DNA of 64,000 nt from Zymoseptoria tritici IPO323 (lineage: Eukaryota > Ascomycota > Dothideomycetes > Mycosphaerellales > Mycosphaerellaceae): NCBI RefSeq assembly GCF_000219625.1, contig NC_018201.1, positions 509,699-573,698 of the forward strand, in the 5' to 3' direction. The translations under genes and the position numbers were made by a program. Of this stretch, positions 1-64,000 are shown piece by piece. The notes under the pieces are model-generated. The model was not told the origin of the DNA, ran no database searches, and was given only the letters and a program-made list of their open reading frames with translations. Each line of letters starts with the position of its first letter. Position 1 is the first letter of the stretch.

Positions 1-3000
1 CGATACCTAGATCGTCGACTCCGGATATATATCCTATCTCGTCGGAAGAAAGGACGTCTTTACTTCGATAACCCTAATTAAAGGGTATAGCTCCCGAGGA
101 ATCGGTAGTAACGCTATCGTACCTACTTATATTAGTACTATCCGAATACCCGCGAAGATCGACAACAAACTCTACTAGCTAAACATTACTAACGTTAAAT
201 ACTCGGTATAAGCTAGAGTTAACCTACTGTCTCTCGAATAAATATAGCCTCTCTTCGATAATATTTCTACTCTACTAACTAGTCTCTTACTTATTAAAGG
301 CAATCGCGCCTTTGTTACGCGCTTTTAAGACGGCCTACTCCTCCTTAATATAATACTAATAGAAGTTAAAGTAGACTTTTATATAGCCGCGTATAAAGTC
401 GACGGATAATAGGTATAGCTCTAGTACGAGAGAATAGGACACCTCGGCTAGTAGAGCATTTATCGTCTTAAAGATATAGTTACCGGAATAGAAGCCTCTA
501 GTCCGTCTAGGTAATATATTTACGAAAGCTACGTATACGGTCGTTTTCGCGCTAAACTATACCGTAGTTATATTAAACCGGCAACCTCGAAGCTCGAACT
601 CCTCTATATAGACTCTAAATACGGCCTAAAGGAGACAATCGGCTACGATAAATCTAGGTTTTAGCTTACGTTAGTCGATAACTATACGACGAACATAGAT
701 TACTTCCCGTATAAGTATATTCTCGACGTCCTTCCCCGCCTATAATAGTATTTAAAACGACATTAAACGCCTATCTATAAGTATAGACGTATACGACTCG
801 ACTAAGGAAGCGAATTCCTTAATAACGCCTTTAAGGACTTCTGTTTTAATTAAGGGATTAAACTAGAATTTATATCTACCGAACAAAGTTAATTAAACGG
901 CGTTGCTAAAGTCGTTAATCGAGTTATCCTTAAAAAGCTCGAGCCGACGCTAATTGCCGGCGAACTCTCTTTAAAATAGTAGCCTATAGTAGTGTCTATA
1001 ATAGCTTACTTACGTAATAGATTACTAAACTTAAGATACGTAATTACGGGGTACGAGGCGTTCTACGGTAAAAAACCTAACTTATTAAACATTCGTAAAA
1101 TTAGATTAAAGGCCTACTATCTAGCTAAGGAGCCTAAGAACCGCGTAGGCTATATAGATAGGGCAGAGGAAGGAAAACTTCTTAGTTTTAAAGGGAACTA
1201 TTAATACCTAGTTATCTACCTAGGCTAGAAAGAGCCGAGATAGGTCTATAATATTATCTTTAAGGAGCATCGGAAATACCTTCGAGTCGAACGCTCTAAC
1301 TCCGAAGACGACGCTCTACTATTAAAACGCGTACGAAAGCGACGCTCTATTAGACTCCTTAGTCCGGCTATAAGTTTAGGGCCGATTTTATTATCTGCCG
1401 CTCTAGGGGGCGAGAAAACAGATAACGAATCGATAGATACTAAAAGCACCGACTCGGAACTTACTACTCTACCCGAGTCGCTAACGCTATCGTCGTATAC
1501 CCTATCTCGAGAACTAACGCCGGCATTACTAGAGCTACTAGAACTAATACCTCCTCCTCCCGTAGAGATAATATAGGACACTATACCGGATAGACTTAAA
1601 CGAGTTCGTAAGAAGAACTCCCTCTTCCCTAAAAGTAAATACGTACTCCTCTACGCGTATACGAACCCTCTTACTAAGACGCTCGACTATTACCTAGTGT
1701 TATAACAAACAATAATGTACGCTTTCCTCGCGACTACCGTAGCCACTTTCGAACTATACGAGCTACGTACGGTATAGGACGCTAAAGGTACTACCGTCTA
1801 GACTAAGTAGAAGGACGTAATAAGCGAGGAAGTAAAGTTACTTCGGAAGAACAAAACATAGCGACTTAAGAAGCGCTTATAGATCTCTTTAAAAGCGAAT
1901 ATCCTACTAGGGAGATAGGTGTTTAAACTTAAGCGAGGGCTAAACGGCGAGATCCTTAAATATAAGGCGAGATAGGTAGTAAAAGGATACCGATAGGAAG
2001 AGGGCTTAGACTATACCGAGACCTTCGTATCCGTCGTTAAACTAATAAGCTATAAGGCTATTTTCGTAATCGCTATAGCACTAGACTACGAGATCGAACA
2101 AATAGACGTTAAAACCGCTTTCCTTTACGGCCTTATTAAGGAAACCGTCTACGTTAAACAACCCTACGAATTTAAGGAGCTAGGGAATAATGTCTACCTT
2201 CTTAAAAAATCCCTCTACGGATTAAAGTAGTTACCTCGTACCTAGTATAAAACTTTAACCTCTTACCTCGCTAAAATCGGGTTTAAGCCGCTAGACGCCG
2301 ACGCTAGCGTCTTTATCCGAGGGACTACGTTTATCGCCGTATATATAGACGACCTACTTATCGTCGGACTACGGAAGAAGGAAGTTAGCGAAATTAAAAG
2401 CTAACTAGCGAAAAGATTCGAAATAATAGATCTCGGACTATATACCTACTATCTCGGTATAATAGTACGTAGAGACCGCGTTAACCGAAAGATATTCCTC
2501 GGCTAATAGGCCTATATCGAGAAGTTCCTCCGACAATATAATATATAGGAACAAAAGGTTAGAACGACTCTAATAGACTCTTCCGTAAAGATCTAACCTA
2601 CGGAAGAAGGCTATATTACCCCGGATAAACTTCGAGCTAAATATTAGTTAGCTATAGGCTTACTAATATACGCTATACTCGGCACTCGACTAGACATCGT
2701 ACACTCTATGTCTATAGTTAGTCGGTTCTACGCTAATCCTACCGAAGAATACTAGAAACTAGTCGAAAGAATTATAGCTTACCTACGTTATACTATTTAA
2801 TTTAAACTAGTGTACTATAGAGATCTATAACTACTTAGCGGCTATATAGACGCCGACTAGGCTAGCGATATCGAGATATGCCGCTCTACGTCCGGCTAGG
2901 TATTTAGCCTAGGTAGCGGAGCTATTAGTTAGTCGTTAAAGCGATAGACGAGAGTAGCGCTATTAACGGTTAAAGCGGAATATATAGGCGAAACGTAAGC

Positions 3001-3368
3001 CGCTAAGGAAGCTATCTAGCTAAAGTCTCTTCTCGATTAAATACTCCCCGACTCCGAGAAAGGTCTATAGGCGACTATTATATACTACGACAACTAAGGC
3101 GCTATAGCTCTCGCGAAGAACCTAGCGTTCTACTCGCGATCTAAGCACTTTAGTATTAACGTATATTTTATTCGCGAGCGAGTTTAAGAAGGGGACATCG
3201 AACTACGCTAGGTTAAGACCGATAAAATAATCGCGGATAGTCTTACTAAGCTACTTCCGAATCGTTAGTTCTACGCTTTCCGGAAGGCTATTAGTTTAAC
3301 GCTCCCTACTACCGCTATAACGCTAAAATAGCTAGAAGATATAAAATAAGTTAGCGGACTAGGGGGAG
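1..3368 (+). mobile_element. Ty1/copia pol relic (integrase, RT, RNase H), RIP-mutated, 5' part outside window
   Basis: This is the polyprotein region of a Ty1/copia LTR retrotransposon. One frame can be followed through integrase (about 540-960), reverse transcriptase (about 1960-2500) and RNase H (about 2840-3290), interrupted only by TAG/TAA. Integrase shows the RLD-GSEF acidic motif near 795, and LNGVAKVVNR near 890-925 where the third catalytic Glu is replaced by Lys (codon 908-910). RT keeps AVYIDDLLIVG near 2338-2370. RNase H keeps IYYDN and the FYSRSKHF block near 3085-3155. CA and TG are nearly absent, as expected of RIP at CpA. The element is certainly dead. Gag and protease lie beyond the left edge. 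A related minus-strand copy is at 37199-38676. Confidence 0.93.
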
Positions 3369-3592
3369 TTTCGCTAAGACTACGATAGCGACGTCGGTAT
3401 TATCGCTATTAATTTTCTTTAATAGCGAGCTCCGAGTTAGCGCCCCTCGGACCGAGTATATAAAGTTTAAGGACGGGTTAACCGGTCGTTTATTAAGATA
3501 TCGCCGTCGACCCTAAATCCTTACGTAAAAGTCCGAGTTATATAATCCTCGGCGCTAACCTTAGCGTTAAACTATAAGGATTTTCTAACTTT
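3369..3592 (+). repeat. copia LTR-A, copy 1
   Basis: It directly follows the RNase H end and a purine tract (CTAGGGGGAGT) at about 3359-3369. It matches the reverse-complement segments 36986-37198 and 38702-38923 over most of its length despite RIP differences. The end is set by loss of similarity after ATTTTCTAACTTTA. Boundaries are accurate to about 5 bp. Confidence 0.75.
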
Positions 3593-4716
3593 AAAACTAA
3601 ACCTACTTCCTTTTATAAACATCCGTAACTATAGAAGACTTCTATTTCTACCGAAACTATATATATAGAACTAAATCTAGATTCGAGCTTACGGAAAACG
3701 AATTTGGCCGCCCTATACTAAGAAGGATTAACTTAGACTAGTCGCTTCCTATATCTAATATAGCTAACTTTCTAGATACTATACCTAGCCGAGTCCTTCG
3801 CTAAAGGATTAAATAGAGGCGTCTACTACTACCGGAAAACCTTAGCGGCGTAGACTTTAGTATTCTTAGTAAAGAAGTAATTAAAAGAATCTACCGCGAC
3901 TACTTTATAGCTACCGAGTAATTAAAGGACTGCCGCGAAATAGCTAGAATGCTCTAAGTGTTTAAAAGTAGATCGAAAGAGAAATACGGATCGAGAGGGC
4001 TATATATTTACCCTAAACTACTCTACTTCCTATCGGACTAAGAACGTACTAACTAGGTAACCGCCTATAAGGACGTTAAATACTCGGATCTTTAGAGCGC
4101 TTTTTATACCGCATCTAAAACTAGATAGAAGCTACTTAACGCCTATACTCCTAAGACCTAGATTGCCCTTATAAAAAGCCCTTAAGCTAACTAGATTACC
4201 GACAGCAACTAGCGTTAAATTCCCTAGTATATATAGGCGTTTGCGATCGTTAGTAGCCCTAGTAAGTATAGTAAGAATCTCTTTATCTACGACTATAATA
4301 GCGGGAGCCTTATGCGCCGCTATAAGAGTATTAAGCTAAGCGAAGTCTATAGAAGCATCGTCCGGTTCTATAACAAAATTAGGGCTACCTAGCGCATTAA
4401 TTAAGTGTTTATAGGCAACATCTATAACGACTTTATTAGCGACACTATAGAATAGGCCTAATACAATAATACTAGCATCGAAATCGACGAGAACTACTAT
4501 ATTAGATATACTATACGTTAGATCTATAAGATAAGCTAGATAAGGGATAGCTACTTCGATCCTAAGGATAAGAAACATAGCCTTAAGGATCCGCGGTAGG
4601 AATCCTTTATTAAAATAGAATACTTAACGGAACACTATACCGCTAAGTAAGATTAAGATAGTACTCTTCCCTTATAGAGGGTTTAACGAGGCTATAGAAC
4701 AGCCAACGAGGGGGAG
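3593..4716 (+). pseudogene. Unidentified RIP-killed ORF between LTR-A and LTR-B, copy 1
   Basis: A reading frame of about 1.1 kb on the + strand, broken by TAG/TAA, contains recognisable protein-like stretches. These include a block starting NLFIYDYNSG at about 4278, and FYNKIRAT and FIGNIYNDFI at 4365-4445. The same frame and order recur on the - strand at 35842-36985, where the frame is better preserved. It ends in a polypurine tract and TGTTA, the usual 3' end of a copia element. It is therefore either the 3' part of another copia-like element into which LTR-A was placed, or an accessory ORF. I do not recognise the family. An antisense ORF on the opposite strand is a shadow. Confidence 0.5.
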
Positions 4717-4835
4717 TGTTAAAATACGGTGGCTAGCAATAGCTAGCTAGCTCTAAATAGTGTATATTAGGATATCTTCCTCTGAGTTAGTAGTTAGTTC
4801 TTTAATAAATCACTCCATTAATTATTTAATTTTAA
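4717..4835 (+). repeat. LTR-B, copy 1 (begins TGTTA after a polypurine tract)
   Basis: The polypurine tract GAGGGGGAG is followed by TGTTA, the canonical copia PPT/LTR junction. It aligns to the reverse complement of 35725-35841 (TGTTAGGAATG...). The right boundary, where normal-composition DNA begins, is approximate. Confidence 0.65.
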
Positions 4836-5035
4836 TAGTAAGCCCTCTCTCCCTCCCTCTCTCTCTCTTCTCGGATGCAAAGGTAACAAAGGAAAAAGAA
4901 AAGGAAAGACTTTCCACTCTCGTACACATGTCCTTTAAGATGCAGCTCGTTGGCAATAATCAGACTAGCACTTTTGATTCTTCCTCCTCTTCCCCAGCAG
5001 CAAAAAATCCCGGTTCAAGCAGCCGTGCCAGAACC

Positions 5036-6455
5036 TTAAACTCTCTTCCCACCAACACCAACACCACTACCAGCAGCGTGCGTCTTCGCCTTCGCCTTCT
5101 GGAGAACAACAGTCTTCTTCTTCTTCCTATGAACAGCAGCAGGAACAGCAGCTTTGCCGAAAACGACGGTCTTCTTCGCCTTTCCCTTGCCGCCGGCGGT
5201 CTTCTCGCTCATCTTCTTCTCCCTGATAATCTTCTTGTGATGCTCCCGAAATGTAGGATTGTCCTTGGCCCACGCGAAGATGCTCTCCATTGTGGCTTCG
5301 ACGTCGGCGGGGATGTCGTAGTACCAGTCCATAAAGGCGGGGTGGCGGATGATTTCGTCGAAGAGGGTGGTGTTAACGGCGGGGGGGAGTTTGGTGGTGG
5401 TGGCGATGGGCGCTGGAGAGGAGTCGGGGTCGGTGAGCTGGTGCTCTTCATTCTCGCCTTCATCTTCGGCCTGCTTATCTTCAGCTTCGGTCGCTGAGTC
5501 CTTAGCATCTTCGTCCTCCACCACGCAAGCCTCCACAGCATGCTTCTCATCATCAACAGCATCGTCTCCGTTATAAACAACAAAGTCACCCGCCCCGGTC
5601 TTGAACCTGTTGCCCCTCAAGACATTCGCCGCAGCCTCTACCAAGCCATTCGCTGTCTGCCACGGCCGCTCGACGGGAAGCCTCTCCGGCAAATGCTTCC
5701 TACCCTTGGGCGCCCTCGGAGAGCTCTTGCCGAGCTCAAAGTCCAGCACGAAATCCACGTCGATCCACTCGGTGGTGTAGCTAGCCTAGAACGGGGGAAG
5801 AAGATGTCAGTCTTTGTCAGATATGATAAAAAGAATTGTAGGGCAAAGAGAGAGAGAGAGAGAGAGGAACGACACTCACCCAGACACTGCTCCAGTCCGC
5901 AAACCGCACGGCTGTGAGGTTCTTCTTCGTCTCCGTCATAGCGGGCGAGAGGTTCTTGTTAGTAATCCAACGGGCCGTCCAGGCGAGGAGTTTGGTGGCG
6001 AGGGGGGTAAAGAGGTCCGGGTCGGTGACGTTCCAGCCCACCGCATGCATATATCTGTAAGGACAATAAGTAACAATGTTGGAGAACCCGAGGGGGGGGA
6101 GAAAGGAGGTACAACATACCCGATCAACTCGCTCGACGTGCGCGGCAGGCGGTGCGCGGAGACCTGCTTCGCGGCACACCAGGCGAGAGCCCGGCGGACC
6201 CAGGTGGGAGAGAAGGACATGCGCTTGCCCTGGAGAACTTCGGAGTACGAGCAGTTCTCGTACGACTGCGGGGTTGTTAGCTATGGATATGGACCGATAG
6301 TAACGATCCAGGTCGACGTGGTGGCGAGGGGAACGTACACGCATGCTGTCGTCGCTCGGCGGGCTGCTGTCTTTGGACTGGACGCGGACAACGATCGGTT
6401 GGGTATCGTTGCTGTTAAGGACGACGTCGCGGAGGTTGAGTTTGGGGGAAGGCAT
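5036..6455 (-). CDS. Four-exon gene, 395-aa protein of unknown function
   Basis: Exons are 6455-6339, 6265-6120, 6054-5880 and 5785-5036. The three introns (73, 65 and 94 nt) begin GTACGT, GTATGT and GTGAGT and end CAG, CAG and TAG. Introns 1 and 3 carry CTAAC and CTGAC branch sites, and the spliced frame is open throughout. The protein starts MPSPKLNLRDVV. Its middle is Trp/Tyr-rich and globular-looking. An acidic linker follows at about residues 230-270, and the C-terminus is Lys-rich (EKKMSEKTAGGKGKAKK, then HRKKKK), a possible nuclear or DNA-binding tail. No domain is recognised. It is the gene nearest the left RIPed element yet shows no RIP stops, so it looks functional. Confidence 0.8.
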
Positions 6456-6527
6456 TGTGGCCGAAGAAGGGGTGTTGATAATGGGGTAAGGTGTAGTAAT
6501 GATGGTTGGGTTGTCGTGGAAGAGGAA

Positions 6528-6540
6528 GGTTTATATAGTA
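6528..6540 (-). promoter_or_regulatory. Candidate TATA box for the 395-aa gene
   Basis: On the - strand TACTATATAAACC lies about 75 nt before the ATG at 6455. Its position and sequence suit a fungal TATA element. It was judged by eye only. Confidence 0.4.
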
Positions 6541-6716
6541 ACCTTGGGAGAAAGGCATCGGAAAATGACAACAGCACCAATTTGTCCAATGCCGGCAAGC
6601 TCGGATCCATGACCCATCTCGGTGCTGTCGAGATTGTTGTGGATGCTAACCTCGTGGGTGTCGAGACTATGGGTGTCGAGATTGCTACAAGTGTCGAGAC
6701 AAGGTATGCTTATTAG

Positions 6717-7512
6717 TATGGTAAATTTGGTTATGTAGATAGCGATGCGAGAGCCTCTGCCGTCGTTTCTAGCGGTCGAGAAGGCATGCTTCCATTAAGT
6801 TCTCATCCTGCCTCGTGAGGCTTCTTCGAGCTGATGCGCCGGTCGCGGTTGCGCCACGAGGCATGGTCAGATATTCATGAAAAGCGCATCAGAGGATAGC
6901 TTGCAACGAGAGCTTTAGAATGATGCACTTTCAAACGTGTTTGATGGCAGTATCGCAGGTGTGATGGTCGTGAAGATAATGAAGCCTTCAAAGGTTGCCC
7001 CATTCGGAATAGCACTGGCTCCGTCCGCTTTAGCTTCAGTCACGCCGCGATTAAATCGCATGGAATCAATCGAATAACCCGCTCATACTTCGAATCCATC
7101 TTAACGAAAAGAAAGAAGAAAAATCCCCCCCCAAAAGATCTTTGTCGAACCAACAACCAGGTTCGGCTGCGAATATGTAATAATGTACAGAGGCCTGGCG
7201 CAGGCCTTGGGTTCTCCCTCATCGTGACCGGTCGACTGTGTCATGTCCAACGGGCGTATGAGCACTCTTGTCGCACTCACTTACTCACTTACTCTCGACA
7301 TCAGACTCCCAACAACTATCGTCATCATCTTCCCAGTCGCTACGTCGTCCATCCTCCGACTTTTCCCCAGTCTGCTTATTACCCTCCACGTCCTCGAGCT
7401 GATGACGACAGTCCACCTCACGAGGCAGCTTTGGTTCCTCCCTCTGCTCCTCCCTCTGCTCCACCCTCTGCTCCACCCTCTGCTCCTCCTCCCTCGCCCC
7501 CACATCGAGCGG
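6717..7512. other. Intergenic stretch with a 12-bp tandem repeat
   Basis: No supported gene was found between the two minus-strand genes. Positions 7437-7493 hold about four copies of a CTCCCTCTGCTC-type 12-mer just past the stop codon of the 406-aa gene. Several overlapping ORFs here are low-complexity products of that repeat. Confidence 0.55.
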
Positions 7513-8804
7513 CTACGGTGTAACATCCTTCCGAAGCAAAGGATACACCAGCGCTGTCGCCCGGGAGATCTCTAAAAGGCAGTCGACGACCGCTCCGTCG
7601 TGCAAGAACTTCTCCGCGGCGAGGAAGATGTAACGCAAAGTTTCTGTAGTAGGAGGGGTCGGTGACGACGGTGGGAGAGCTGGGACCGCTGCAACATTGG
7701 CGTGGTAGTGCGCGTTCGAACGGAGGAGGTTCTCCTGCGACATCTGCGACATCTGGTTGTTGTTCACATTGTATGGCTCGAAGAGTCGGGATATGTAGTC
7801 GGCGGTGTAGGTGTCGGAGGAAACCATAGGCGGAGATGGGTAGGGGATGGTCGTGGTGGCAACCTGCTCGCAAGGTAGCTGTGCGTTGATGTCGGTGATG
7901 TCCGAGGACTTGGTCTCATCGTTTGAGATCAGTGTGGTGAACGTGTGAAGTTCGATCTGTTTGCCTTTTTTCGGAACGATCTTCTCGCTCGCAGACGGGT
8001 GGAGTTTCTTCATTGCCGACAGTGGACGCTCTTTCGGCTGAGCAACGACCGATGTCATCTTGCCGGTGTTTCTGGGCGTCGCTCTCTTGCGTAGATCGGA
8101 ACGACCAACTGCAATCTTGACCACCTGTTCCGCTCGGTCTTCTTCCTCGATTTTGATACAGACACGGTCTCGATCTCCGAAAGTCTTAATGCTCTTATAA
8201 CAATCCGCCATCTGCACATCTTTGTCCAAGTTCAAGCATGATGCAGAAGTTGACGGAGCATTGCAGCTCGCTGTCCTCTCCTCGATGTCGATTTCAAAGG
8301 ATGACGGAGAAGTCGACCGTGACGAACCATTGAAGCTCGCTGTCCGCTCGGCCGTAGAAGAAGTGGACCGACTATTGAAGCTCGCTGTCCGCTCCTCCAT
8401 GGCCAATTTCAAAGATCGCGAAGAATCCGACGAAACAACGAGACACGGAACATCGAGACCGCTTTGCTGCTCCGCCATACTCCTATTAATTAAGCTCGTG
8501 GCGGCAAAGCGGTCTCCCAGCGCGACGTCGAACTCGGGCATATTGCGACGGATCCATTTGAGGAGGTTGCCCTTGTGGCGGCGTTCGACGGTAGCACCAC
8601 GCTCCCAGGAGAGTTGATCGTAGAGGTCGTTAAGATAGGTCGGGGTTAGGACAGCGACATTGCCGATGGATTGCTATTAAAAAGCGTGGTAGTTAGCTAG
8701 ATGGATAGATGGATAATAATAAGCTATGAAGGGATCGGACTTACGTCGGTGAAGAATCTAGCGATAATGGGTCGGGCGAGCTGGTAATTGTAGGCGGGCG
8801 CCAT
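7513..8804 (-). CDS. Two-exon gene, 406-aa low-complexity protein of unknown function
   Basis: Exon 1 is 8804-8745 (20 codons, beginning MAPAYNYQLARPIIARFF). The intron at 8744-8674 has a GTAAGT donor, a GCTAAC branch site and a TAG acceptor. Exon 2 is 8673-7513. The next in-frame Met (8541) would discard a conserved-looking N-terminus (YLNDLYDQLSWERG...RRHKGNLLKWIRRN), so the upstream start is preferred. Residues about 100-180 contain three imperfect repeats around ERTASFN separated by Ser-rich linkers, then a basic region (RKRATPRNTGK) and a Pro/Ser-rich C-terminus. Ser/Thr richness and lack of membrane segments suggest a nuclear or regulatory protein, but this is inference. Confidence 0.75.
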
Positions 8805-8904
8805 GTTGGGATCTAGATATGCTGTGTACATAAAGGGAGGAAGGAAAAGGAAGAGCTAAGATGGAGAGGTGAACGAGGATGCGATCAAGAGAGAATGGTC
8901 GGCG

Positions 8905-9190
8905 CAGTAAGGGGGGAGAGAAATGCTAGACCCATAAGAAATGTTGGATTCGGAAGAAATGTCGGAACTCGCGAGAAATGCTAGACTTATGAGAAATGTT
9001 GTCACCGGAAGAAATGTCGGAGCCTGCGAGAAATGTTCTACTAGACTCGTGAGAAATGTTGTTACCGCGAGAAATCCTGCAGGAATTCAGGAGACATTGC
9101 CAATGCTAACTACACGGACAAGAAGAAGCCGTATTTTAATGGAGTCGTTGTCGGATGCGATGCGATGCGATGCGATGATGCGATGCGAAG
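8905..9190. repeat. Degenerate GAGAAATG-type repeats and a GCGAT pentamer run
   Basis: Between 8921 and 9080, the motif AGAAATG(T/C) recurs every 20-30 bp with variable spacers. At about 9153-9187 a GATGC/GCGAT pentamer is iterated. A 93-codon ORF across this stretch is produced by the repeats and is not called as a gene. Confidence 0.6.
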
Positions 9191-9508
9191 GCGGAAGGGG
9201 AGGAGGAGTCTCTGGAGTGTAACGTACACATTGAAAGTAAGTTAGGGTAATCTACATAACATGCAGAAGTAACTCTGGATAACTCAGGAAGGCTACGGCG
9301 GTAACGGAACGAGGGAGGTAATTTAGCATACCCGAGTACGAGTTCTTGCAGCTATTGTTCTACCAGTCGTCCGTACCGTACACTAGTGTACATGCAGCAA
9401 AACCCAAACGCCGTACACATTCAACCCAGACACGCACAACCACTCTCTCACTCGCAAACAAACAAACCCCCCGGCCGGCTTGACGAACGCCTTACTTACT
9501 CCTCCTCC

Positions 9509-10409
9509 TCACTCCTCCTCTTCCGCTAAGATCATCTCCTCCTGCACCCTCCTCGCACACCTCTCCAACTTCTCCTTCACCGCCCGACACTCGCTAATCT
9601 CCTTCTGCACCTCCCGGCGCTGCGCGTGGAGGTGTGCCTGAAAGGCGGTCAGGTTCCTCACTTGGGCGGCGTCGGAGTTGTTGTTGTGGTCGGGCTCGTC
9701 GTGGACGGCAGGAGGAGGAGGAGCTGGTGGTGGGATGAAGGTGGTGGTTGGCCGCCGAGGTCGATCTGTTGGTGTAAGGAGGACTTGGGAGGGGTGATGG
9801 AAAAGTTGTTGTTGCGACGGCGGATCGGATTTGTGAGGGGTGGTGGTGATGATTCGAGGCTCGGATTTGATTTGGGGAGGGGGGGGTGTGGACGGCAGGA
9901 GGAGGAGGAGTTGTGCTGCGGTACGCATTCTTCTTCTTCTCCTCCCGATGACGACGACGATGACGGGACACGACATCGTCATCGTTGTTGTCGTCGTCGT
10001 TGTTGTTGCTCTGGTGGTGGGCGGTTTGGTTGTTCCGCCACAATTGCTGCACGGCGAACGCCAACTTGGCCACGTCTTTCTTGTTGTTGTTGTTGTTGTT
10101 GTTGGCCGCCGCCGCCGCTGCTTTCCCGCCGCCGCCGAAGAAGTGCATGCCGACGCGGTTCGCCACCTCGTACACCTCCTTTTCGGTCCGGAGATCTTGG
10201 ATGTAGTGGATTTCCTCCAGCAGACGGGTGAAGGTTTGGGCGGTGGGCAGGGAGTGCTGGGTAACGTGGTGTGATGCGGCCCATTCCTCGAGGTGGGCCA
10301 TTTCGTGGTCGCGGAGCGAGAGGTGGCAGGAGGAGAGTGGGCGGCCGGAGGAGTCGCGGGCGAGGAGTTGCGATATGGTGAGGTTGTTTTTGCCGTACGT
10401 CTTTGGCAT
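9509..10409 (-). CDS. Low-complexity protein with C-terminal coiled coil; internal 187-bp repeat shifts the frame
   Basis: The start MPKTYGKNNLTISQLLARD at 10409 opens a convincing N-terminal domain of about 90 residues. Ala/Asn/His/Asp runs then follow from triplet repeats. The first frame stops at 9594. The adjacent frame, open to 9509, encodes a charged helix (TAFQAHLHAQRREVQKEI...) that looks like the true C-terminus. A 23-bp direct repeat (9888-9910 and 9701-9723) lies 187 bp apart. Because 187 is 1 mod 3, removing one repeat unit joins the two frames exactly. Either this is a duplication that broke the gene, or it is an unusual intron whose splice sites I could not place. The function is unknown. 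Confidence 0.55.
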
Positions 10410-10420
10410 TGTGTGGGTAG

Positions 10421-10562
10421 GAGAGAGAGAGATAGGTGTGTGTGTGTGGAGGGGAGGATTGGGGTTTCTTTGTAAATGAGTGTGCTGTGGCAGGATGTAA
10501 AGAGGTATTCAAAGAGCTCGGCGATGTGGACATGTAGAGATGTGTGTGTGTGTGTGTGTGTG
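10421..10562. repeat. (TG)n and (GAGA)n microsatellites upstream of the minus-strand gene
   Basis: A GAGAGAGAGA tract near 10423, short TG runs at about 10437-10450 and a longer (TG)n run at about 10541-10561 lie in the shared promoter region of the divergent genes. Confidence 0.7.
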
Positions 10563-10727
10563 AATGCAGGACTTTTGAGGGAAGAAAATACTAGCATTCA
10601 GGATTACTACTCTTGATAGAAAGCGTGGTGCCGACAGGAAGATGGGTGCCGACAGGAGGACTGATAATGCCGGACAGGAGGGACTCTTCCCATTTTTCTC
10701 GGCGCGTGTTTCAACACACACATCTCT

Positions 10728-10738
10728 CCATATATACA
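10728..10738 (+). promoter_or_regulatory. Candidate TATA box for the 202-aa coiled-coil gene
   Basis: CATATATACACC sits about 60 nt upstream of the ATG at 10795, a typical distance. Confidence 0.4.
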
Positions 10739-10794
10739 CCGATTCATTCCCTTTCACCACCTCCCCAATTCCCATCAAAGCTCCCCAATCCCCA

Positions 10795-11528
10795 ATGTCG
10801 CCCTCCAAAGGATACCTCGCGCTGCAGCGAAGGCTCGCCGTCATCACAACTCGACGCCGAGCCGCGGAGTCGCGTCTCGCTCACCTCACGGCGAAGCTCG
10901 ACGGGGTCGAGCGGGAAACCCGCCTGTGCGAGGGCCAGTTGAGGGAGTTGGAAACAATCGGGTGGTACGTTTTTTTTTTCTTCTTTGAGAACAACAACCT
11001 ATCCGAGCTTTTCTTCCCCTTCCTTCCCTTCCTTTCCCCGTTCGTTCACATGTTTGGATGACTGACCGCCTGCCATGGACAACAAACAGCAACAGCAACA
11101 ATAACACCACCTCCTCCTCCTCCTCCCCCTCCGACCCACCTCCGCACCATCACACGCCCGACTGGTCGGCCAGCTCCCCTGCTGCTACCGCTTTCCCTTC
11201 GCCGACGACGGACGAAAGTTCCGAACCCGACTCGTCGGCGAACTCAATCGATTGCGACGACGACGGACAACAAGCTGAGTCGAAATGCGGATTAGACGGC
11301 GGAGGGGAATCGGAATTCGACGGAGGCGAAGAACCCGTCAAGGCCATGACGGCCCTGTTGCATAGAGTGGACGAACTGGTCGCGCAAGCGTGGAGCGACC
11401 TGGATTGCGAGGACTGGGAAGGACTGGAGCGGTTCGCAGAGGGGGTGCGGGATCTTGCGGGGAAGGAGGAGATAAAGTGGCCGGGGGAGATAGTTAAGGA
11501 TGCCAAGTTCCGAGCGATGCTCCGTTGA
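10795..11528 (+). CDS. Two-exon gene, 202-aa protein with N-terminal coiled coil
   Basis: Exon 1 is 10795-10964, the intron is 10965-11089 (GTACGT donor, CTGAC branch site, AACAG acceptor) and exon 2 is 11090-11528. The acceptor 6 bp downstream is also in frame. Residues about 5-55 (YLALQRRLAVITTRRRAAES and onward) form an Arg-rich coiled coil. A Ser/Asn/Pro/His linker follows, then an acidic helical C-terminus around VDELVAQAWSDLDCEDWEG. The gene is divergent from the 10409-9509 gene, with about 385 bp between starts. That gene also encodes a coiled coil, so shared regulation or partnership is possible but unproven. No known family is recognised. Confidence 0.72.
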
Positions 11529-11692
11529 TGATATTGCGTGCTTGCTAGATTAGAGCAGTCCGGAGAAGATGCTGGATCCACGCAGGACCCGGGAAATGGA
11601 CGATCAGGTTGATAGCCGAGGAGAATGTGGTCGCGGAGATGGAGGAGGATCAGCAGTGGATGTTTGTGGTCATGGCTCGAGTTCAGGCCCGG

Positions 11693-11768
11693 GACGCATA
11701 AATCTTTTATAGCCCGGGACACATAAATCTTTTGTAGCCCGCCGCGACGTATAAATCTTTTGTAGCGT
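11693..11768. repeat. Three tandem copies of a 26-28-bp unit at the truncated end of the Ty3 relic
   Basis: The unit (GCCCGGGACRCATAAATC and onward) is repeated three times. It overlaps the last recognisable protease codons, so it arose by local duplication inside the dying element. Confidence 0.8.
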
Positions 11769-14205
11769 GACCACCGATGGTGATGGTGAGCAAAGCTGCT
11801 GTGGTCAGCGCCTTAACTGTGTTGTCGACAAGGCGCAGGCGTTCAGCGTAGTCGAGCTGAAAAGTGGGTATGTTGTTTGCGCGCACACAACGTGGATGGA
11901 TGAACAATGATGAAGCTCCACAGTCGAGCAGTAAACGAACTTTTGAATGGCCATCTAATTTGCCAGTACATACAAGGTGTTGGCCTTTGACAGGGGAACT
12001 GCCGGCGCTCAACTCGCAAAGGGTATGCTCTCGTGAAGGAAGAAAATCAGATACAGGTCGAAACTGGTAGTGCTTGTGTTCATGTTCATCGTCGAAGTTG
12101 TGTGTGTTGGTGAAGGGCTCAGACTCGCGTCTTATGTCTGAGCCTGGGCATTTCCCGAGTTACCGTTGGTGATGCGGAGTTGGGTGCTGTCAACGACAGC
12201 GGCGGAGGCGAGGGTGTTGGTGATTGGAGTCTCATGCTGGACGTTGCCAAACTCGTAGCGACCCTTCTGAGGGCTGGAAACGCACTCAGCGCTGGTGCGG
12301 TCATAGCCAGTCTCGCGGCAGCGGAAACAGCGACGCTCATCCATGAGCTTCTTGCGGCCCGCATCATCGAGCACACCGAGGTTCTTGTAGCGCATTGGGA
12401 TGAGGCGGACAGCGGCACCACGGCCGACATTGCCACCTCCACGTCCTCCTCGAGTGGATCCACGGCCACGACCTGCGTTGTCACCGGCTCCTCGGCCAGG
12501 GTTTGCAGGAGTGGTATCGACGATAGACTTCCAATTGTCTTCCAAGAGACGCGCTTCAATGCAGAAGTCATGGAATGGAAGTCGAGTGTCACGCTTGAGC
12601 TCGTGCTTGTACTTGTTGTTGAGAGTAAGCCAGAGGGAATGGGTGTCAAGCTTCTCCTCGGCCTCCTGGCACAGGCTGCGGTAGTCGAGGACGTACTTGG
12701 AGAGCAGTTCAACCTTTCCTTGCTTGAGGACTGAGAGGGCGGTTTTGGCCTTGAGCAAGACGTCGTGAACTCCGTAGTATGCGTCGAACTCTTGAAACAT
12801 GTCTTCAATGCGGGTCCAGTCTCGGTGCCTGCCGTTGGTGTTGATGTTGATCGTCCGCCATGGCTCACCGGTGGTGCAGCTCTGGACGTAAGCGATCATC
12901 TCAGTAAAGGGCGTTGTAGCATCGCAAGCGGCTTCGAGGCGGCTCTTGGGTGCTCGTCTCCAGAAGCAGTACTCTGGAGTAGTACCGTCAAAGATGCCAG
13001 GGCCAGGAAAGCGCTTGTCCATAGTTTGATGGAATTTGAGGGTGGTGGAGCCGAGACCGTTGTTAGACGACTCGGGATGAAGGTGTACGACAGGATGAAG
13101 TCGAGTGTTGGAGGGAGATGATGCACGGGCATATGAGAGTGCTGGCGCAGTTGCTTCGGCAGTTGCCGCGGCTTCAGCAGGACGACCACGTCGGTCGCGA
13201 GCGAGGGGGACACCAAACTCATCTACTGACGGGATGGGAGGTTGCGGGAGCGGTGGAAGCGCCTTGTTGGTGAGGATCTGAGCTTTCAGCTCATCGATTT
13301 CGGCGTCCATGTTTGCGAGTTGGTCGCGAAGGCCGGCGATGGTGATATGGAACTCATCAATCTCATCTTCAGCGGACTCGAGGTCCTTGGCCATATCCTT
13401 GACACGAAAGGTCAGCTCCTCCAGTGCGCCTTCCAGCGGACTCGAGTTCCTTGGCCATCTCATTAGTGCGCTTTGTGTATCCGTAGATTCCCTTCCGTAG
13501 GTTGAGCTTGGTAGCAGTGTCCTTTGCCCGCTGGTTGGACATGGACTCAACGTTCTTCAGAGTGGCTTGGGACGCGCGGAAGAAGTAGTTCAGAGAGAAC
13601 TCCTCTTGATTGCGCGCGATGTAGTTTTCTGCTGAGTATTTTGCTCCTGCTGCCCGATCGACAGCATCGTATCGAGGTATTCCATTCTTTTCACAGTCCC
13701 ACAGGCGGTTAAAGTCCACCACCTGCTCTTGTCCGTACTCAGATCCATCTTCTTCTTGCATGTCGTTCGCTTCGACGTTCGCTTCGACAGCACTGGCGTT
13801 CGGGGCGTTGGGAGTAGAGATCTCGTCTTGGGCGGCTTCGTCTGGAGTCGCGGCGACGGTGCGGTCTCGACGGTAGGATTTTGATGGAGGAGGCGCAGCG
13901 CCTCTGGATCGGTGCCGTATGACGGTGAGGGAAGGTCGTCGGACGAGTGAGTTGGATCGTGAGGTAGGTCGGACGATCGATGAGGATCGAGGAAAGGACC
14001 CGGGGATTTGAGATGATGCGCGGCGGCGAGAGCGCTCGAGCTGCTCGCGCTCGCGCTGCTGGTGCTGAGAGCGGCCTTGGGTCTGTGTTTCGTCGATCTT
14101 ACCGTCTTCAAGCGACTCGTTCTCGTAGTGCTTGCTGCGGTCTTGACGCTTGAAGTCAGTGGGTGAGTAGTCGTTGTCCGACTCGGCTGTTGCGCCATAG
14201 CGGTA
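11707..14205 (-). pseudogene. Ty3-type retroelement gag-protease relic, truncated before RT
   Basis: Gag runs from about 14205 to 12132 on the - strand. The upstream part lies in one frame. A 1-nt shift near 13430-13440 moves to a second frame carrying a coiled-coil segment, the capsid-like region and a Gly/Arg-rich stretch. A zinc-knuckle-like CFRCRETGYDRTSAEC ends this part, with the expected His replaced. In a third frame at 12060-11707, the aspartic protease core LLLDCGASSLFIHP is visible. Reverse transcriptase and integrase are absent. The DNA has normal CA/TG content, so it escaped RIP, perhaps as a single copy. The relic is not functional. Confidence 0.82.
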
Positions 14206-14402
14206 AGGTAGGTGTCTTCTTTTGAGAGAGAAGACGAATGAGTAGGAAACTTTCAGTACCTACTCTCAGAGGGCGACGGAGTTGTTGTTGACCACACAAA
14301 CTGTCACGGAGGTAGGTACTCGGTGGACAGGAAACGGAGCAATGTGTAGAGACAAACTCTCCATCCACCGCCTGCAACCTTAGGAAGCAAGCTGATATGA
14401 CA

Positions 14403-14970
14403 TCATCCATCCTCCGAGGTTCTCCCGTCTACGGGATTGTTCTGCACTTCGACTTCTTCATAGCTCTCGCCATTATCAACGGTTTCAACGAGGTCAACTA
14501 CTTCATCCCTGTCCTGCGATTCCAGATATTGCACCACCATCTCATATCTGATGGTTGGGCCGATCCAGAAGCCTGCATAATACCCTTCTCGATGGAAACA
14601 CTCCACAATGATGTTCTCCATTGCCTCCCAGCTCAATAAGCACGCCAGTCAGCCCATTGCCCCCGAGAGTATTCTTATGGGTCACGAAAGGCACATACCA
14701 CTCACGCCACTCTCCTGAACTGTCGGAAATATTGGCTGAAACTTCCCATCCGCCCCCAAGTGGCATCTTCATCACGCACTCGGTCCTCGATCCTTCTTGT
14801 TCCCAGCCCAAGTCACAGGCGTGATTGCCGCAGAGAGCTTCGCGAAGATCCCATACTTGGGCATTGTATGGCGCCAGGCCAGCGGATGGTTCGCAGTACG
14901 CCGCCTTAACTGGAAGGAGATGGAGTGTAGCGAGAGCTATCGTTGCCTTTAGGAAATGGATTGCAGGCAT
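14403..14970 (-). CDS. Small secreted six-cysteine protein, 166 aa
   Basis: Exon 1 is 14970-14699 and exon 2 is 14631-14403. The 67-nt intron has a GTATGT donor and a GCTGAC branch site, with a weaker GAG acceptor chosen because it is the only one nearby that keeps the frame. Residues 1-24 form a signal peptide (MPAIHFLKATIALATLHLLP then VKAA). The mature chain has six Cys (26, 47, 52, 65, 91, 102), an even number suggesting three disulfides, and an acidic tail. Size, secretion signal and Cys content resemble fungal small secreted proteins, some of which are effectors. That role is inference. No family is recognised. Confidence 0.7.
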
Positions 14971-15242
14971 TCCGAGGACTGGGAACGTCTATGCACTGGG
15001 TGGAATGGAAACCCCAATATTTCCTGTGCAGCGACTTGAGCTTCATATACTAGTCCTGACGGTTGTCGAAATTCACCCCCTCCCTTGGTTCGACCAGCAC
15101 AGCATGTGGAGAGTTCGAGAGTTTTGTCGCGGCAATCCACCACGCCAGACTATCGTTAGCCGTATTGCGAGCTGTTGCTCGAAGTCGCCGAGGGGCTAAA
15201 ACACTATCCTTACAGTGATGATGATCAGGGTAGCGCTCTCGT

Positions 15243-16016
15243 CGAATTGATCGATCCAGACGCTCTCATTACCACGCATCATTTGAGACATCCGAGGAAC
15301 GCAGTAAGAACCTGGAATCGGCATTGAACAGGGAACATCAAGCCAACCCGTCCACAGTCGAAGGGCCAGCACCGCATCCAAGACTCCTGCATCTCGTCCT
15401 GCGCCAAAATCCTGATGCCTCGAAAGTCTCTCCTCACCCCTACAACAATACCGCCGACGAAGGCATTAACCTCTTCCGCGCCGCTGTCCTTGCCGGACAC
15501 GTTGGAGTCTTGAAACTACTGCTTAGGTGCTTTGCTACCACGATCGGCCGAAGCCATACGAGCACCAGCCCTACACTCTCCCGCCTTAATGCCGACATTA
15601 GCCTAAAGCTGCCTACCTTAATCAAAAGGGCAATATGTACACCCCACTCCCGCGTCCTCTCCCTCCTCCTTGAGCCTACCGTACCATTACCTCCCCAGTT
15701 GGCTCTCCCCTTAGCAGTTCGGCAGAATTAACGACCCTAAATTATCGAGACTCTACTACGGCACGGCGCGGACGCGAACGGAGCTGTCGGGTTGGGGGAT
15801 TAGCGGACGACACTGCTCTATGCGGCGGTGGAAGCGGGGAAGGTGGACGTAGTAAAGGTGTTATTAGCATACAAGGCTGATCCACACGCACAGAGTGAGA
15901 AGTGGGGCACTACGTTAGAGGCTGCGAAGAGGTGTGGACATGGGGAGGTTCAAAAGTTGCTGGAGATAAAAATGATGGGGATAGGGGAGAGAGTTGATGC
16001 GAATTACTTGTTATGA
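15243..16016 (+). pseudogene. Ankyrin-repeat gene fragment broken by C-to-T stops
   Basis: One + frame (15243-16016) carries ankyrin-like units: NLFRAAVLAGHVGVLKLLLR at about 15465, IIETLLRHGADANG at 15741 and LLYAAVEAGKVDVVKVLL at about 15810, then an ending GHGEVQKLLEI. The frame is interrupted at 15729, 15738 and about 15798 by TAA, TAA and TAG, each one C-to-T step from CAA/CAG. Upstream TGA codons and no good ATG show the N-terminus is lost. In life it would have been a protein-interaction repeat protein. Confidence 0.75.
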
Positions 16017-16443
16017 TTGGTATGGCAGTGGTGATTCATGCATGTCTATCACAAAATCTATAGAACGCGGGCGGCCCGCTCGATGGATACTCGGGGAACT
16101 GTGAGACCTGGTGTATGCCTAGCGACTTTCTAGTTCTGGCAGAGGGCAGGTGTGAGGTCAAAGGCCTATCGCAGCGCTACGACAAGACACGAGATTTTCG
16201 TGCCGCTGCGTAAGACCTCCCACACTACTTCAGCGTATTTCGACGCTATGTGTGTGTGCAGATTCAGAAGGCTACAGCAGAATAGTGAATTTCAGATTGC
16301 TATCCAAGTAAGTTGTGCTTGGTTTGGTCCCCCAAGAGGGTCGTTCGTCGAAAGCTATATAACTCCGGATCCTCTTCGTCACCACGGATCTAATATTCTT
16401 AGGAGGAAAGCACCACCCTTAAACTTAACTCGAACGGTAATGA
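16017..16443. other. No supported feature
   Basis: The composition is mixed and a 107-codon ORF lacks any recognisable motif. I see nothing to annotate. Confidence 0.5.
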
Positions 16444-17458
16444 CTAACTGCAAAGGCCCAGGGCCCCAGGACTGAATACAGGAGACCTGATTCTGCGCCC
16501 CGAGCAGAACCCCGGCATGACGTTTGTCGCCACACACGAGCAGTCCCTAAATGCATCCTGACAGATCCCGTCAGAACTTAGCAACGACGTTGCACGGCCA
16601 TTACAATTCTGCTGCTCGCAAGGTCCTGGCTCCGGTCCGCAATGGCCGGGTGTGTTGGCGGAAGGCGTGCATGGACAGCCCACGAACGCGGCAGTGCACG
16701 CAGCAGTGTTGCTTCCTGGACCGTTATTGGCAGCGCCCTGGCAGTTCTGCTCTTCACAGGGTCCGGGAACGGGTCCACAATGCCCTGGGGTGATGTCTTG
16801 GGGCGTGCATGTGCAGCCGGGGAACGCAGCGGTGCACTCGGCGATGTCACTACCTGGAGGTCCAGTGACCACGCCCTTACAGCCGTTCTCTACGCAGGGC
16901 GGCGGCACTGGGGGGCACGCTGCTGGACACTGAGCTAGTTGGCGCGGTCGGAGTGAGGGCGATCCTCCGATGACTTGTTGCGAATCAGCGGCGACGCATG
17001 CGATGTTGGAAACGACGCCGTTCCAAGCCACGATGGGCCCTGCGGGTGTTCGACTCTATGCATTGCCGACGATCCACCGTTTTACAAACGCACCATCGGT
17101 CTCGTCTGGTGAGGCATTTGCATAAGCAGCTTTGATGTCGAGGTAGTGCTCCGAAGCTAGCAGGAGGGCTGCGACGCCGGCAACTGCAGGGGCGGCTGCT
17201 CATCATTAGCTTCTTCGCCTCGTTAGACAGTAAATCCGCATACCGAAGGACGTCCCCGAGAGAGCATCGTTGTTGGCGAAATCGCACGGGACACCGGCTC
17301 CGGGCGCGGACACATCCAGCCAAGCCACTCCTGGTATCCCTTGCGATGAAAGGGATTTTAGGCCGGTATTGTCCACACCGACAAGGGTCTCGCTAGCTCG
17401 ACAAGCGCTTTTGCCGTGGCGATGCCCTCCGTAGCCGTGGCACCGAGCTGTCGCATCT
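16444..17458 (-). pseudogene. Subtilisin-like (S8) protease fragment with three C-terminal Cys-rich repeats
   Basis: On the - strand the catalytic-Ser block SGTSFAAPAVAG is rebuilt by splicing a 48-nt intron (17243-17196, GTATGC donor, CAG acceptor). The preceding text (VDNTGLKSLSSQGIPGVAWL) matches the region before that Ser in S8 proteases. After AYANASPDETDGAFVKRWIV a TAG at 17058-17056 (from CAG) breaks the frame. It then continues to three repeats of about 42 aa with a CxxxxCxG...C..AF..C.C...PG.CGP pattern (about residues 40-180 of the last ORF). A frameshift near 17395 and the missing Asp/His catalytic half show it is a remnant. The parent would have been a secreted protease. Confidence 0.75.
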
Positions 17459-17469
17459 CTATAGCGGAC

Positions 17470-18054
17470 GCTTCTTAAGCTCCATGGCTGGACGGTGCCT
17501 TTGGGGAGTCGCTGACTCTGTCGGAGGCGCAGCTCAGCGCTGTTGGAGGACAGGAGCAGGTTGCACGGGAGCAGCTCAACGTTGTTGGAGGACAGGAGAA
17601 GGTTAAGGTGGCGCCGCCTGGTGAATAGCTCGCGTTCTAGGAAGTGGATCTCATGGCGGAATTCGACATGGCCGAGTTCAATCGCATGTGCGGCGAGTAC
17701 CACCGCGACGTCGCTCGACTCTCTTCTACTACCGCCTCGACTCCGAGTGGAACTTCCGACTTAGAACTGGTGCAGAGTGATGCCGGGGAGTCGCTGGTTT
17801 CGTCAAAGGCGCAGGATCCGCAGGTTGGACAGGCTCAGCATGATAGACAGGCTCAGCATGATAGACAGGCTCAGCATAATGGACAGGCTCAGCAGGTTGG
17901 ACAGGATCCGGAGGGTGGTGTATGGTCGCCGCCCGTTGGATTGGTTGATTTCAGCCAGTTTTTGAATGAGAACGAGGTGCCCGAGGGATGTGCCGGATGG
18001 GAGCAGTTCTTGAATGGACAGAGTGGGGTCGAGCAGTCTGGGTCTGCCAAGTGA
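17470..18054 (+). pseudogene. Gln-rich ORF with QAQHDR repeats, two premature stops
   Basis: A + frame from about 17470 to the stop at 18052-18054 reads through TLSEAQLSAVGGQEQVAREQ, then TAG codons at about 17627 and 17636, then EVDLMAEFDMAEFNRMCGEY. An 18-bp tandem repeat follows (about 17820-17900, QAQHDR units). The two stops are CAG-to-TAG type. It overlaps the subtilase fragment region only at its left edge. The family is unknown. The acidic/Gln-rich composition suggests a regulatory protein, but nothing more can be said. Confidence 0.5.
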
Positions 18055-18059
18055 AGGGA

Positions 18060-18839
18060 AACCCCGGGGTTTGCTGGACTGCGCTGGAGAGGAGTGCATG
18101 TGTGAAGGAGCGAAATCATCGAGAAAAGGGTCATGGGCGATTGAACTCGGTGATCGTCTGACTCTTTCTTTTGTTGCGGTTTTTTTGATATTGTAGCGGA
18201 CTTGCCTTTGCAGATCGGAGGCTGGCTTTCCATTCCAGAGCCAAGGTAGAACTATATCAGTCCACTCTCGAGCTTCGCATTAAGCAAATAAATGCCTTGA
18301 CAAGTCTTCCATAATTCCGGACCTCGTCCGCATGACCGGTGCTGGTGGTTGTTCGTTCGGATCCGCAGTTGTGGACGAATTGGCGATGCGTCCGGAGATT
18401 TTCCATCACAGGTGACCAGCCATGGATGCAGGCTCGCGTTGCTCCATATCAACCCCGCAGCAGGCGCATTAGGACTGCACACGGCCGAAGCCAACTGTGA
18501 GAACAAAGTGCGCAAGCGCATGCCACAGGCCTCCACCACCGTGATGTGGTGACGTTTCAGGCCATGGGGTGCAGTGACCCTAGTGGTGGTTTGAAGGCGA
18601 CTTGAATGGACAACTCAGGTCTGGTTTGTGATGGAAGTCTCCTTTCGTTCTTTCGTCTTGCTCTTTCGTCTTGCTCTTTCGTCTTGCTCTTTCATCCCAG
18701 TGCTGCTCGCGTGCGCATAGTTCTGTATTCTTCGTGCTGGAGTGAGTTGTCGAAGATGTCGTCGATCAGTCATGTCTTGCCCGGTGTTGATGTTCTTTGC
18801 GCACCATGTAGAACTGAAAGAAGGCGCCGAGGGTGAAGA
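18060..18839. other. Gene-poor stretch with a 13-bp tandem repeat
   Basis: About three copies of a 13-mer (TTTCGTCTTGCTC) lie at 18655-18695. Short ORFs on both strands lack convincing protein character. Confidence 0.5.
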
Positions 18840-19298
18840 TTGGCCGCATCCTCGGAGGCGACTTCCGAGTATCCGCACGACGATCATTGGCGCGACGAGA
18901 CGAGACTGAACAGGAGGATCTTTGTACGGAGGGATTCCGCGTGGGTGGTGAGGAGAAAGACGGTGGAATCATCATTTGCCCTGCCGGAATACGTTAGTGC
19001 AGGCAGAAAAATTGAACATGTGTGGCAGTTGTACGAATTCATGACGACTGTCATGACAGGAGACAGGAGCGATGGCCGTGGCCGGGGAGGATCGTGGATT
19101 TGTGGTTTATGTCGTCAACCAGTGACTCTCCATATTCACCTTCGTATTCATACACGTTCATCAGTCTTCCCTCCCGCTTTCACTCCTCCATCCCCTCCCC
19201 CTGGTCCAACGACAGCACGATCCCCGTCTGTCGCGCCCACCTCGCCATCCGGCCAAAAAGCTGCTCCAGTGTCTCCGGCCCGCCCGCCCGCGAGTTGA
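18840..19298 (+). CDS. Possible hypothetical protein, 152 aa
   Basis: This ORF contains a plausible globular stretch (RLNRRIFVRRDSAWVVRRKT) followed by a Cys/His pair arrangement (CGLCRQPVTLHIHLRIH). The last third is Pro/Ser-rich low complexity. No upstream signal or family match is apparent, and the true start and exon structure are unknown. It may be only an exon or a chance ORF. Confidence 0.3.
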   Translation: MAASSEATSEYPHDDHWRDETRLNRRIFVRRDSAWVVRRKTVESSFALPEYVSAGRKIEHVWQLYEFMTTVMTGDRSDGRGRGGSWICGLCRQPVTLHIHLRIHTRSSVFPPAFTPPSPPPGPTTARSPSVAPTSPSGQKAAPVSPARPPAS

Positions 19299-19690
19299 CA
19301 AATCTAACCCCTAGCACACCACATCGCCACCTCCACGCCCTCGCCGAGCCAGGATCGAAAGACATGTAGCAGCCTCCAAATCTCGATATCGGATGGGTCC
19401 TGTGTGATGGAGTCCGGACTGATATGGTTTGACCACATTATTAGGTTTTATGTATCCACAGGCCTTGAAGTGATGATATAGCCCCGACATTTCCGCAAAG
19501 TATAGAGTCGTCTCTTCTCGCTCTCAAGCGGCATGTGAGGCTGTCCGGCCTCGAAGTCCTCCACAGCGATCGAATTCCGTCTTACCGGGTTGTATCCGAG
19601 CAAGAGGTCGTTACGCTTCTACAACCGCTCTTCATTCTCGCTAGAGCAGCCCTCTAAGACGGAGATCTGTCCAATGGTTATGGTCTGCGA
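19299..19690. other. Right margin of the gene island, no supported gene
   Basis: Short ORFs occur on both strands, but none continues or shows motifs. Composition changes to CA/TG-depleted DNA at about 19690. Confidence 0.45.
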
Positions 19691-22286
19691 TCGACACGGT
19701 ATAAGTAGGTTTGTAGGCGGTGTATGTAGCCTAGCTAGCTTAGAGCGCCGGATAATAGAGGACGATTACTAGAGGACGCGTAAGGGTAGTTTAGCGATAG
19801 AACGAAACGAGGCTATAAATACTTAATATAGTATATTCTATCGCGAGGTCTTAGTTTCTATTATAGAAAATTAGTTATATAACTTTAGGATTATATAATC
19901 TAAAGTTAGGTAATTAGATAGGGAATTAATAGCGTAATCTAATATCTAAAAACTCTTTAGTTAAATACGTAGCTAGATAAGTAATTTAATTAATAGTTTA
20001 TAAGAAGTTTAGAGGGCGGTATACTAGCCCCTATATTAGTTATAAGCCTAGATTTATATAAAAAGAGATACTAAATAAGGCTTTAATAGTAAATTTAAGT
20101 CTACTATCGAAAACTACTCTTCCTAAAAAGAAGTAGTTAACTACTACTTACTCGGAATTAGAAAGAGTAGTATTCCGAATAGAAGGTAGTTAAAACTATC
20201 CTCTTAGATTTAGGAATACTAGTTTCCTATTAGAAAAGCGGTTAACTACTACTTACTCTAATTATAATATTTCTACTAAAATAGAAAAGCTTTACTAAAT
20301 TATTACTAAAACGAGTAAGAACGATATTATAGTAAGTAAGAACGATATTAAAGTAAGTAAAGATAATATTAAGATAGTTAGGATAGTATTAGGAATATAT
20401 TTCTTCTAAGAGTAACGTAATCTAATTATAAGTACCTTACTAAATCCGTCGTATTAGGAAGTAATAATACCTTATTTATATATAAAACGAATACTTCTTA
20501 AATTAATCTTAAATATTAAGCTCGATAGTTAAGATAGTTTATCTAATATCGAATAATAATAAGAACTATACTCCGAAGCTAAAGACTCCTTAGGACTACT
20601 ATATATAGTTTAAGACGACGGAAATCTTTATAATATCTCGGGATCTCTAGAAATACGCTAATCCTAATATACTTAAACTAGAATCTCCTTAGGTTACTAT
20701 ACTAAAAGAAATAGCCGCTTTAGGAGCTTTATTAACTACTTTAGAAGGCTCTACCGGATTAGTAAAGCGTAAGACCTAGTTAGGAGGTACTTAAACCTCT
20801 AGTAAGGGAACTAAGGAAGTATTAGGAAGTATATCGACTACTCCTAACGTATCTTAAGTATTTATATAACCTACTTTACTACTAAAGGCTTATAGAGTTT
20901 ATAAGCCTATAGAACCTAATATTCCTTAGCTTAAAGATATTACTAATACGACTTAGGATTCTAAAGTTAGGTAATACGGCCTTCTCTTTAAAGAATATAA
21001 GATATAGAAATAGCTTTAGGACAACTTCTTAACTACTAAAATAGCGGCTATAACCTACCTAATTAATTTAGTAGACCTACTATATTATCGTTATATTATA
21101 GATATAGTAGAATCGATAAGAATACTCTCCCTTAGAGTAATTATAATTAGGCTAAAAGAGTATCTTACCCTAATAAAAGAAGAAGTATACTAATACTTTA
21201 CTAAAAAGCTAGCTTCTCTTAAGAGGGTAAAGAAGATTACTAATACTAAAAACTAGGTTTAGGAATAGACCTATCTATATAGAGTAATCGATATAGCTAA
21301 GATACTTAAATAATTTAAAGTTAAGCTACGATTTATTAATACTATATCTTAGAACGACTCGGCTTATAGATTAGCTCTTAAAGTTTATAATTAGGTCGCG
21401 TTAAGACTCGGCGCTCTACTACTTAAGATTTATAAATTAATATCGATATTTATTTAGTATAAGCGAACTAAGCCTCTAGAAAAGCTTAGCTTCTTAATAA
21501 TCTTATTTTAGGGAGAAGCTACTACTCTATTAGTAAACGCCTTAATAGGTAGGAATTAATAGTAATAGATTAAAGTAGGACCTCTATTAGGAACTAGATC
21601 CGGATCTAGAACTAGATTAGGAAAGAAGACTCTACCGATATATAAACTCGTTATAGGTATATAGAGTAAGAATATATATAAGCTTCGTAAAGATTACCTT
21701 ATTATTAATAGTTTACTTTAAGAGAAACTTACTAAAACTTAGAAGAATAATAATATCTTTAAGGTAAAGCTATAGTTCTATATAAAGTATCTTTAGAAGA
21801 ATAAGGGATACTATTAGACTACTATAAAGAAATTTTATAGTCCTCTTATAATATAGATTATAGAATTATATTATAATAAGTTAGGAAACGAGAAGTTAAG
21901 TAGTTAGGACTAGGATAATACTATTAAGGAATACCCCCTATATTCTAAGGAGCTATTCTATAATATCCTAACTACGCTTCTCTAGTAATTATAATATTAA
22001 CTTAATTTAAGATATACCTTAAAGAGTAAGTTCTTTAGGACGGCGGCTCGAATATCTATATTATAAACTATCTAGGACGGCTAGGGTTTTAGGCGTATAT
22101 AGTACTAAAGAATAATAAGATAGTATCGATAAGGAACCTTTAGATCCTTATTATTATAATCGGGATAGCTTTCCTAAAGATTAAGATAGTCGATAGATAG
22201 ATACTCCTAATTAGACTCGAGAATTATCTATACGTCCTAAACTTCTACCTAAATATTATTAGTAGAGCTAAGTTCTTTTAGTAGAA
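19690..22286 (+). mobile_element. Ty1/copia gag-protease fragment, RIP-mutated, truncated by telomeric repeats
   Basis: The + strand carries a decayed gag-like region (about 20700-21550, for example ITYLINLVDLLYYRYIID). It is followed by a protease-like DGGSNIYIINYLGRLG at about 22034 and the pre-integrase boundary block YLYVLNFYLNIIS at about 22225-22265. In-frame stops are TAG/TAA. The frame is cut mid-domain at 22286, where TAGGG repeats start, so integrase and RT are missing. This marks a broken chromosome end that was capped. Confidence 0.78.
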
Positions 22287-22304
22287 TAGGGTTAGGGTTA
22301 GGGG
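22287..22304 (+). repeat. Interstitial telomeric repeat at the LINE copy 1 3' junction
   Basis: About three TTAGGG-type units, the last with four Gs, read in the same orientation as the terminal telomere. They lie between the truncated copia and the LINE 3' end (TTCATTG from 22305). The same arrangement occurs at 40197-40220. Confidence 0.92.
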
Positions 22305-23225
22305 TTCATTGTACTTGTTTATATAGGCTAGTCTACCTTTGCACCTGATCTGAACTAAAGCCCTATCTAAGCCCTTACTACCGGCTCTTTTGGCCGTCTT
22401 TAGAGGGGAGGAAACAGACCTACGCTCCTACGTAAAGCGCCTCGCGATGCACGGCACCGCAGCTACTCCTAGCCTAACTACGTTTTACGGTGTCCTTTTA
22501 ACTATCTCCCGAGTTGACCAAACTGCTAAAAAGAGAGACTACCGATAGGCTAGTCCGCATCCTAACGCAAAATATCGCTCCGGCAATCGCTCACCGTCTA
22601 TCGTACCTTAGGTTTCCAAACCTCCTAGGTAACGGACGAGGTGTACGTCTCCTTATCCGCCCGAAACTATAACCCCGTCTCGTTAAGGGGGAACATCCCG
22701 CTTTAAGACCGTCCGGTAGAGCTCTGTCCTCCCTCCGTCCGGCGTATCTACTATCGGAGACATTCGATTCTAATCGAGCTGCTTATACACTAGTCTACAA
22801 GTGCTTCCCGAACAGTTTAGGGAGTGCCGTCTTCCCTTCGGCTAGAATTCCTCCTCTAGTAATCGTCGTCGTCTACTCCTCTCCCCTACTACGCCGTCGC
22901 CTTCGCATTCCTCTAAGCCTCCTACTACTCTATAGAGGTACTAGTTTTCTTCCTCCCGCTCCCCGGCTTTAAGAGGAAGCAGCCGCAGATCTAGGGTACA
23001 TGCCTTATATCTACTGCTAGGCCTTCCGGATAGAGTTAATCGTCTGGTGCGGAGCTAGTCCGGGCCTCGCCAGTCGCCTACGTCTCCTACGTCGTAGCGC
23101 AGCCTTTTAACGTCCTACCGATCGGACGCCTACTTTTATCTTAAGGGAAGAGACTCCTTTTTAATAGGGTAAACGCCTAATTTATCCTCGAGGGATGATC
23201 TCCGCTTTTACGTCCCGGGTCGACG

Positions 23226-23456
23226 GAGCTACTTTACGTCCTACCTATCGGACGGAGCCTTTTTACGTCCTACCTATCGGACCGAGCTACTTTACGTCCT
23301 ACCTATCGGACGGAGCTACTTTACGTCCTACCTATCGGACGGAGCTACTTTACGTCCTACTTATCGGACCGAGCCTTTTAACGTCCTACTTATCGGACGG
23401 AGCCTTTTAACGTCCTACTTATCGGACGGAGCCTTTTAACGTCCTACTTAGGACAG
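23226..23456 (-). repeat. 29-bp tandem repeat near the LINE 3' end, 8 copies
   Basis: Eight units of the type GAGCTACTTTACGTCCTACC plus 9 bp occur here. Copy 2 has five (41138-41282). A stray related unit occurs at about 23100. Confidence 0.88.
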
Positions 23457-25106
23457 TGTGCACTAGGTCTGTGCCGCCGCTTCCTCCGCTTCCTCCTTCG
23501 CAGCTTCCTCCTTCGTAATCTTCGTCGAGATTCGCTCGAGGATCTCGTTAGCTCGCTTCTAGCATCCTGTATTTAGAAGGAAGTCTACCTCGGTAAACTT
23601 TGTGTTCGTAGTGCCTATTTTCTTATATATCTTCTGCTTCGCCCGTCGTTCCTTCCTCGAGAGCTAGCTTGTCCTATTTTCCCGGTAGCAAGTCTCGTGT
23701 CCTTAGATAAATTTGCTCGTACAGACGTAGAAACTATAGGTATAGAAGGTTCTACGCCGATACTAGAGGAAGCGCTTCTAGAAGGACCGCGGCGCCTTTA
23801 AAAAGTAATCGGCTCCTTATAAGTCCCGCTTTAGGCGGCTTTCTTCCGGTATAATCTAGGTTAGGCTCTACTTCTTAGCCTCTTCGGCTATATCTTCCTC
23901 TCTCTCCTAGCGTAGGAACCGCTAGACAGAACGGCGGTCTTCGCTAAAGCTTCGGTCGCGAGGCTAGGACTCGGGTGTCTTGCGGTACTTCTCGTAGAGC
24001 TTGTCCTCCGTTAAGCGCCGGAAGAACGCTTTAGGTTTCTAGATTAGTAATCCTAACTTCTGTAGCGGACTTTCTTCTGGAGCGTACTTCTTTACAACCT
24101 AAAAGCTAGTTTTTAGTGCCTTAAATCGCGAGGGTAGGGCGGAGATTCCTAGGAGATTGCGAGTAAAGTGAGGGTTAGAAGCATAACCCGAGATCTACTT
24201 TGTTAGCTTCGTAACATCCTTAGTCGTCTCGTCCTAGAACTTAGGAGAGTCCTCGGCAAACGCCGCGAGGAGAGGCGCGCTATACTCGAACATCGGTGCG
24301 AGATACTACTAATAGACTCGTAGGCGATGCGCGAAGCCCTAACTATCCGCGTCGAGGGTAAGGAAGTCGCTTCGTTTCCCGGCCTGTTCGAGCCGGCTCT
24401 TAAGGTGCCTCCTTAAGTTAATCCCTCGCGCCGTTATAGGAAATCCGAGGTAGGTATATACCTCTCTCCTCGGTACCTCCGTACTAAAGAGGTAGATCGC
24501 CTCCTACGAAGACGCCGGCGCTAGATAGGCGCATTTTTTAATGTTTAGGGCGATACGGTTGGCGGAGGACTAGCGCTCGAGGATCTAGATTAGTATACGC
24601 ACCTCGTCCAAGTCGGTAGCGAAGAGAACACTATTATCGGCGAAGAATAGCGCGCGAGGAATCGGCGGCGCCGTAGGCATTACGTCGGAAGAGCCGGCTA
24701 GGGCGAGTGTCCTAGGTCGATTCAAGTCCTCGAGCAAGCCATCGATAAAGATGTTAAATAGATAGGGCGAGAGGGGTGAGCCCTATAGAACTCCCCTCGT
24801 CCGCGGAAACTACCGAGAAGCCGTACAATCCGAAACGATAAAGGACTAGACGTCGAAAAAGTAGAGGCTCGTAATTAGAGCTAGCATATTCTCCGGACAT
24901 CTCCGCCGGCGTAGAACGTCTGCGAGTAGTACATAATCTACGACGTTAAAGGCGGCTTAAAAATCGAGGAACATAGTGTATATAATCCGGCTCGATTCGA
25001 GGAGGGCGTAGACGACCGCGGCGTTCGTTACAGTAGAGTAGTAACTTCGAAATCCCGCCTAGTTAGGATGCATCCTCGCCTATGTCCTACTATTAAAGCG
25101 CCGGAG

Positions 25107-25917
25107 GGACGGCCGAACAGACTGCACCTTCACGCGGTGGCCGTCGTAAGTACCTTCCTCGGAAGGGAAACCAAGACAGTCTGGAAGAAACCTCCTCGAA
25201 AACCTCTCGAAATCCGCCTGAAATCCTTCTCGAAATCCGCCTCGAAATCTTTCTCGAAATCCTTCTCGAAATCCTCCTCGAAATCTACCTCGAAATCTAC
25301 CTCGAAACACAAGCTACAGAACAACAGCACGATTCGAACGCCCTCTACGCTACAAACGCTGCAAACAAGAAGAAGAAGAAGAAGAAGAAGCAGTCCACTC
25401 TGCCCTATACGCGCACCTCCTCGAAATCCGAACCGAAATCGCACCTCTTTCCCTCTCGGAAAAGTGCACTTTAAAGAGCTGGAACAGTCGGTGGAATCCA
25501 CAACTCTGCGATCAACCTGCGTAGCTGTATGCGTTTGGAAGCGGCATGCAGTTCCACAAAGGCATATTGAGGACAAGAGAAGACAGCGAGTTGGACAGCT
25601 GCTGTGTATTCGAATTTTGTATTCGAATTTGTAGCGTGTGTGTGTGCGAAGCGGAAGGATCCGCTGAAAATTCTGCAAAAAGCTTGGCGCGAAAATTCTG
25701 CAGCCCCGGCTGCAGACAACAACACTCGTTTGATTTCCTTTGTCTTGCGCTGTTTTGAAGTCCTTCGGCAGATTCTACTTGCAGGTCCTGCCTTAGGCAC
25801 GGGGTTTCCCCTAAGGTCAAAGAATACAGAAGATTCTGATTGTAAATAGATCTACTGCCTTGCCTTTAGGGCAAGGCCGTCCTACATAGTCATAGACTCC
25901 AAAAGGACGTAAATGGA

Positions 25918-25976
<59 letters not shown>
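25107..25976 (+). mobile_element. Retroposon (SINE-like, 870 bp) with a 56-A tail and 10-bp target duplication, copy 1
   Basis: It is flanked by direct repeats AGCGCCGGAG at 25097-25106 and 25977-25986. It starts GGACGGCCGAACAGACTGCA and ends in about 56 A residues (25920-25975). It interrupts LINE copy 1 inside the RT coding region. CA and TG are present at normal levels, so it arrived after RIP of its host. It carries 12-bp repeats (CTCGAAATCCKC type, 25196-25310) and a GAA run at about 25367-25390. No RT is encoded, and no pol III box, tRNA or 7SL resemblance is seen. It was probably mobilised by a LINE. The second copy is at 45522-46462. Confidence 0.88.
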
Positions 25977-26670
25977 AGCGCCGGAGGAGTAGGCGCTCGA
26001 AGACCTTTCGAAACATCGTTACTAGCGAGATCGGACGAACGTTGTTAGCATCCTTCGCCGGCATCGTACTATCCTCCCGTCGGGTCTTATCCTTAACGAC
26101 CAGATAGACAATAGTTTCGTTCTAGCTCTGCGGCGTCTTACCATTCCGGAGACAGGAATTATAGAGGGCGGCTAGGATCCGGAGGAAGCTCGTCGTCGCG
26201 AGGGTTTTTATTAGACGGATGTGTACCCTATCGTTTCCGTAGGCCTTCGTAGCATCCTAGTAGGTAAGCTCCTATATTATCTCGTCGATCGAGAAGGAGA
26301 GCAAGGCGGATCGATCGTTAATAGGAAACATCTCCTGTACCAGGAGGGTCGCTGTCGAAACGAATCGACTAGTAAATCCCTCTGTTACTTCGTCGATTGC
26401 CGTTATCCCTTTTGCCTTCGCTGCTAGGGTCGGCACTAGCAGTATATTCTTGTTTACGTAGCGCTACGCTCTCTTATAGAGACGGACCGTCTTAAGCGTC
26501 CTGCTATCGGCGTCTAGGTTCGGCTTCGCCATTGCCTTAAGACGCTAGTCCTTCTTCTTCTTAACACGGCGGCGTAGCTACTTTAGCTTGCGAGCAGCGT
26601 CGTTATTATCCTCGGCTTGCTTTCGCTTTGGGTCTATTATTACCTTTCGAGGTCCGTCGTTCTTCTCTCT

Positions 26671-26891
26671 ACCTCTATTCTTCTTCTCTCCCTCTTAATC
26701 CTTCTTCTCTCCCTCTCGATCCTTCTTCTCTCCCTTTCGATCCTTCTTCTCTCCCTCTTAATCCTTCTTCTCTCCCTCTCGATCCTTCTTCTCTCCCTCT
26801 CGATCCTTCTTCTCTCCGCCTTTATCCTTCTTCTCTCCGTCTCGATCCTTCTTCTCTCCGCCTCTATTCTTCTTCTCTCCGCCTCCGTCAC
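26671..26891 (-). repeat. 21-bp coding repeat (KKDREGE heptads) in the LINE copy 1 linker
   Basis: About 11 tandem 21-mers encode a charged seven-residue repeat between endonuclease and RT on the - strand. Copy 2 has about six at 43605-43735. The repeat is expected to form a charged helix. Confidence 0.85.
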
Positions 26892-29800
26892 TTATATCCT
26901 CCGCCTTTTGTCTACCCGGAGGACGATTTCGACAACGCGTAGAGGCGAGTCCTAGCACGGCTTCGCTTACCTACTAGCAGAGCGATACAATTTCCGTATT
27001 CCGCTTGTCTACATCGGTGCTTATATAGTACAGATGCCGTCGATGCCGCGCCCTTCTCTCCCAGCTATAGTAGAGCGCCTACGCCGTATCGTCGTCGTTT
27101 AGCCGGCTTATCGCATAGCGTCGAAGTTGATACGGCACAGCTGATCTAAGTTAATACAGCACGGCTAATCTACCCGGAGTACCCGCAGTCGGGTCTAGCT
27201 GGAGGTAGAGCTAGTAGATATAGTCGGTATTCATCTTCTCCGTCGGTCGCGGTAGAGCTAGCGTCGTATGCGGTAGCGTCCGGCGGACAAAGTAGTAGTT
27301 AGTCGTTAGTTGTTTCTCGTATACGGCGTCCGCAATCGTAATCGGCTCCTAGATCGGCATTAGATAGGTTATCGCGGAGTCCTCGATCTATCGCGAGACG
27401 ACCTTCCGTCTCGGAAGCAGCAACGCCTTCCCGCTCTAGAGAGACATCTTACTAAAGCGGACGTTAATATCTCCGAGAACGACATCTAAGCCGGCAACCG
27501 CCTCGAGCGTAGACCGGACCTCATCTAGCTTCCGCTTAGGGGGAAAGTAGACTCCGCTAATCGTTCCCTAGTCCGTCGGCAGGGTTATAGCGTCTGTCCC
27601 GATAATCTACGCCTCGCCGGTAAGCTAACTTCGCGCGCGTACTGTCCCTATTACTAGAATCCTATAGCCTAAGCGACCCTTTCTCAGCACTATATCGGGC
27701 TTTACTATAGTCGTAATTACGCGGTAATCCGCTTAGCGCTTCTTATACTCGACGAACTAGGTCTTAACGATAAAGAGGTAGTCGAGGACGTCGTCGTTAA
27801 TTAGCGCCGCTAGGATCGGCTACCTATTATCCCCTAAGCCCCGGATGTTAATACATCTAATCCTAGCATTCCTCCTAGTCTCGCAACCCGCGAGAGGACT
27901 CGCCTCCCCTAGATGCCTCTCGACTCTCTCTCTTAGAAGATGCTCCTTAAGTCTCTCTCTTCGAGCCTAGGCTATCCTCCCGTCCCGCCGGCTCCTCTTC
28001 TAGCCCCTACTATATTAGCTCGGCTTTAAACTCGTCGAAGATACCGGCACTCTTCGCCTTCTACTATACTACTTACCTTTTAAATTTGTTATCGGCTTCT
28101 CGATAGCGATTAACGAACTCGTAGACCTAATCTATAGACGATCTCCTAGGAAGGTTTATAAAGCGGGGTTAGAGTAGTTTCCGCTTATAGTCCGCTAAAG
28201 GAGAGGTTAGTTTTGTTCGTAGCTTCGGCTCCGCGGAGAGAATCTAGAAGGTCTTCGCTTTTAGGGAGGGCGTTACTAGTTCGGCACGCGCGGCTAGGTC
28301 CGCGATCTACAGCCTCTACCGTCCCGACGAAGAGAATAGAAAGGGAGTAAGCTCCTTCGCCTTTGCAGGAGAGGGCGTATCCGGAGAGGGCACAAGGGGA
28401 AGAGGGACGGATGCTATAGAAAAGGGCGAGAGAAGGTCGTAGTCCTTACTAGGAAAGAGGTCGTAGGGTCGTACCTTAGGAGGAACACTCTTCCCTCTAC
28501 GCTTCTCCTCGACGGAATAGTGCGGAAGACTCTTCCTCTGCTGTCTCTCCTTAATTAACTCCGCTCGCGCGTTGTTCTAGCTAGGCGGTAGGGCTCTATT
28601 CGTAGCGGGTCTCGATTCCTTCTAGTACTCGCTCGCGCTATCTTTAGGTCTACGAGGGTCCGGAGGATCTTTACTCGAGCAATAAGGAGGACCTTTGTCC
28701 GAGCGATAAGGAGGACCTTTGCCTAGGGTATATAGGAGGCGGTTAACTAATTGCTTCGTCTCCTTCGCCGCGCGGATTAGGCAGGCCTCGGCGTATTTCT
28801 AAAAGAAGGGTATCTATACGATAGGCTTCGGTATAGGGTCGACTAGAATCGCGGTAGGGTCGGTCTCCGGGACGAAGATAGTAGGGATCGTTAAGGGGAT
28901 ATCGATCGAAGGCAGCCTAGTTAAAGGGATGTCGGTAGGGAGCCTCGTAGAAGGAATGTCCGTAGACGGAATGTCCGTAGAAGGAAGATTCGTCGACGGA
29001 ATCTTCGTCGAAGGGATGCTCGTAGAAGGAAGATCCGTAGAGGGAATATCTAGGAACACGTCCTCCTTATACCGGATCGTCTTCCTTAACCGACAATCCG
29101 CGGACGCTATCTCGATCGAAGACTCGGACTCGAGTGCTCGCTTCGCCGGCGCGGTTACCGGCTCCTCTAGTCGATCTTTAATCTAGGCAACGAGCTAGGC
29201 CGTATCCTTACTATAGTTACGAAGCTGGTCTAGGATCGTTTGCGCTATAAGCGTAAGTCTCGACTAGCCGATTTCCGTAGTAACGCTCTTAATCTACGCC
29301 TTAACAGTACGCCTTTTGTTTGTACGACACTTCTTGTACTCGAAGGTACGGTAGTATCGTCCTTCCGTATCGGGATGTCCGGTCTTGTTCCTTAGGACGC
29401 CAAAGTAGTCGATCTCGCCGCCGCACAGGATAACGCCCTTATAGAGCTCCTAGAGGGCGTCTACAAAGGCCGTTAGACCTTCCTAGGGCCGTACCGCGCT
29501 CGTCGACGGTTTAGATAACATCCGAGGGTTAGAGGGTAGAGAGGGCAACGCCGAGGGTAGAGGGGAGGAGGAAGCGACAAGGAACGTCGAAGGAGAGGTC
29601 GGCGAAGTAACGAGTCGGGATCGGTAGTAGGAGGCACTCGAAGGAGAGGGCAACCTAGGTAGAGAGTACTTACGGATAGTTCGAAGTCTCCACCGTAGAG
29701 GAAAACCGAGGCTAAGAGCGTAAACGGGTAGTAGCGAGGCTCTAGAGAGGAGGGAACACATCCAGCTCTTATAGGGCCGGGGTGTAGTCGTCCTTCTTAC

Positions 29801-30052
29801 AATTACGAGTAGGGTTAGCCTTACGATCGTCGATAGTCATCGTCGATAGCTATCCTCTTATCTCGCTGTCTACCGGGGTCTACGGCTTGATTACAATCGT
29901 CGCACTCGACGAGGTAGTAGTATAAAGGGCCACCCTCCCCTCCGTACTTACTCGTCCTACTCGTCGTCTCTTCCTCTACTCCCTGGTCCGAGAATGGGCT
30001 GTCCCCGGCATCGTTATATCGTCCTCTCCAGGCATCGTTACCATAAGGCAGT

Positions 30053-33000
30053 TTGGGGTTGGGGTTGGGCGGTCTCCGCAAGCTGAAGCCGGCTTTCGGC
30101 ACTGCTAATTGGTCTAGCGATCTAAAGCCGCCTTTCGCGACTGCTAATTCGTCTACTAGTCGCGGGGTCTACACCCTTACTTTTTCTAATACACCGAGAC
30201 GACGAGGACGCACCCGTATACCGCCCTACTCCCGGTGCAGCTTCGGTTCTTACTTAATTCCCTCCTACGAGAGGTCGCTCGGAGCGATGCCTAGGCGAGC
30301 GGTTCACCAGTCTCCGCGGTCGCAAGCCGCCTTCGATACTGCTACCTGCGAACGTCGGTTATAGACTTAGCGAGAGCTTCGCGCACGGCGACGACAGGAT
30401 GCTCTTGTAGACACCCTACAACCGTAGGCACTGGTCGCAGCCGGACTATCTGTCGTCGTAGGACTATCCGTCGTAGCGAGCGCGGCGTAGTAGTAGTAGC
30501 ACTGTCCGACCGAGCTCGCAGAAGACGCCCCGGAGAGAGCTATCCTTAGGAGGAGCCCTCGGAAAATCGCTCCTAAACCTCCTTCGCACGCAGCGCTACT
30601 ACATAGACCGGTCGACGAGTCCGACTAGAACACCCTCGTTAGAGGCATCGTAGCGACAGGTATCCGCGCTGACCAGCAGGCTGTACCCCTACTACCAGTT
30701 ATCGACGAATCTAAAACAGCCTAGGAGCCCGACCCTCTACTACCGGTTATTAACGAATTCGAGTTACTAGTTATTAACGAGTTCGAGTCGGACTAGGAGC
30801 TTGGCCCTCTATCACTAGTTATCGACGAATTCGAGACAAATTAGGACCTTAACCCTTCTGACCTCGACGACTAGTCGCTTACCGCTTACGTAGAAGAAGA
30901 CGAGGAAGAAGAGGAGCAAGAAGAGGATTACGTCGAGGACAACTTTTCGGATATACATAGCGACTAGTTAGTTACTTTAGGTAGTAGCGCTACCGACGAG
31001 GACGAGAGGGTAGGGACAAGGCACACTACAACACCGGTTATCGACGAGCCTAAGACACAGGAGCCTGTTCCTTAGGATCCTAACGACTAGTCGCTTACCG
31101 ATAGCGACGTAGGAGAAGAAGAAGAAGGAGACGTCGAGGACGATTCGTCGTCGCATACTAGCAGCGACCAGTCGAGCGTACGAGGTAGTAGAGGGACAGA
31201 TTAGGATAAGAGCAAAGAGGTAAGGAACACTACAACTCCCTATACTATTCGGACACTCTAAAGAGCTTTTCGCTGTAGCGGCTACAAGTGTTCCCAGGCA
31301 ATAGGAGATAGCGCCAGTCTAGAGAGGCAGGGGACTAGTCAAACGCTCCGCTAGTTCTGCCGTAACTAGAGCCTTAAGGTTACTAGAGAAAGCGATAAGG
31401 AGAGTTAAGACCGGTCCCCGGACAGAGACACAAACATAGAGGAACGATGTACGATTCCCGATATAATGTAACATATTGTAGAGCATAGAGTTCTCCCGGT
31501 CTACAGTTAAGACTAGATCCGCTACATCGCATAGGAAAGACTCCTCGCTAGCAGCACTAGTGCACCGGACGATAACCGACCGGTCCTATCGCTCGAGCGG
31601 TCCTGTCTAATATACCAGCAGCGGCCCTTTACGATAACGCGCTAGTAGGACATTAATGCCCTATTCCTACTACTAACCTTACTTGCAGCCTATCGGTATA
31701 GCATCTAGTTCTGTTACTAGCTACGGTTTACAAAGACTCTTTCTAGCAACTAGTATACACCTATCGGCCGGTTAGGCATCCGCCTAACGACATATAAGCA
31801 CTTCCGGCTCGCCTATAGCTTCGGTGCTACTAGCTTCGATACCTACATCTTCTTCCTAAACCTACCTTTGCTATCTACAAAGTAGCAACGAGCGGTCGAC
31901 AAATAGCGCCGCTGCTACCTTAACCGGATCTAGCAAGCGCATTTTATTAACGAAATCTTTATACCTGCCCTCGAAGACACCTACCCGGACGACATTCTCT
32001 AGTACTATCCTTACACTTTCGAACAGGCGTATAACGGGTCCTACGCTCGCTAGCGGCAGTCGATTCGGTCGACTAACTAGTCGTTTAGCGAGCTATTCTA
32101 CGACCTTCTAAATACATAGCCGAGCGATCAGGCCCGGCGTCCTAGGGCACTACTACTCGCGCGTCTCTAGACCCGTATTTGTGAACGCCTAGCAGACGAC
32201 GAAGAGGACTGGCAGGAAGCGGAACTGATTACAGTGCGCTACGGCTGCAAGCTCGAGCTCCGTAAGACGTCTATCGCCAGCCTTCGGCAAGTAGTCGACC
32301 GGTCCCTTAAACAACAATTTAACAAGGAGTACATCGACTTCGACACTACCTTCGTAGATCTTGCGTTTAAGGACCTAGCCTACTAACCTACAAACCGGTC
32401 GAGGGTTCATCGAGAACCCCTCGTTCTACTCCGCCGTACGAACTATAACGAATACTAAGCTAGCTAGCTTAATATAAAGCTAGAGCTCTACTAGTAGAGT
32501 AGGACCTTTGATAGTACTACGGTTCGCGGCGAATTAAAGCGCGAATCACCTAAGCGTTTAGGCGGTGTCGCCTTTATACAAGGGTACAACAACATTAAGG
32601 ATCTCTTTGCACTAGTCGACCGGTCGACCAAACCTCTGTTCTCCTAGCCGGTGTATAGCAGCCTCGCCTTCTCACAGAGTACAGCTAATAAAGCCTAGGC
32701 GGTCTCCCGGCGAGGGCAGGCTGCTAAGGCTCTACAGCGCCGTCGCATCTTTGCAGCGTTCAAGTATAAAGTCCGGTTAGTCCACCGCTCGCTCCGGTTG
32801 TGCGAGGACAGTCTATACGGCTTCGGGGTCCGAGAGGAATATCGGATATCCTGGGACTTATTTCAGAAAGCACAAGTCCCTGCTGGTCTCGATTAACCGG
32901 CTCTTGTACAGCATACGAATAGACAGATACACTGGCCCTTCTTTGTACTCGAGAGGCGCGATGTACTCTGCTATATCCGGACCTAGATCAACCGCTGGCT

Positions 33001-34393
33001 GTATGCAATCTGTGCAGTCCTATCTATACTCCTACGGACCGGTTACTCTACCGGTAGCGACACTATCGATGTTTAACAGAGCCTAGCCTCGGCTTTCTTA
33101 ACCGCCCTTCTCGACATCCTTACGTTTACTACGAACAGCCGCAACATACGGCGTTACTATCGGCTAGAGAAAGACCGGTATAAGCGGTCTCGTAGAGTAC
33201 GTACGCCCTAAGATCGCTGTAGGCTAGCTCTCCTATAGACCCTTCGTTGCACTAACCTCTGCTAGCTCCTAAACGACATATTCGACTAGATTCAGCTACA
33301 GTTCCAATTAGGCGTTCTGTTACAGACGGCATATGCAAACGACTTCCTCTAGCAGAAACTCCGGTTGACCGGTCAGGGCCGTCTCTATATGGCCTTTAAG
33401 ACCTAGGTACAGACGCTAATAAGTTAGTTGGCCGGATATGTATAGGCCGGCGACGCCGAACTCTACCGCGCTGCGTTAAACAGAACCCTAAGGGAACTCG
33501 CACGGCTATGTGTATTCCGCTACTGCAACTGTCTTCTCTCGACGCTATCTACACTAGTTAAACAGTTGGGGAAGATGCCCCGTTTGCTATATATTAACGA
33601 CCCCGACGAAGTATCTCTACAGGAACGTATAGGACTCGAAGGCCTTTCCTACGACCTTATCGATCGGGCGACCGGTCGAGATCCCTAGGTCTCCCCGATT
33701 AGAGACGGTAGTAGGCAGGCGACCGGTACTAGCGGCTTCTCTGCCTAGCTAAACACCTAGGAAACACGCATTTAGCTCCTCTTTAACTAGGACGATAGAT
33801 TCCCTCGTACGTAGGACAACCGCCTATAGCGGGTATAGACTCGCTACTGCTACGATGCACTAAAGACTATCCCTGGCAATTTACCCTACATAGGCAGACC
33901 GGTTAGTCCGAGGATAGCAGAAAAGTAGAGGACGAACTTTGCGTTATACGCTACTAGATACCTCCGGGTCCTGCCCTTATACGAGAGCGGCAAGCTCTAC
34001 CAGACTTGCTAACTACCGGCGTTTACTTAACCCCCAGCCCTAGCCCGACCTCGCCCGAGTTTAGATAACGATTTACCGCCTCTAAGGACCCGTCGACTGG
34101 TCGTATACGAGACATTAATTAGGTGGATTGTAGCTTTTCCGTCCAACCTAGAACAAGCCTACGAAGAGGGGAAGACCCCGAAATAGGAAGCCCTCCGTAC
34201 ATAGCGAAAAGACCCAAATCGAGATAAGCTACGTTACGACGGCTGGCATATCGCACGTCAGTATAGGGCCTATCTAGAGTACTTCTCTAGGGCGAATCTA
34301 GACCTCGGTGGTCCGGTTAACGAAGCAGCACGTATAATGGCACGGGGCACTGAGGGTAGCGAAGGAGGCAGTTCTAACGAGGCAGACGAGTGA
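30053..34393 (+). pseudogene. Large RIP-killed gene, one frame of 1,446 codons, function unknown
   Basis: One + frame stays open from about 30053 to a TGA at 34391-34393 except for dozens of TAG/TAA, each one C-to-T step from CAG/CAA. No TGA or frameshift interrupts it. The N-terminal third is low complexity and acidic (EEEEEQEEDYVEDNFSDIHS at about 30901-30960) with repeated PVIDE motifs. A Cys-containing block (RAFRCSGYKCSQA) lies at about 31262. The last 950 codons look globular and Leu/Arg-rich (for example HWPFFVLERRDVLCYIRTQI near 32930-32990). The layout is vaguely like the N-terminal part of large telomere-associated fungal proteins, but no helicase or transposase motif is seen. The start codon is uncertain. 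Confidence 0.7.
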
Positions 34394-35085
34394 AATTACC
34401 ACCCCTAATCGCAAAACCGGTGTAACTATTAAATCCGCCTCAAAATTCCACCCTATTCCTGGAAATCTAGCTCCGTCACCTCCCAACCTGCTAATCTTAT
34501 GCTCTACAGCTTATAAAAAGCCGGAGGTAAAGGGTCTATTCCACTTAGCCATTTAACCTCCGGGAAATTGTTAGGTATATATTTTTTAGGAATCTACATG
34601 TGCTCAGATTTACACGTTCTTAAGACGCCTTATGCAACCTACTAGTCGACACGTCCAGGCCGATAACGAAGCGGCTAACAGACACAGTGGCCTAACGGCT
34701 GGCTATTCAGGGCGCGCACAGAAGCAGTTCGGCTGACCCTATATGCTAGCAGGGTTGTGCTCTATATGTTACTACATGCGCCATTGCGACATGTAGGTCC
34801 TCTATTCTGTAATGCTCCTCTTAAACTTGTGGGTTTCACCTGGTCGGGAAGTCGCAGACTTCCAAGTGCTTCGTTGCACAGTCGATATAGTTTACCACAA
34901 GTTCAAGAGGGGGAAGACTTAAATCTTTTGCGAGATTGTTATCTTTTGTCGAAGGAAGAGGGTCGAGTCCAGTACACCGCGAGCGCGGTGTCGTAGTTTT
35001 ATATCGTACGATAGATAAACAGGTATCCAGTAGTCGTATCTAGTATCTAGTAGTCGTATCCAGTATCCGGTAAAGGTAAGGGCCC
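34394..35085. other. 3' flank of the large dead gene: hairpin and short repeats
   Basis: An inverted repeat (CCGGAGGTAAA / TTTAACCTCCGG) at about 34521-34562 could fold into a hairpin. GTAGTCGTATC/AGTATC motifs repeat at 35025-35075. This stretch has more CA/TG than its surroundings. The 79-codon ORF at 34757-34996 has no recognisable motif. Confidence 0.5.
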
Positions 35086-35718
35086 GGGCAATGGCCGGAT
35101 CGACAAACGGACGACGGCGTTGGAATCGCGCGGGTCGATTACCCCATCCTAGCCACCGGTTTTGCTCTACCTCGCCGTCTCAAATATCGTCCCTGGGGCG
35201 ACCCTGACCAACGCCTTCGAAAACCGGGTAGGTGTTGGCCCGAGGGTGTTGGCGGCGATATCTCTACGGGCAATGGCCGGATCGACAAACGGACGACGGC
35301 GTTGGAATCGCGCGGGTCCATTACCCCATCCTAGCCACCGGTTTTGCTCTACCTCGCCGTCTCAAATATCGTCCCCGGGGCGACCCTGACCAACGCCTTC
35401 GAAAACCGGGTAGGTGTTGGCCCGAGGGTGTTGGCGGCGATATCTCTACGGGCAATGGCCGGATCGACAAACGGACGACGGCGTTGGAATCGCGCGGGTC
35501 GATTACCCCATCCTAGCCACCGGCTTTGCTCTACCTCGCCGTCTCAAATATCGTCCCCGGGGCGACCCTGACCAACGCCTCCGCGAAAACTAGGTAGGTG
35601 TTGGCCCGAGGGTGTTGGCGGCGATATCTCTACGGGCAATGGCCGGATCGACAAACGGACGACGGCGTTGGAATCGCGCGGGTCGATTACCCCATCCTAG
35701 CTACCGGTTTTGCTCTAC
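35086..35718. repeat. 182-bp tandem satellite, about 3.5 copies
   Basis: The unit starting GGGCAATGGCCGGATCGAC begins at 35086, 35268, 35450 and 35634 (periods 182, 182 and 184). Copies are almost identical, GC-rich and retain CA/TG. The near-identical ORFs inside are products of the repeat. Confidence 0.93.
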
Positions 35719-35724
35719 CTCGCT

Positions 35725-35841
35725 TAAAGTTGTATGTTTGATAGAGTAATTAATTGAAGAACTAACTAACTGAGGGAGTGAGAACCTATCTTATATGCCA
35801 TTGCACCAGCCAGCTATTGCCAGCTACCGACATTCCTAACA
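35725..35841 (-). repeat. LTR-B, copy 2
   Basis: It is the reverse complement of a TGTTAGGAATG... LTR preceded by the polypurine tract GAGGGGGAG (35842-35850), matching 4717-4835. It is less mutated than copy 1. It abuts the satellite on its left. Confidence 0.7.
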
Positions 35842-36985
35842 CTCCCCCTCGTTGGCTGTTCCATGCTAGCCTTATTAAACCCTCTGTAAGGGAAGAGTGC
35901 TAACTTACTCACTTAGCGGTGTAATGTTTAGTAAGGTATTCCATCTTAACGAACGATTCCCACCGCGGATCTCTTAGGTTGCACTTCCTGTCTTCCGGAT
36001 CGAAGTGGTTGTCTTTCATCTAGCTCATCTTGTGCACCTAACGCATTGTATAGCCGATACAGTGATTCTCGTCGATCTAAATACTAGTATCGCTGTATTA
36101 GGCCCAGTCTATAGTGTCGGTGATGAAATTGTCATAGATGTTGCCTATAAACACTCGATTAATGCGCCAGGTGGACCTGATTTTGTTATAGAACCGGACA
36201 ATGCCTCCGTGAACTTCGCTTAGCTTGACTTCCTTGTGTCGGCGCATAAGGTTTCCGCCGTCGCAGTCGTAGATAAACAGATTCTTTCTATGCTTAGTAG
36301 GGCTACTAACGATCGCAAAGGCCTACACGTGCCACGGGCGTTAACTCCAGTTGGAGTCTTTTACCTAGTTAGCTTATAGGCTTTTAACTAGGGCGATCCA
36401 GGTTTTCGCGGTATATGGGTTAAGTTCCTTACACCTCGTCTTACAGGCGGTTTGAAAGGCGGTCCACAGATCAGAGTCTTTAGCGTCGTCGTATATAGTA
36501 GACTAGTTTACCCGTTCTTAATCGGTTAAGAAGGCAAGAGGCTTGGGGTAAATGTATAGTCTCTTGCGACCGTATTTCTCCGCAGATCCTTAGTTAAAGG
36601 CTTGCAGCATCCTGGCTATTTCACGGCAGTCTTTCAATTGTTCGGTAGACGTGAAGTAATCTCGGTAGATGCTTTCGAGGGTTTCGGGGGTAAGAACGCT
36701 AAAATCCACGCTAGAGAGGTTCTTAGGTAGCAGGGGACGTCTCTATTTAAGCCTTTATCGAAGGGTTCGACCGGTAGCGGTGCCTAGAAAGTTGGCTATA
36801 TCAGACAGCGGAAGGGACTAGTCTAAGTCGATTCTTGTCAAGGTAGGGCGGCCAGACTCGTTCTCCGCAAGCTCGAATCTAGATTCGGTTCTATAGTTGT
36901 AGTTTCGGTAGAAAGGAAAGTCTTCTATAGTTGCGTTGTTAGATGTTCGAGAAAGGAAGCAGGTTTAGTTCTAAAGTCTAAAAAT
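35842..36985 (-). pseudogene. Unidentified ORF between LTR-A and LTR-B, copy 2
   Basis: Same unit as 3593-4716 but less decayed. On the - strand blocks such as NLFIYDCDGGNLMRR, FYNKIRSTWRINRVFIGNIY and LWTAFQTACKTR are legible, separated by TAG/TAA. The protein is probably about 350 residues. It is not recognised. Its fixed position beside a polypurine tract and LTR suggests a retroelement protein. Confidence 0.5.
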
Positions 36986-37198
36986 CCTTATTCTTTAGCG
37001 CTAAGGTTAGCGCCGAAGATCACATAACTCGGATTCTTATATAGGGATTTGGCGTCGGCGGCGACGAGACGATAAATGATCGGTAAAAGTGCCTTTAAAC
37101 TTAGCATACTGCTTCTCGATGTCGTTGTCTCGGACCTCGCTGTCGCCGAAAATCAATGGCGATAATACCGACGTCGCTGTCGCTGTCTTAGCGCAACT
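36986..37198 (-). repeat. copia LTR-A, copy 2
   Basis: Reverse-complement match to 3369-3592 and 38702-38923. It starts after the polypurine tract CCTAGGGGAGTT on the - strand. Confidence 0.75.
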
Positions 37199-38679
37199 CC
37201 CCTAGGTTCGCTAACTTATTTTATGTCTTCTAGCTACTTTGGTGTCGTTGCTGTAGCAGGGAGTGACAGTCCAACCGCCTTTCGAAACGCGTGGAATAGT
37301 CGATTCGGGAGCGGTTTAGTAAGGCCGTCCGCTATCATCTTCTTAGTCTCGACCCATACTAGCTCGACATCTCCTTCTTATACCCGTTTGCGGATAAAGT
37401 GAGTGTCTACGCTAAAGTGTTTTGATCGAGAGTAGAAGGTAGGATTCTTCGCGAGTGCTATCGCGCCTTAGTTGTCGTAGTATATAATCGTCGCTTGCGG
37501 TCCTTAATTTCCTTCGGGAAGGAGTTAATTAAGTAGCGACTTTAGCTAGATAGCTTCCTTCGCAGCCTGCGTCTGTCCTATGTATTCCGCTTCGACTGTC
37601 GATAGCGCTACCCTCGCCTGTCGTTTGGACGACCAGCTGATAGCTCCGCTACTAAGGCTAAATATCTAGCCTAACGTAGAGCGGCGTGTCTCGATGTCTC
37701 CTGCCTAGTCGGCATCTGTGTACCCGCTTAGTAGTCGTAGGTCTCCCTAAAACACGAGTTCAAATTGAATAGTGTGACGAAGGTAGGCCATGATCCGCTT
37801 AACGAGTTTCTAGTGTGCTTCCGTAGGGTTGGCGCAGAACCTACTGACAACAGATACTAAGTAGGCGATATCTGGCCGAGTACCGAGCATGGCGTACATT
37901 AGTGATCCTACTGCCGATTAGTATTTCTTACGTAGTTCGTCTAAAGCTATATAGCCTTCTTCTGCTAGTTCGATCTTTGCGGACGAATCTATAGGCGTAG
38001 TCTTTACTTTCTATTCCTATATGTTGTGGTCGCGGAGGAACTTCTTAATGTAGGCCTGTTGGCCGAGGTAGATCTTTCGGTTGACGCGATCTCTTCGCAC
38101 AGTTATTCCGAGGTAGTAGGCGTAAGGGCCAAGGTCCGACATTTCGAATCTCTTCGAGAGTTATGCTTTGATGTTGCTAATCTCCTTCTTTAAAGGCCCA
38201 ACGATAAGTAGATCATTAACGTATACTACGATAAAGACATTGCCTCGGATAAAGACGCTAATGTCGGCGTCGAGTAGCTTAAACCCGATCTTTTCGAAGT
38301 AGGCGGTCAATGTCTCGTACCAGGTTCGAGGGGACTGTTTAAGGCCGTAGAGAGCGCGATTAAGTAAGCAGACGTCGTCTCCCTTAGCGAATTCATGCGG
38401 CTGTTCGACGTAGACAATGTCCTTAATAAGCCTATAGAGGAAAGCAGTTTTGACGTCCATTTGTTCGATCTCGTAGTCTAGCGCGGCGGCGATGGCGAAA
38501 ATGGCCTTGTAGCTCATTAGTTTGACAACGAATGCGAAGGTCTCGGTATAGTCCGAGCCCTCTTCTTGTTTGTATCCTTTAACAACCTATCTAGCTTTCT
38601 ACTTAAGGATCTCGCCGTTCGGTCCTCGTTTAAGTTTAAAAACCCATCTTCCTGGCAGGATATTCGCGGTCGAAGCGAC
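37199..38679 (-). mobile_element. Ty1/copia pol 3' part (RT and RNase H), cut by telomeric repeats
   Basis: The - strand encodes the RT C-terminal half, including a clean 118-codon ORF at 38517-38161 (YEIEQMDVKTAFLY...FIVVYVNDLLIVG, where the YVDD-type motif reads YVND). RNase H follows and ends NRLFHAFRKA near 37270. The sequence is homologous to 1900-3300 but less RIPed. The 5' side stops in the RT N-terminus at 38679, exactly where TTAGGG repeats begin. Confidence 0.88.
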
Positions 38680-38701
38680 TTAGGGTTAGGGTTAACCCTA
38701 A
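38680..38701. repeat. Head-to-head telomeric repeat (fusion scar)
   Basis: Two TTAGGG units run directly into TTAACCCTAA, so G-rich and C-rich telomere strands meet head to head. Truncated copia lies on both sides. Confidence 0.85.
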
Positions 38702-39640
38702 AGTCTGAAAATCCTTATACTTCAGCGCTAAGGTCAGCGCCGAGGATTACATGACCCGGATTTTGCTTGAGGATTTGAGGTCGACGGCGATAACTTGATG
38801 AACGATCGGTTAAACTGTCCTTAAAATCCGCATGCTCCTTCTAAACGGTGTTGGCTCGGAGCTCGCTGTCGCCGAAAATCAATAGCGACAATACCGACGT
38901 CGCTGTCGCCGTCTTGGCGCAACTCCCCTAGGTTCGCTAACTTATTTCATATCTTCTAGCTACTTTGGTGTCGTTGCTATGGCAGGGAGTGACAGTCCAA
39001 CTGCCTTTCGAAACGCGTGGAATAGTCGATTCGGGAGCGGTTTAGTAAGGCCGTCCGCTATCATCTTCTTAGTCTCGACCTATACTAGCTCGACATCTCC
39101 TTCTTGTACCTGTTCGCGGATAAAGTAAGTGTCTACGCTAAAGTGTTTTAATCGAGAGTAGAAGGCAGGATTCTTCGCGAGTGCTATCGCGCCTTAGTTG
39201 TCGTAGTATATAATAGTCGCTTGTGGTCCTTAATTTCCTTCGGGAAGGAGTTAATCAAGCAGCGACTTTAGCCAGATAGCTTCCTTCGCAGCCTGTGTCT
39301 GTCCCATGTATTCTGCTTCGACTGTCGATAGCGCTACTCTCGTCTGTCGTTTAGACGACCAGCTAATAGCTCCGCTACTAAGGCTAAATATCCAGCCTAA
39401 CGTAGAGCGACGTGTCTCGATGTTACCAGCCTAGTCGGCATCTGTATACCTGCTTAGTGGTCGATACCCGCTTAGTGGTCGTAGGTCTCCCTAAAACACG
39501 AGTTCAAATTGAATAGTGTGACGAAGGTAGGCCATAATCCGCTCAACGAGTTTCTAGTGTGCTTCTGTAGGGTTGGCGCAGAACCTACTGACAACAGATA
39601 CTGAGTAGGCGATATCTGGCCGAGTACCGAGCATAGCATA
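38702..39640 (-). mobile_element. Ty1/copia LTR-A and RNase H end, copy 3
   Basis: LTR-A (38702-38923) is followed on the - strand by the RNase H region, which is highly similar to 37210-37900 of copy 2. The chain breaks at about 39640 after the block equivalent to AMLGTRPDIAYSV. There it is joined to gag sequence, so most of pol is deleted. Part of the unit has a 19-bp local duplication near 39450-39475 (CCGCTTAGTGGTCG). Confidence 0.8.
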
Positions 39641-40196
39641 CATAGCCTCTCCGAGAGACACGGCGTTAGTAATAGTCCTGTTGTTTTCGGTCTTTGGAAT
39701 AAGTTTGTTGTTCTAATTGAAAGACGTAATAAACGGCTCGAAGGATTTAGGAAGTCCGGCGATAAACTTCTGTACGGCGTATAGTTCTGGTATCTTCAAG
39801 GACGAGTCGATCTCCGCGAAGCGATTCCAGAGTCTTCGAATCTCAGACCTGTAGTGGCCGATTCCCTTAGCACCGTCCATGGTGATTAGGTTCCACAAGG
39901 TGGAAACACGAGCGAATTCGCCGGCTCCGCCCTTCGAGAAGTGTTCGCGAAGGATTTTAAGAGCCTCGAATAGCGAGAGTTTCTCGTCGAGAATCAGCTG
40001 TTTGGCGTTGTATCCGTAGCGGTCTCGGATAACACCTATAGCGCGCTCTTGCTTTTCTTTGAAATCCCGTCGATATTTGACCTAGTCAGCGCCCTCGTAT
40101 AGTAGGGTGTCGTCGTTCTTTGGCTCTTCTGTCTTAATAACAGCGCCATATCCGAAGGCGATGAGCTAATTCTGGATCTTGTCGCTCTAGAGGACC
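39641..40196 (-). pseudogene. Ty1/copia gag fragment, truncated by telomeric repeats
   Basis: The - strand reads a UBN2-type copia Gag: FEALKILREHF, then WNLITMDGAKGIGHYRSEIR (clean ORF 39898-39713), LWNRFAEIDSSLKIPELYAV and IAGLPKSFEPF. The upstream end is lost at 40196, where TAGGG repeats start. Relatively few RIP changes are present. Confidence 0.85.
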
Positions 40197-40220
40197 TAGG
40201 GTTAGGGTTAGGGTTAGGGG
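40197..40220 (+). repeat. Interstitial telomeric repeat at the LINE copy 2 3' junction
   Basis: Four TTAGGG-type units, the last with four Gs, lie between the truncated copia gag and the LINE 3' end. Same orientation and same junction as 22287-22304. Confidence 0.93.
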
Positions 40221-41137
40221 TTCATTGTACTTGTTTATATAGGCTAGTCTACCTTTGCACCTGATCTGAACTGAAGCCCTATCCAAGCCCTTGCTCCCGG
40301 CTCTTTTGGCCGTCTTCAGAGGGGAGGAAACAGACCTACGCTCCCATATAAAGCGCCTCGCGATGCACGGCACCGCAGCTACTCCCAGCCCAACTATATT
40401 TTACGGTGTCCTTTTTACCATCTCCCGAGTTAACCAAACCGCCAAAAAGAGAGACCACCGATGGGCTAGTCCGCATCCTAACGCAAAATATCGCTCCGGC
40501 AATTGCTTACTGTCTATCGTACCTTAGGTTTCCAAACCTCCCAGGTGACGGACAAGGTGTACGTCTCCTCATCCGCCCGAAACTATAACCCCGTCTCGTT
40601 AAGGGGGAACATCCCGCTTTAAGACCGTCCGGTAGAGCTCTGTCCTCCCTCCGTCTAGCGTATCCACTATCGGAGACATTCGATTCTAATCGAGCTACTT
40701 GTACACTAGTCTACAAGTGCTTCCCGAACGGTTTAGGGAGTGCCGTCTTCCCTTCGGCTAGAATTCCTCCTCCAACGATCGTCGTCGTCTACTCCTCTCC
40801 CCTACTACGCCGTCGCCTTCGCTTTCCTCCAAGCCTCCTACTGCTCTACAGAGGTACTAGTTTTCTTCCTCCCGCTCCCCGGCTTTAAGAGGAAGCAGCC
40901 GCAGATCTAGGGTACACACCTTACATCCACTGCTAGGCCTTCCGGATAGAGTTAATTGTCCGGTGCGGAGCCAGTCCGGGCCTCGCCAGTCGCCCACGTC
41001 TCCTACGTCGCAGCGCAGCCTTTTAACGTCCTACCGATCGGATGCCTACTTTTATCTCGAGGGAAGAGACTCCTTTTCGATAGGGTAAACGCCCAATTTA
41101 TCCTCGAGGGATGATCTCCGCTTTTGCGTCCCGGGTC

Positions 41138-41282
41138 GACAGAGCTACTTTACGTCCTACCTATCGGACGGAGCCTTTTTACGTCCTACCTATTGGACGG
41201 AGCCTTTTAACGTCCTACCTATCGGACGGAGCCACTTTACGTCCTACCCATCGGACGGAGCCTTTTAACGTCCTACTTAGGA
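41138..41282 (-). repeat. 29-bp tandem repeat, 5 copies, in LINE copy 2
   Basis: Same unit as 23226-23456 but only five copies. The copy number difference shows expansion or contraction since the copies separated. Confidence 0.88.
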
Positions 41283-43604
41283 CAGAGTGCACTAGGTCTA
41301 TGCCGCCGCTTCCTCCGCTTCCTCCTTTGTAGCTTCCTCCTTCGTAATCTTCGTCGAGATTCGCTCGAGGATCTCGTTAGCTCGCTCCTAGCATCCTGTA
41401 TTTAGAAGGAAGTCTACCTCGGTAAACTTCGTATTCGTAGTGCCCATTTTCTTATGCATCTTCTGCTTTGCCCGTCGTTCCTTCCTCGAGAGCTAGCTCG
41501 TCCTGTTTTCCTAGTAGCAAGTCTTATGTCCTCGGATGAATTTGCTCGTACAGACGCAGAAACTATAGGTATAGAAGGTTCTACGCCGATACTAGAGGAA
41601 GCGCTTCTAGAAGGACCGCAGCGCCTTTAAAAAGTAATCGGCTCCTTATAAGTCCCGCTTTAGGCGGCTTTCTCCTAGTATAATCCGGGTTAGGCTCTAC
41701 TTCTTAGCCTCTTCGGCCATATCTTCCTCTCTCTCCTAGCGTAGGAACCGCTAGACAGAACGGCGGTCTTCGCTAAGGCTTCGGTCGCGAGGCCAGGACT
41801 CGGGTGTCTTACGGTACTTCTCGTAGAGCTTGTCCTCTGTTAAGCGCCGGAAGAACGCTTTGGGTTTCCAGATTAGTAATCCCAACTTCCGCAGTAGACT
41901 TTCTTCTAGAGCGTGCTTCTTTACGACCTAAAAGCCAGTTTTTAGTGCCTTAAATCGCGAGGGTAGGGCAGAGATTCCTAGGAGATTGCGAGTAAAGTAA
42001 GGGTTAGAAGTATAACCCGAGATCCACTTCGTTAGCTTCGCAACGTCCTTAGTCGTCTCGTCCCAGAACTTAGGACAGTCCTTAGCAAACGCTACGAGGA
42101 GAGGCGCGCTATACTCGAACATCGGTGCGAGATACTACCGATAGACTCGCAGGCAATGCACGAAGCCCTAACCATCCGCGTCGAGGGTCAGGAAGTCGCT
42201 TCGTTTCCTAGCCTATTCGAGCCGGCTCTTAAGGTGCCTCCTTAAGTTAATCCCTCGCGCCGTGACGGGAAATCCGAGGTAGGTATATACCTCTCTCCTC
42301 GGTACCTCTGCACTAAAGAGGTAGATCGCCTCCTACGAAGACGCCGGCGCTAGATAGGCGCATTTTTTAATGTTTAGGGCAATGCGGTTAGCGGAGGACC
42401 AGCGCTCGAGGATCTAGATTAGTACACGCACCTCGTCCAAGTCGGTAGCGAGGAGAACACTATTATTAGCAAAGAACAGCGCGCGAGGAATCGGCAGCGC
42501 TATAGGCATTACGTCGGAAGAGCCGGCTAGGGCGAGTGTCCTAGGTCGATTTAAGTCCTCGAGCAAGCTATCGATAAAGATGTTAAACAGATAGGGCGAG
42601 AGGGGTAAGCCCTACAGAACTCCCCTCGTCCGCGGAAACTACCGAGAAGCTGTACAATCTAAAACAACAAAGGACCAGACGTCGAAAAAGTAGAGGCTCG
42701 CAATTAGAGCTAGTATGTTCTCCGGACATCTCCGCCGGCGTAGAACGTCCGCGAGCAGTACATGATCTACAACGTTAAAGGCAGCTTAAAAATCGAGGAA
42801 CACGGCGTATATAATCCGGCTCGATTCGAGGAGGGCGTGGACGACCGCGGCGTTCGTTATAGTAGAGTAGTAACTTCGAAATCCCGCCTAGTTAGGATGC
42901 ATCCTCGCCTATGTCCTACTATTAAAGCGCTAGAGGAGCAGGCGCTCGAAGACCTTTTAAAACATCGTTACTAGCGAGATCGGACGAACGTTATTAGCGT
43001 CCTTCGCCGGCATCGTACTATCCTCCCGTCGGGTCTTGTCCTTAACGACTAGACAGACGACAGTTTCGTTCTAGCTCTACGGCGTCTTACTATTCCGGAG
43101 ACAGGAATTGTAGAGGGCGGCCAGGATCTAGAGGAAGCTCGTCGTCGCGAGGGTTTTTATTAGACGGATGTATACCCTATTGTTTCCGTAGGCCTTCGTA
43201 GCATCCTAGTAGGTAAGCTCCTATATTATCTCGTCGATCGAGAAGGAGAGCGAGGCAGATCGATCGTCGATAGGAAACATCTCCTATACTAGGAGGGTCG
43301 CCGTCGAGACGAATCGACCGGCAAATCCCTCTATTACCTCGTCGATTGCCGTTATCCCTCTCGCCTTCCCTGCCGGGGTCGGCACTAGTAGTATATTCTC
43401 GTTCGCGCAGCGCTACGCTCTCTTATAGAGACGGACTGTCTTAAGCGTCCTACTATTAGCGTCCGGATTCGGCTTTGCTATTACCTTAAGACGCCAGTCC
43501 TTCTTCTTCTTGCTACGGCGGCGTAGCCGCTTTGGCTTACGAGCAGCGTCGTTATTATCCTCGGCTTACTTTCGCTTCGGGTCTGTTATTACCTTTCGAG
43601 GCCT

Positions 43605-43735
43605 GTCGTTCTTCTCTCTACCTCTATTCTTCTTCTCTCTACCTCTATTCTTCTTCTCTCCCTCTCGATCCTTCTTCTCTCCGCCTCTATCCTTCTTCTC
43701 TCCGTCTCGATCCTTCTTTTCTCCGCCTCCGTCAC
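43605..43735 (-). repeat. 21-bp heptad-coding repeat, about 6 copies, in LINE copy 2
   Basis: Counterpart of 26671-26891. Encodes KKDREGE-type units on the - strand. Confidence 0.85.
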
Positions 43736-45521
43736 TTATATCCTCCGCCTTTCGTCTACCCGGAGGACGATTTCGACAACGCGTAGAGGCAAGTCCTAGC
43801 ACGGCTTCGCTTACCTACTAGTAGAGCGACACGATTTCCGCATTCCGCTTGTCCATATTAGCGCTTATATAGTATAGATGCCGTCGATGCCGCGCCCTTC
43901 TCTCCTAGCTATAGTAGAGCGCCTGCGCTGTATCGTTGTCGTTTAGCCGGCTTATCGTATAGCGTCGAAGTTAATACGGCACGGCTAATCTACCCGGAGT
44001 ACCCGTAGTCGGGTCCAGCTAGAGGTAGAGCTAGTAGACATAGTTAGTATTTATCTTCTCCGTCGGTCGCGGTAGAGCTAGCATCGCATGCGGCAGTGTC
44101 CGGCGGACAAAGCAGTAGTTAGTTGTGAGTTGTTTCTCGCACACGGCGTCCGCAATCGTAATCGGCTCCTAGATTAGTATTAGATAGGTTATCGCGGAGT
44201 CCTCGATCTATCGCGAGACGACCTTCTGTCTTAGAAGCAGCGACGCCTTCCTACTCTAGAGAGACATCTTACTAAAGTAGATGTTAATATCTCCGAGAAC
44301 GACATTAGAGCCGGCAACTACCTTAAGCGTAGACCGGACCTCATCTAGCTTCCGCTTAGGGGGAAAGTAGACTCCGCTAATCGTTCCCCGGTCCGTCGGT
44401 AGGGTTATAGCGTCTGTCCTAATAATCTGCGCCTCGCCAGTAAGCTAACTTCGCGCGCGTACTATCCCTATTACTAGAATCCTATAGCCTAAGCAACCCT
44501 TTCTCGGCACTGTATCGGGCTTTACTATAGTCGCAATTACGCGGTAATCTGCTCGGCGCTTCTTATACTTAACGAACTAGGTCTTAACAATAAAGAGGTA
44601 GTCGAGGACGTCGTTGTTAATTAGCGCTGCTAGGATCGGCTACCTATTATCCCCTAAGCCCCGGATGTTAATATATCTAATCCTAGCATTCCTCCTAGTC
44701 TCGTAACCCGCAAGAGGACTTGCCTCCCCTAGATGCCTCTCGACTCTCTCTCTTAGAGGATGCTCCTCGAGTCTCTCTCTTCGAGCCTAGGCTATCCTCC
44801 TGTCCTACCGGCTCCTCTTCTAGCCCCTACTATATTAGCTCGGCTTTAAACTCGTCGAAGACGCTAGCACTCTTCGCCTTCTACTATACTACTCGCTTTT
44901 TAAATTTGTTATTAGCTTCTTAATAGCAATCGACGAACTCGCGGACCTAATCTATAGACAATCTCCTAGGAAGGTTTATAGAGCAGGGTTAGAGTAGTTT
45001 CTGCTTATAGTCTACTAAAGGAGAGGTCGGTTTCGTTCGTAGCTTCGGCTCCGCAGAGAGAATCTAGAAGGTCTTCGCTTTCGGGGAGGGTGTTACTAGT
45101 TCGGCATACGTAGCTAGGTCCGCGATCTACAGCCTCTACTATCCCGACGAAGAGAACGGAAAAGGAGTAAGCTCCTTCGCCTTTGCGGGAGAGGGCGTGT
45201 CCGGAGAGGGTACGAGGGGAGGAGGGACGGATGCTGTAGAAAAGGGTAAGAGAAGGTCGTAGTCCTTACTAGGAAAGAGGTTGTAGGGTCGTACCTCGGG
45301 AGGAACACTCTTCCCTCCGCGCTTCTCTTCGACGGAACGGTGCGGAAGACTCTTCCTCCGCCGTCTCTCCTTAATCGACTCCGCTTACGCGTTATTCCGG
45401 CCAGGTAGTAGGGCTCCGTTCGTAGCGGGTCTCGATTCCTTCCGGTGCTCGCTCGCGCCGTCTTTAGGTCTAGGAGGGTCCGGAGGATCTTTACTCGAGC
45501 AATAAGGAGGACCTTCGTCTA

Positions 45522-46462
45522 TTTGTTTGTTTTGTTTGTTTGTTTGTTCCATTTACGTCCTTTCGGAGTCCAAGACTATGTAGGACGGCCTTGTAAGCAA
45601 GGCAGTAGATCTATTTATAATCAAATTCTTTCGGTATTCTTTAACCTTAGGGGAAACCCCGTGCCTAAGGCAAAATGCCAAAGGACTTTAAAAGCAGCGC
45701 AAGACAAAGGAAATCAAACGAGTGTCGTTGTCTACAGCCGGGGCTACAGAATTTTCGCGCCAAGCTTTTGCAGAATTTTCAGCGGATCCTTCCGCTTCGC
45801 ATATACGCAGCCTAGGGCTACAGAATTTTCGCGCTAAGCTTTTTGTAGAATTTTTTAGCAGATCCTTCCGCTTCGTACGTACGCTACGAATTCGAAAGAG
45901 AGAGAGAGAGGAAATGCATTGCAGTGCAAAAAGCAGTGTAGGAGCGACGTAGCTACGCAAGCAGCTACGTAAGTAGCTATCTAACCCGCTGTCTTCTCTT
46001 GTCCTCAATATGCCTTTGTAGAACTGTATGCCGCTTCCAAACGTATACAGCTACGCAGGTTAATCGCAGAGTTGTGGATTCCACCGAGTTCTAGCTCTTT
46101 GAAGTGCATGTATGCTTCCTTTCGAGGGCAACGACGTCTCTACTAGAGAAGGGATATGCGATTTCGATTCGGATTTCGAGGAGGTACGCGTATAGGACAG
46201 AGTGGACTGCCTCTTCTTCTTCTTCTTCTTCTTCTTCTTCTTGTTCGTAGCGTAGAGAGCTATTCGTTCGAATCGTGCTATTGTTCTGTAGCTTATGTTT
46301 CGAGGCGGATTTCGAGAAGGATTTCAGGCGGATTTCGAGAAGGATTTCGGGCGGATTTCGAGAGGTTTTCGAGGAGGTTTCTTCCAGACTGTCTTGGTTT
46401 CCCTTCCAAGGAAGGTACTTACGACGGCCACCGCGTGAAGGTGCAGTCTGTTCGGCCGTCAT
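45522..46462 (-). mobile_element. Retroposon (SINE-like, 941 bp) with 13-bp target duplication, copy 2
   Basis: Direct repeats GGACCTTCGTCTA flank it at 45509-45521 and 46463-46475. It is the reverse complement of the 25107-25976 family and ends in an (AAAC)n-like tail at 45522-45552 rather than pure A. From its first ATG (46462) a 123-codon ORF runs to 46091 (MTAEQTAPSRGGRR...). That ORF is not conserved in copy 1, so coding is doubtful. A segment of about 90 bp (GCGGATCCTTCCGC region, 45745-45880) is tandemly duplicated here. It retains normal CA/TG content. Confidence 0.87.
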
Positions 46463-48030
46463 GGACCTTCGTCTAAGCGATAAGGAGGACCTTCGCCTAG
46501 GGTGTATAGGAGGCAGTTAACCAATCGCTTCGTCTCCTTCGCTACGCGGATTAGGCAGGCCTCGGCGTATTTCTAAAAGAAGGGTATCTATATAATAGGC
46601 TTCGGTATAGGGTCGACTAGAATCGCGGCAGGGTCGGTCTCCGGGACGAGGACAGTAGGGATCGTTAAGGGGATGTTAATCGAAGGCAGCCTAGTTAAAG
46701 GGATGTCGGTAGGGAGCCTTATAGAAGGAATGTCCGTAGAAGGAATGTCCGTAGAAGGAATGTCCGTAGAAGGAAGATTCGTCGACAGAATCTTCGTCGA
46801 AGGGATGCTCGTAGAAGGAAGATCCGTAGAGACAATATCTAGGAACACGTCCTCCTCACGCCGGATCGTCTTCCTTAACTAACAATCCGCGGACGCCATC
46901 TCGATCGAAGACTCGGACTCGAGTGCTCGCTTTGCCGGCGCGGTTACTAGCTCCTCTAGTCGATCTTTAATCTAGGCAACGAGCTAGGCCGTATCCTTAC
47001 TACAGTTACGAAGCTAGTCCAGGATCGTTTGCGCTATAAGCGTAAGTCTCGACCGGCCGATTTCCGCGGTAACGCTCTTAATCCACGCCTTAACAGTACG
47101 CCTTTTGTTTGTACAACACTTCTTGCACTTGAAGGTACGGTAGTATCGTCCTTCTGTGTCGGGATGTCTAGTCTTGTTCCTCAGGACGCTAAAGTAGTCG
47201 ATCTCGCCGCCGCACAGGATAACGCCCTTATAGAGCTCCTAGAGGGCGTCGGCAAAGGCCGTCAGACCTTCCTAGGGCCGTACCGCGCTCGTCGACAGTT
47301 TGGATAACATCCGAAGGTTAGAGGGCAGAGAGGGCAACGCCGAGGGTAGAGGGGAGGAGGAAGCTACGAGGAACGTCGAGGGAGAGGTTAGCGAAGTAAC
47401 GAGTCGGGATTAGTAGTAGGAGGCACTCGAAGGAGAGGGCAACCTAGGTAGAGAGTACTTACGGATAGTTCGAAGTCTCTACCGTAGAAGAAAACCGAGG
47501 CTAAGAGCGTAAATAGGTAGTAGCGAGGCTTTAGAGAGGAGGGAACACATCCGGCTCTTATAGGGCCGGGGTGTAGTCGTCCTTCTTACAATTACGAGTA
47601 GGGTCAGCCTCATAATCGTCGATGGTCATCGTCGATAGCCATCCTCTTATCTCGCTGTCTACCGGGGTCTACAGCTTAATTACAATCGTCGCACTCGACG
47701 AGGTAGTGGTATAAAGGGCCACCCTCCCCTCCGTACTTACTCGTCCTACTCGTCGTCTCTTCCTCCACTCCCCGGTCCGTAAATAGGCTGTCCCCGGCAT
47801 CGTTATATCGTCCTCTCTAGGCATCGTTATATTGTCCTTATCTCGATGCTATCCCGTCCTACTAGGCCTATATCCTCTTCATCCTCCCGTCTTCCTCTCC
47901 CTTCGCCGAGCTTGTCTCGTCTGTTACCTTACTATCTTGCTTTCGAATCTCCTATATCTACGTCTTCTCCCTCCTCCTCCTCCGCCCTACTCTCGTTAAT
48001 CTGTTCTCCCTCGTGCCGTTCTCGTGCCTA

Positions 48031-48334
48031 AGCCGTCCTCTGTAGGCTGTTGAATCTACGTTGGACTTGCTATCCGCATATTTTTGCTAACGAGGAGCTC
48101 GACGACGTAGTGTAGTGCTCTCCCGTCGTAGTAATTCCTACCTATATTTAGTACTACCCCCTCCTTATCGGGCACCCGGTAGAAAGCGTAACAAAGCTGC
48201 ATATAGTAGCGCTAGCGTCGCAGGCTCTTATATTATAGGACTTCTATGTCCGTAGAGGTTTCTACGGTGGCTGTTCTTAAGCGTCGAGCAGGAGGTGTAT
48301 GCCGCTTACGTGTTCGGCTGCTAGGTTAGCTCTC
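48031..48334. other. Left flank of the 56-bp repeats, no gene seen
   Basis: CA/TG-depleted DNA with no legible frame. It may include the true 5' end of LINE copy 2. Confidence 0.4.
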
Positions 48335-48845
48335 CGCCCATCCCGGCATTAGGCGAGAAATCCGCCTAGCGGCAAGGTAGGCTAGAAATCCGCCCATCCC
48401 GGCATTAGGCGAGAAATCCGCCTAGCGGCAAGGTAGGCTAGAAATCCGCCTAAGGTGTAGAAGCTAAAACGGAAATTCCGACACATAGTCTAGTAGCGAC
48501 ACCTTAAGTTTCTCGACCTTTTTTGACACTACAACAATAATCTCAAATTAAATATAGACACATAGAAAGGAACTTCTTATACTAGAGTTACTCTCCGTAT
48601 TCTTAGAATCTTTGAAATTAGCTATATACGCGAGATACGAGAGGTAAAAGCAGAAAGCTATAATTCTTAGAAGTTTCCGTTTTGCTTTTAGGCGGAGGCC
48701 GCCTATCCCGGCATTAGGCGGAAAATCCGCCCAGCGGCAAGGTAGGCTAGAAATCCACCTATCCCGGCATTAGGCGAGAAATCCGCCCAGCGCTAAGGTA
48801 GGCTAGAAATCCGCCCATCCCGGCATTAGGCGAGAAATCCGCCCA
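48335..48845. repeat. 56-bp direct repeats in two clusters around a possible 250-bp MITE
   Basis: A 56-bp unit (CGCCCATCCCGGCATTAGGC and onward) starts at 48335 and 48391, and again about three times in 48700-48845. Between the clusters, 48446-48695 begins CCGCCTAA...AAAACGGAAA and ends with the inverse (TTTCCGTTTTGCTTTTAGGCGG). This gives terminal inverted repeats of about 20 imperfect bases, as in a small non-autonomous DNA element. Target duplications could not be separated from the repeats. Confidence 0.6.
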
Positions 48846-49911
48846 CACCCGTAATCCGTAGCCGGCCTACCCTAGCATCGTCTATATCGTAAGAAGGGTA
48901 GACTTCAGCTATAGCTCCGGAAAGCGATACAATCCGCGTTTAGGCAGAGGAGGTAGAGCAGTTCGCAGTACAGGCTATAGAGGCAATCCTAGCAGAGGAG
49001 ACGGCGAGGTTATAGTAGAGAGGGAGGAGTCTTAGCGGGAAGTTCAGCAGTACGCCAATTAGTCCTAGCGACCGGACACAGACCCTCCTTGGTTAATTAA
49101 CTAAGGCGTAGGGCTTAGAGTTTGCGGTCGACCAATTAGAGGAGCCGGACGGGTCTAGAGCAGGGCTCTTTTGACAACTCGCTAGACCTCGTCTCCTTCG
49201 CGCTTCCTCTTAACTATCGAAAATCCTTCTTAAGGGTCTGCCGACTAGTCGGGGCGAACAGACGAATTCGAGGCTCGTCGTATACTTTTAGAACCTAACT
49301 TCTTAACCTTACGACGGGTTCTTTCGAAACTAATACAAGCTCCGAGTGCAGGTTATAATAAGAAGAATTGTCTGTTTTCAATCTTCGATATCGTATATAT
49401 TAGATCTTCATTCGCCTACTAGCAGATTTGGATTACACGAAATCTACGTCGGAGTCTAGGAGATAGAGGAGTTCGGAGCGGAGGAGACAGCGAGGTCGTA
49501 GCAGAGAGGGAGGAGTCCGGGTAGGAAAGTTCAGGAGTGCGCTTCTATGTCTACGTAACCGGGCACGGACCCACCTTGGTTAATTAACCAAGACGTAGGG
49601 CTCAGAGTTTGCGGCCAGCTAATAGGCAGGGGAGGACGCAGCGGCCCTCCTATCGCGGCCGATTCGTCTACGCGACTAGACATAGACCCACCTTGGTTAA
49701 TTAACTAAGACGTAGGGCTCAGAGTTTGCGGTCGACGAATCAGAGGAGCCGGACAGGTCTAGATCAAATCTATACTTAGATAACTCGCTAGACCTTATCT
49801 CCTCTACGCTTCCTCTTTACTATCCTCTTCCGCGGCAGTACTATGTCTTACTCGGGTGTTGTTAGTTGTAGTCGAAACCCGAAAATCCTTCGTAAAGGGT
49901 CTGCCGGCAAG

Positions 49912-50901
49912 CAGTGAGCTTGTTATATTGTATCCTTGTTATATTGTATTATATTGTGGTGTATACAGCTGTCGTAGATCCTTACCTTAAGGCTAGTATA
50001 TTGTATTGTCGTGCTATACGGCTAGATACAATACAGCTGTATCCAGTAATAGTAAGCATAGTTTTAAGGGCTATGTTTATAGTAGTATATTCGGAGGTAG
50101 TGTTTTCAGAGGTGTATTCGGAGTCTACGCCGGTGTTGTTATACTATATAAACAGAGTCTGCACCTAAGAAGTTAGCCATTAATCCACCGCTCTTGTGAC
50201 TATTATAACAATACTATTGCTATTAACATAGCCTTATCTTTAGCCTTAACACCCTCGACAGCAGGCTGGTAACTGCTACTACGTAAGGATCGTACCTCCG
50301 ACTATGTTACGCTCTATAAGAGCAGCGCTGTATTCGACAAGGCCCTTCAGCCGGACTCCTTTAAGATTAAGGGCACTGAATACACTCGTTGTGCGAACGC
50401 ACACTACTATTCGACGCTATTGCTTGGTGGATAGCTCGTCGCCGTCAGTAGCTATGCCTCTTACGAATAGCACTCGACTGCCTTTTAGTCCCCCTCATAA
50501 GCGACAACCCTAAGCGCTCATCTAGCTCCGGTAGAGATATGATTAACTACCGCCGTTCACAGCTCTATGGCGACATTATCGAGGCTTATACGTTCCTTCG
50601 CAGTGCATATAGACCTCTAATTAAGACAACAAGAGCCGGAGCAACAACACTAGCATTTCACGACGACGAGGACATTAAGAAGTCTATAGATGGTCAGACA
50701 ACAAGCTCATTTATAAGCGATACAACAGCCGGCTTCACAACCTTCTACACTACTTAAGGAGACTTACAAGCAACAGTAGTGGACGATAAGGTCTAAGAGT
50801 GTTGTATACAGTGGATATCTACTGTATGTTGCTAAGATACACGTTATATTGTATTGTCACCACCCTTATATACAATACAATCTAATATAACAAGCTTACT
50901 G
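49912..50901 (+). mobile_element. hAT-like non-autonomous DNA transposon, 990 bp, 8-bp target duplication
   Basis: The tandem-repeat sequence CCGGCAAG is duplicated at 49904-49911 and 50902-50909. The un-inserted version is visible at 51466-51480. The ends are CAGTGAGCTTGTTATATTG and, inverted, CAGTAAGCTTGTTATATTAG. An 8-bp duplication with CAGTG-type ends is characteristic of the hAT superfamily. No transposase is recognisable. The left end has extra TTGTTATATTGTAT sub-repeats. The interior is rich in CA/TG, so it inserted after RIP. Confidence 0.85.
50304..50757 (+). CDS. Possible cargo or degraded gene inside the hAT-like element
   Basis: Two open stretches, 50304-50513 (MLRSIRAALYSTRPFSRTPL..., Arg-rich, resembling a mitochondrial presequence) and 50470-50757 (ending TTAGFTTFYTT), lie in adjacent frames downstream of CTATATAAAC at 50146. 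No clear intron joins them. They may be a broken gene, a transposase-derived remnant or chance ORFs. No family is recognised. Confidence 0.3.
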
Positions 50902-51937
50902 CCGGCAAGTCGGGGCAGCAAGACGAATCCGACGCTCGTCGCATACTTGGAAAACCTTACTTCTGAACCTTGTAACGGTTTCTTTCGCAACAAAGACGGG
51001 CTCCAAGACCGGGCAATTACGAGAAGAACTGTCCATTAAAAATCTTCTATGTCGTATCTATAAGAGCTTGTTTTACCCTCGAGCAGACTCGGATTCAACG
51101 AAATCCGCGTCGAGGCGGACGAGACGAAGGAGTTCGCCGTACAGGAGATAGAGGCAATTACCGCGGAGGAGGTCGTAGAAGGGAGGGAGGAGTCCGGGTG
51201 GGACAGTTCAGCAGTGCGCTTCTGGGCCCACGTAACCGGGCACGGACCCACCTTGGTTAATTGACCAAGACGTGGGGCTCAGAGTTTGCGGTTGACGAAT
51301 TAGAGGAGCCGGACAGGTCTAGATCGAATCTATACTTAGATAACTCGCTGGACCTCATCTCCTCCGCGCTTCCTCTTAACTATCCTCTTCCGCGGCAGTA
51401 CTATGTCTTGCTCGGGTGTTGTTAGTTGTAGTCGAAACCCGAAAATCCTTCGTAAAGGGTCTGCCGGCAAGTCGGGGCAGCAAGACGAATCCGACGCTCG
51501 TCGCATACTTAGAAAACCTTACTTCTGAACCTTATAACAGTTTCTTTCGCAACAAAGACGGGCTCCGAGACCGGGCAATTACGAGAAGAACTGTCTATTA
51601 AAAATCTTCTATATCGTATCTATAAGAGCTTGTTTTACCCTCGAGCAGACTCGGATTCAACGAAATCCGCGTCGAGGCGGACGAGACGGAGGAGTTCGCT
51701 GTACAGGAGATAGAGGCAATTACCGCGGAGGAGGTCGTAGAAGGGAGGGAGGAGTCCGGGTAGGACAGTTCAGTAGTGCGCTTCTATGTCCACGTGACCG
51801 GGCACAGACCTACCTTAGTCAATTAACTAAGACGTAGGGCTTAGAGTTTGCGGTCGACGAATTAGAGGAGCCGGACCGGTCCGGATTAAATCTATACTTG
51901 GATAACTCGCTAGACCTCATCTCCTCCGCGCTTCTTC

Positions 51938-54512
51938 TTAACTATCCTGTCCCTCCGTAGCCCTTCCGCCTACGTCCTCGTCGTTCAGAAAGGTCGAAAA
52001 CGACGAACCCTAGTCGACGTCGGTCACCGCATCGCTAGGCTGCGACAGGACACTCGGATTGTACGTCCGCGGCCCGCCGTCCTCGCTGCCCGAGAATTCA
52101 AACTGCTACGTTAGCGATAGCTTGCGATACCCGCGCATCTCGAGCCGTAGGTTCGCTACGTACAGTTTCGTAGCGGTTCGCGCGCGGTCGTAGTACCTCT
52201 ACCTCTAGAGTCGCTCGGCTGTTAGCGCAATCTCAGGCCGCACTCGACAGATAAGATAGACCTAGGCGACAAAGACGGGAAGCGGGATGGTATGCTAGAT
52301 GTAGGACAGATCCCTCCCGAGGTTGATAAGGAGTAGGGCGTTAAGGTTTAGAACCCTTACGAACCTCCTCTAGCGCCTCCCTACCTTAATCGCACGCTTA
52401 AAGGCGTTCTATTCCGTCCCTAGGCCCTCCTACACTACGTCCTCTTTCGTAAAGCCGGCGGGGAGTCTGTTAGTCCAGTCCGGACGCATCTCCCGGAAGA
52501 GGGCCCCCCTCGCGGAGGGCGTTTTGTCCGGAAGTACTATCGCCGTCGTCTACGACGATCCTCGCGGCGGGAGCTTCTTATAGAGGTCTAGCTAGTCCGC
52601 CAGGCGCACCGTCGCGCGGCGAAACTTAAAGTTCGACCGCCAGATCCCTACCTCGCAATCTACAGCCGTACGGTACTCCTAATATGCTGCGGCGACCACC
52701 TCCCGCCTCTCCTCCTACCTCTCGTCCTCGACGAACGCCGTCTCCCCCTCGTCCCTATCCCGCCGGCATAGGTCTCGACTCTCTTACAAAAAGCCTCGCT
52801 ACTCGTCGATTACGGTCGTTCCTATAGTCCTACAAGCGATAGCGAGGTATTTCTCGAAGTGCTTCTAAAGACCTAGGTCGACCTCCCGTATTTTCTATAG
52901 GCTTTACGCGCTCACGTAATGGTCCTCGGCGCTACCGGCGTTGTCGGCGACGTCCTAAACAAAGTCATACTAGAGGCGGTAATCCGGGTAGGTAGGGGAA
53001 ATGCCTCCCACTCCCTCTACACTAGACACGGCGCCCGCCGCCGCAGGATGCTAGCGGAGCTGTAGGAGGCCCTCCGCACATCGGGCCTTAGCGCCGGCTT
53101 TGGATAGTTAGCGGCGGACAGTATAGGGCGGAGGGTTTTAACGTACTACAGGGCGGCTAGGTTAGGGTATCTTCCTAAGAATCCGGCGTCCCTCCAGTAC
53201 TTACAGGAGGATCTGGTCCTCCTCTATCGCTTCTAGGAGGGTCTGGTCTTTCCCTAGTGTTCTCCGGAACATCCGACGTCCCTCTAGTGCTTACAGGAGG
53301 ATCTGGTCCTCCTCTATCGCTTCTAGGAGGGTCTGGTCTTTCCCTAGTGTTCTCTAGAACATCCGACGTCCCTCTAGTACTTCCGGGAGGATCTGGCCCT
53401 CCTCTATCGCCTCTAGGAGGGTCTGACCCTGCTCTATTGCTTCCAGGTAGGTCTAGCCCTCCTCTAGCGTTCTCGGGAGGATCTAACCCTTCTCTGTCGC
53501 TTCTAGGTAGGTCTGGCCCTCCTCTAGCGTTCTCTAGTCCGCTATTCCCCTTCGGATCCGCAGGGTCCTACTCTCTCGCTTCCGCCGCTGCTCCCGGTTC
53601 TCGACCTATTATCTTGTCTACAGTCTTACAGGAAATAGTCGATCTTAGGGTCCCCTTGCCAGACTTGCGCTTCTGTAGTAGTAGGTCCTTTAGTACCTTA
53701 AGCTACATCGGCCTCTACTTCGGATACCTTTTTGGGCGACAGAATAAGGAGGCGGCCCTTACCTTAGCGACTACGATCTCCTTAGGCTCCCTATTACCGT
53801 CGTCGCTACCGTTGTCGATAGCGTCTTCGTTAGCGTTGCTTTCTACTACCTACCGCGGCGAAATAGGCTTCCGACGCTTCTTTAACAGCTGCTCGTCTTC
53901 CGGCTCGTTTTCTTCCCCGTCGCTCTCCGCCGGCTAGTCTTCCTCCACCCCGTCTTCTATAGTAGGTTTAGAGTACTTCTCTCGATAAGGAGAGCGTCGA
54001 AGGGGTGACGTCGCTAGGCAGCTCCGTACGCGGTAGTCGTCCTGCTTTCGCTTTCTTCCCGACGTAGGAGCTGTCTCCTCACTACCCGCTCTGCCTAGTA
54101 CCGGCTGCGTAGAGGAGGGATACTCCGTATACGCCGGCGGAGGCGAGGAGGTCGCGCGTAGGCGTTGTTGTCCCTACCTTTCCGCTCCTACTACCGACGA
54201 GATCCGTCGGCAGGCCTTCTCTTCGAAATATCGCGACATGCGCTAGCGGACCTCCTTATTTACATAAGTCTCTATCTCTTTCTCTATATACGGCCTTAGT
54301 CGCTCCTTAGCCTAAGCCTCGGAGACGGCAAACAGTTCCCGAAGGCGTTGGGATCCTCGAGAGAGACAGTAGACCTCGCAGCGGTCCTAGGCCTTGTTAG
54401 CGCGAACGATGACGAAGTCATTTGCATCGCCGGCTCGCTATTCGGTCGCCCGGAAGAGCGCGTCCAGGATGTCCAAAGGAATTCGCACTACTCTATCTAC
54501 TTCGTCGAGCAT
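51938..54512 (-). pseudogene. RIP-killed gene with 30-bp coding repeats, function unknown
   Basis: From an ATG at 54512 (MLDEVDRVVRIPLDILDALF) the - frame reads, with only TAG/TAA breaks, through YIEKEIETYVNKEV, an acidic/basic segment (LLKKRRKPISPR) and 10-residue repeats of the LLEAIEEGQ type (about 53550-53200, with a 90-bp higher-order period). After a shift in frame comes a globular region (YLAIACRTIGTTVIDE; LFREMRPDWTN). It ends near 51938 at the junction with the tandem repeat. At least one frameshift near 52750 adds to the nonsense changes. The + strand ORF of 226 codons here is antisense. The family is unknown. Confidence 0.6.
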
Positions 54513-54534
54513 CGTTAGCAAGTAGGCAGTTAGG

Positions 54535-54850
54535 AAGGTTACGGGAGGAGGCGACTGCGATAGATAGGACTGCGGAGAATTCGATAAGGGAGGAGGCGAT
54601 TACGGTAGATGCGACTACGCTACGAATGCGACAGATACGACCGCGGAGGATTTGAGGAGGAAGGAGGCGATTACACTAGATGCGACTACGCTACGATTGC
54701 GACAGATGCGACTACGGAGGATTTAAGGAGGAAGGAGGCAATCGCGCTAGATGCGACTGCGCTACAATTGCGACAGATGTAACTACGAAGGATTCGAGGA
54801 GGGAGGAGGCAATTGCGCTAGATGCGACTGCGCTACAATTGCGATAACAA
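54535..54850. repeat. 71-bp tandem repeat, about 4.5 copies
   Basis: TAGATGCGACT recurs at 54606, 54677, 54748 and 54819, exactly 71 bp apart. It lies just upstream of the 54512 gene start and retains an alternating GGAGG/GCGAC pattern. Confidence 0.9.
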
Positions 54851-55493
54851 AGGCTCTTCGGAGGATCGGGTTAATTAAGGCGGCTATAATGCGAGAGAAG
54901 AGGTAAGGAGGAAGAAGGCTATAGGGAGGAGAATTGCGATTCAGTTTGTAACTCGTCAGAAACAGAATAGTTACGGAGAAGAGAACTCCGAGGAGGAAGA
55001 TTACGAAGAGGAGGAGAGAGTGTACGGTATAGGCAACGACAGCGTAAACTCGTAGGGATCATCCCTCTCCGCTAGGTTCGGCAGAAACCCTAAGCTAGGC
55101 CTAGGGTAGGGTAACAAAGCCTAACCGGACACGGTTCCTAGAGGTGCCTTAGTTCTCTTAGGCACGGATAACCCTCCGTGCTGTCCAGCCCTCTACTTCG
55201 AAAGCTACGCCCCTAGCGGCGAGAACCGCCATAGAGAACTATCCGCGAGAGCAAGGACTTTTAAGCCGCCCTCTCCGAGTATACAAAAGAGCAAGGGACG
55301 CCAAACCCCGAATACGAGAGGCCTAGGCCTAGCGCGATGCTGTAGCCGGACAAGGAACAATCGAGGAGGACCTTAAGCGTTCGTAACAACACTTAAGCGA
55401 AGACTCGGGTTATATGCCACCGCCCTTAAGTAGGCGTGCGTAAGTAATCTCGAATATAATCCGTCTTACTTCTACTGTTTGAATTTGACAGCG
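54851..55493. other. RIPed spacer, no gene seen
   Basis: CA-poor DNA with several short GA-rich runs and no legible frame. Confidence 0.45.
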
Positions 55494-55889
55494 CTAATAT
55501 ATGCTATTCGCGATAGCGGCTATTATGGGCATTAAGGTGTAGGCGCGGTCAAAAGTTAATAGCTGGAACATCCTTAGTCGCACTTCAAAGCTTCTAGACC
55601 ACACTTCATTAACTACCTTACGAAGTAACGTTTTACCGGCAAGTTGCGCGCATTCCTTTTTACCTCTACGGATATTCGTTTTGCAGATATCTTGGTCTAC
55701 TATTTCTTCTTTACTTCGGCAGATTATTACACTACGTGTACGGCTTGTAAGGTAAATAGTTAGTACATTCACTCTTAGACTTTACTTGCAGCTCTAGCAC
55801 TCGCATTATGCGATTTAGCACACTTACCGCGGACGGACTGCTTCGAGCAACGAAAAGAACATAGCGCCTTTATAGCGAGATAGCAGCAT
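55494..55889 (-). CDS. Small apparently intact two-exon gene, 113 aa
   Basis: Exon 1 is 55889-55828 (MLLSRYKGAMFFSLLEAVRP...), the intron is 55827-55774 (54 nt, perfect GTAAGT donor, AAG acceptor) and exon 2 is 55773-55494. The spliced frame is open with no RIP-type stop. The protein has a charged centre (SKEEIVDQDICKTNIRRGKK) and a hydrophobic C-terminus. It sits head-to-head with, and slightly overlaps, the dead + strand gene beginning about 55830. The function is unknown. Its intactness amid RIPed DNA is the main argument that it is real. Confidence 0.42.
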
Positions 55890-56940
55890 TCTCAACCCTA
55901 TTACTACCTCGTATACGACGGCATTAAGTAGCACGGCAACTATAAAGAGACGGATTAGCAGCGACACGATTGTTATTCAGGATGACGAGGACAACATTAT
56001 AGTAGGACCTACTTCGAGGCCTTCTAAGAAGCCGCGGCTTTAGAATAGACAATTGCAGATAGACATTTTGCGCGCTAGAGCTTCCCTAAGCAATACGATT
56101 GTAATTAGTCCTACGGCTTCTAAGTAGGACCGAGGCGAGTCGAAACAACAAGAAGAAGATAGAGTGCAGAGAGCGGTTCAGTATAAGATAGAATTAGGCG
56201 AGGAGCAGACGAGCTAAACAGTCGGAGATCGGGAAGTTAAGGACTAGGGCCTACTACGCACGCCTAGACAACGAAGGCTTAGGACTACACTTACTCCTCC
56301 AGCGACCGAAACAGAACTAGGGGACGAGCCTACTACTAGAGCAGAGCCTAGGGCCACAGCTCGTTCCGGGAAACGACGGCAGCTTCGCTACTTAAGCTAC
56401 ATCTCTATTACAGGACCAGCATTTCCGAGAAGCGCTTACTACGGATACAAACCTCCTTTGCAACCTATAAACGAGGTCGAAGCAAGCCTAGACTTAAGTG
56501 TAGGCTTCTTCGCAGCTACGAAGTCTACTAGTACCGAAACTCCGGAATGTACTACTTTTAAACTCGATTAATTCTTAGTATATATAGCGGACAGACGACG
56601 CGCATCGGACCTCGTCACTCTTAAGAAACTGCGGCAATTAAACTATGCAGAGTTCTATTTCGATAGCATTCTGTCGGCAGGCAACGAAAAGCGCTACGTA
56701 CAGGGCGTGTAGTTCGAGATCTTAGCTATTAGTAGGTACGGCGACCTAGACTTCACAGATTTTGCCGGTAGCATCTACATTTAATCGAAGCTGCAGTCGA
56801 AAGCGTCCGCTCTGTTTAGTTATTAGTACGAGCTGGGAACGCCTGCACCGGAATATCGTCGATTCTACGAGCTGTTCCTTTAGCTAGCACGGTTCGGGAA
56901 GCACTTCGTCGACTACCTCCTCAGCAACTAGCAGGTCACC
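55830..56940 (+). pseudogene. RIP-killed gene fragment, function unknown
   Basis: One + frame reads through TAG/TAA only: KRRISSDTIVIQDDEDNIIV near 55945, a long basic/acidic linker, ATARSGKRRQLRYLSYISIT near 56355, then a helical region (LVTLKKLRQLNYAEFYFDSI near 56620; LARFGKHFVDYLLS near 56885). It runs into satellite DNA at about 56950, so the C-terminus is lost. The helical region is loosely like segments of large subtelomeric fungal proteins, but I cannot assign a family. Confidence 0.55.
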
Positions 56941-57009
56941 CTACCTTATATATAACTCGGGTATACCCGGTAAAGACAAAGGTTTTTCGACGGTTAACCC
57001 GAGGTTCCG

Positions 57010-58320
57010 TCTAGGAGTATAGACGGGTACCTAAACCTCGGGTTAGCCGAAATCCGAGACCGGGAATCGACTCTACGGGGTCGATTTAGTCTAGAAGTAC
57101 TCTACTACTATATATCGAAGATACTTCTACTAGTAAATAATCTAGAAGGAAAGAGTCGGAGATAAGGTAGAGTTAAGAGTAGGGTAAACCTACTACCTAT
57201 ACTATATACTCGGGTTAACCGAAAGCTAGGGGTTAGAAAGGGTTCTACGGGTATAGAGTAGTCTATAAATAATCTATTACGGTCTCTAGGTAAAGATAAG
57301 ATCTTAGACTATAGAGTATAAGAGGTATAAGTAAGAACAAGAGAGATATCCTTAGGTACCTTAGCTAGAGTAAACAACGTCTTAGACCCCTCTACCTAGT
57401 AATAGTAAGGGTTCCTAGGGTTTACTTTAGTTTAAAAGTACCCTACTATAGTATCTTTTAGTAGGTCTTGGCTTATAATATATACGGCAAAAGGTAAAGG
57501 GAAGCGCGGGTCTATTACTCGTCTATACCTCGATAAGACGTCTATACTACGGGAGCACCTCGATTTTATCGTAGGAATCGATTCTACGGGTACGAATTAC
57601 TCTAGAAACAATCTACTTAAGTCTCTCTTAGTCGGTCTTGTCCTATAATATATACGGTAAAAGGTATAATGAAGTATAGGTCTATTACTCGTCTGTACCT
57701 CGATAAGACGTCTATACTACGGGAGCACCTCGATTTTATCGTAGGAATCGATTCTACGGGCACGAATTACTCTAGAAACAATCTACTATAGTATCTCTTA
57801 GTCGGTCTTGTCCTATAATATATATAGTAAAAGGTATAAGGAAGTGCGAGTCTATTACTCGTCTATACCTCGATAAGACGTCTATACTACGGGAGCACCT
57901 CGATTTTATTGTAGGAATCGATTCTACGGGCACGAATTACTCTAGAAACAATCTACTATAGTATCTCTTAGTCGGTCTTGTCCTATAATATATATAGTAA
58001 AAGGTATAAGGAAGTGCGAGTCTATTACTCGTCTACACCTCGATAAGACGTCTATACTACGGGAGCACCTCGATTTTATTGTAGGACTCGATTCTACGGG
58101 TACGAATTACTATAGAAGTAACCTACTATAGTATCTCTTAGTTCGTCTTGTCTTATAATATATACGGCAAAAGGTAAAGGGAAGCGCGAATAGGTTACTC
58201 TTCTATACCTCGATAAGACGTCTAGACTATAGCTATACCTACATCTACTAAAGTAAATCGATAGGAGGGGTTAAAAGAGGTCTAGAAGAACCTTAGTACG
58301 GTCTCTCTTAGGGTATCTTA
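57010..58320. repeat. 170-bp tandem satellite
   Basis: GGGAGCACCT recurs at 57551, 57721, 57891 and 58061, exactly 170 bp apart, with decayed copies on both sides (about 57040-57540 and 58100-58320). Adjacent central copies differ at only a few positions. Confidence 0.92.
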
Positions 58321-59143
58321 GAATATTATACTATAGTAAAAGGTCGTATACTAGATACCGTTACTCGTATAACTCTTATATTCTATTACTTATCCCTACA
58401 ACTTTAGGGAGGCGTTTAAAAAGCCTTAGAACTTATAAACTATATAAAACTAGTCCCTAAGACTCGTAGGAGTAGGGTTTATAAGGTAGGATAGCTAAAT
58501 ATCTACTTCGGACCCGAGGTAAAATCCGGGTATTAACTTCGGAAATTTATTACGGAACCGTTTTAAGAGCCTTTAAGCTGAAATTTGGATATAATATAGA
58601 CTTAATACTCTACTTTTTGAAACAAAATCTAAAGTGTACTATAAAAGTCTAATCGCAGTAAGAATCCAGCCTCCTAATCCCTGTCATTATCGGGGACAAC
58701 CCTTACCTTTTAATACTATCTAGCGGTATATAGGTAGTGTTAGGGCTTAGGATTACGTCTTTAGGACTAAATTATAATATAAATAAGTATAGTAGTGTAA
58801 CAGGTTGCTTACGTAACTTATAATTAGCTAGAAGTCTTAGCTCGGGTAAACCGGATAAAACCGCTTACTACTATAGAAGTAGGGTAGGTATTAGGGTATA
58901 CCTAATGAAATCTTACGCGTTAGGGTTAAATATAACCCTAATAAACATATTTTTACTAACATCCCTAGTAGGCTATACGTAGAGCGAGATACGTTCCCTC
59001 TACGCGCCCTCTCTCTGTTTTAGAGCTTTCTTAGCTAGGATAGCTATAGCTAGACCCTACCTTGATGTCCGCTACGTACGCATATACGTAGCGCTTACTC
59101 TCCTTCTCTTTCTCTTCCTTTCTTCTACAACAACACAGCCAAA
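58321..59143. promoter_or_regulatory. Spacer and likely promoter of the five-exon gene
   Basis: The first 600 bp is AT-rich with no frame. From about 59000, CT-rich tracts (TCTCTCTGTTTT, TCCTTCTCTTTCTCTTCC) lead up to ACAACACAGCCAAAATG, a favourable fungal start context. No clear TATA box was found. Confidence 0.4.
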
Positions 59144-59780
59144 ATGCTACTCAGGTAAGAAGACTTCTTCTACTACTCTTTCTTTACTAATAGTACTAGG
59201 AGCCCAAGAACACAGACCGAGCCTACAAAGGCCTACAAGGAGTGGTCTACGGTAGACCCGAGCAAGATCCTAATCCCGATATGCCTTGTACACAACAAAG
59301 AACAAGAAGAACAGAACAAGAAGAAAACAGAAGAGCTAAATGCTCTTCTAGGTAGGTCTACTACCTAGACCTGTTCTACTATATAAACTAACATATATAA
59401 TAGAGTCTACGACTGCTCGCATCGCACAGATCGAACAAGAGAAGAGAGAGCAAGAGGAAGCCAGCCGTAAGAAGATAGAGGAGCTAGAAGCTTCTCTAGG
59501 TAGGTCTACTCTCTAGACCTATTCTACTTAATAAACTAATATATATTATAGCTTACGCACACGAAACAGTCTTCTACGCGCAGCAAGAGACCGCGGCCCT
59601 TTACTACCAGATGAGTAAGCCTCCCCTATCTTATAATATACTTATATCTTTACTAATACTTTTATAGAGACGTTGGAAGAACAGGTGCCTAAGGCCCCTT
59701 TCAAACAGGGAGCAGAGGATCCAATGCTCTCTATCGAGTACCCGATCGACGAATTCGTAGAGCCTATGGATCTAGAGTAG
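59144..59780 (+). CDS. Intact five-exon gene, 144-aa coiled-coil protein, in the satellite-rich subtelomere
   Basis: Exons are 59144-59154, 59200-59351, 59404-59499, 59552-59614 and 59668-59780. Introns of 45, 52, 52 and 53 nt start GTAAGA, GTAGGT, GTAGGT and GTAAGC, end TAG, and contain ACTAA-type branch sites. Spliced phases all agree and the frame is open from ATG to TAG. The protein has a short N-terminus with one Cys (SKILIPICLVHN), a long Glu/Lys/Gln coiled coil (about residues 42-110) and an acidic tail ending EFVEPMDLE. Introns 2 and 3 are about 87% identical and their upstream exon ends match, indicating an internal exon-intron duplication. Exons keep CA/TG while introns and flanks have almost none, which suggests selection on the protein. 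No family is recognised. Confidence 0.8.
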
Positions 59781-60730
59781 ATATACTAGTAGATCTAAGG
59801 GTAGAGATTGAAATTTAAGGCGTTAGGGTGAAACTTTCCTTCTAGACGGCCTATCTTAGGCTCTATCCTCTACTATAGTATCTTTTAGTTATCTAGAACT
59901 CTTTATTAGTATATTAACTCGTTTACTTTTTAATCTTATACCTATAGCCCGGCTCTACGTCTTATTATAATATCCGGAAGTTATAGGTATTAAAACCGAA
60001 ACGAGGGAAGCCTCCTACCGGTTCTACCTTATACTAGCTCTTATCTACTCTCCTATATACTAAGGTTATCTAGACTATTAAGTAACCCTAGATTAATAAG
60101 GTAGTACCTAGTATATTAAAGCTCTAGTACCTCTAGACGTTAGAGTTATATACGGTAGAGAGACTAAGTATCTATTAACTTCCTTAGATAATAGCTTATT
60201 AATTACCTCGACCGATAGCTCGTTTATATATATTATACTAAGATATATATACTATCTATCTATGCTACTACTACTTCTAGGCTTATAACTATTAGAACAA
60301 ATAAGTAGATAAAGCGATATAAAGCTAAGTAATCTATCTACGAAGGGGAGTCGAGGCCCTTATATCCCTATTATATATATAGATAGAATAGCCCGTAATA
60401 TACTACGTAGGGTGCCCTATTTCGTTTCTAGGGTTCGAGCTATATCTAGTAGGTCCTAGGTCTCCCGATATAGTCCCCCTATCTCTTAATATAGTCCTTA
60501 TATCTCCCCTAATAGCGTATATAGCGCTAGTCGGATAACTATCTTTAACCTAGATACCTTATTACCTTAGTATTCTCTTAGACCGATAGAGTAAGTAGAT
60601 AGAAAAGTTTAGCCTAGTTTAGTACCTATCCTCTTTCTCCTCGATATACTATTTCTTCCTTTATACTATATCTATTAAGACTCTCGATATTAGGGTATCC
60701 TCGTAGTACTTTAACTTAGCCTCTCGATCT
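59781..60730. other. TA-rich spacer, no gene seen
   Basis: CA and TG are almost absent, and no reading frame can be followed even when TAG/TAA are ignored. Confidence 0.5.
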
Positions 60731-60986
60731 CCTACTTATAGCGTAGCTCGGGTCGACGAAGTCGACCCGAGCGGAGCTATAAGGCGATTTTTCGCGAAGC
60801 GACGAGTCGTTCGAGAGGGCTTTAGGGAATTTTCTATAAGCCCTTAAGGCTTATAGATTAAGGAAAAATTAAGAGACGTCGAAAAAGTACTCTCTTTAGG
60901 AAGCTAAAATTATTTTAAGATAATCGGTATTCTAGATATAATTTTCTAGAGCTTACTATAATTTAGAATCCTTAGCTAGTATTTTT
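60731..60986 (+). repeat. 256-bp subtelomeric direct repeat, copy 1, with a 45-bp hairpin
   Basis: Identical by eye over all 256 bp to 63604-63859, which lies 2,873 bp to the right. Positions 60737-60781 form an inverted repeat of 21-bp arms around a 3-nt loop (core GCTCGGGTCGAC/GTCGACCCGAGC; one 3-nt mismatch). Confidence 0.93.
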
Positions 60987-61239
60987 ATTAGAATTAGAAT
61001 ACTTAAAGAAAGAAGAGAAAAATAGAACGAGGGCTAGAAAAAAAGATTAGAGCTTAGAAAAATTAAGAGTAGATATCTACATAAATAGCCTCTTTTAGGA
61101 CTTTATAGTTAATATATAGGGTTATTAGAATAAATAGTAGCCTTCTTAAATACTATATAGAGTTAAAGGGGCGTTAAAAGTATATAAACTACTTATATAA
61201 TACTAAGAAAATATTAGAAGATCCCTAAGAGTAAGCTAC

Positions 61240-63260
61240 TACTATTTTTATATTTACTATAAGAATTACTAGAGACTAGCGACTATTTTTCCTAGGCTAT
61301 ATAGATACTAAGAAGGGTTAGAAAAAGAGTAGATAGGTAATAGAAATTCTATAGAGCCTAGAAAAAATCGATCGGTAATATTAGAAGAGATTAGTATTAA
61401 TAGATTTCTTTAGAGCTTAGGAGATTTACTAAGGACTAGCTACTATTTTTCTAAGATTATACTAATAGTAAGGAAGCTATAAAAAATAACAGTTAGGTAG
61501 TAGGAATTCTAAAAAGCCTATAAGAAATTAGTAAAAAATTTAGATAGGACCTAGATTTAAGCAAATTCTCTAGAGCTTATTAGATTTACTAAGGACTAGC
61601 TATTATTTTTCTAGGGCTATATAGATACTAAGGAAGCTAAAAAAAATAGTAGTTAGGGTATAGAAATTCTATCGAGCGTAAAATAAATTATCGAGTACTT
61701 CTTAGGGAGATAAGTTATAAGGAAATTATCTAGAGCCTATTAGATTTACTACGGACTAGTTATTATTTTTCTAGGGCTCTATAGATGCTAGAAAGGCTAT
61801 AAAAAATAGCAGTTTAGTTATAAAAATTCTATAAAGCTTAAAAGAAAGTGTCGAGGAATTCTTAGTAAGATAAGTTATAGTTAAATTATCTAGAGCTTAT
61901 TAGATTAACTATAGACTAGCTACTATTTGTTTAAGGCTATATAGATACTAAGAAAGCTATAGAAAATAATAGCCGGGTAATAGAAATTCTATAGAGCTTA
62001 AAAGAAATCGTTAAAGAATTATTAGGGAGATAAGTTATAAGTAAATTATCTAGAGCTTATTAGGTTTACTACGGACTACTTACCATTTCTCTAGGGCTAT
62101 ATAGATATAAAGAAAGCTATAGAAAATAGTAGCTAAGTAGGAGAGACTTTATAGAGCTTAAAAGAAATCGTTCAACAATTCTTAGGGAGATAAGTTATAA
62201 GCAAATTATCTAGAGCTTAGTAGATTTACTACGGACTAGCTACTATTTTCTTAAGGGTATATAAATACTAAGAAAGCTATAGAAAATAGTAGCCGGGTAA
62301 TAGAAACTCTATAGAGCTTAAAAGAAATCGTTAAAGAATTATTAGGGAGATAAGTTATAAGTAAATTATCTAGAGCTTATTAGGTTTACTACGGACTACT
62401 TACTATTTCTCTAGGGCTATATAGATATAAAGAAAGCTATAGAAAATAGTAGCTAAGTAGGAGAGACTTTATAGAGCTTAAAAGAAATCGTTAAACAATT
62501 CTTAGGGAGATAAGTTGTAAGCAAATTATCTAGAGCTTAGTAGATTTACTACGGACTAGCTACTATTTTCTTAAGGGTATATAAATACTAAGAAAGCTAT
62601 AGAAAATAGTAGCCGGGTAATAGAAACTCTATAGTGCCTAAAATAAATCGGCGAGAAATTCGGATATAGTCTAGAGTTAAGGAAATTCTTTATAGCTTAT
62701 TAGATTTACTAAGGACTAGTTATTATTTTTCTAGGGCTATATTAATGCTAAGTAAGCTATTAAAAATAGTAGTTAGGGAATAGAACTTCTATAGAGCGCA
62801 AAAAAAATTCTTAAGTAACTCTTAGTAAGATAAGTTATAAGTAAATTATCTAGAGCTTATTAGACTTACTATAGACTAGTTACTATTTTTAAGAGGCTAT
62901 ATAGATACTAAGAAAGCTATAAAAAATAATCGCTAGGTAGTAGATACTCTATAGCGCCTAGAATAAATTAGTAAGTAGGTCTTAGGGTAGGTAGGGTAAA
63001 AGAAATTCTCTAGAGCTTTTTAGATTTATTAGGGACTAGCTATTAATTTTGTAGGGCTATATAGATACCTAATACTCTATTAAAAATAGTAGTTAGGTAA
63101 TAGAAATTCTATAGAGCTTAAAATAAATTATTAAGAAATCTTTAGAGAGATAAGTTATAAATAAAGTATCTAGAGCTTATTAGATATACTATAGACTAGC
63201 TACTATTTTCCTAGCGTACCTAAATACTATTAAAACCTTAAAAATATAGGATAAGTCTAA
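61240..63260. repeat. 160-bp tandem satellite, about 12 copies, partly with a 320-bp higher order
   Basis: The phase marker ATAGAGC(T/C)TA recurs at 61351, 61511, 61671, 61831, 61991, 62151, 62311, 62471, 62631, 62791, 62951 and 63111, exactly every 160 bp. Units at 61991-62310 and 62311-62630 match as dimers better than neighbouring monomers do. The marker and a CTAGAGCTTATTAGATTTAC box are the most constant parts. Confidence 0.95.
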
Positions 63261-63464
63261 GTATATTATAGCTAGCTTAAGGTTAATTACTCTAGTTCTA
63301 GGAATCTATATTATATATTCTCTTAAGCTATAGAGTTCCTAGTATTTATTATAAGGATATACTACTAAGAAAGCGTAAGGAAAGATAGTACTACTAACGA
63401 AGAAGTAAGAAATATATAGATCTTCTATATAAATATACCCTAAGCCTCTAGCTTTCTAATAATC

Positions 63465-63600
63465 CTATATCTTTTTCGGCCGTCCCCTCTTATTAGTCTT
63501 AACCTTCTTAGGCCTACCTCTACCCTTTTTAGCTATCGGAGGATTAGAAGATCCCTTATTATTATCGTTACTACTACTTCTATTACTAAACGAGCGCTTA
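63465..63600 (-). pseudogene. Remnant ORF with two AT-hook motifs
   Basis: On the - strand a frame reads a Ser/Asn-rich stretch, then KKGRGRPKK and, ten residues later, KRGRPKK, the core of the AT-hook that binds the AT-rich minor groove. A TAG (63467-63465) follows, and beyond it the frame continues with only TAG-type stops into the satellite. No start codon is visible. It is probably the decayed end of a DNA-binding protein gene lying between satellite and telomere. Confidence 0.5.
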
Positions 63601-63603
63601 GAT

Positions 63604-63859
63604 CCTACTTATAGCGTAGCTCGGGTCGACGAAGTCGACCCGAGCGGAGCTATAAGGCGATTTTTCGCGAAGCGACGAGTCGTTCGAGAGGGCTTTAGGG
63701 AATTTTCTATAAGCCCTTAAGGCTTATAGATTAAGGAAAAATTAAGAGACGTCGAAAAAGTACTCTCTTTAGGAAGCTAAAATTATTTTAAGATAATCGG
63801 TATTCTAGATATAATTTTCTAGAGCTTACTATAATTTAGAATCCTTAGCTAGTATTTTT
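63604..63859 (+). repeat. 256-bp subtelomeric direct repeat, copy 2, cut by the telomere
   Basis: Same sequence as 60731-60986, including the hairpin (63610-63654). After the shared AGTATTTTT the first copy continues into unit DNA, whereas this one changes at once to telomeric repeats. Confidence 0.93.
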
Positions 63860-64000
63860 GGGTTTTAGGGTTTTAGGGTAGGGTTAGGGTTAGGGTTAGG
63901 GTTAGGGTTAGGGTTAGGGTTAGGGTTAGGGTTAGGGTTAGGGTTAGGGTTAGGGTTAGGGTTAGGGTTAGGGTTAGGGTTAGGGTTAGGGTTAGGGTTA
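63860..64000 (+). repeat. Chromosome-end telomere, (TTAGGG)n
   Basis: The first 25 bp are irregular (GGGTTTTAGGGTTTTAGGGT, then AGGG). From about 63880 to the window end, about 20 perfect TTAGGG units follow with the G-rich strand running 5' to 3' outward, as expected at a right telomere. Confidence 0.97.

Follow-up and report, generated by a model that had tools for sequence, protein, structure and literature searches.

The window analysed here is a stretch of 64,000 nucleotides from Zymoseptoria tritici IPO323 (contig NC_018201.1, positions 509,699 to 573,698). It finishes in a true telomere (63873-64000), and its + strand is therefore the G-strand of the right chromosome end. Two copies of a LINE lie in the window, each with its 3' end at a short telomere-like tract:

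22287..22304, + strand: telomere-like tract TAGGG TTAGGG TTAGGGG (TAGGGTTAGGGTTAGGGG) at the LINE 3' end of copy 1, read directly
22305..30040, - strand: LINE copy 1 from sequence comparison, 3' end at 22305, 5' side truncated at 30040, nested insertion included
23222..23450, - strand: 29-bp tandem repeats in the LINE 3' region of copy 1
23526..25106, - strand: second piece of ORF2, covering reverse transcriptase (RT) and C-terminal part in a frame that is not open; RVT_1 recognised in sister copy L034
25108..25976, + strand: nested retroposon-like insertion in copy 1 with a 56-nt A run at its end
25978..26400, - strand: ORF2 reverse transcriptase of copy 1, first piece, not an open frame
27181..27867, - strand: ORF2 endonuclease stretch, APE-type by its relatives; by coordinates it shares the frame in which the RT starts
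29186..29425, - strand: ORF1 stretch with GRYYRTF..KKC; the RYYR-CCHC match in L038 is weak and non-significant
40197..40220, + strand: telomere-like tract at the LINE 3' end of copy 2
40221..48976, - strand: LINE copy 2, reaching at least about 48976
45522..46462: insertion within copy 2, with a 13-nt flanking repeat
48977..56900, no strand assigned: distal block, either belonging to the LINE or travelling with it, parts of which recur in constant order distal to many long LINE copies
63855..64000, + strand: terminal telomere, variant units first and then perfect TTAGGG, by direct reading

At copy 1, the + strand from 22305 is the complement of the LINE 3' end and directly abuts TAGGGTTAGGGTTAGGGG. 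A sequence-only reading of this DNA had described 22287..30042 as a LINE fused to telomeric repeats; the tract followed by the minus strand of a LINE stands, but the insertion at 25108-25976 interrupts the element, which ends at 30040, where another subtelomeric repeat starts. The nested insertion is flanked by an 11-nt repeat (25097-25107 and 25977-25987; flanks read by eye) and carries few signs of RIP. The truncated copia that had been placed to the left of copy 1 belongs elsewhere: no RVT_2 match lies at 20200-22286 among the best 150 of 159 candidates scored, and the copia pieces flanking copy 2 have no match in window 15000-22286. Copia does lie left of copy 2, with RVT_2 at C18:547688-548359 (window 37990-38661). 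Comparison of the left flanks of LINE copies with the rest of the window revealed no repeat of a flank on the far side. The 5' end of the LINE was looked for by comparing copies and was not found, the shared sequence continuing past the 5' region, and a Pfam scan of the distal block and the second subtelomeric repeat yielded nothing above cut-off.

The junction motifs far exceed their chance expectation. TTCATTGTAC occurs twice in the window (22305 and 40221; 0.06 expected), and TTAGGGTTAGGG, allowing up to one mismatch, 25 times (0.65 expected). The terminal telomere accounts for 19 of these 25 matches; the six interstitial ones lie at copy 1 (two), copy 2 (three) and position 38680 (one). 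A chance telomere motif is ruled out by these expectations together with reversed-pattern controls over the genome (0 and 0).

The assembly contains 79 LINE 3' ends, a count of copies that retain the final 33 bases with at most three changes. All 79 have their 5' end towards the telomere. They are distributed over 34 of the 42 chromosome ends and lie at most 85.4 kb from an end, a zone that makes up 9.0% of the genome. In each of the 77 distinct contexts that were read for these 3' ends, a telomere-like tract in register, followed by GGGG, precedes the LINE. Since the main junction-search patterns contained GGGG themselves, patterns restricted to the LINE body were run as an unbiased counterpart: these located 78 places, all within the 79, and GGGG was again present in 77/77 contexts. 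No ordinary, non-telomeric 3' junction was found by this body-only genome search. The LINE-telomere junction is thus real and general in the assembly, and the arrangement proposed for copy 1, telomeric repeats abutting the LINE 3' end and the 5' end facing the telomere, extends well beyond that copy. Into the 5' region, at about 6.5 kb or more, reach 35 of the 79 copies; counts for the 5' region and the distal block are lower bounds, based on the best candidates scored. One 5' region, at C1:6041960, has no 3' end within range.

The arrangement was not new to this genome. A subtelomeric non-LTR family (family 4) with TTAGGG at its 3' end, which faces away from the telomere, was printed in 2014, with truncated copies in tandem and with 3' repeats in 38 of 49 truncated elements and none in the other 11 (Dhillon et al., 2014; PMC4522978). 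The present LINE is very probably the same family, matched by its description in the same genome and not by alignment of sequences. In that report, family 4 is putatively Penelope-like, has no endonuclease and measures 3.4-3.5 kb, whereas the element described here extends over about 6.5 kb or more in 35 of 79 copies and has a LINE-type RT and likely an APE-type endonuclease. Literature searches showed no reclassification of family 4; published TE sequence libraries may name it a LINE.

The RT domain was recognised as RVT_1 in the sister copy L034 (Pfam, E 5.8e-23), and its nearest neighbours are R2 and LINE-1 by sequence and LINE-1 and R2 by the fold of a relative. With Foldseek, the RT of a relative matched LINE-1 at E 7.0e-23 and the best telomerase at 4.2e-7, in a reference set that held no Penelope element. 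Together with 5'-truncated copies and a constant 3' end, the LINE-type RT identifies the family as a LINE. It shows 22% identity over 327 residues to L087 (1148-aa frame), taken for the Tad1 family 623 of Dhillon, as opposed to 55-56% to P0001. As the sequence-only reading had supposed, the element likely carries an N-terminal endonuclease in frame with the RT that is APE-type and neither restriction-like nor absent; its type is predicted from a relative of 44% identity whose modelled fold is of this type. In the family itself, the endonuclease stretch went unrecognised by Pfam, and PF14529 and PF03372, searched over the genome, gave no match inside the LINE copies compared by eye. No GIY-YIG domain appeared in Pfam scans of the pieces of the family and of eight relatives. 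A Penelope-like assignment by endonuclease type, which calls for GIY-YIG or no such domain, does not agree with this, an APE-type domain being the likely one instead. The printed view of a Penelope-like element that lacks an endonuclease and whose terminal repeats pair with the telomere, to which the subtelomeric position, 3' TTAGGG and polarity would conform (Dhillon et al., 2014; PMC4522978), appears very improbable. Relatives possess a CxC..H..C motif close to the C-terminus, and an RHD motif was not seen by eye in P0001. For ORF1, no homologues were detected at E 0.001, and the best Pfam value was E 0.13. The FADD/FADN count is based on a single codon pattern, the absence of a family from the VIA listing is uninformative, and a search for DNA of the relatives in viral_contigs and genome_contigs returned no relative.

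The tracts themselves differ markedly from terminal telomeres. The telomere-like DNA that precedes the constant LINE 3' end comprises 1 to 9 units depending on the copy, with a single unit at two junctions; these differences in length and variants rule out an invariant TTAGGG segment of the 3' UTR that has no telomeric DNA next to it. The interstitial tracts have a median of 21 nt and contain 80 variant units in 204, whereas the 12 terminal telomeres read are 90-162 nt long and nearly perfect (10 variant units in 262), with variants confined to the first four units (at C5R, a further short interrupted tract before the terminal telomere stands outside the unit count). Priming on a normal telomere, as originally envisaged, gains no support from tracts this short and variant-rich. 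The perfect run adjoining the LINE measures 11-24 nt in 73 of 77 contexts and only 3-9 nt in the other four, and never exceeds 24 nt; the longest tract counting variants is 59 nt. A C precedes the tract in 35 of 77 contexts (p 0.0045, T left out) and the terminal telomere in 6 of 12 (p 0.03), a mild hint of a shared start.

These lengths bear on two further explanations. The endonuclease of the LINE could insert it into the telomere tract in the manner of SART1, TRAS1 and MoTeR1, after which the remaining distal telomere would be lost or regrow. Targets of 90-162 nt should then often leave long proximal tracts, but perfect runs above 24 nt are absent (0/77), so that we regard this explanation as improbable. 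Later loss of longer tracts would weaken the objection; such loss through breakage has been proposed for the longer interstitial tracts of MoTeRs (PMC7367193), and the 24-nt ceiling could have the same origin, which also counts against an addition to chromosome ends. Alternatively, CCCUAA repeats terminating the LINE RNA at its 3' end might be the source of the final two to four perfect TTAGGG units, the RT thus bringing its own telomere template and being able to prime on any broken end. The restricted run length would fit, as would the constant GGGG and the grouping of 59 of the 77 runs into classes of 11-13, 17-19 and 23-24 nt; however, terminal telomeres begin similarly, variant units lie upstream of the perfect run, and two junctions carry only one unit. 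This explanation seems slightly less probable still than insertion by the endonuclease.

The 5' sides of the copies provide a second line of evidence. In 30 copies, the next LINE or the end of the chromosome follows within 5.5 kb, and in 21 of these within 1.0 kb. This clustering departs from a uniform distribution (p 7.6e-10; 2.9e-9 with one equal-spacing pair merged) and is as expected from 5' truncation. Where LINE length was judged from the gap beyond a copy, the gap is an upper bound (at C7R, other DNA precedes the telomere). A 5' region is lacking in 44 copies, 14 of them unbounded within 5.5 kb. At seven chromosome ends (L050-L055 and L040), a LINE fragment of less than 1 kb separates its own tract from the terminal telomere, and in L056 a LINE piece of 13 nt sits between two tracts. 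Among the 77 contexts and as many as 12 telomere ends, 21 joins could be sized (18 onto a LINE and 3 onto a telomere), and microhomology was 0 or 1 nt in 16 of the 18 onto a LINE.

Of the 35 copies extending into the LINE 5' region, at least 22 run on into the same distal block. Recombination accounts for this sharing better than retrotransposition does, and the sharing counts against end addition. Judging from this shared block, recombination very probably contributed to the spread of these copies. Yeast Y' elements, which are not retrotransposons, likewise have uniform polarity and a short internal telomere tract at their inner border and spread through recombination. In the same manner, a single ancestral LINE already joined to a telomere could have spread together with its distal block, without any further retrotransposition: worn ends carrying a few TTAGGG repeats would invade the tract beside another LINE 3' end and be extended by copying as far as the chromosome end, and later breaks would truncate copies that telomerase then heals. 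The constant order of the distal-block parts beyond at least 22 long copies agrees with this, as does a boundary formed by tract and LINE 3' end in all 77 contexts; long subtelomeres are common to different chromosomes (Dhillon et al., 2014; PMC4522978), and break-induced replication has been reported in MoTeR arrays (PMC7367193). If a long block broke at random, however, 21 of 30 truncations should not fall in the first kilobase, and the 13-nt piece of L056 is awkward to obtain by this route. Recombination alone is considered unlikely, though the strongest of the alternatives.

The explanation preferred here, held with about even confidence, is that a LINE whose endonuclease is likely of APE type attaches its own copies to chromosome ends, long copies then spreading by recombination. 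A chromosome end would first be broken or eroded and receive a short, partly faulty TTAGGG seed from a telomerase-like activity. The LINE RT would prime on the 3' end of the G-strand and copy the LINE RNA from the RNA 3' end, giving TTAGGGG joined to the LINE complement. Copying would frequently halt inside the first kilobase, and the new end would receive a normal telomere or a further LINE. Later, long copies with the distal block would move between ends through recombination. Further points against end addition are the four perfect runs of 3-9 nt, the endonuclease stretch that Pfam missed and the 11 truncated elements printed without 3' repeats. Polarity, constant junction, short variant-rich tracts and truncated copies followed by a telomere or the next LINE can be read directly from the assembly; from these we infer in what order the steps occur, which enzyme produces the seed and that a cut by the endonuclease is dispensable. 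The position near chromosome ends only, the polarity and the repeats suggest that the LINE is copied onto worn tips alongside telomerase. More tentatively, an APE-type fungal LINE may compete or cooperate with telomerase at newly healed, very short telomeres, extending its few-repeat seed into HeT-A-like arrays in an organism whose telomeres are TTAGGG. The original observation is confirmed in part, and its interpretation is partly supported.

HeT-A and TART of Drosophila are added head-to-tail at chromosome ends with the 3' end inward, at ends that have neither telomerase nor TTAGGG. A comparable placement is seen here in the seven fragments directly under a terminal telomere and in the polarity of 79/79 copies; in contrast, long TTAGGG telomeres cap LINE copies in Z. 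tritici. SART1 and TRAS1 of the silkworm are insect elements of the R1 clade. They share telomere targeting with the present LINE, and the TRAS1 endonuclease fold corresponds to that predicted for its relative. SART1 requires at least three TTAGG repeats and a poly(A) tail (PMC7265360), whereas the Z. tritici LINE junction has no A tail and the repeats join the LINE directly. MoTeR1 of Magnaporthe and FoTeR of Fusarium oxysporum occupy fungal chromosome ends with the 5' end end-ward and the 3' end on few TTAGGG (typically 3.0-7.0 copies in FoTeR; PMC12857005) and have truncated copies adjoining telomere repeats (PMC12857005; PMC7367193). Position, polarity and 3' repeats are alike; however, MoTeR1 and FoTeR have a restriction-like endonuclease and group with CRE/SLACS (PMC12857005), while the endonuclease here is N-terminal and APE-type by its relatives.

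MoTeR and FoTeR, two telomere-attached LINEs of fungi, use a restriction-like endonuclease. An APE-type fungal lineage that shares their polarity and has comparable 3' junctions would point to more than one origin of end attachment, and would suggest that such attachment may depend on a short telomere seed and not on the kind of endonuclease. The question would become testable as one of LINEs acting at ends that telomerase has barely begun to heal. For Z. tritici, both the type and the length published for a family found on 34 of 42 chromosome ends would be corrected.

The window (G000:C18:509699-573698) covers the final 64 kb of a 573,698-base contig and terminates in a telomere, and its + strand is the G-strand of this chromosome end. 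The sequence-only reading had described a LINE fused by its 3' end to telomeric repeats in the orientation of telomere-primed insertion. The fusion is real, as it is present at copy 1, where the complement of the LINE 3' end directly follows the tract, and recurs as the same join at 40197-40221 in copy 2; the details of that proposal are only partly confirmed.

LINE copies and their tracts in the window
22287-22304, + strand: tract of copy 1, TAGGGTTAGGGTTAGGGG
22305-30040, - strand: LINE copy 1
40197-40220: tract of copy 2
from 40221, - strand: LINE copy 2

The LINE family shows the mark of RIP, with a (CA+TG)/(AC+GT) ratio of 0.34 in each half of copy 1 versus 1.11 in the insertion nested within it. 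Of the 11 places at which one pattern captures the metal motif of the reverse transcriptase, four have FADD and seven have FADN. The nested insertion (25108-25976) and a second one at 45522-46462 are related, non-autonomous, retroposon-like elements within LINE copies, flanked by repeats of 11 and 13 nt, respectively, and RIP is weaker in both than in the LINE. Elsewhere in the window, a head-to-head telomere motif, TTAGGGTTAGGGTTAACCCTAA, lies within scrambled copia sequence at 38680-38703 and might be a relic of telomere fusion.

Genome-wide, joins were searched for with a 33-base pattern spanning the tract and the LINE, in which up to three mismatches were allowed and for which the reversed pattern served as control. 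This pattern detects 79 places, a count that leaves out copies missing their last 33 bases or carrying more than three changes there, versus none for the control. The LINE 5' end faces the nearer chromosome end in all 79 places, and at least one LINE 3' end is found on 34 of the 42 chromosome ends. Distances from the LINE 3' end to the chromosome end range from 184 to 85,346 bases (median 23,645), and the zone holding all 79 makes up 9.0% of the genome. A second search, using a pattern from the LINE body alone and thereby allowing non-telomeric joins to appear, returned 78 places, all within the 79, and no further join. A telomere-like tract precedes the LINE in each of the 77 distinct contexts that were read from the 79 places. 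Here, the tract is accompanied by four G before the LINE in 74 contexts and five in the other three, and GGGG is present in 77/77 even when the pattern does not require it.

The tracts are short. The perfect TTAGGG run next to the LINE measures 3-9 nt in four contexts, 11-13 nt in 15, 14-16 nt in nine, 17-19 nt in 27, 20-22 nt in five and 23-24 nt in 17, and none of the 77 exceeds 24 nt. If variant units are allowed, the tracts comprise one to nine units, with at most four in 62/77, a median of 21 nt and a maximum of 59 nt. By the same procedure, 12 terminal telomeres were read as 15-27 units (90-162 nt). Variant units such as TTTAGGG, TAGGG and TTATAGGG account for 80/204 units of the LINE tracts (last unit excluded), versus 10/262 in the terminal telomeres, where every one falls within the first four units. 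The LINE therefore sits on short, start-like stretches and not on telomeres of normal length. In addition, the base preceding the tract is C in 35/77 contexts (p 0.0045, T left out), as is the base preceding the terminal telomere in 6/12 (p 0.03), a mild hint that one activity may start both.

At seven ends, a LINE fragment of less than 1 kb, seated on its own tract, is capped directly by the terminal telomere.

L050, L051, L052, L053, L054, L055, L040: LINE fragments directly beneath the terminal telomere

In the genome stretch L056 (C7:2663300-2665280), at about 1130-1170, a 13-nt piece of the LINE 3' end is placed between two telomere-like tracts and followed by another LINE, for which an aborted or template-switched addition is the suggested reading. 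For 30 of the 79 copies, the boundary set by the next LINE or by the end of the chromosome comes within 5.5 kb, and for 21 of these it comes within 1.0 kb, which corresponds to a truncation density of 21 per kb in the first 1.0 kb versus 2 per kb beyond. Incomplete reverse transcription produces such a pile-up, whereas random breakage does not.

A further 35 of the 79 extend into the LINE 5' region, at a distance of about 6.5 kb or more from their 3' end. The distal block, the sequence beyond the long copies, is reached as well by at least 22 of the 35. Parts of this block (51480-52900 and 54900-56900) recur in the same order beyond long copies on many ends, with 92-95% identity in the long matches. 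The simplest reading of these shared sequences is that long copies would move together with the block through subtelomeric recombination. The main rival explanation takes this further and holds that recombination alone accounts for the spread of the LINE; the crowding of truncations near the 3' end points instead to incomplete reverse transcription. The LINE 5' end could not be fixed, and the element's 5' portion contains 56-bp tandem repeats (48333-48450 and 48702-48845) whose extent varies among copies. Within the block, a hAT-like insertion at ~49905-50905 was recognized by eye from its inverted ends (CAGT..ACTG) and 8-nt flanking repeat, and this stretch is common to other chromosome ends (L043 and L049).

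A second repeat restricted to chromosome ends occupies 30041-31200, with TTTGGGGTTGGGGTTGGG near its inner end. It has 22 matches, all 22 with the same polarity toward the ends, and adjoins LINE copies that are truncated at two different points. A Pfam search of this repeat was without result; it is possibly the methyltransferase-bearing repeat of Dhillon et al. 2014 (PMC4522978).

The association of the LINE with telomeres is already known from that account, although the element type and length printed there (putatively Penelope-like without an endonuclease, 3.4-3.5 kb) do not fit the present findings. MoTeR and FoTeR (PMC12857005, PMC7367193) share the polarity of this LINE and have similar junctions, but carry a restriction-like endonuclease. 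The best reading, to which we give roughly even odds, is that an APE-type LINE would be copied by reverse transcription onto chromosome ends that are short and newly healed, and that its copies would later be spread by recombination. The searches of the genome and of the join contexts with the LINE body alone leave this judgement where it was, evenly balanced. This reading needs both processes, reverse transcription as well as recombination.
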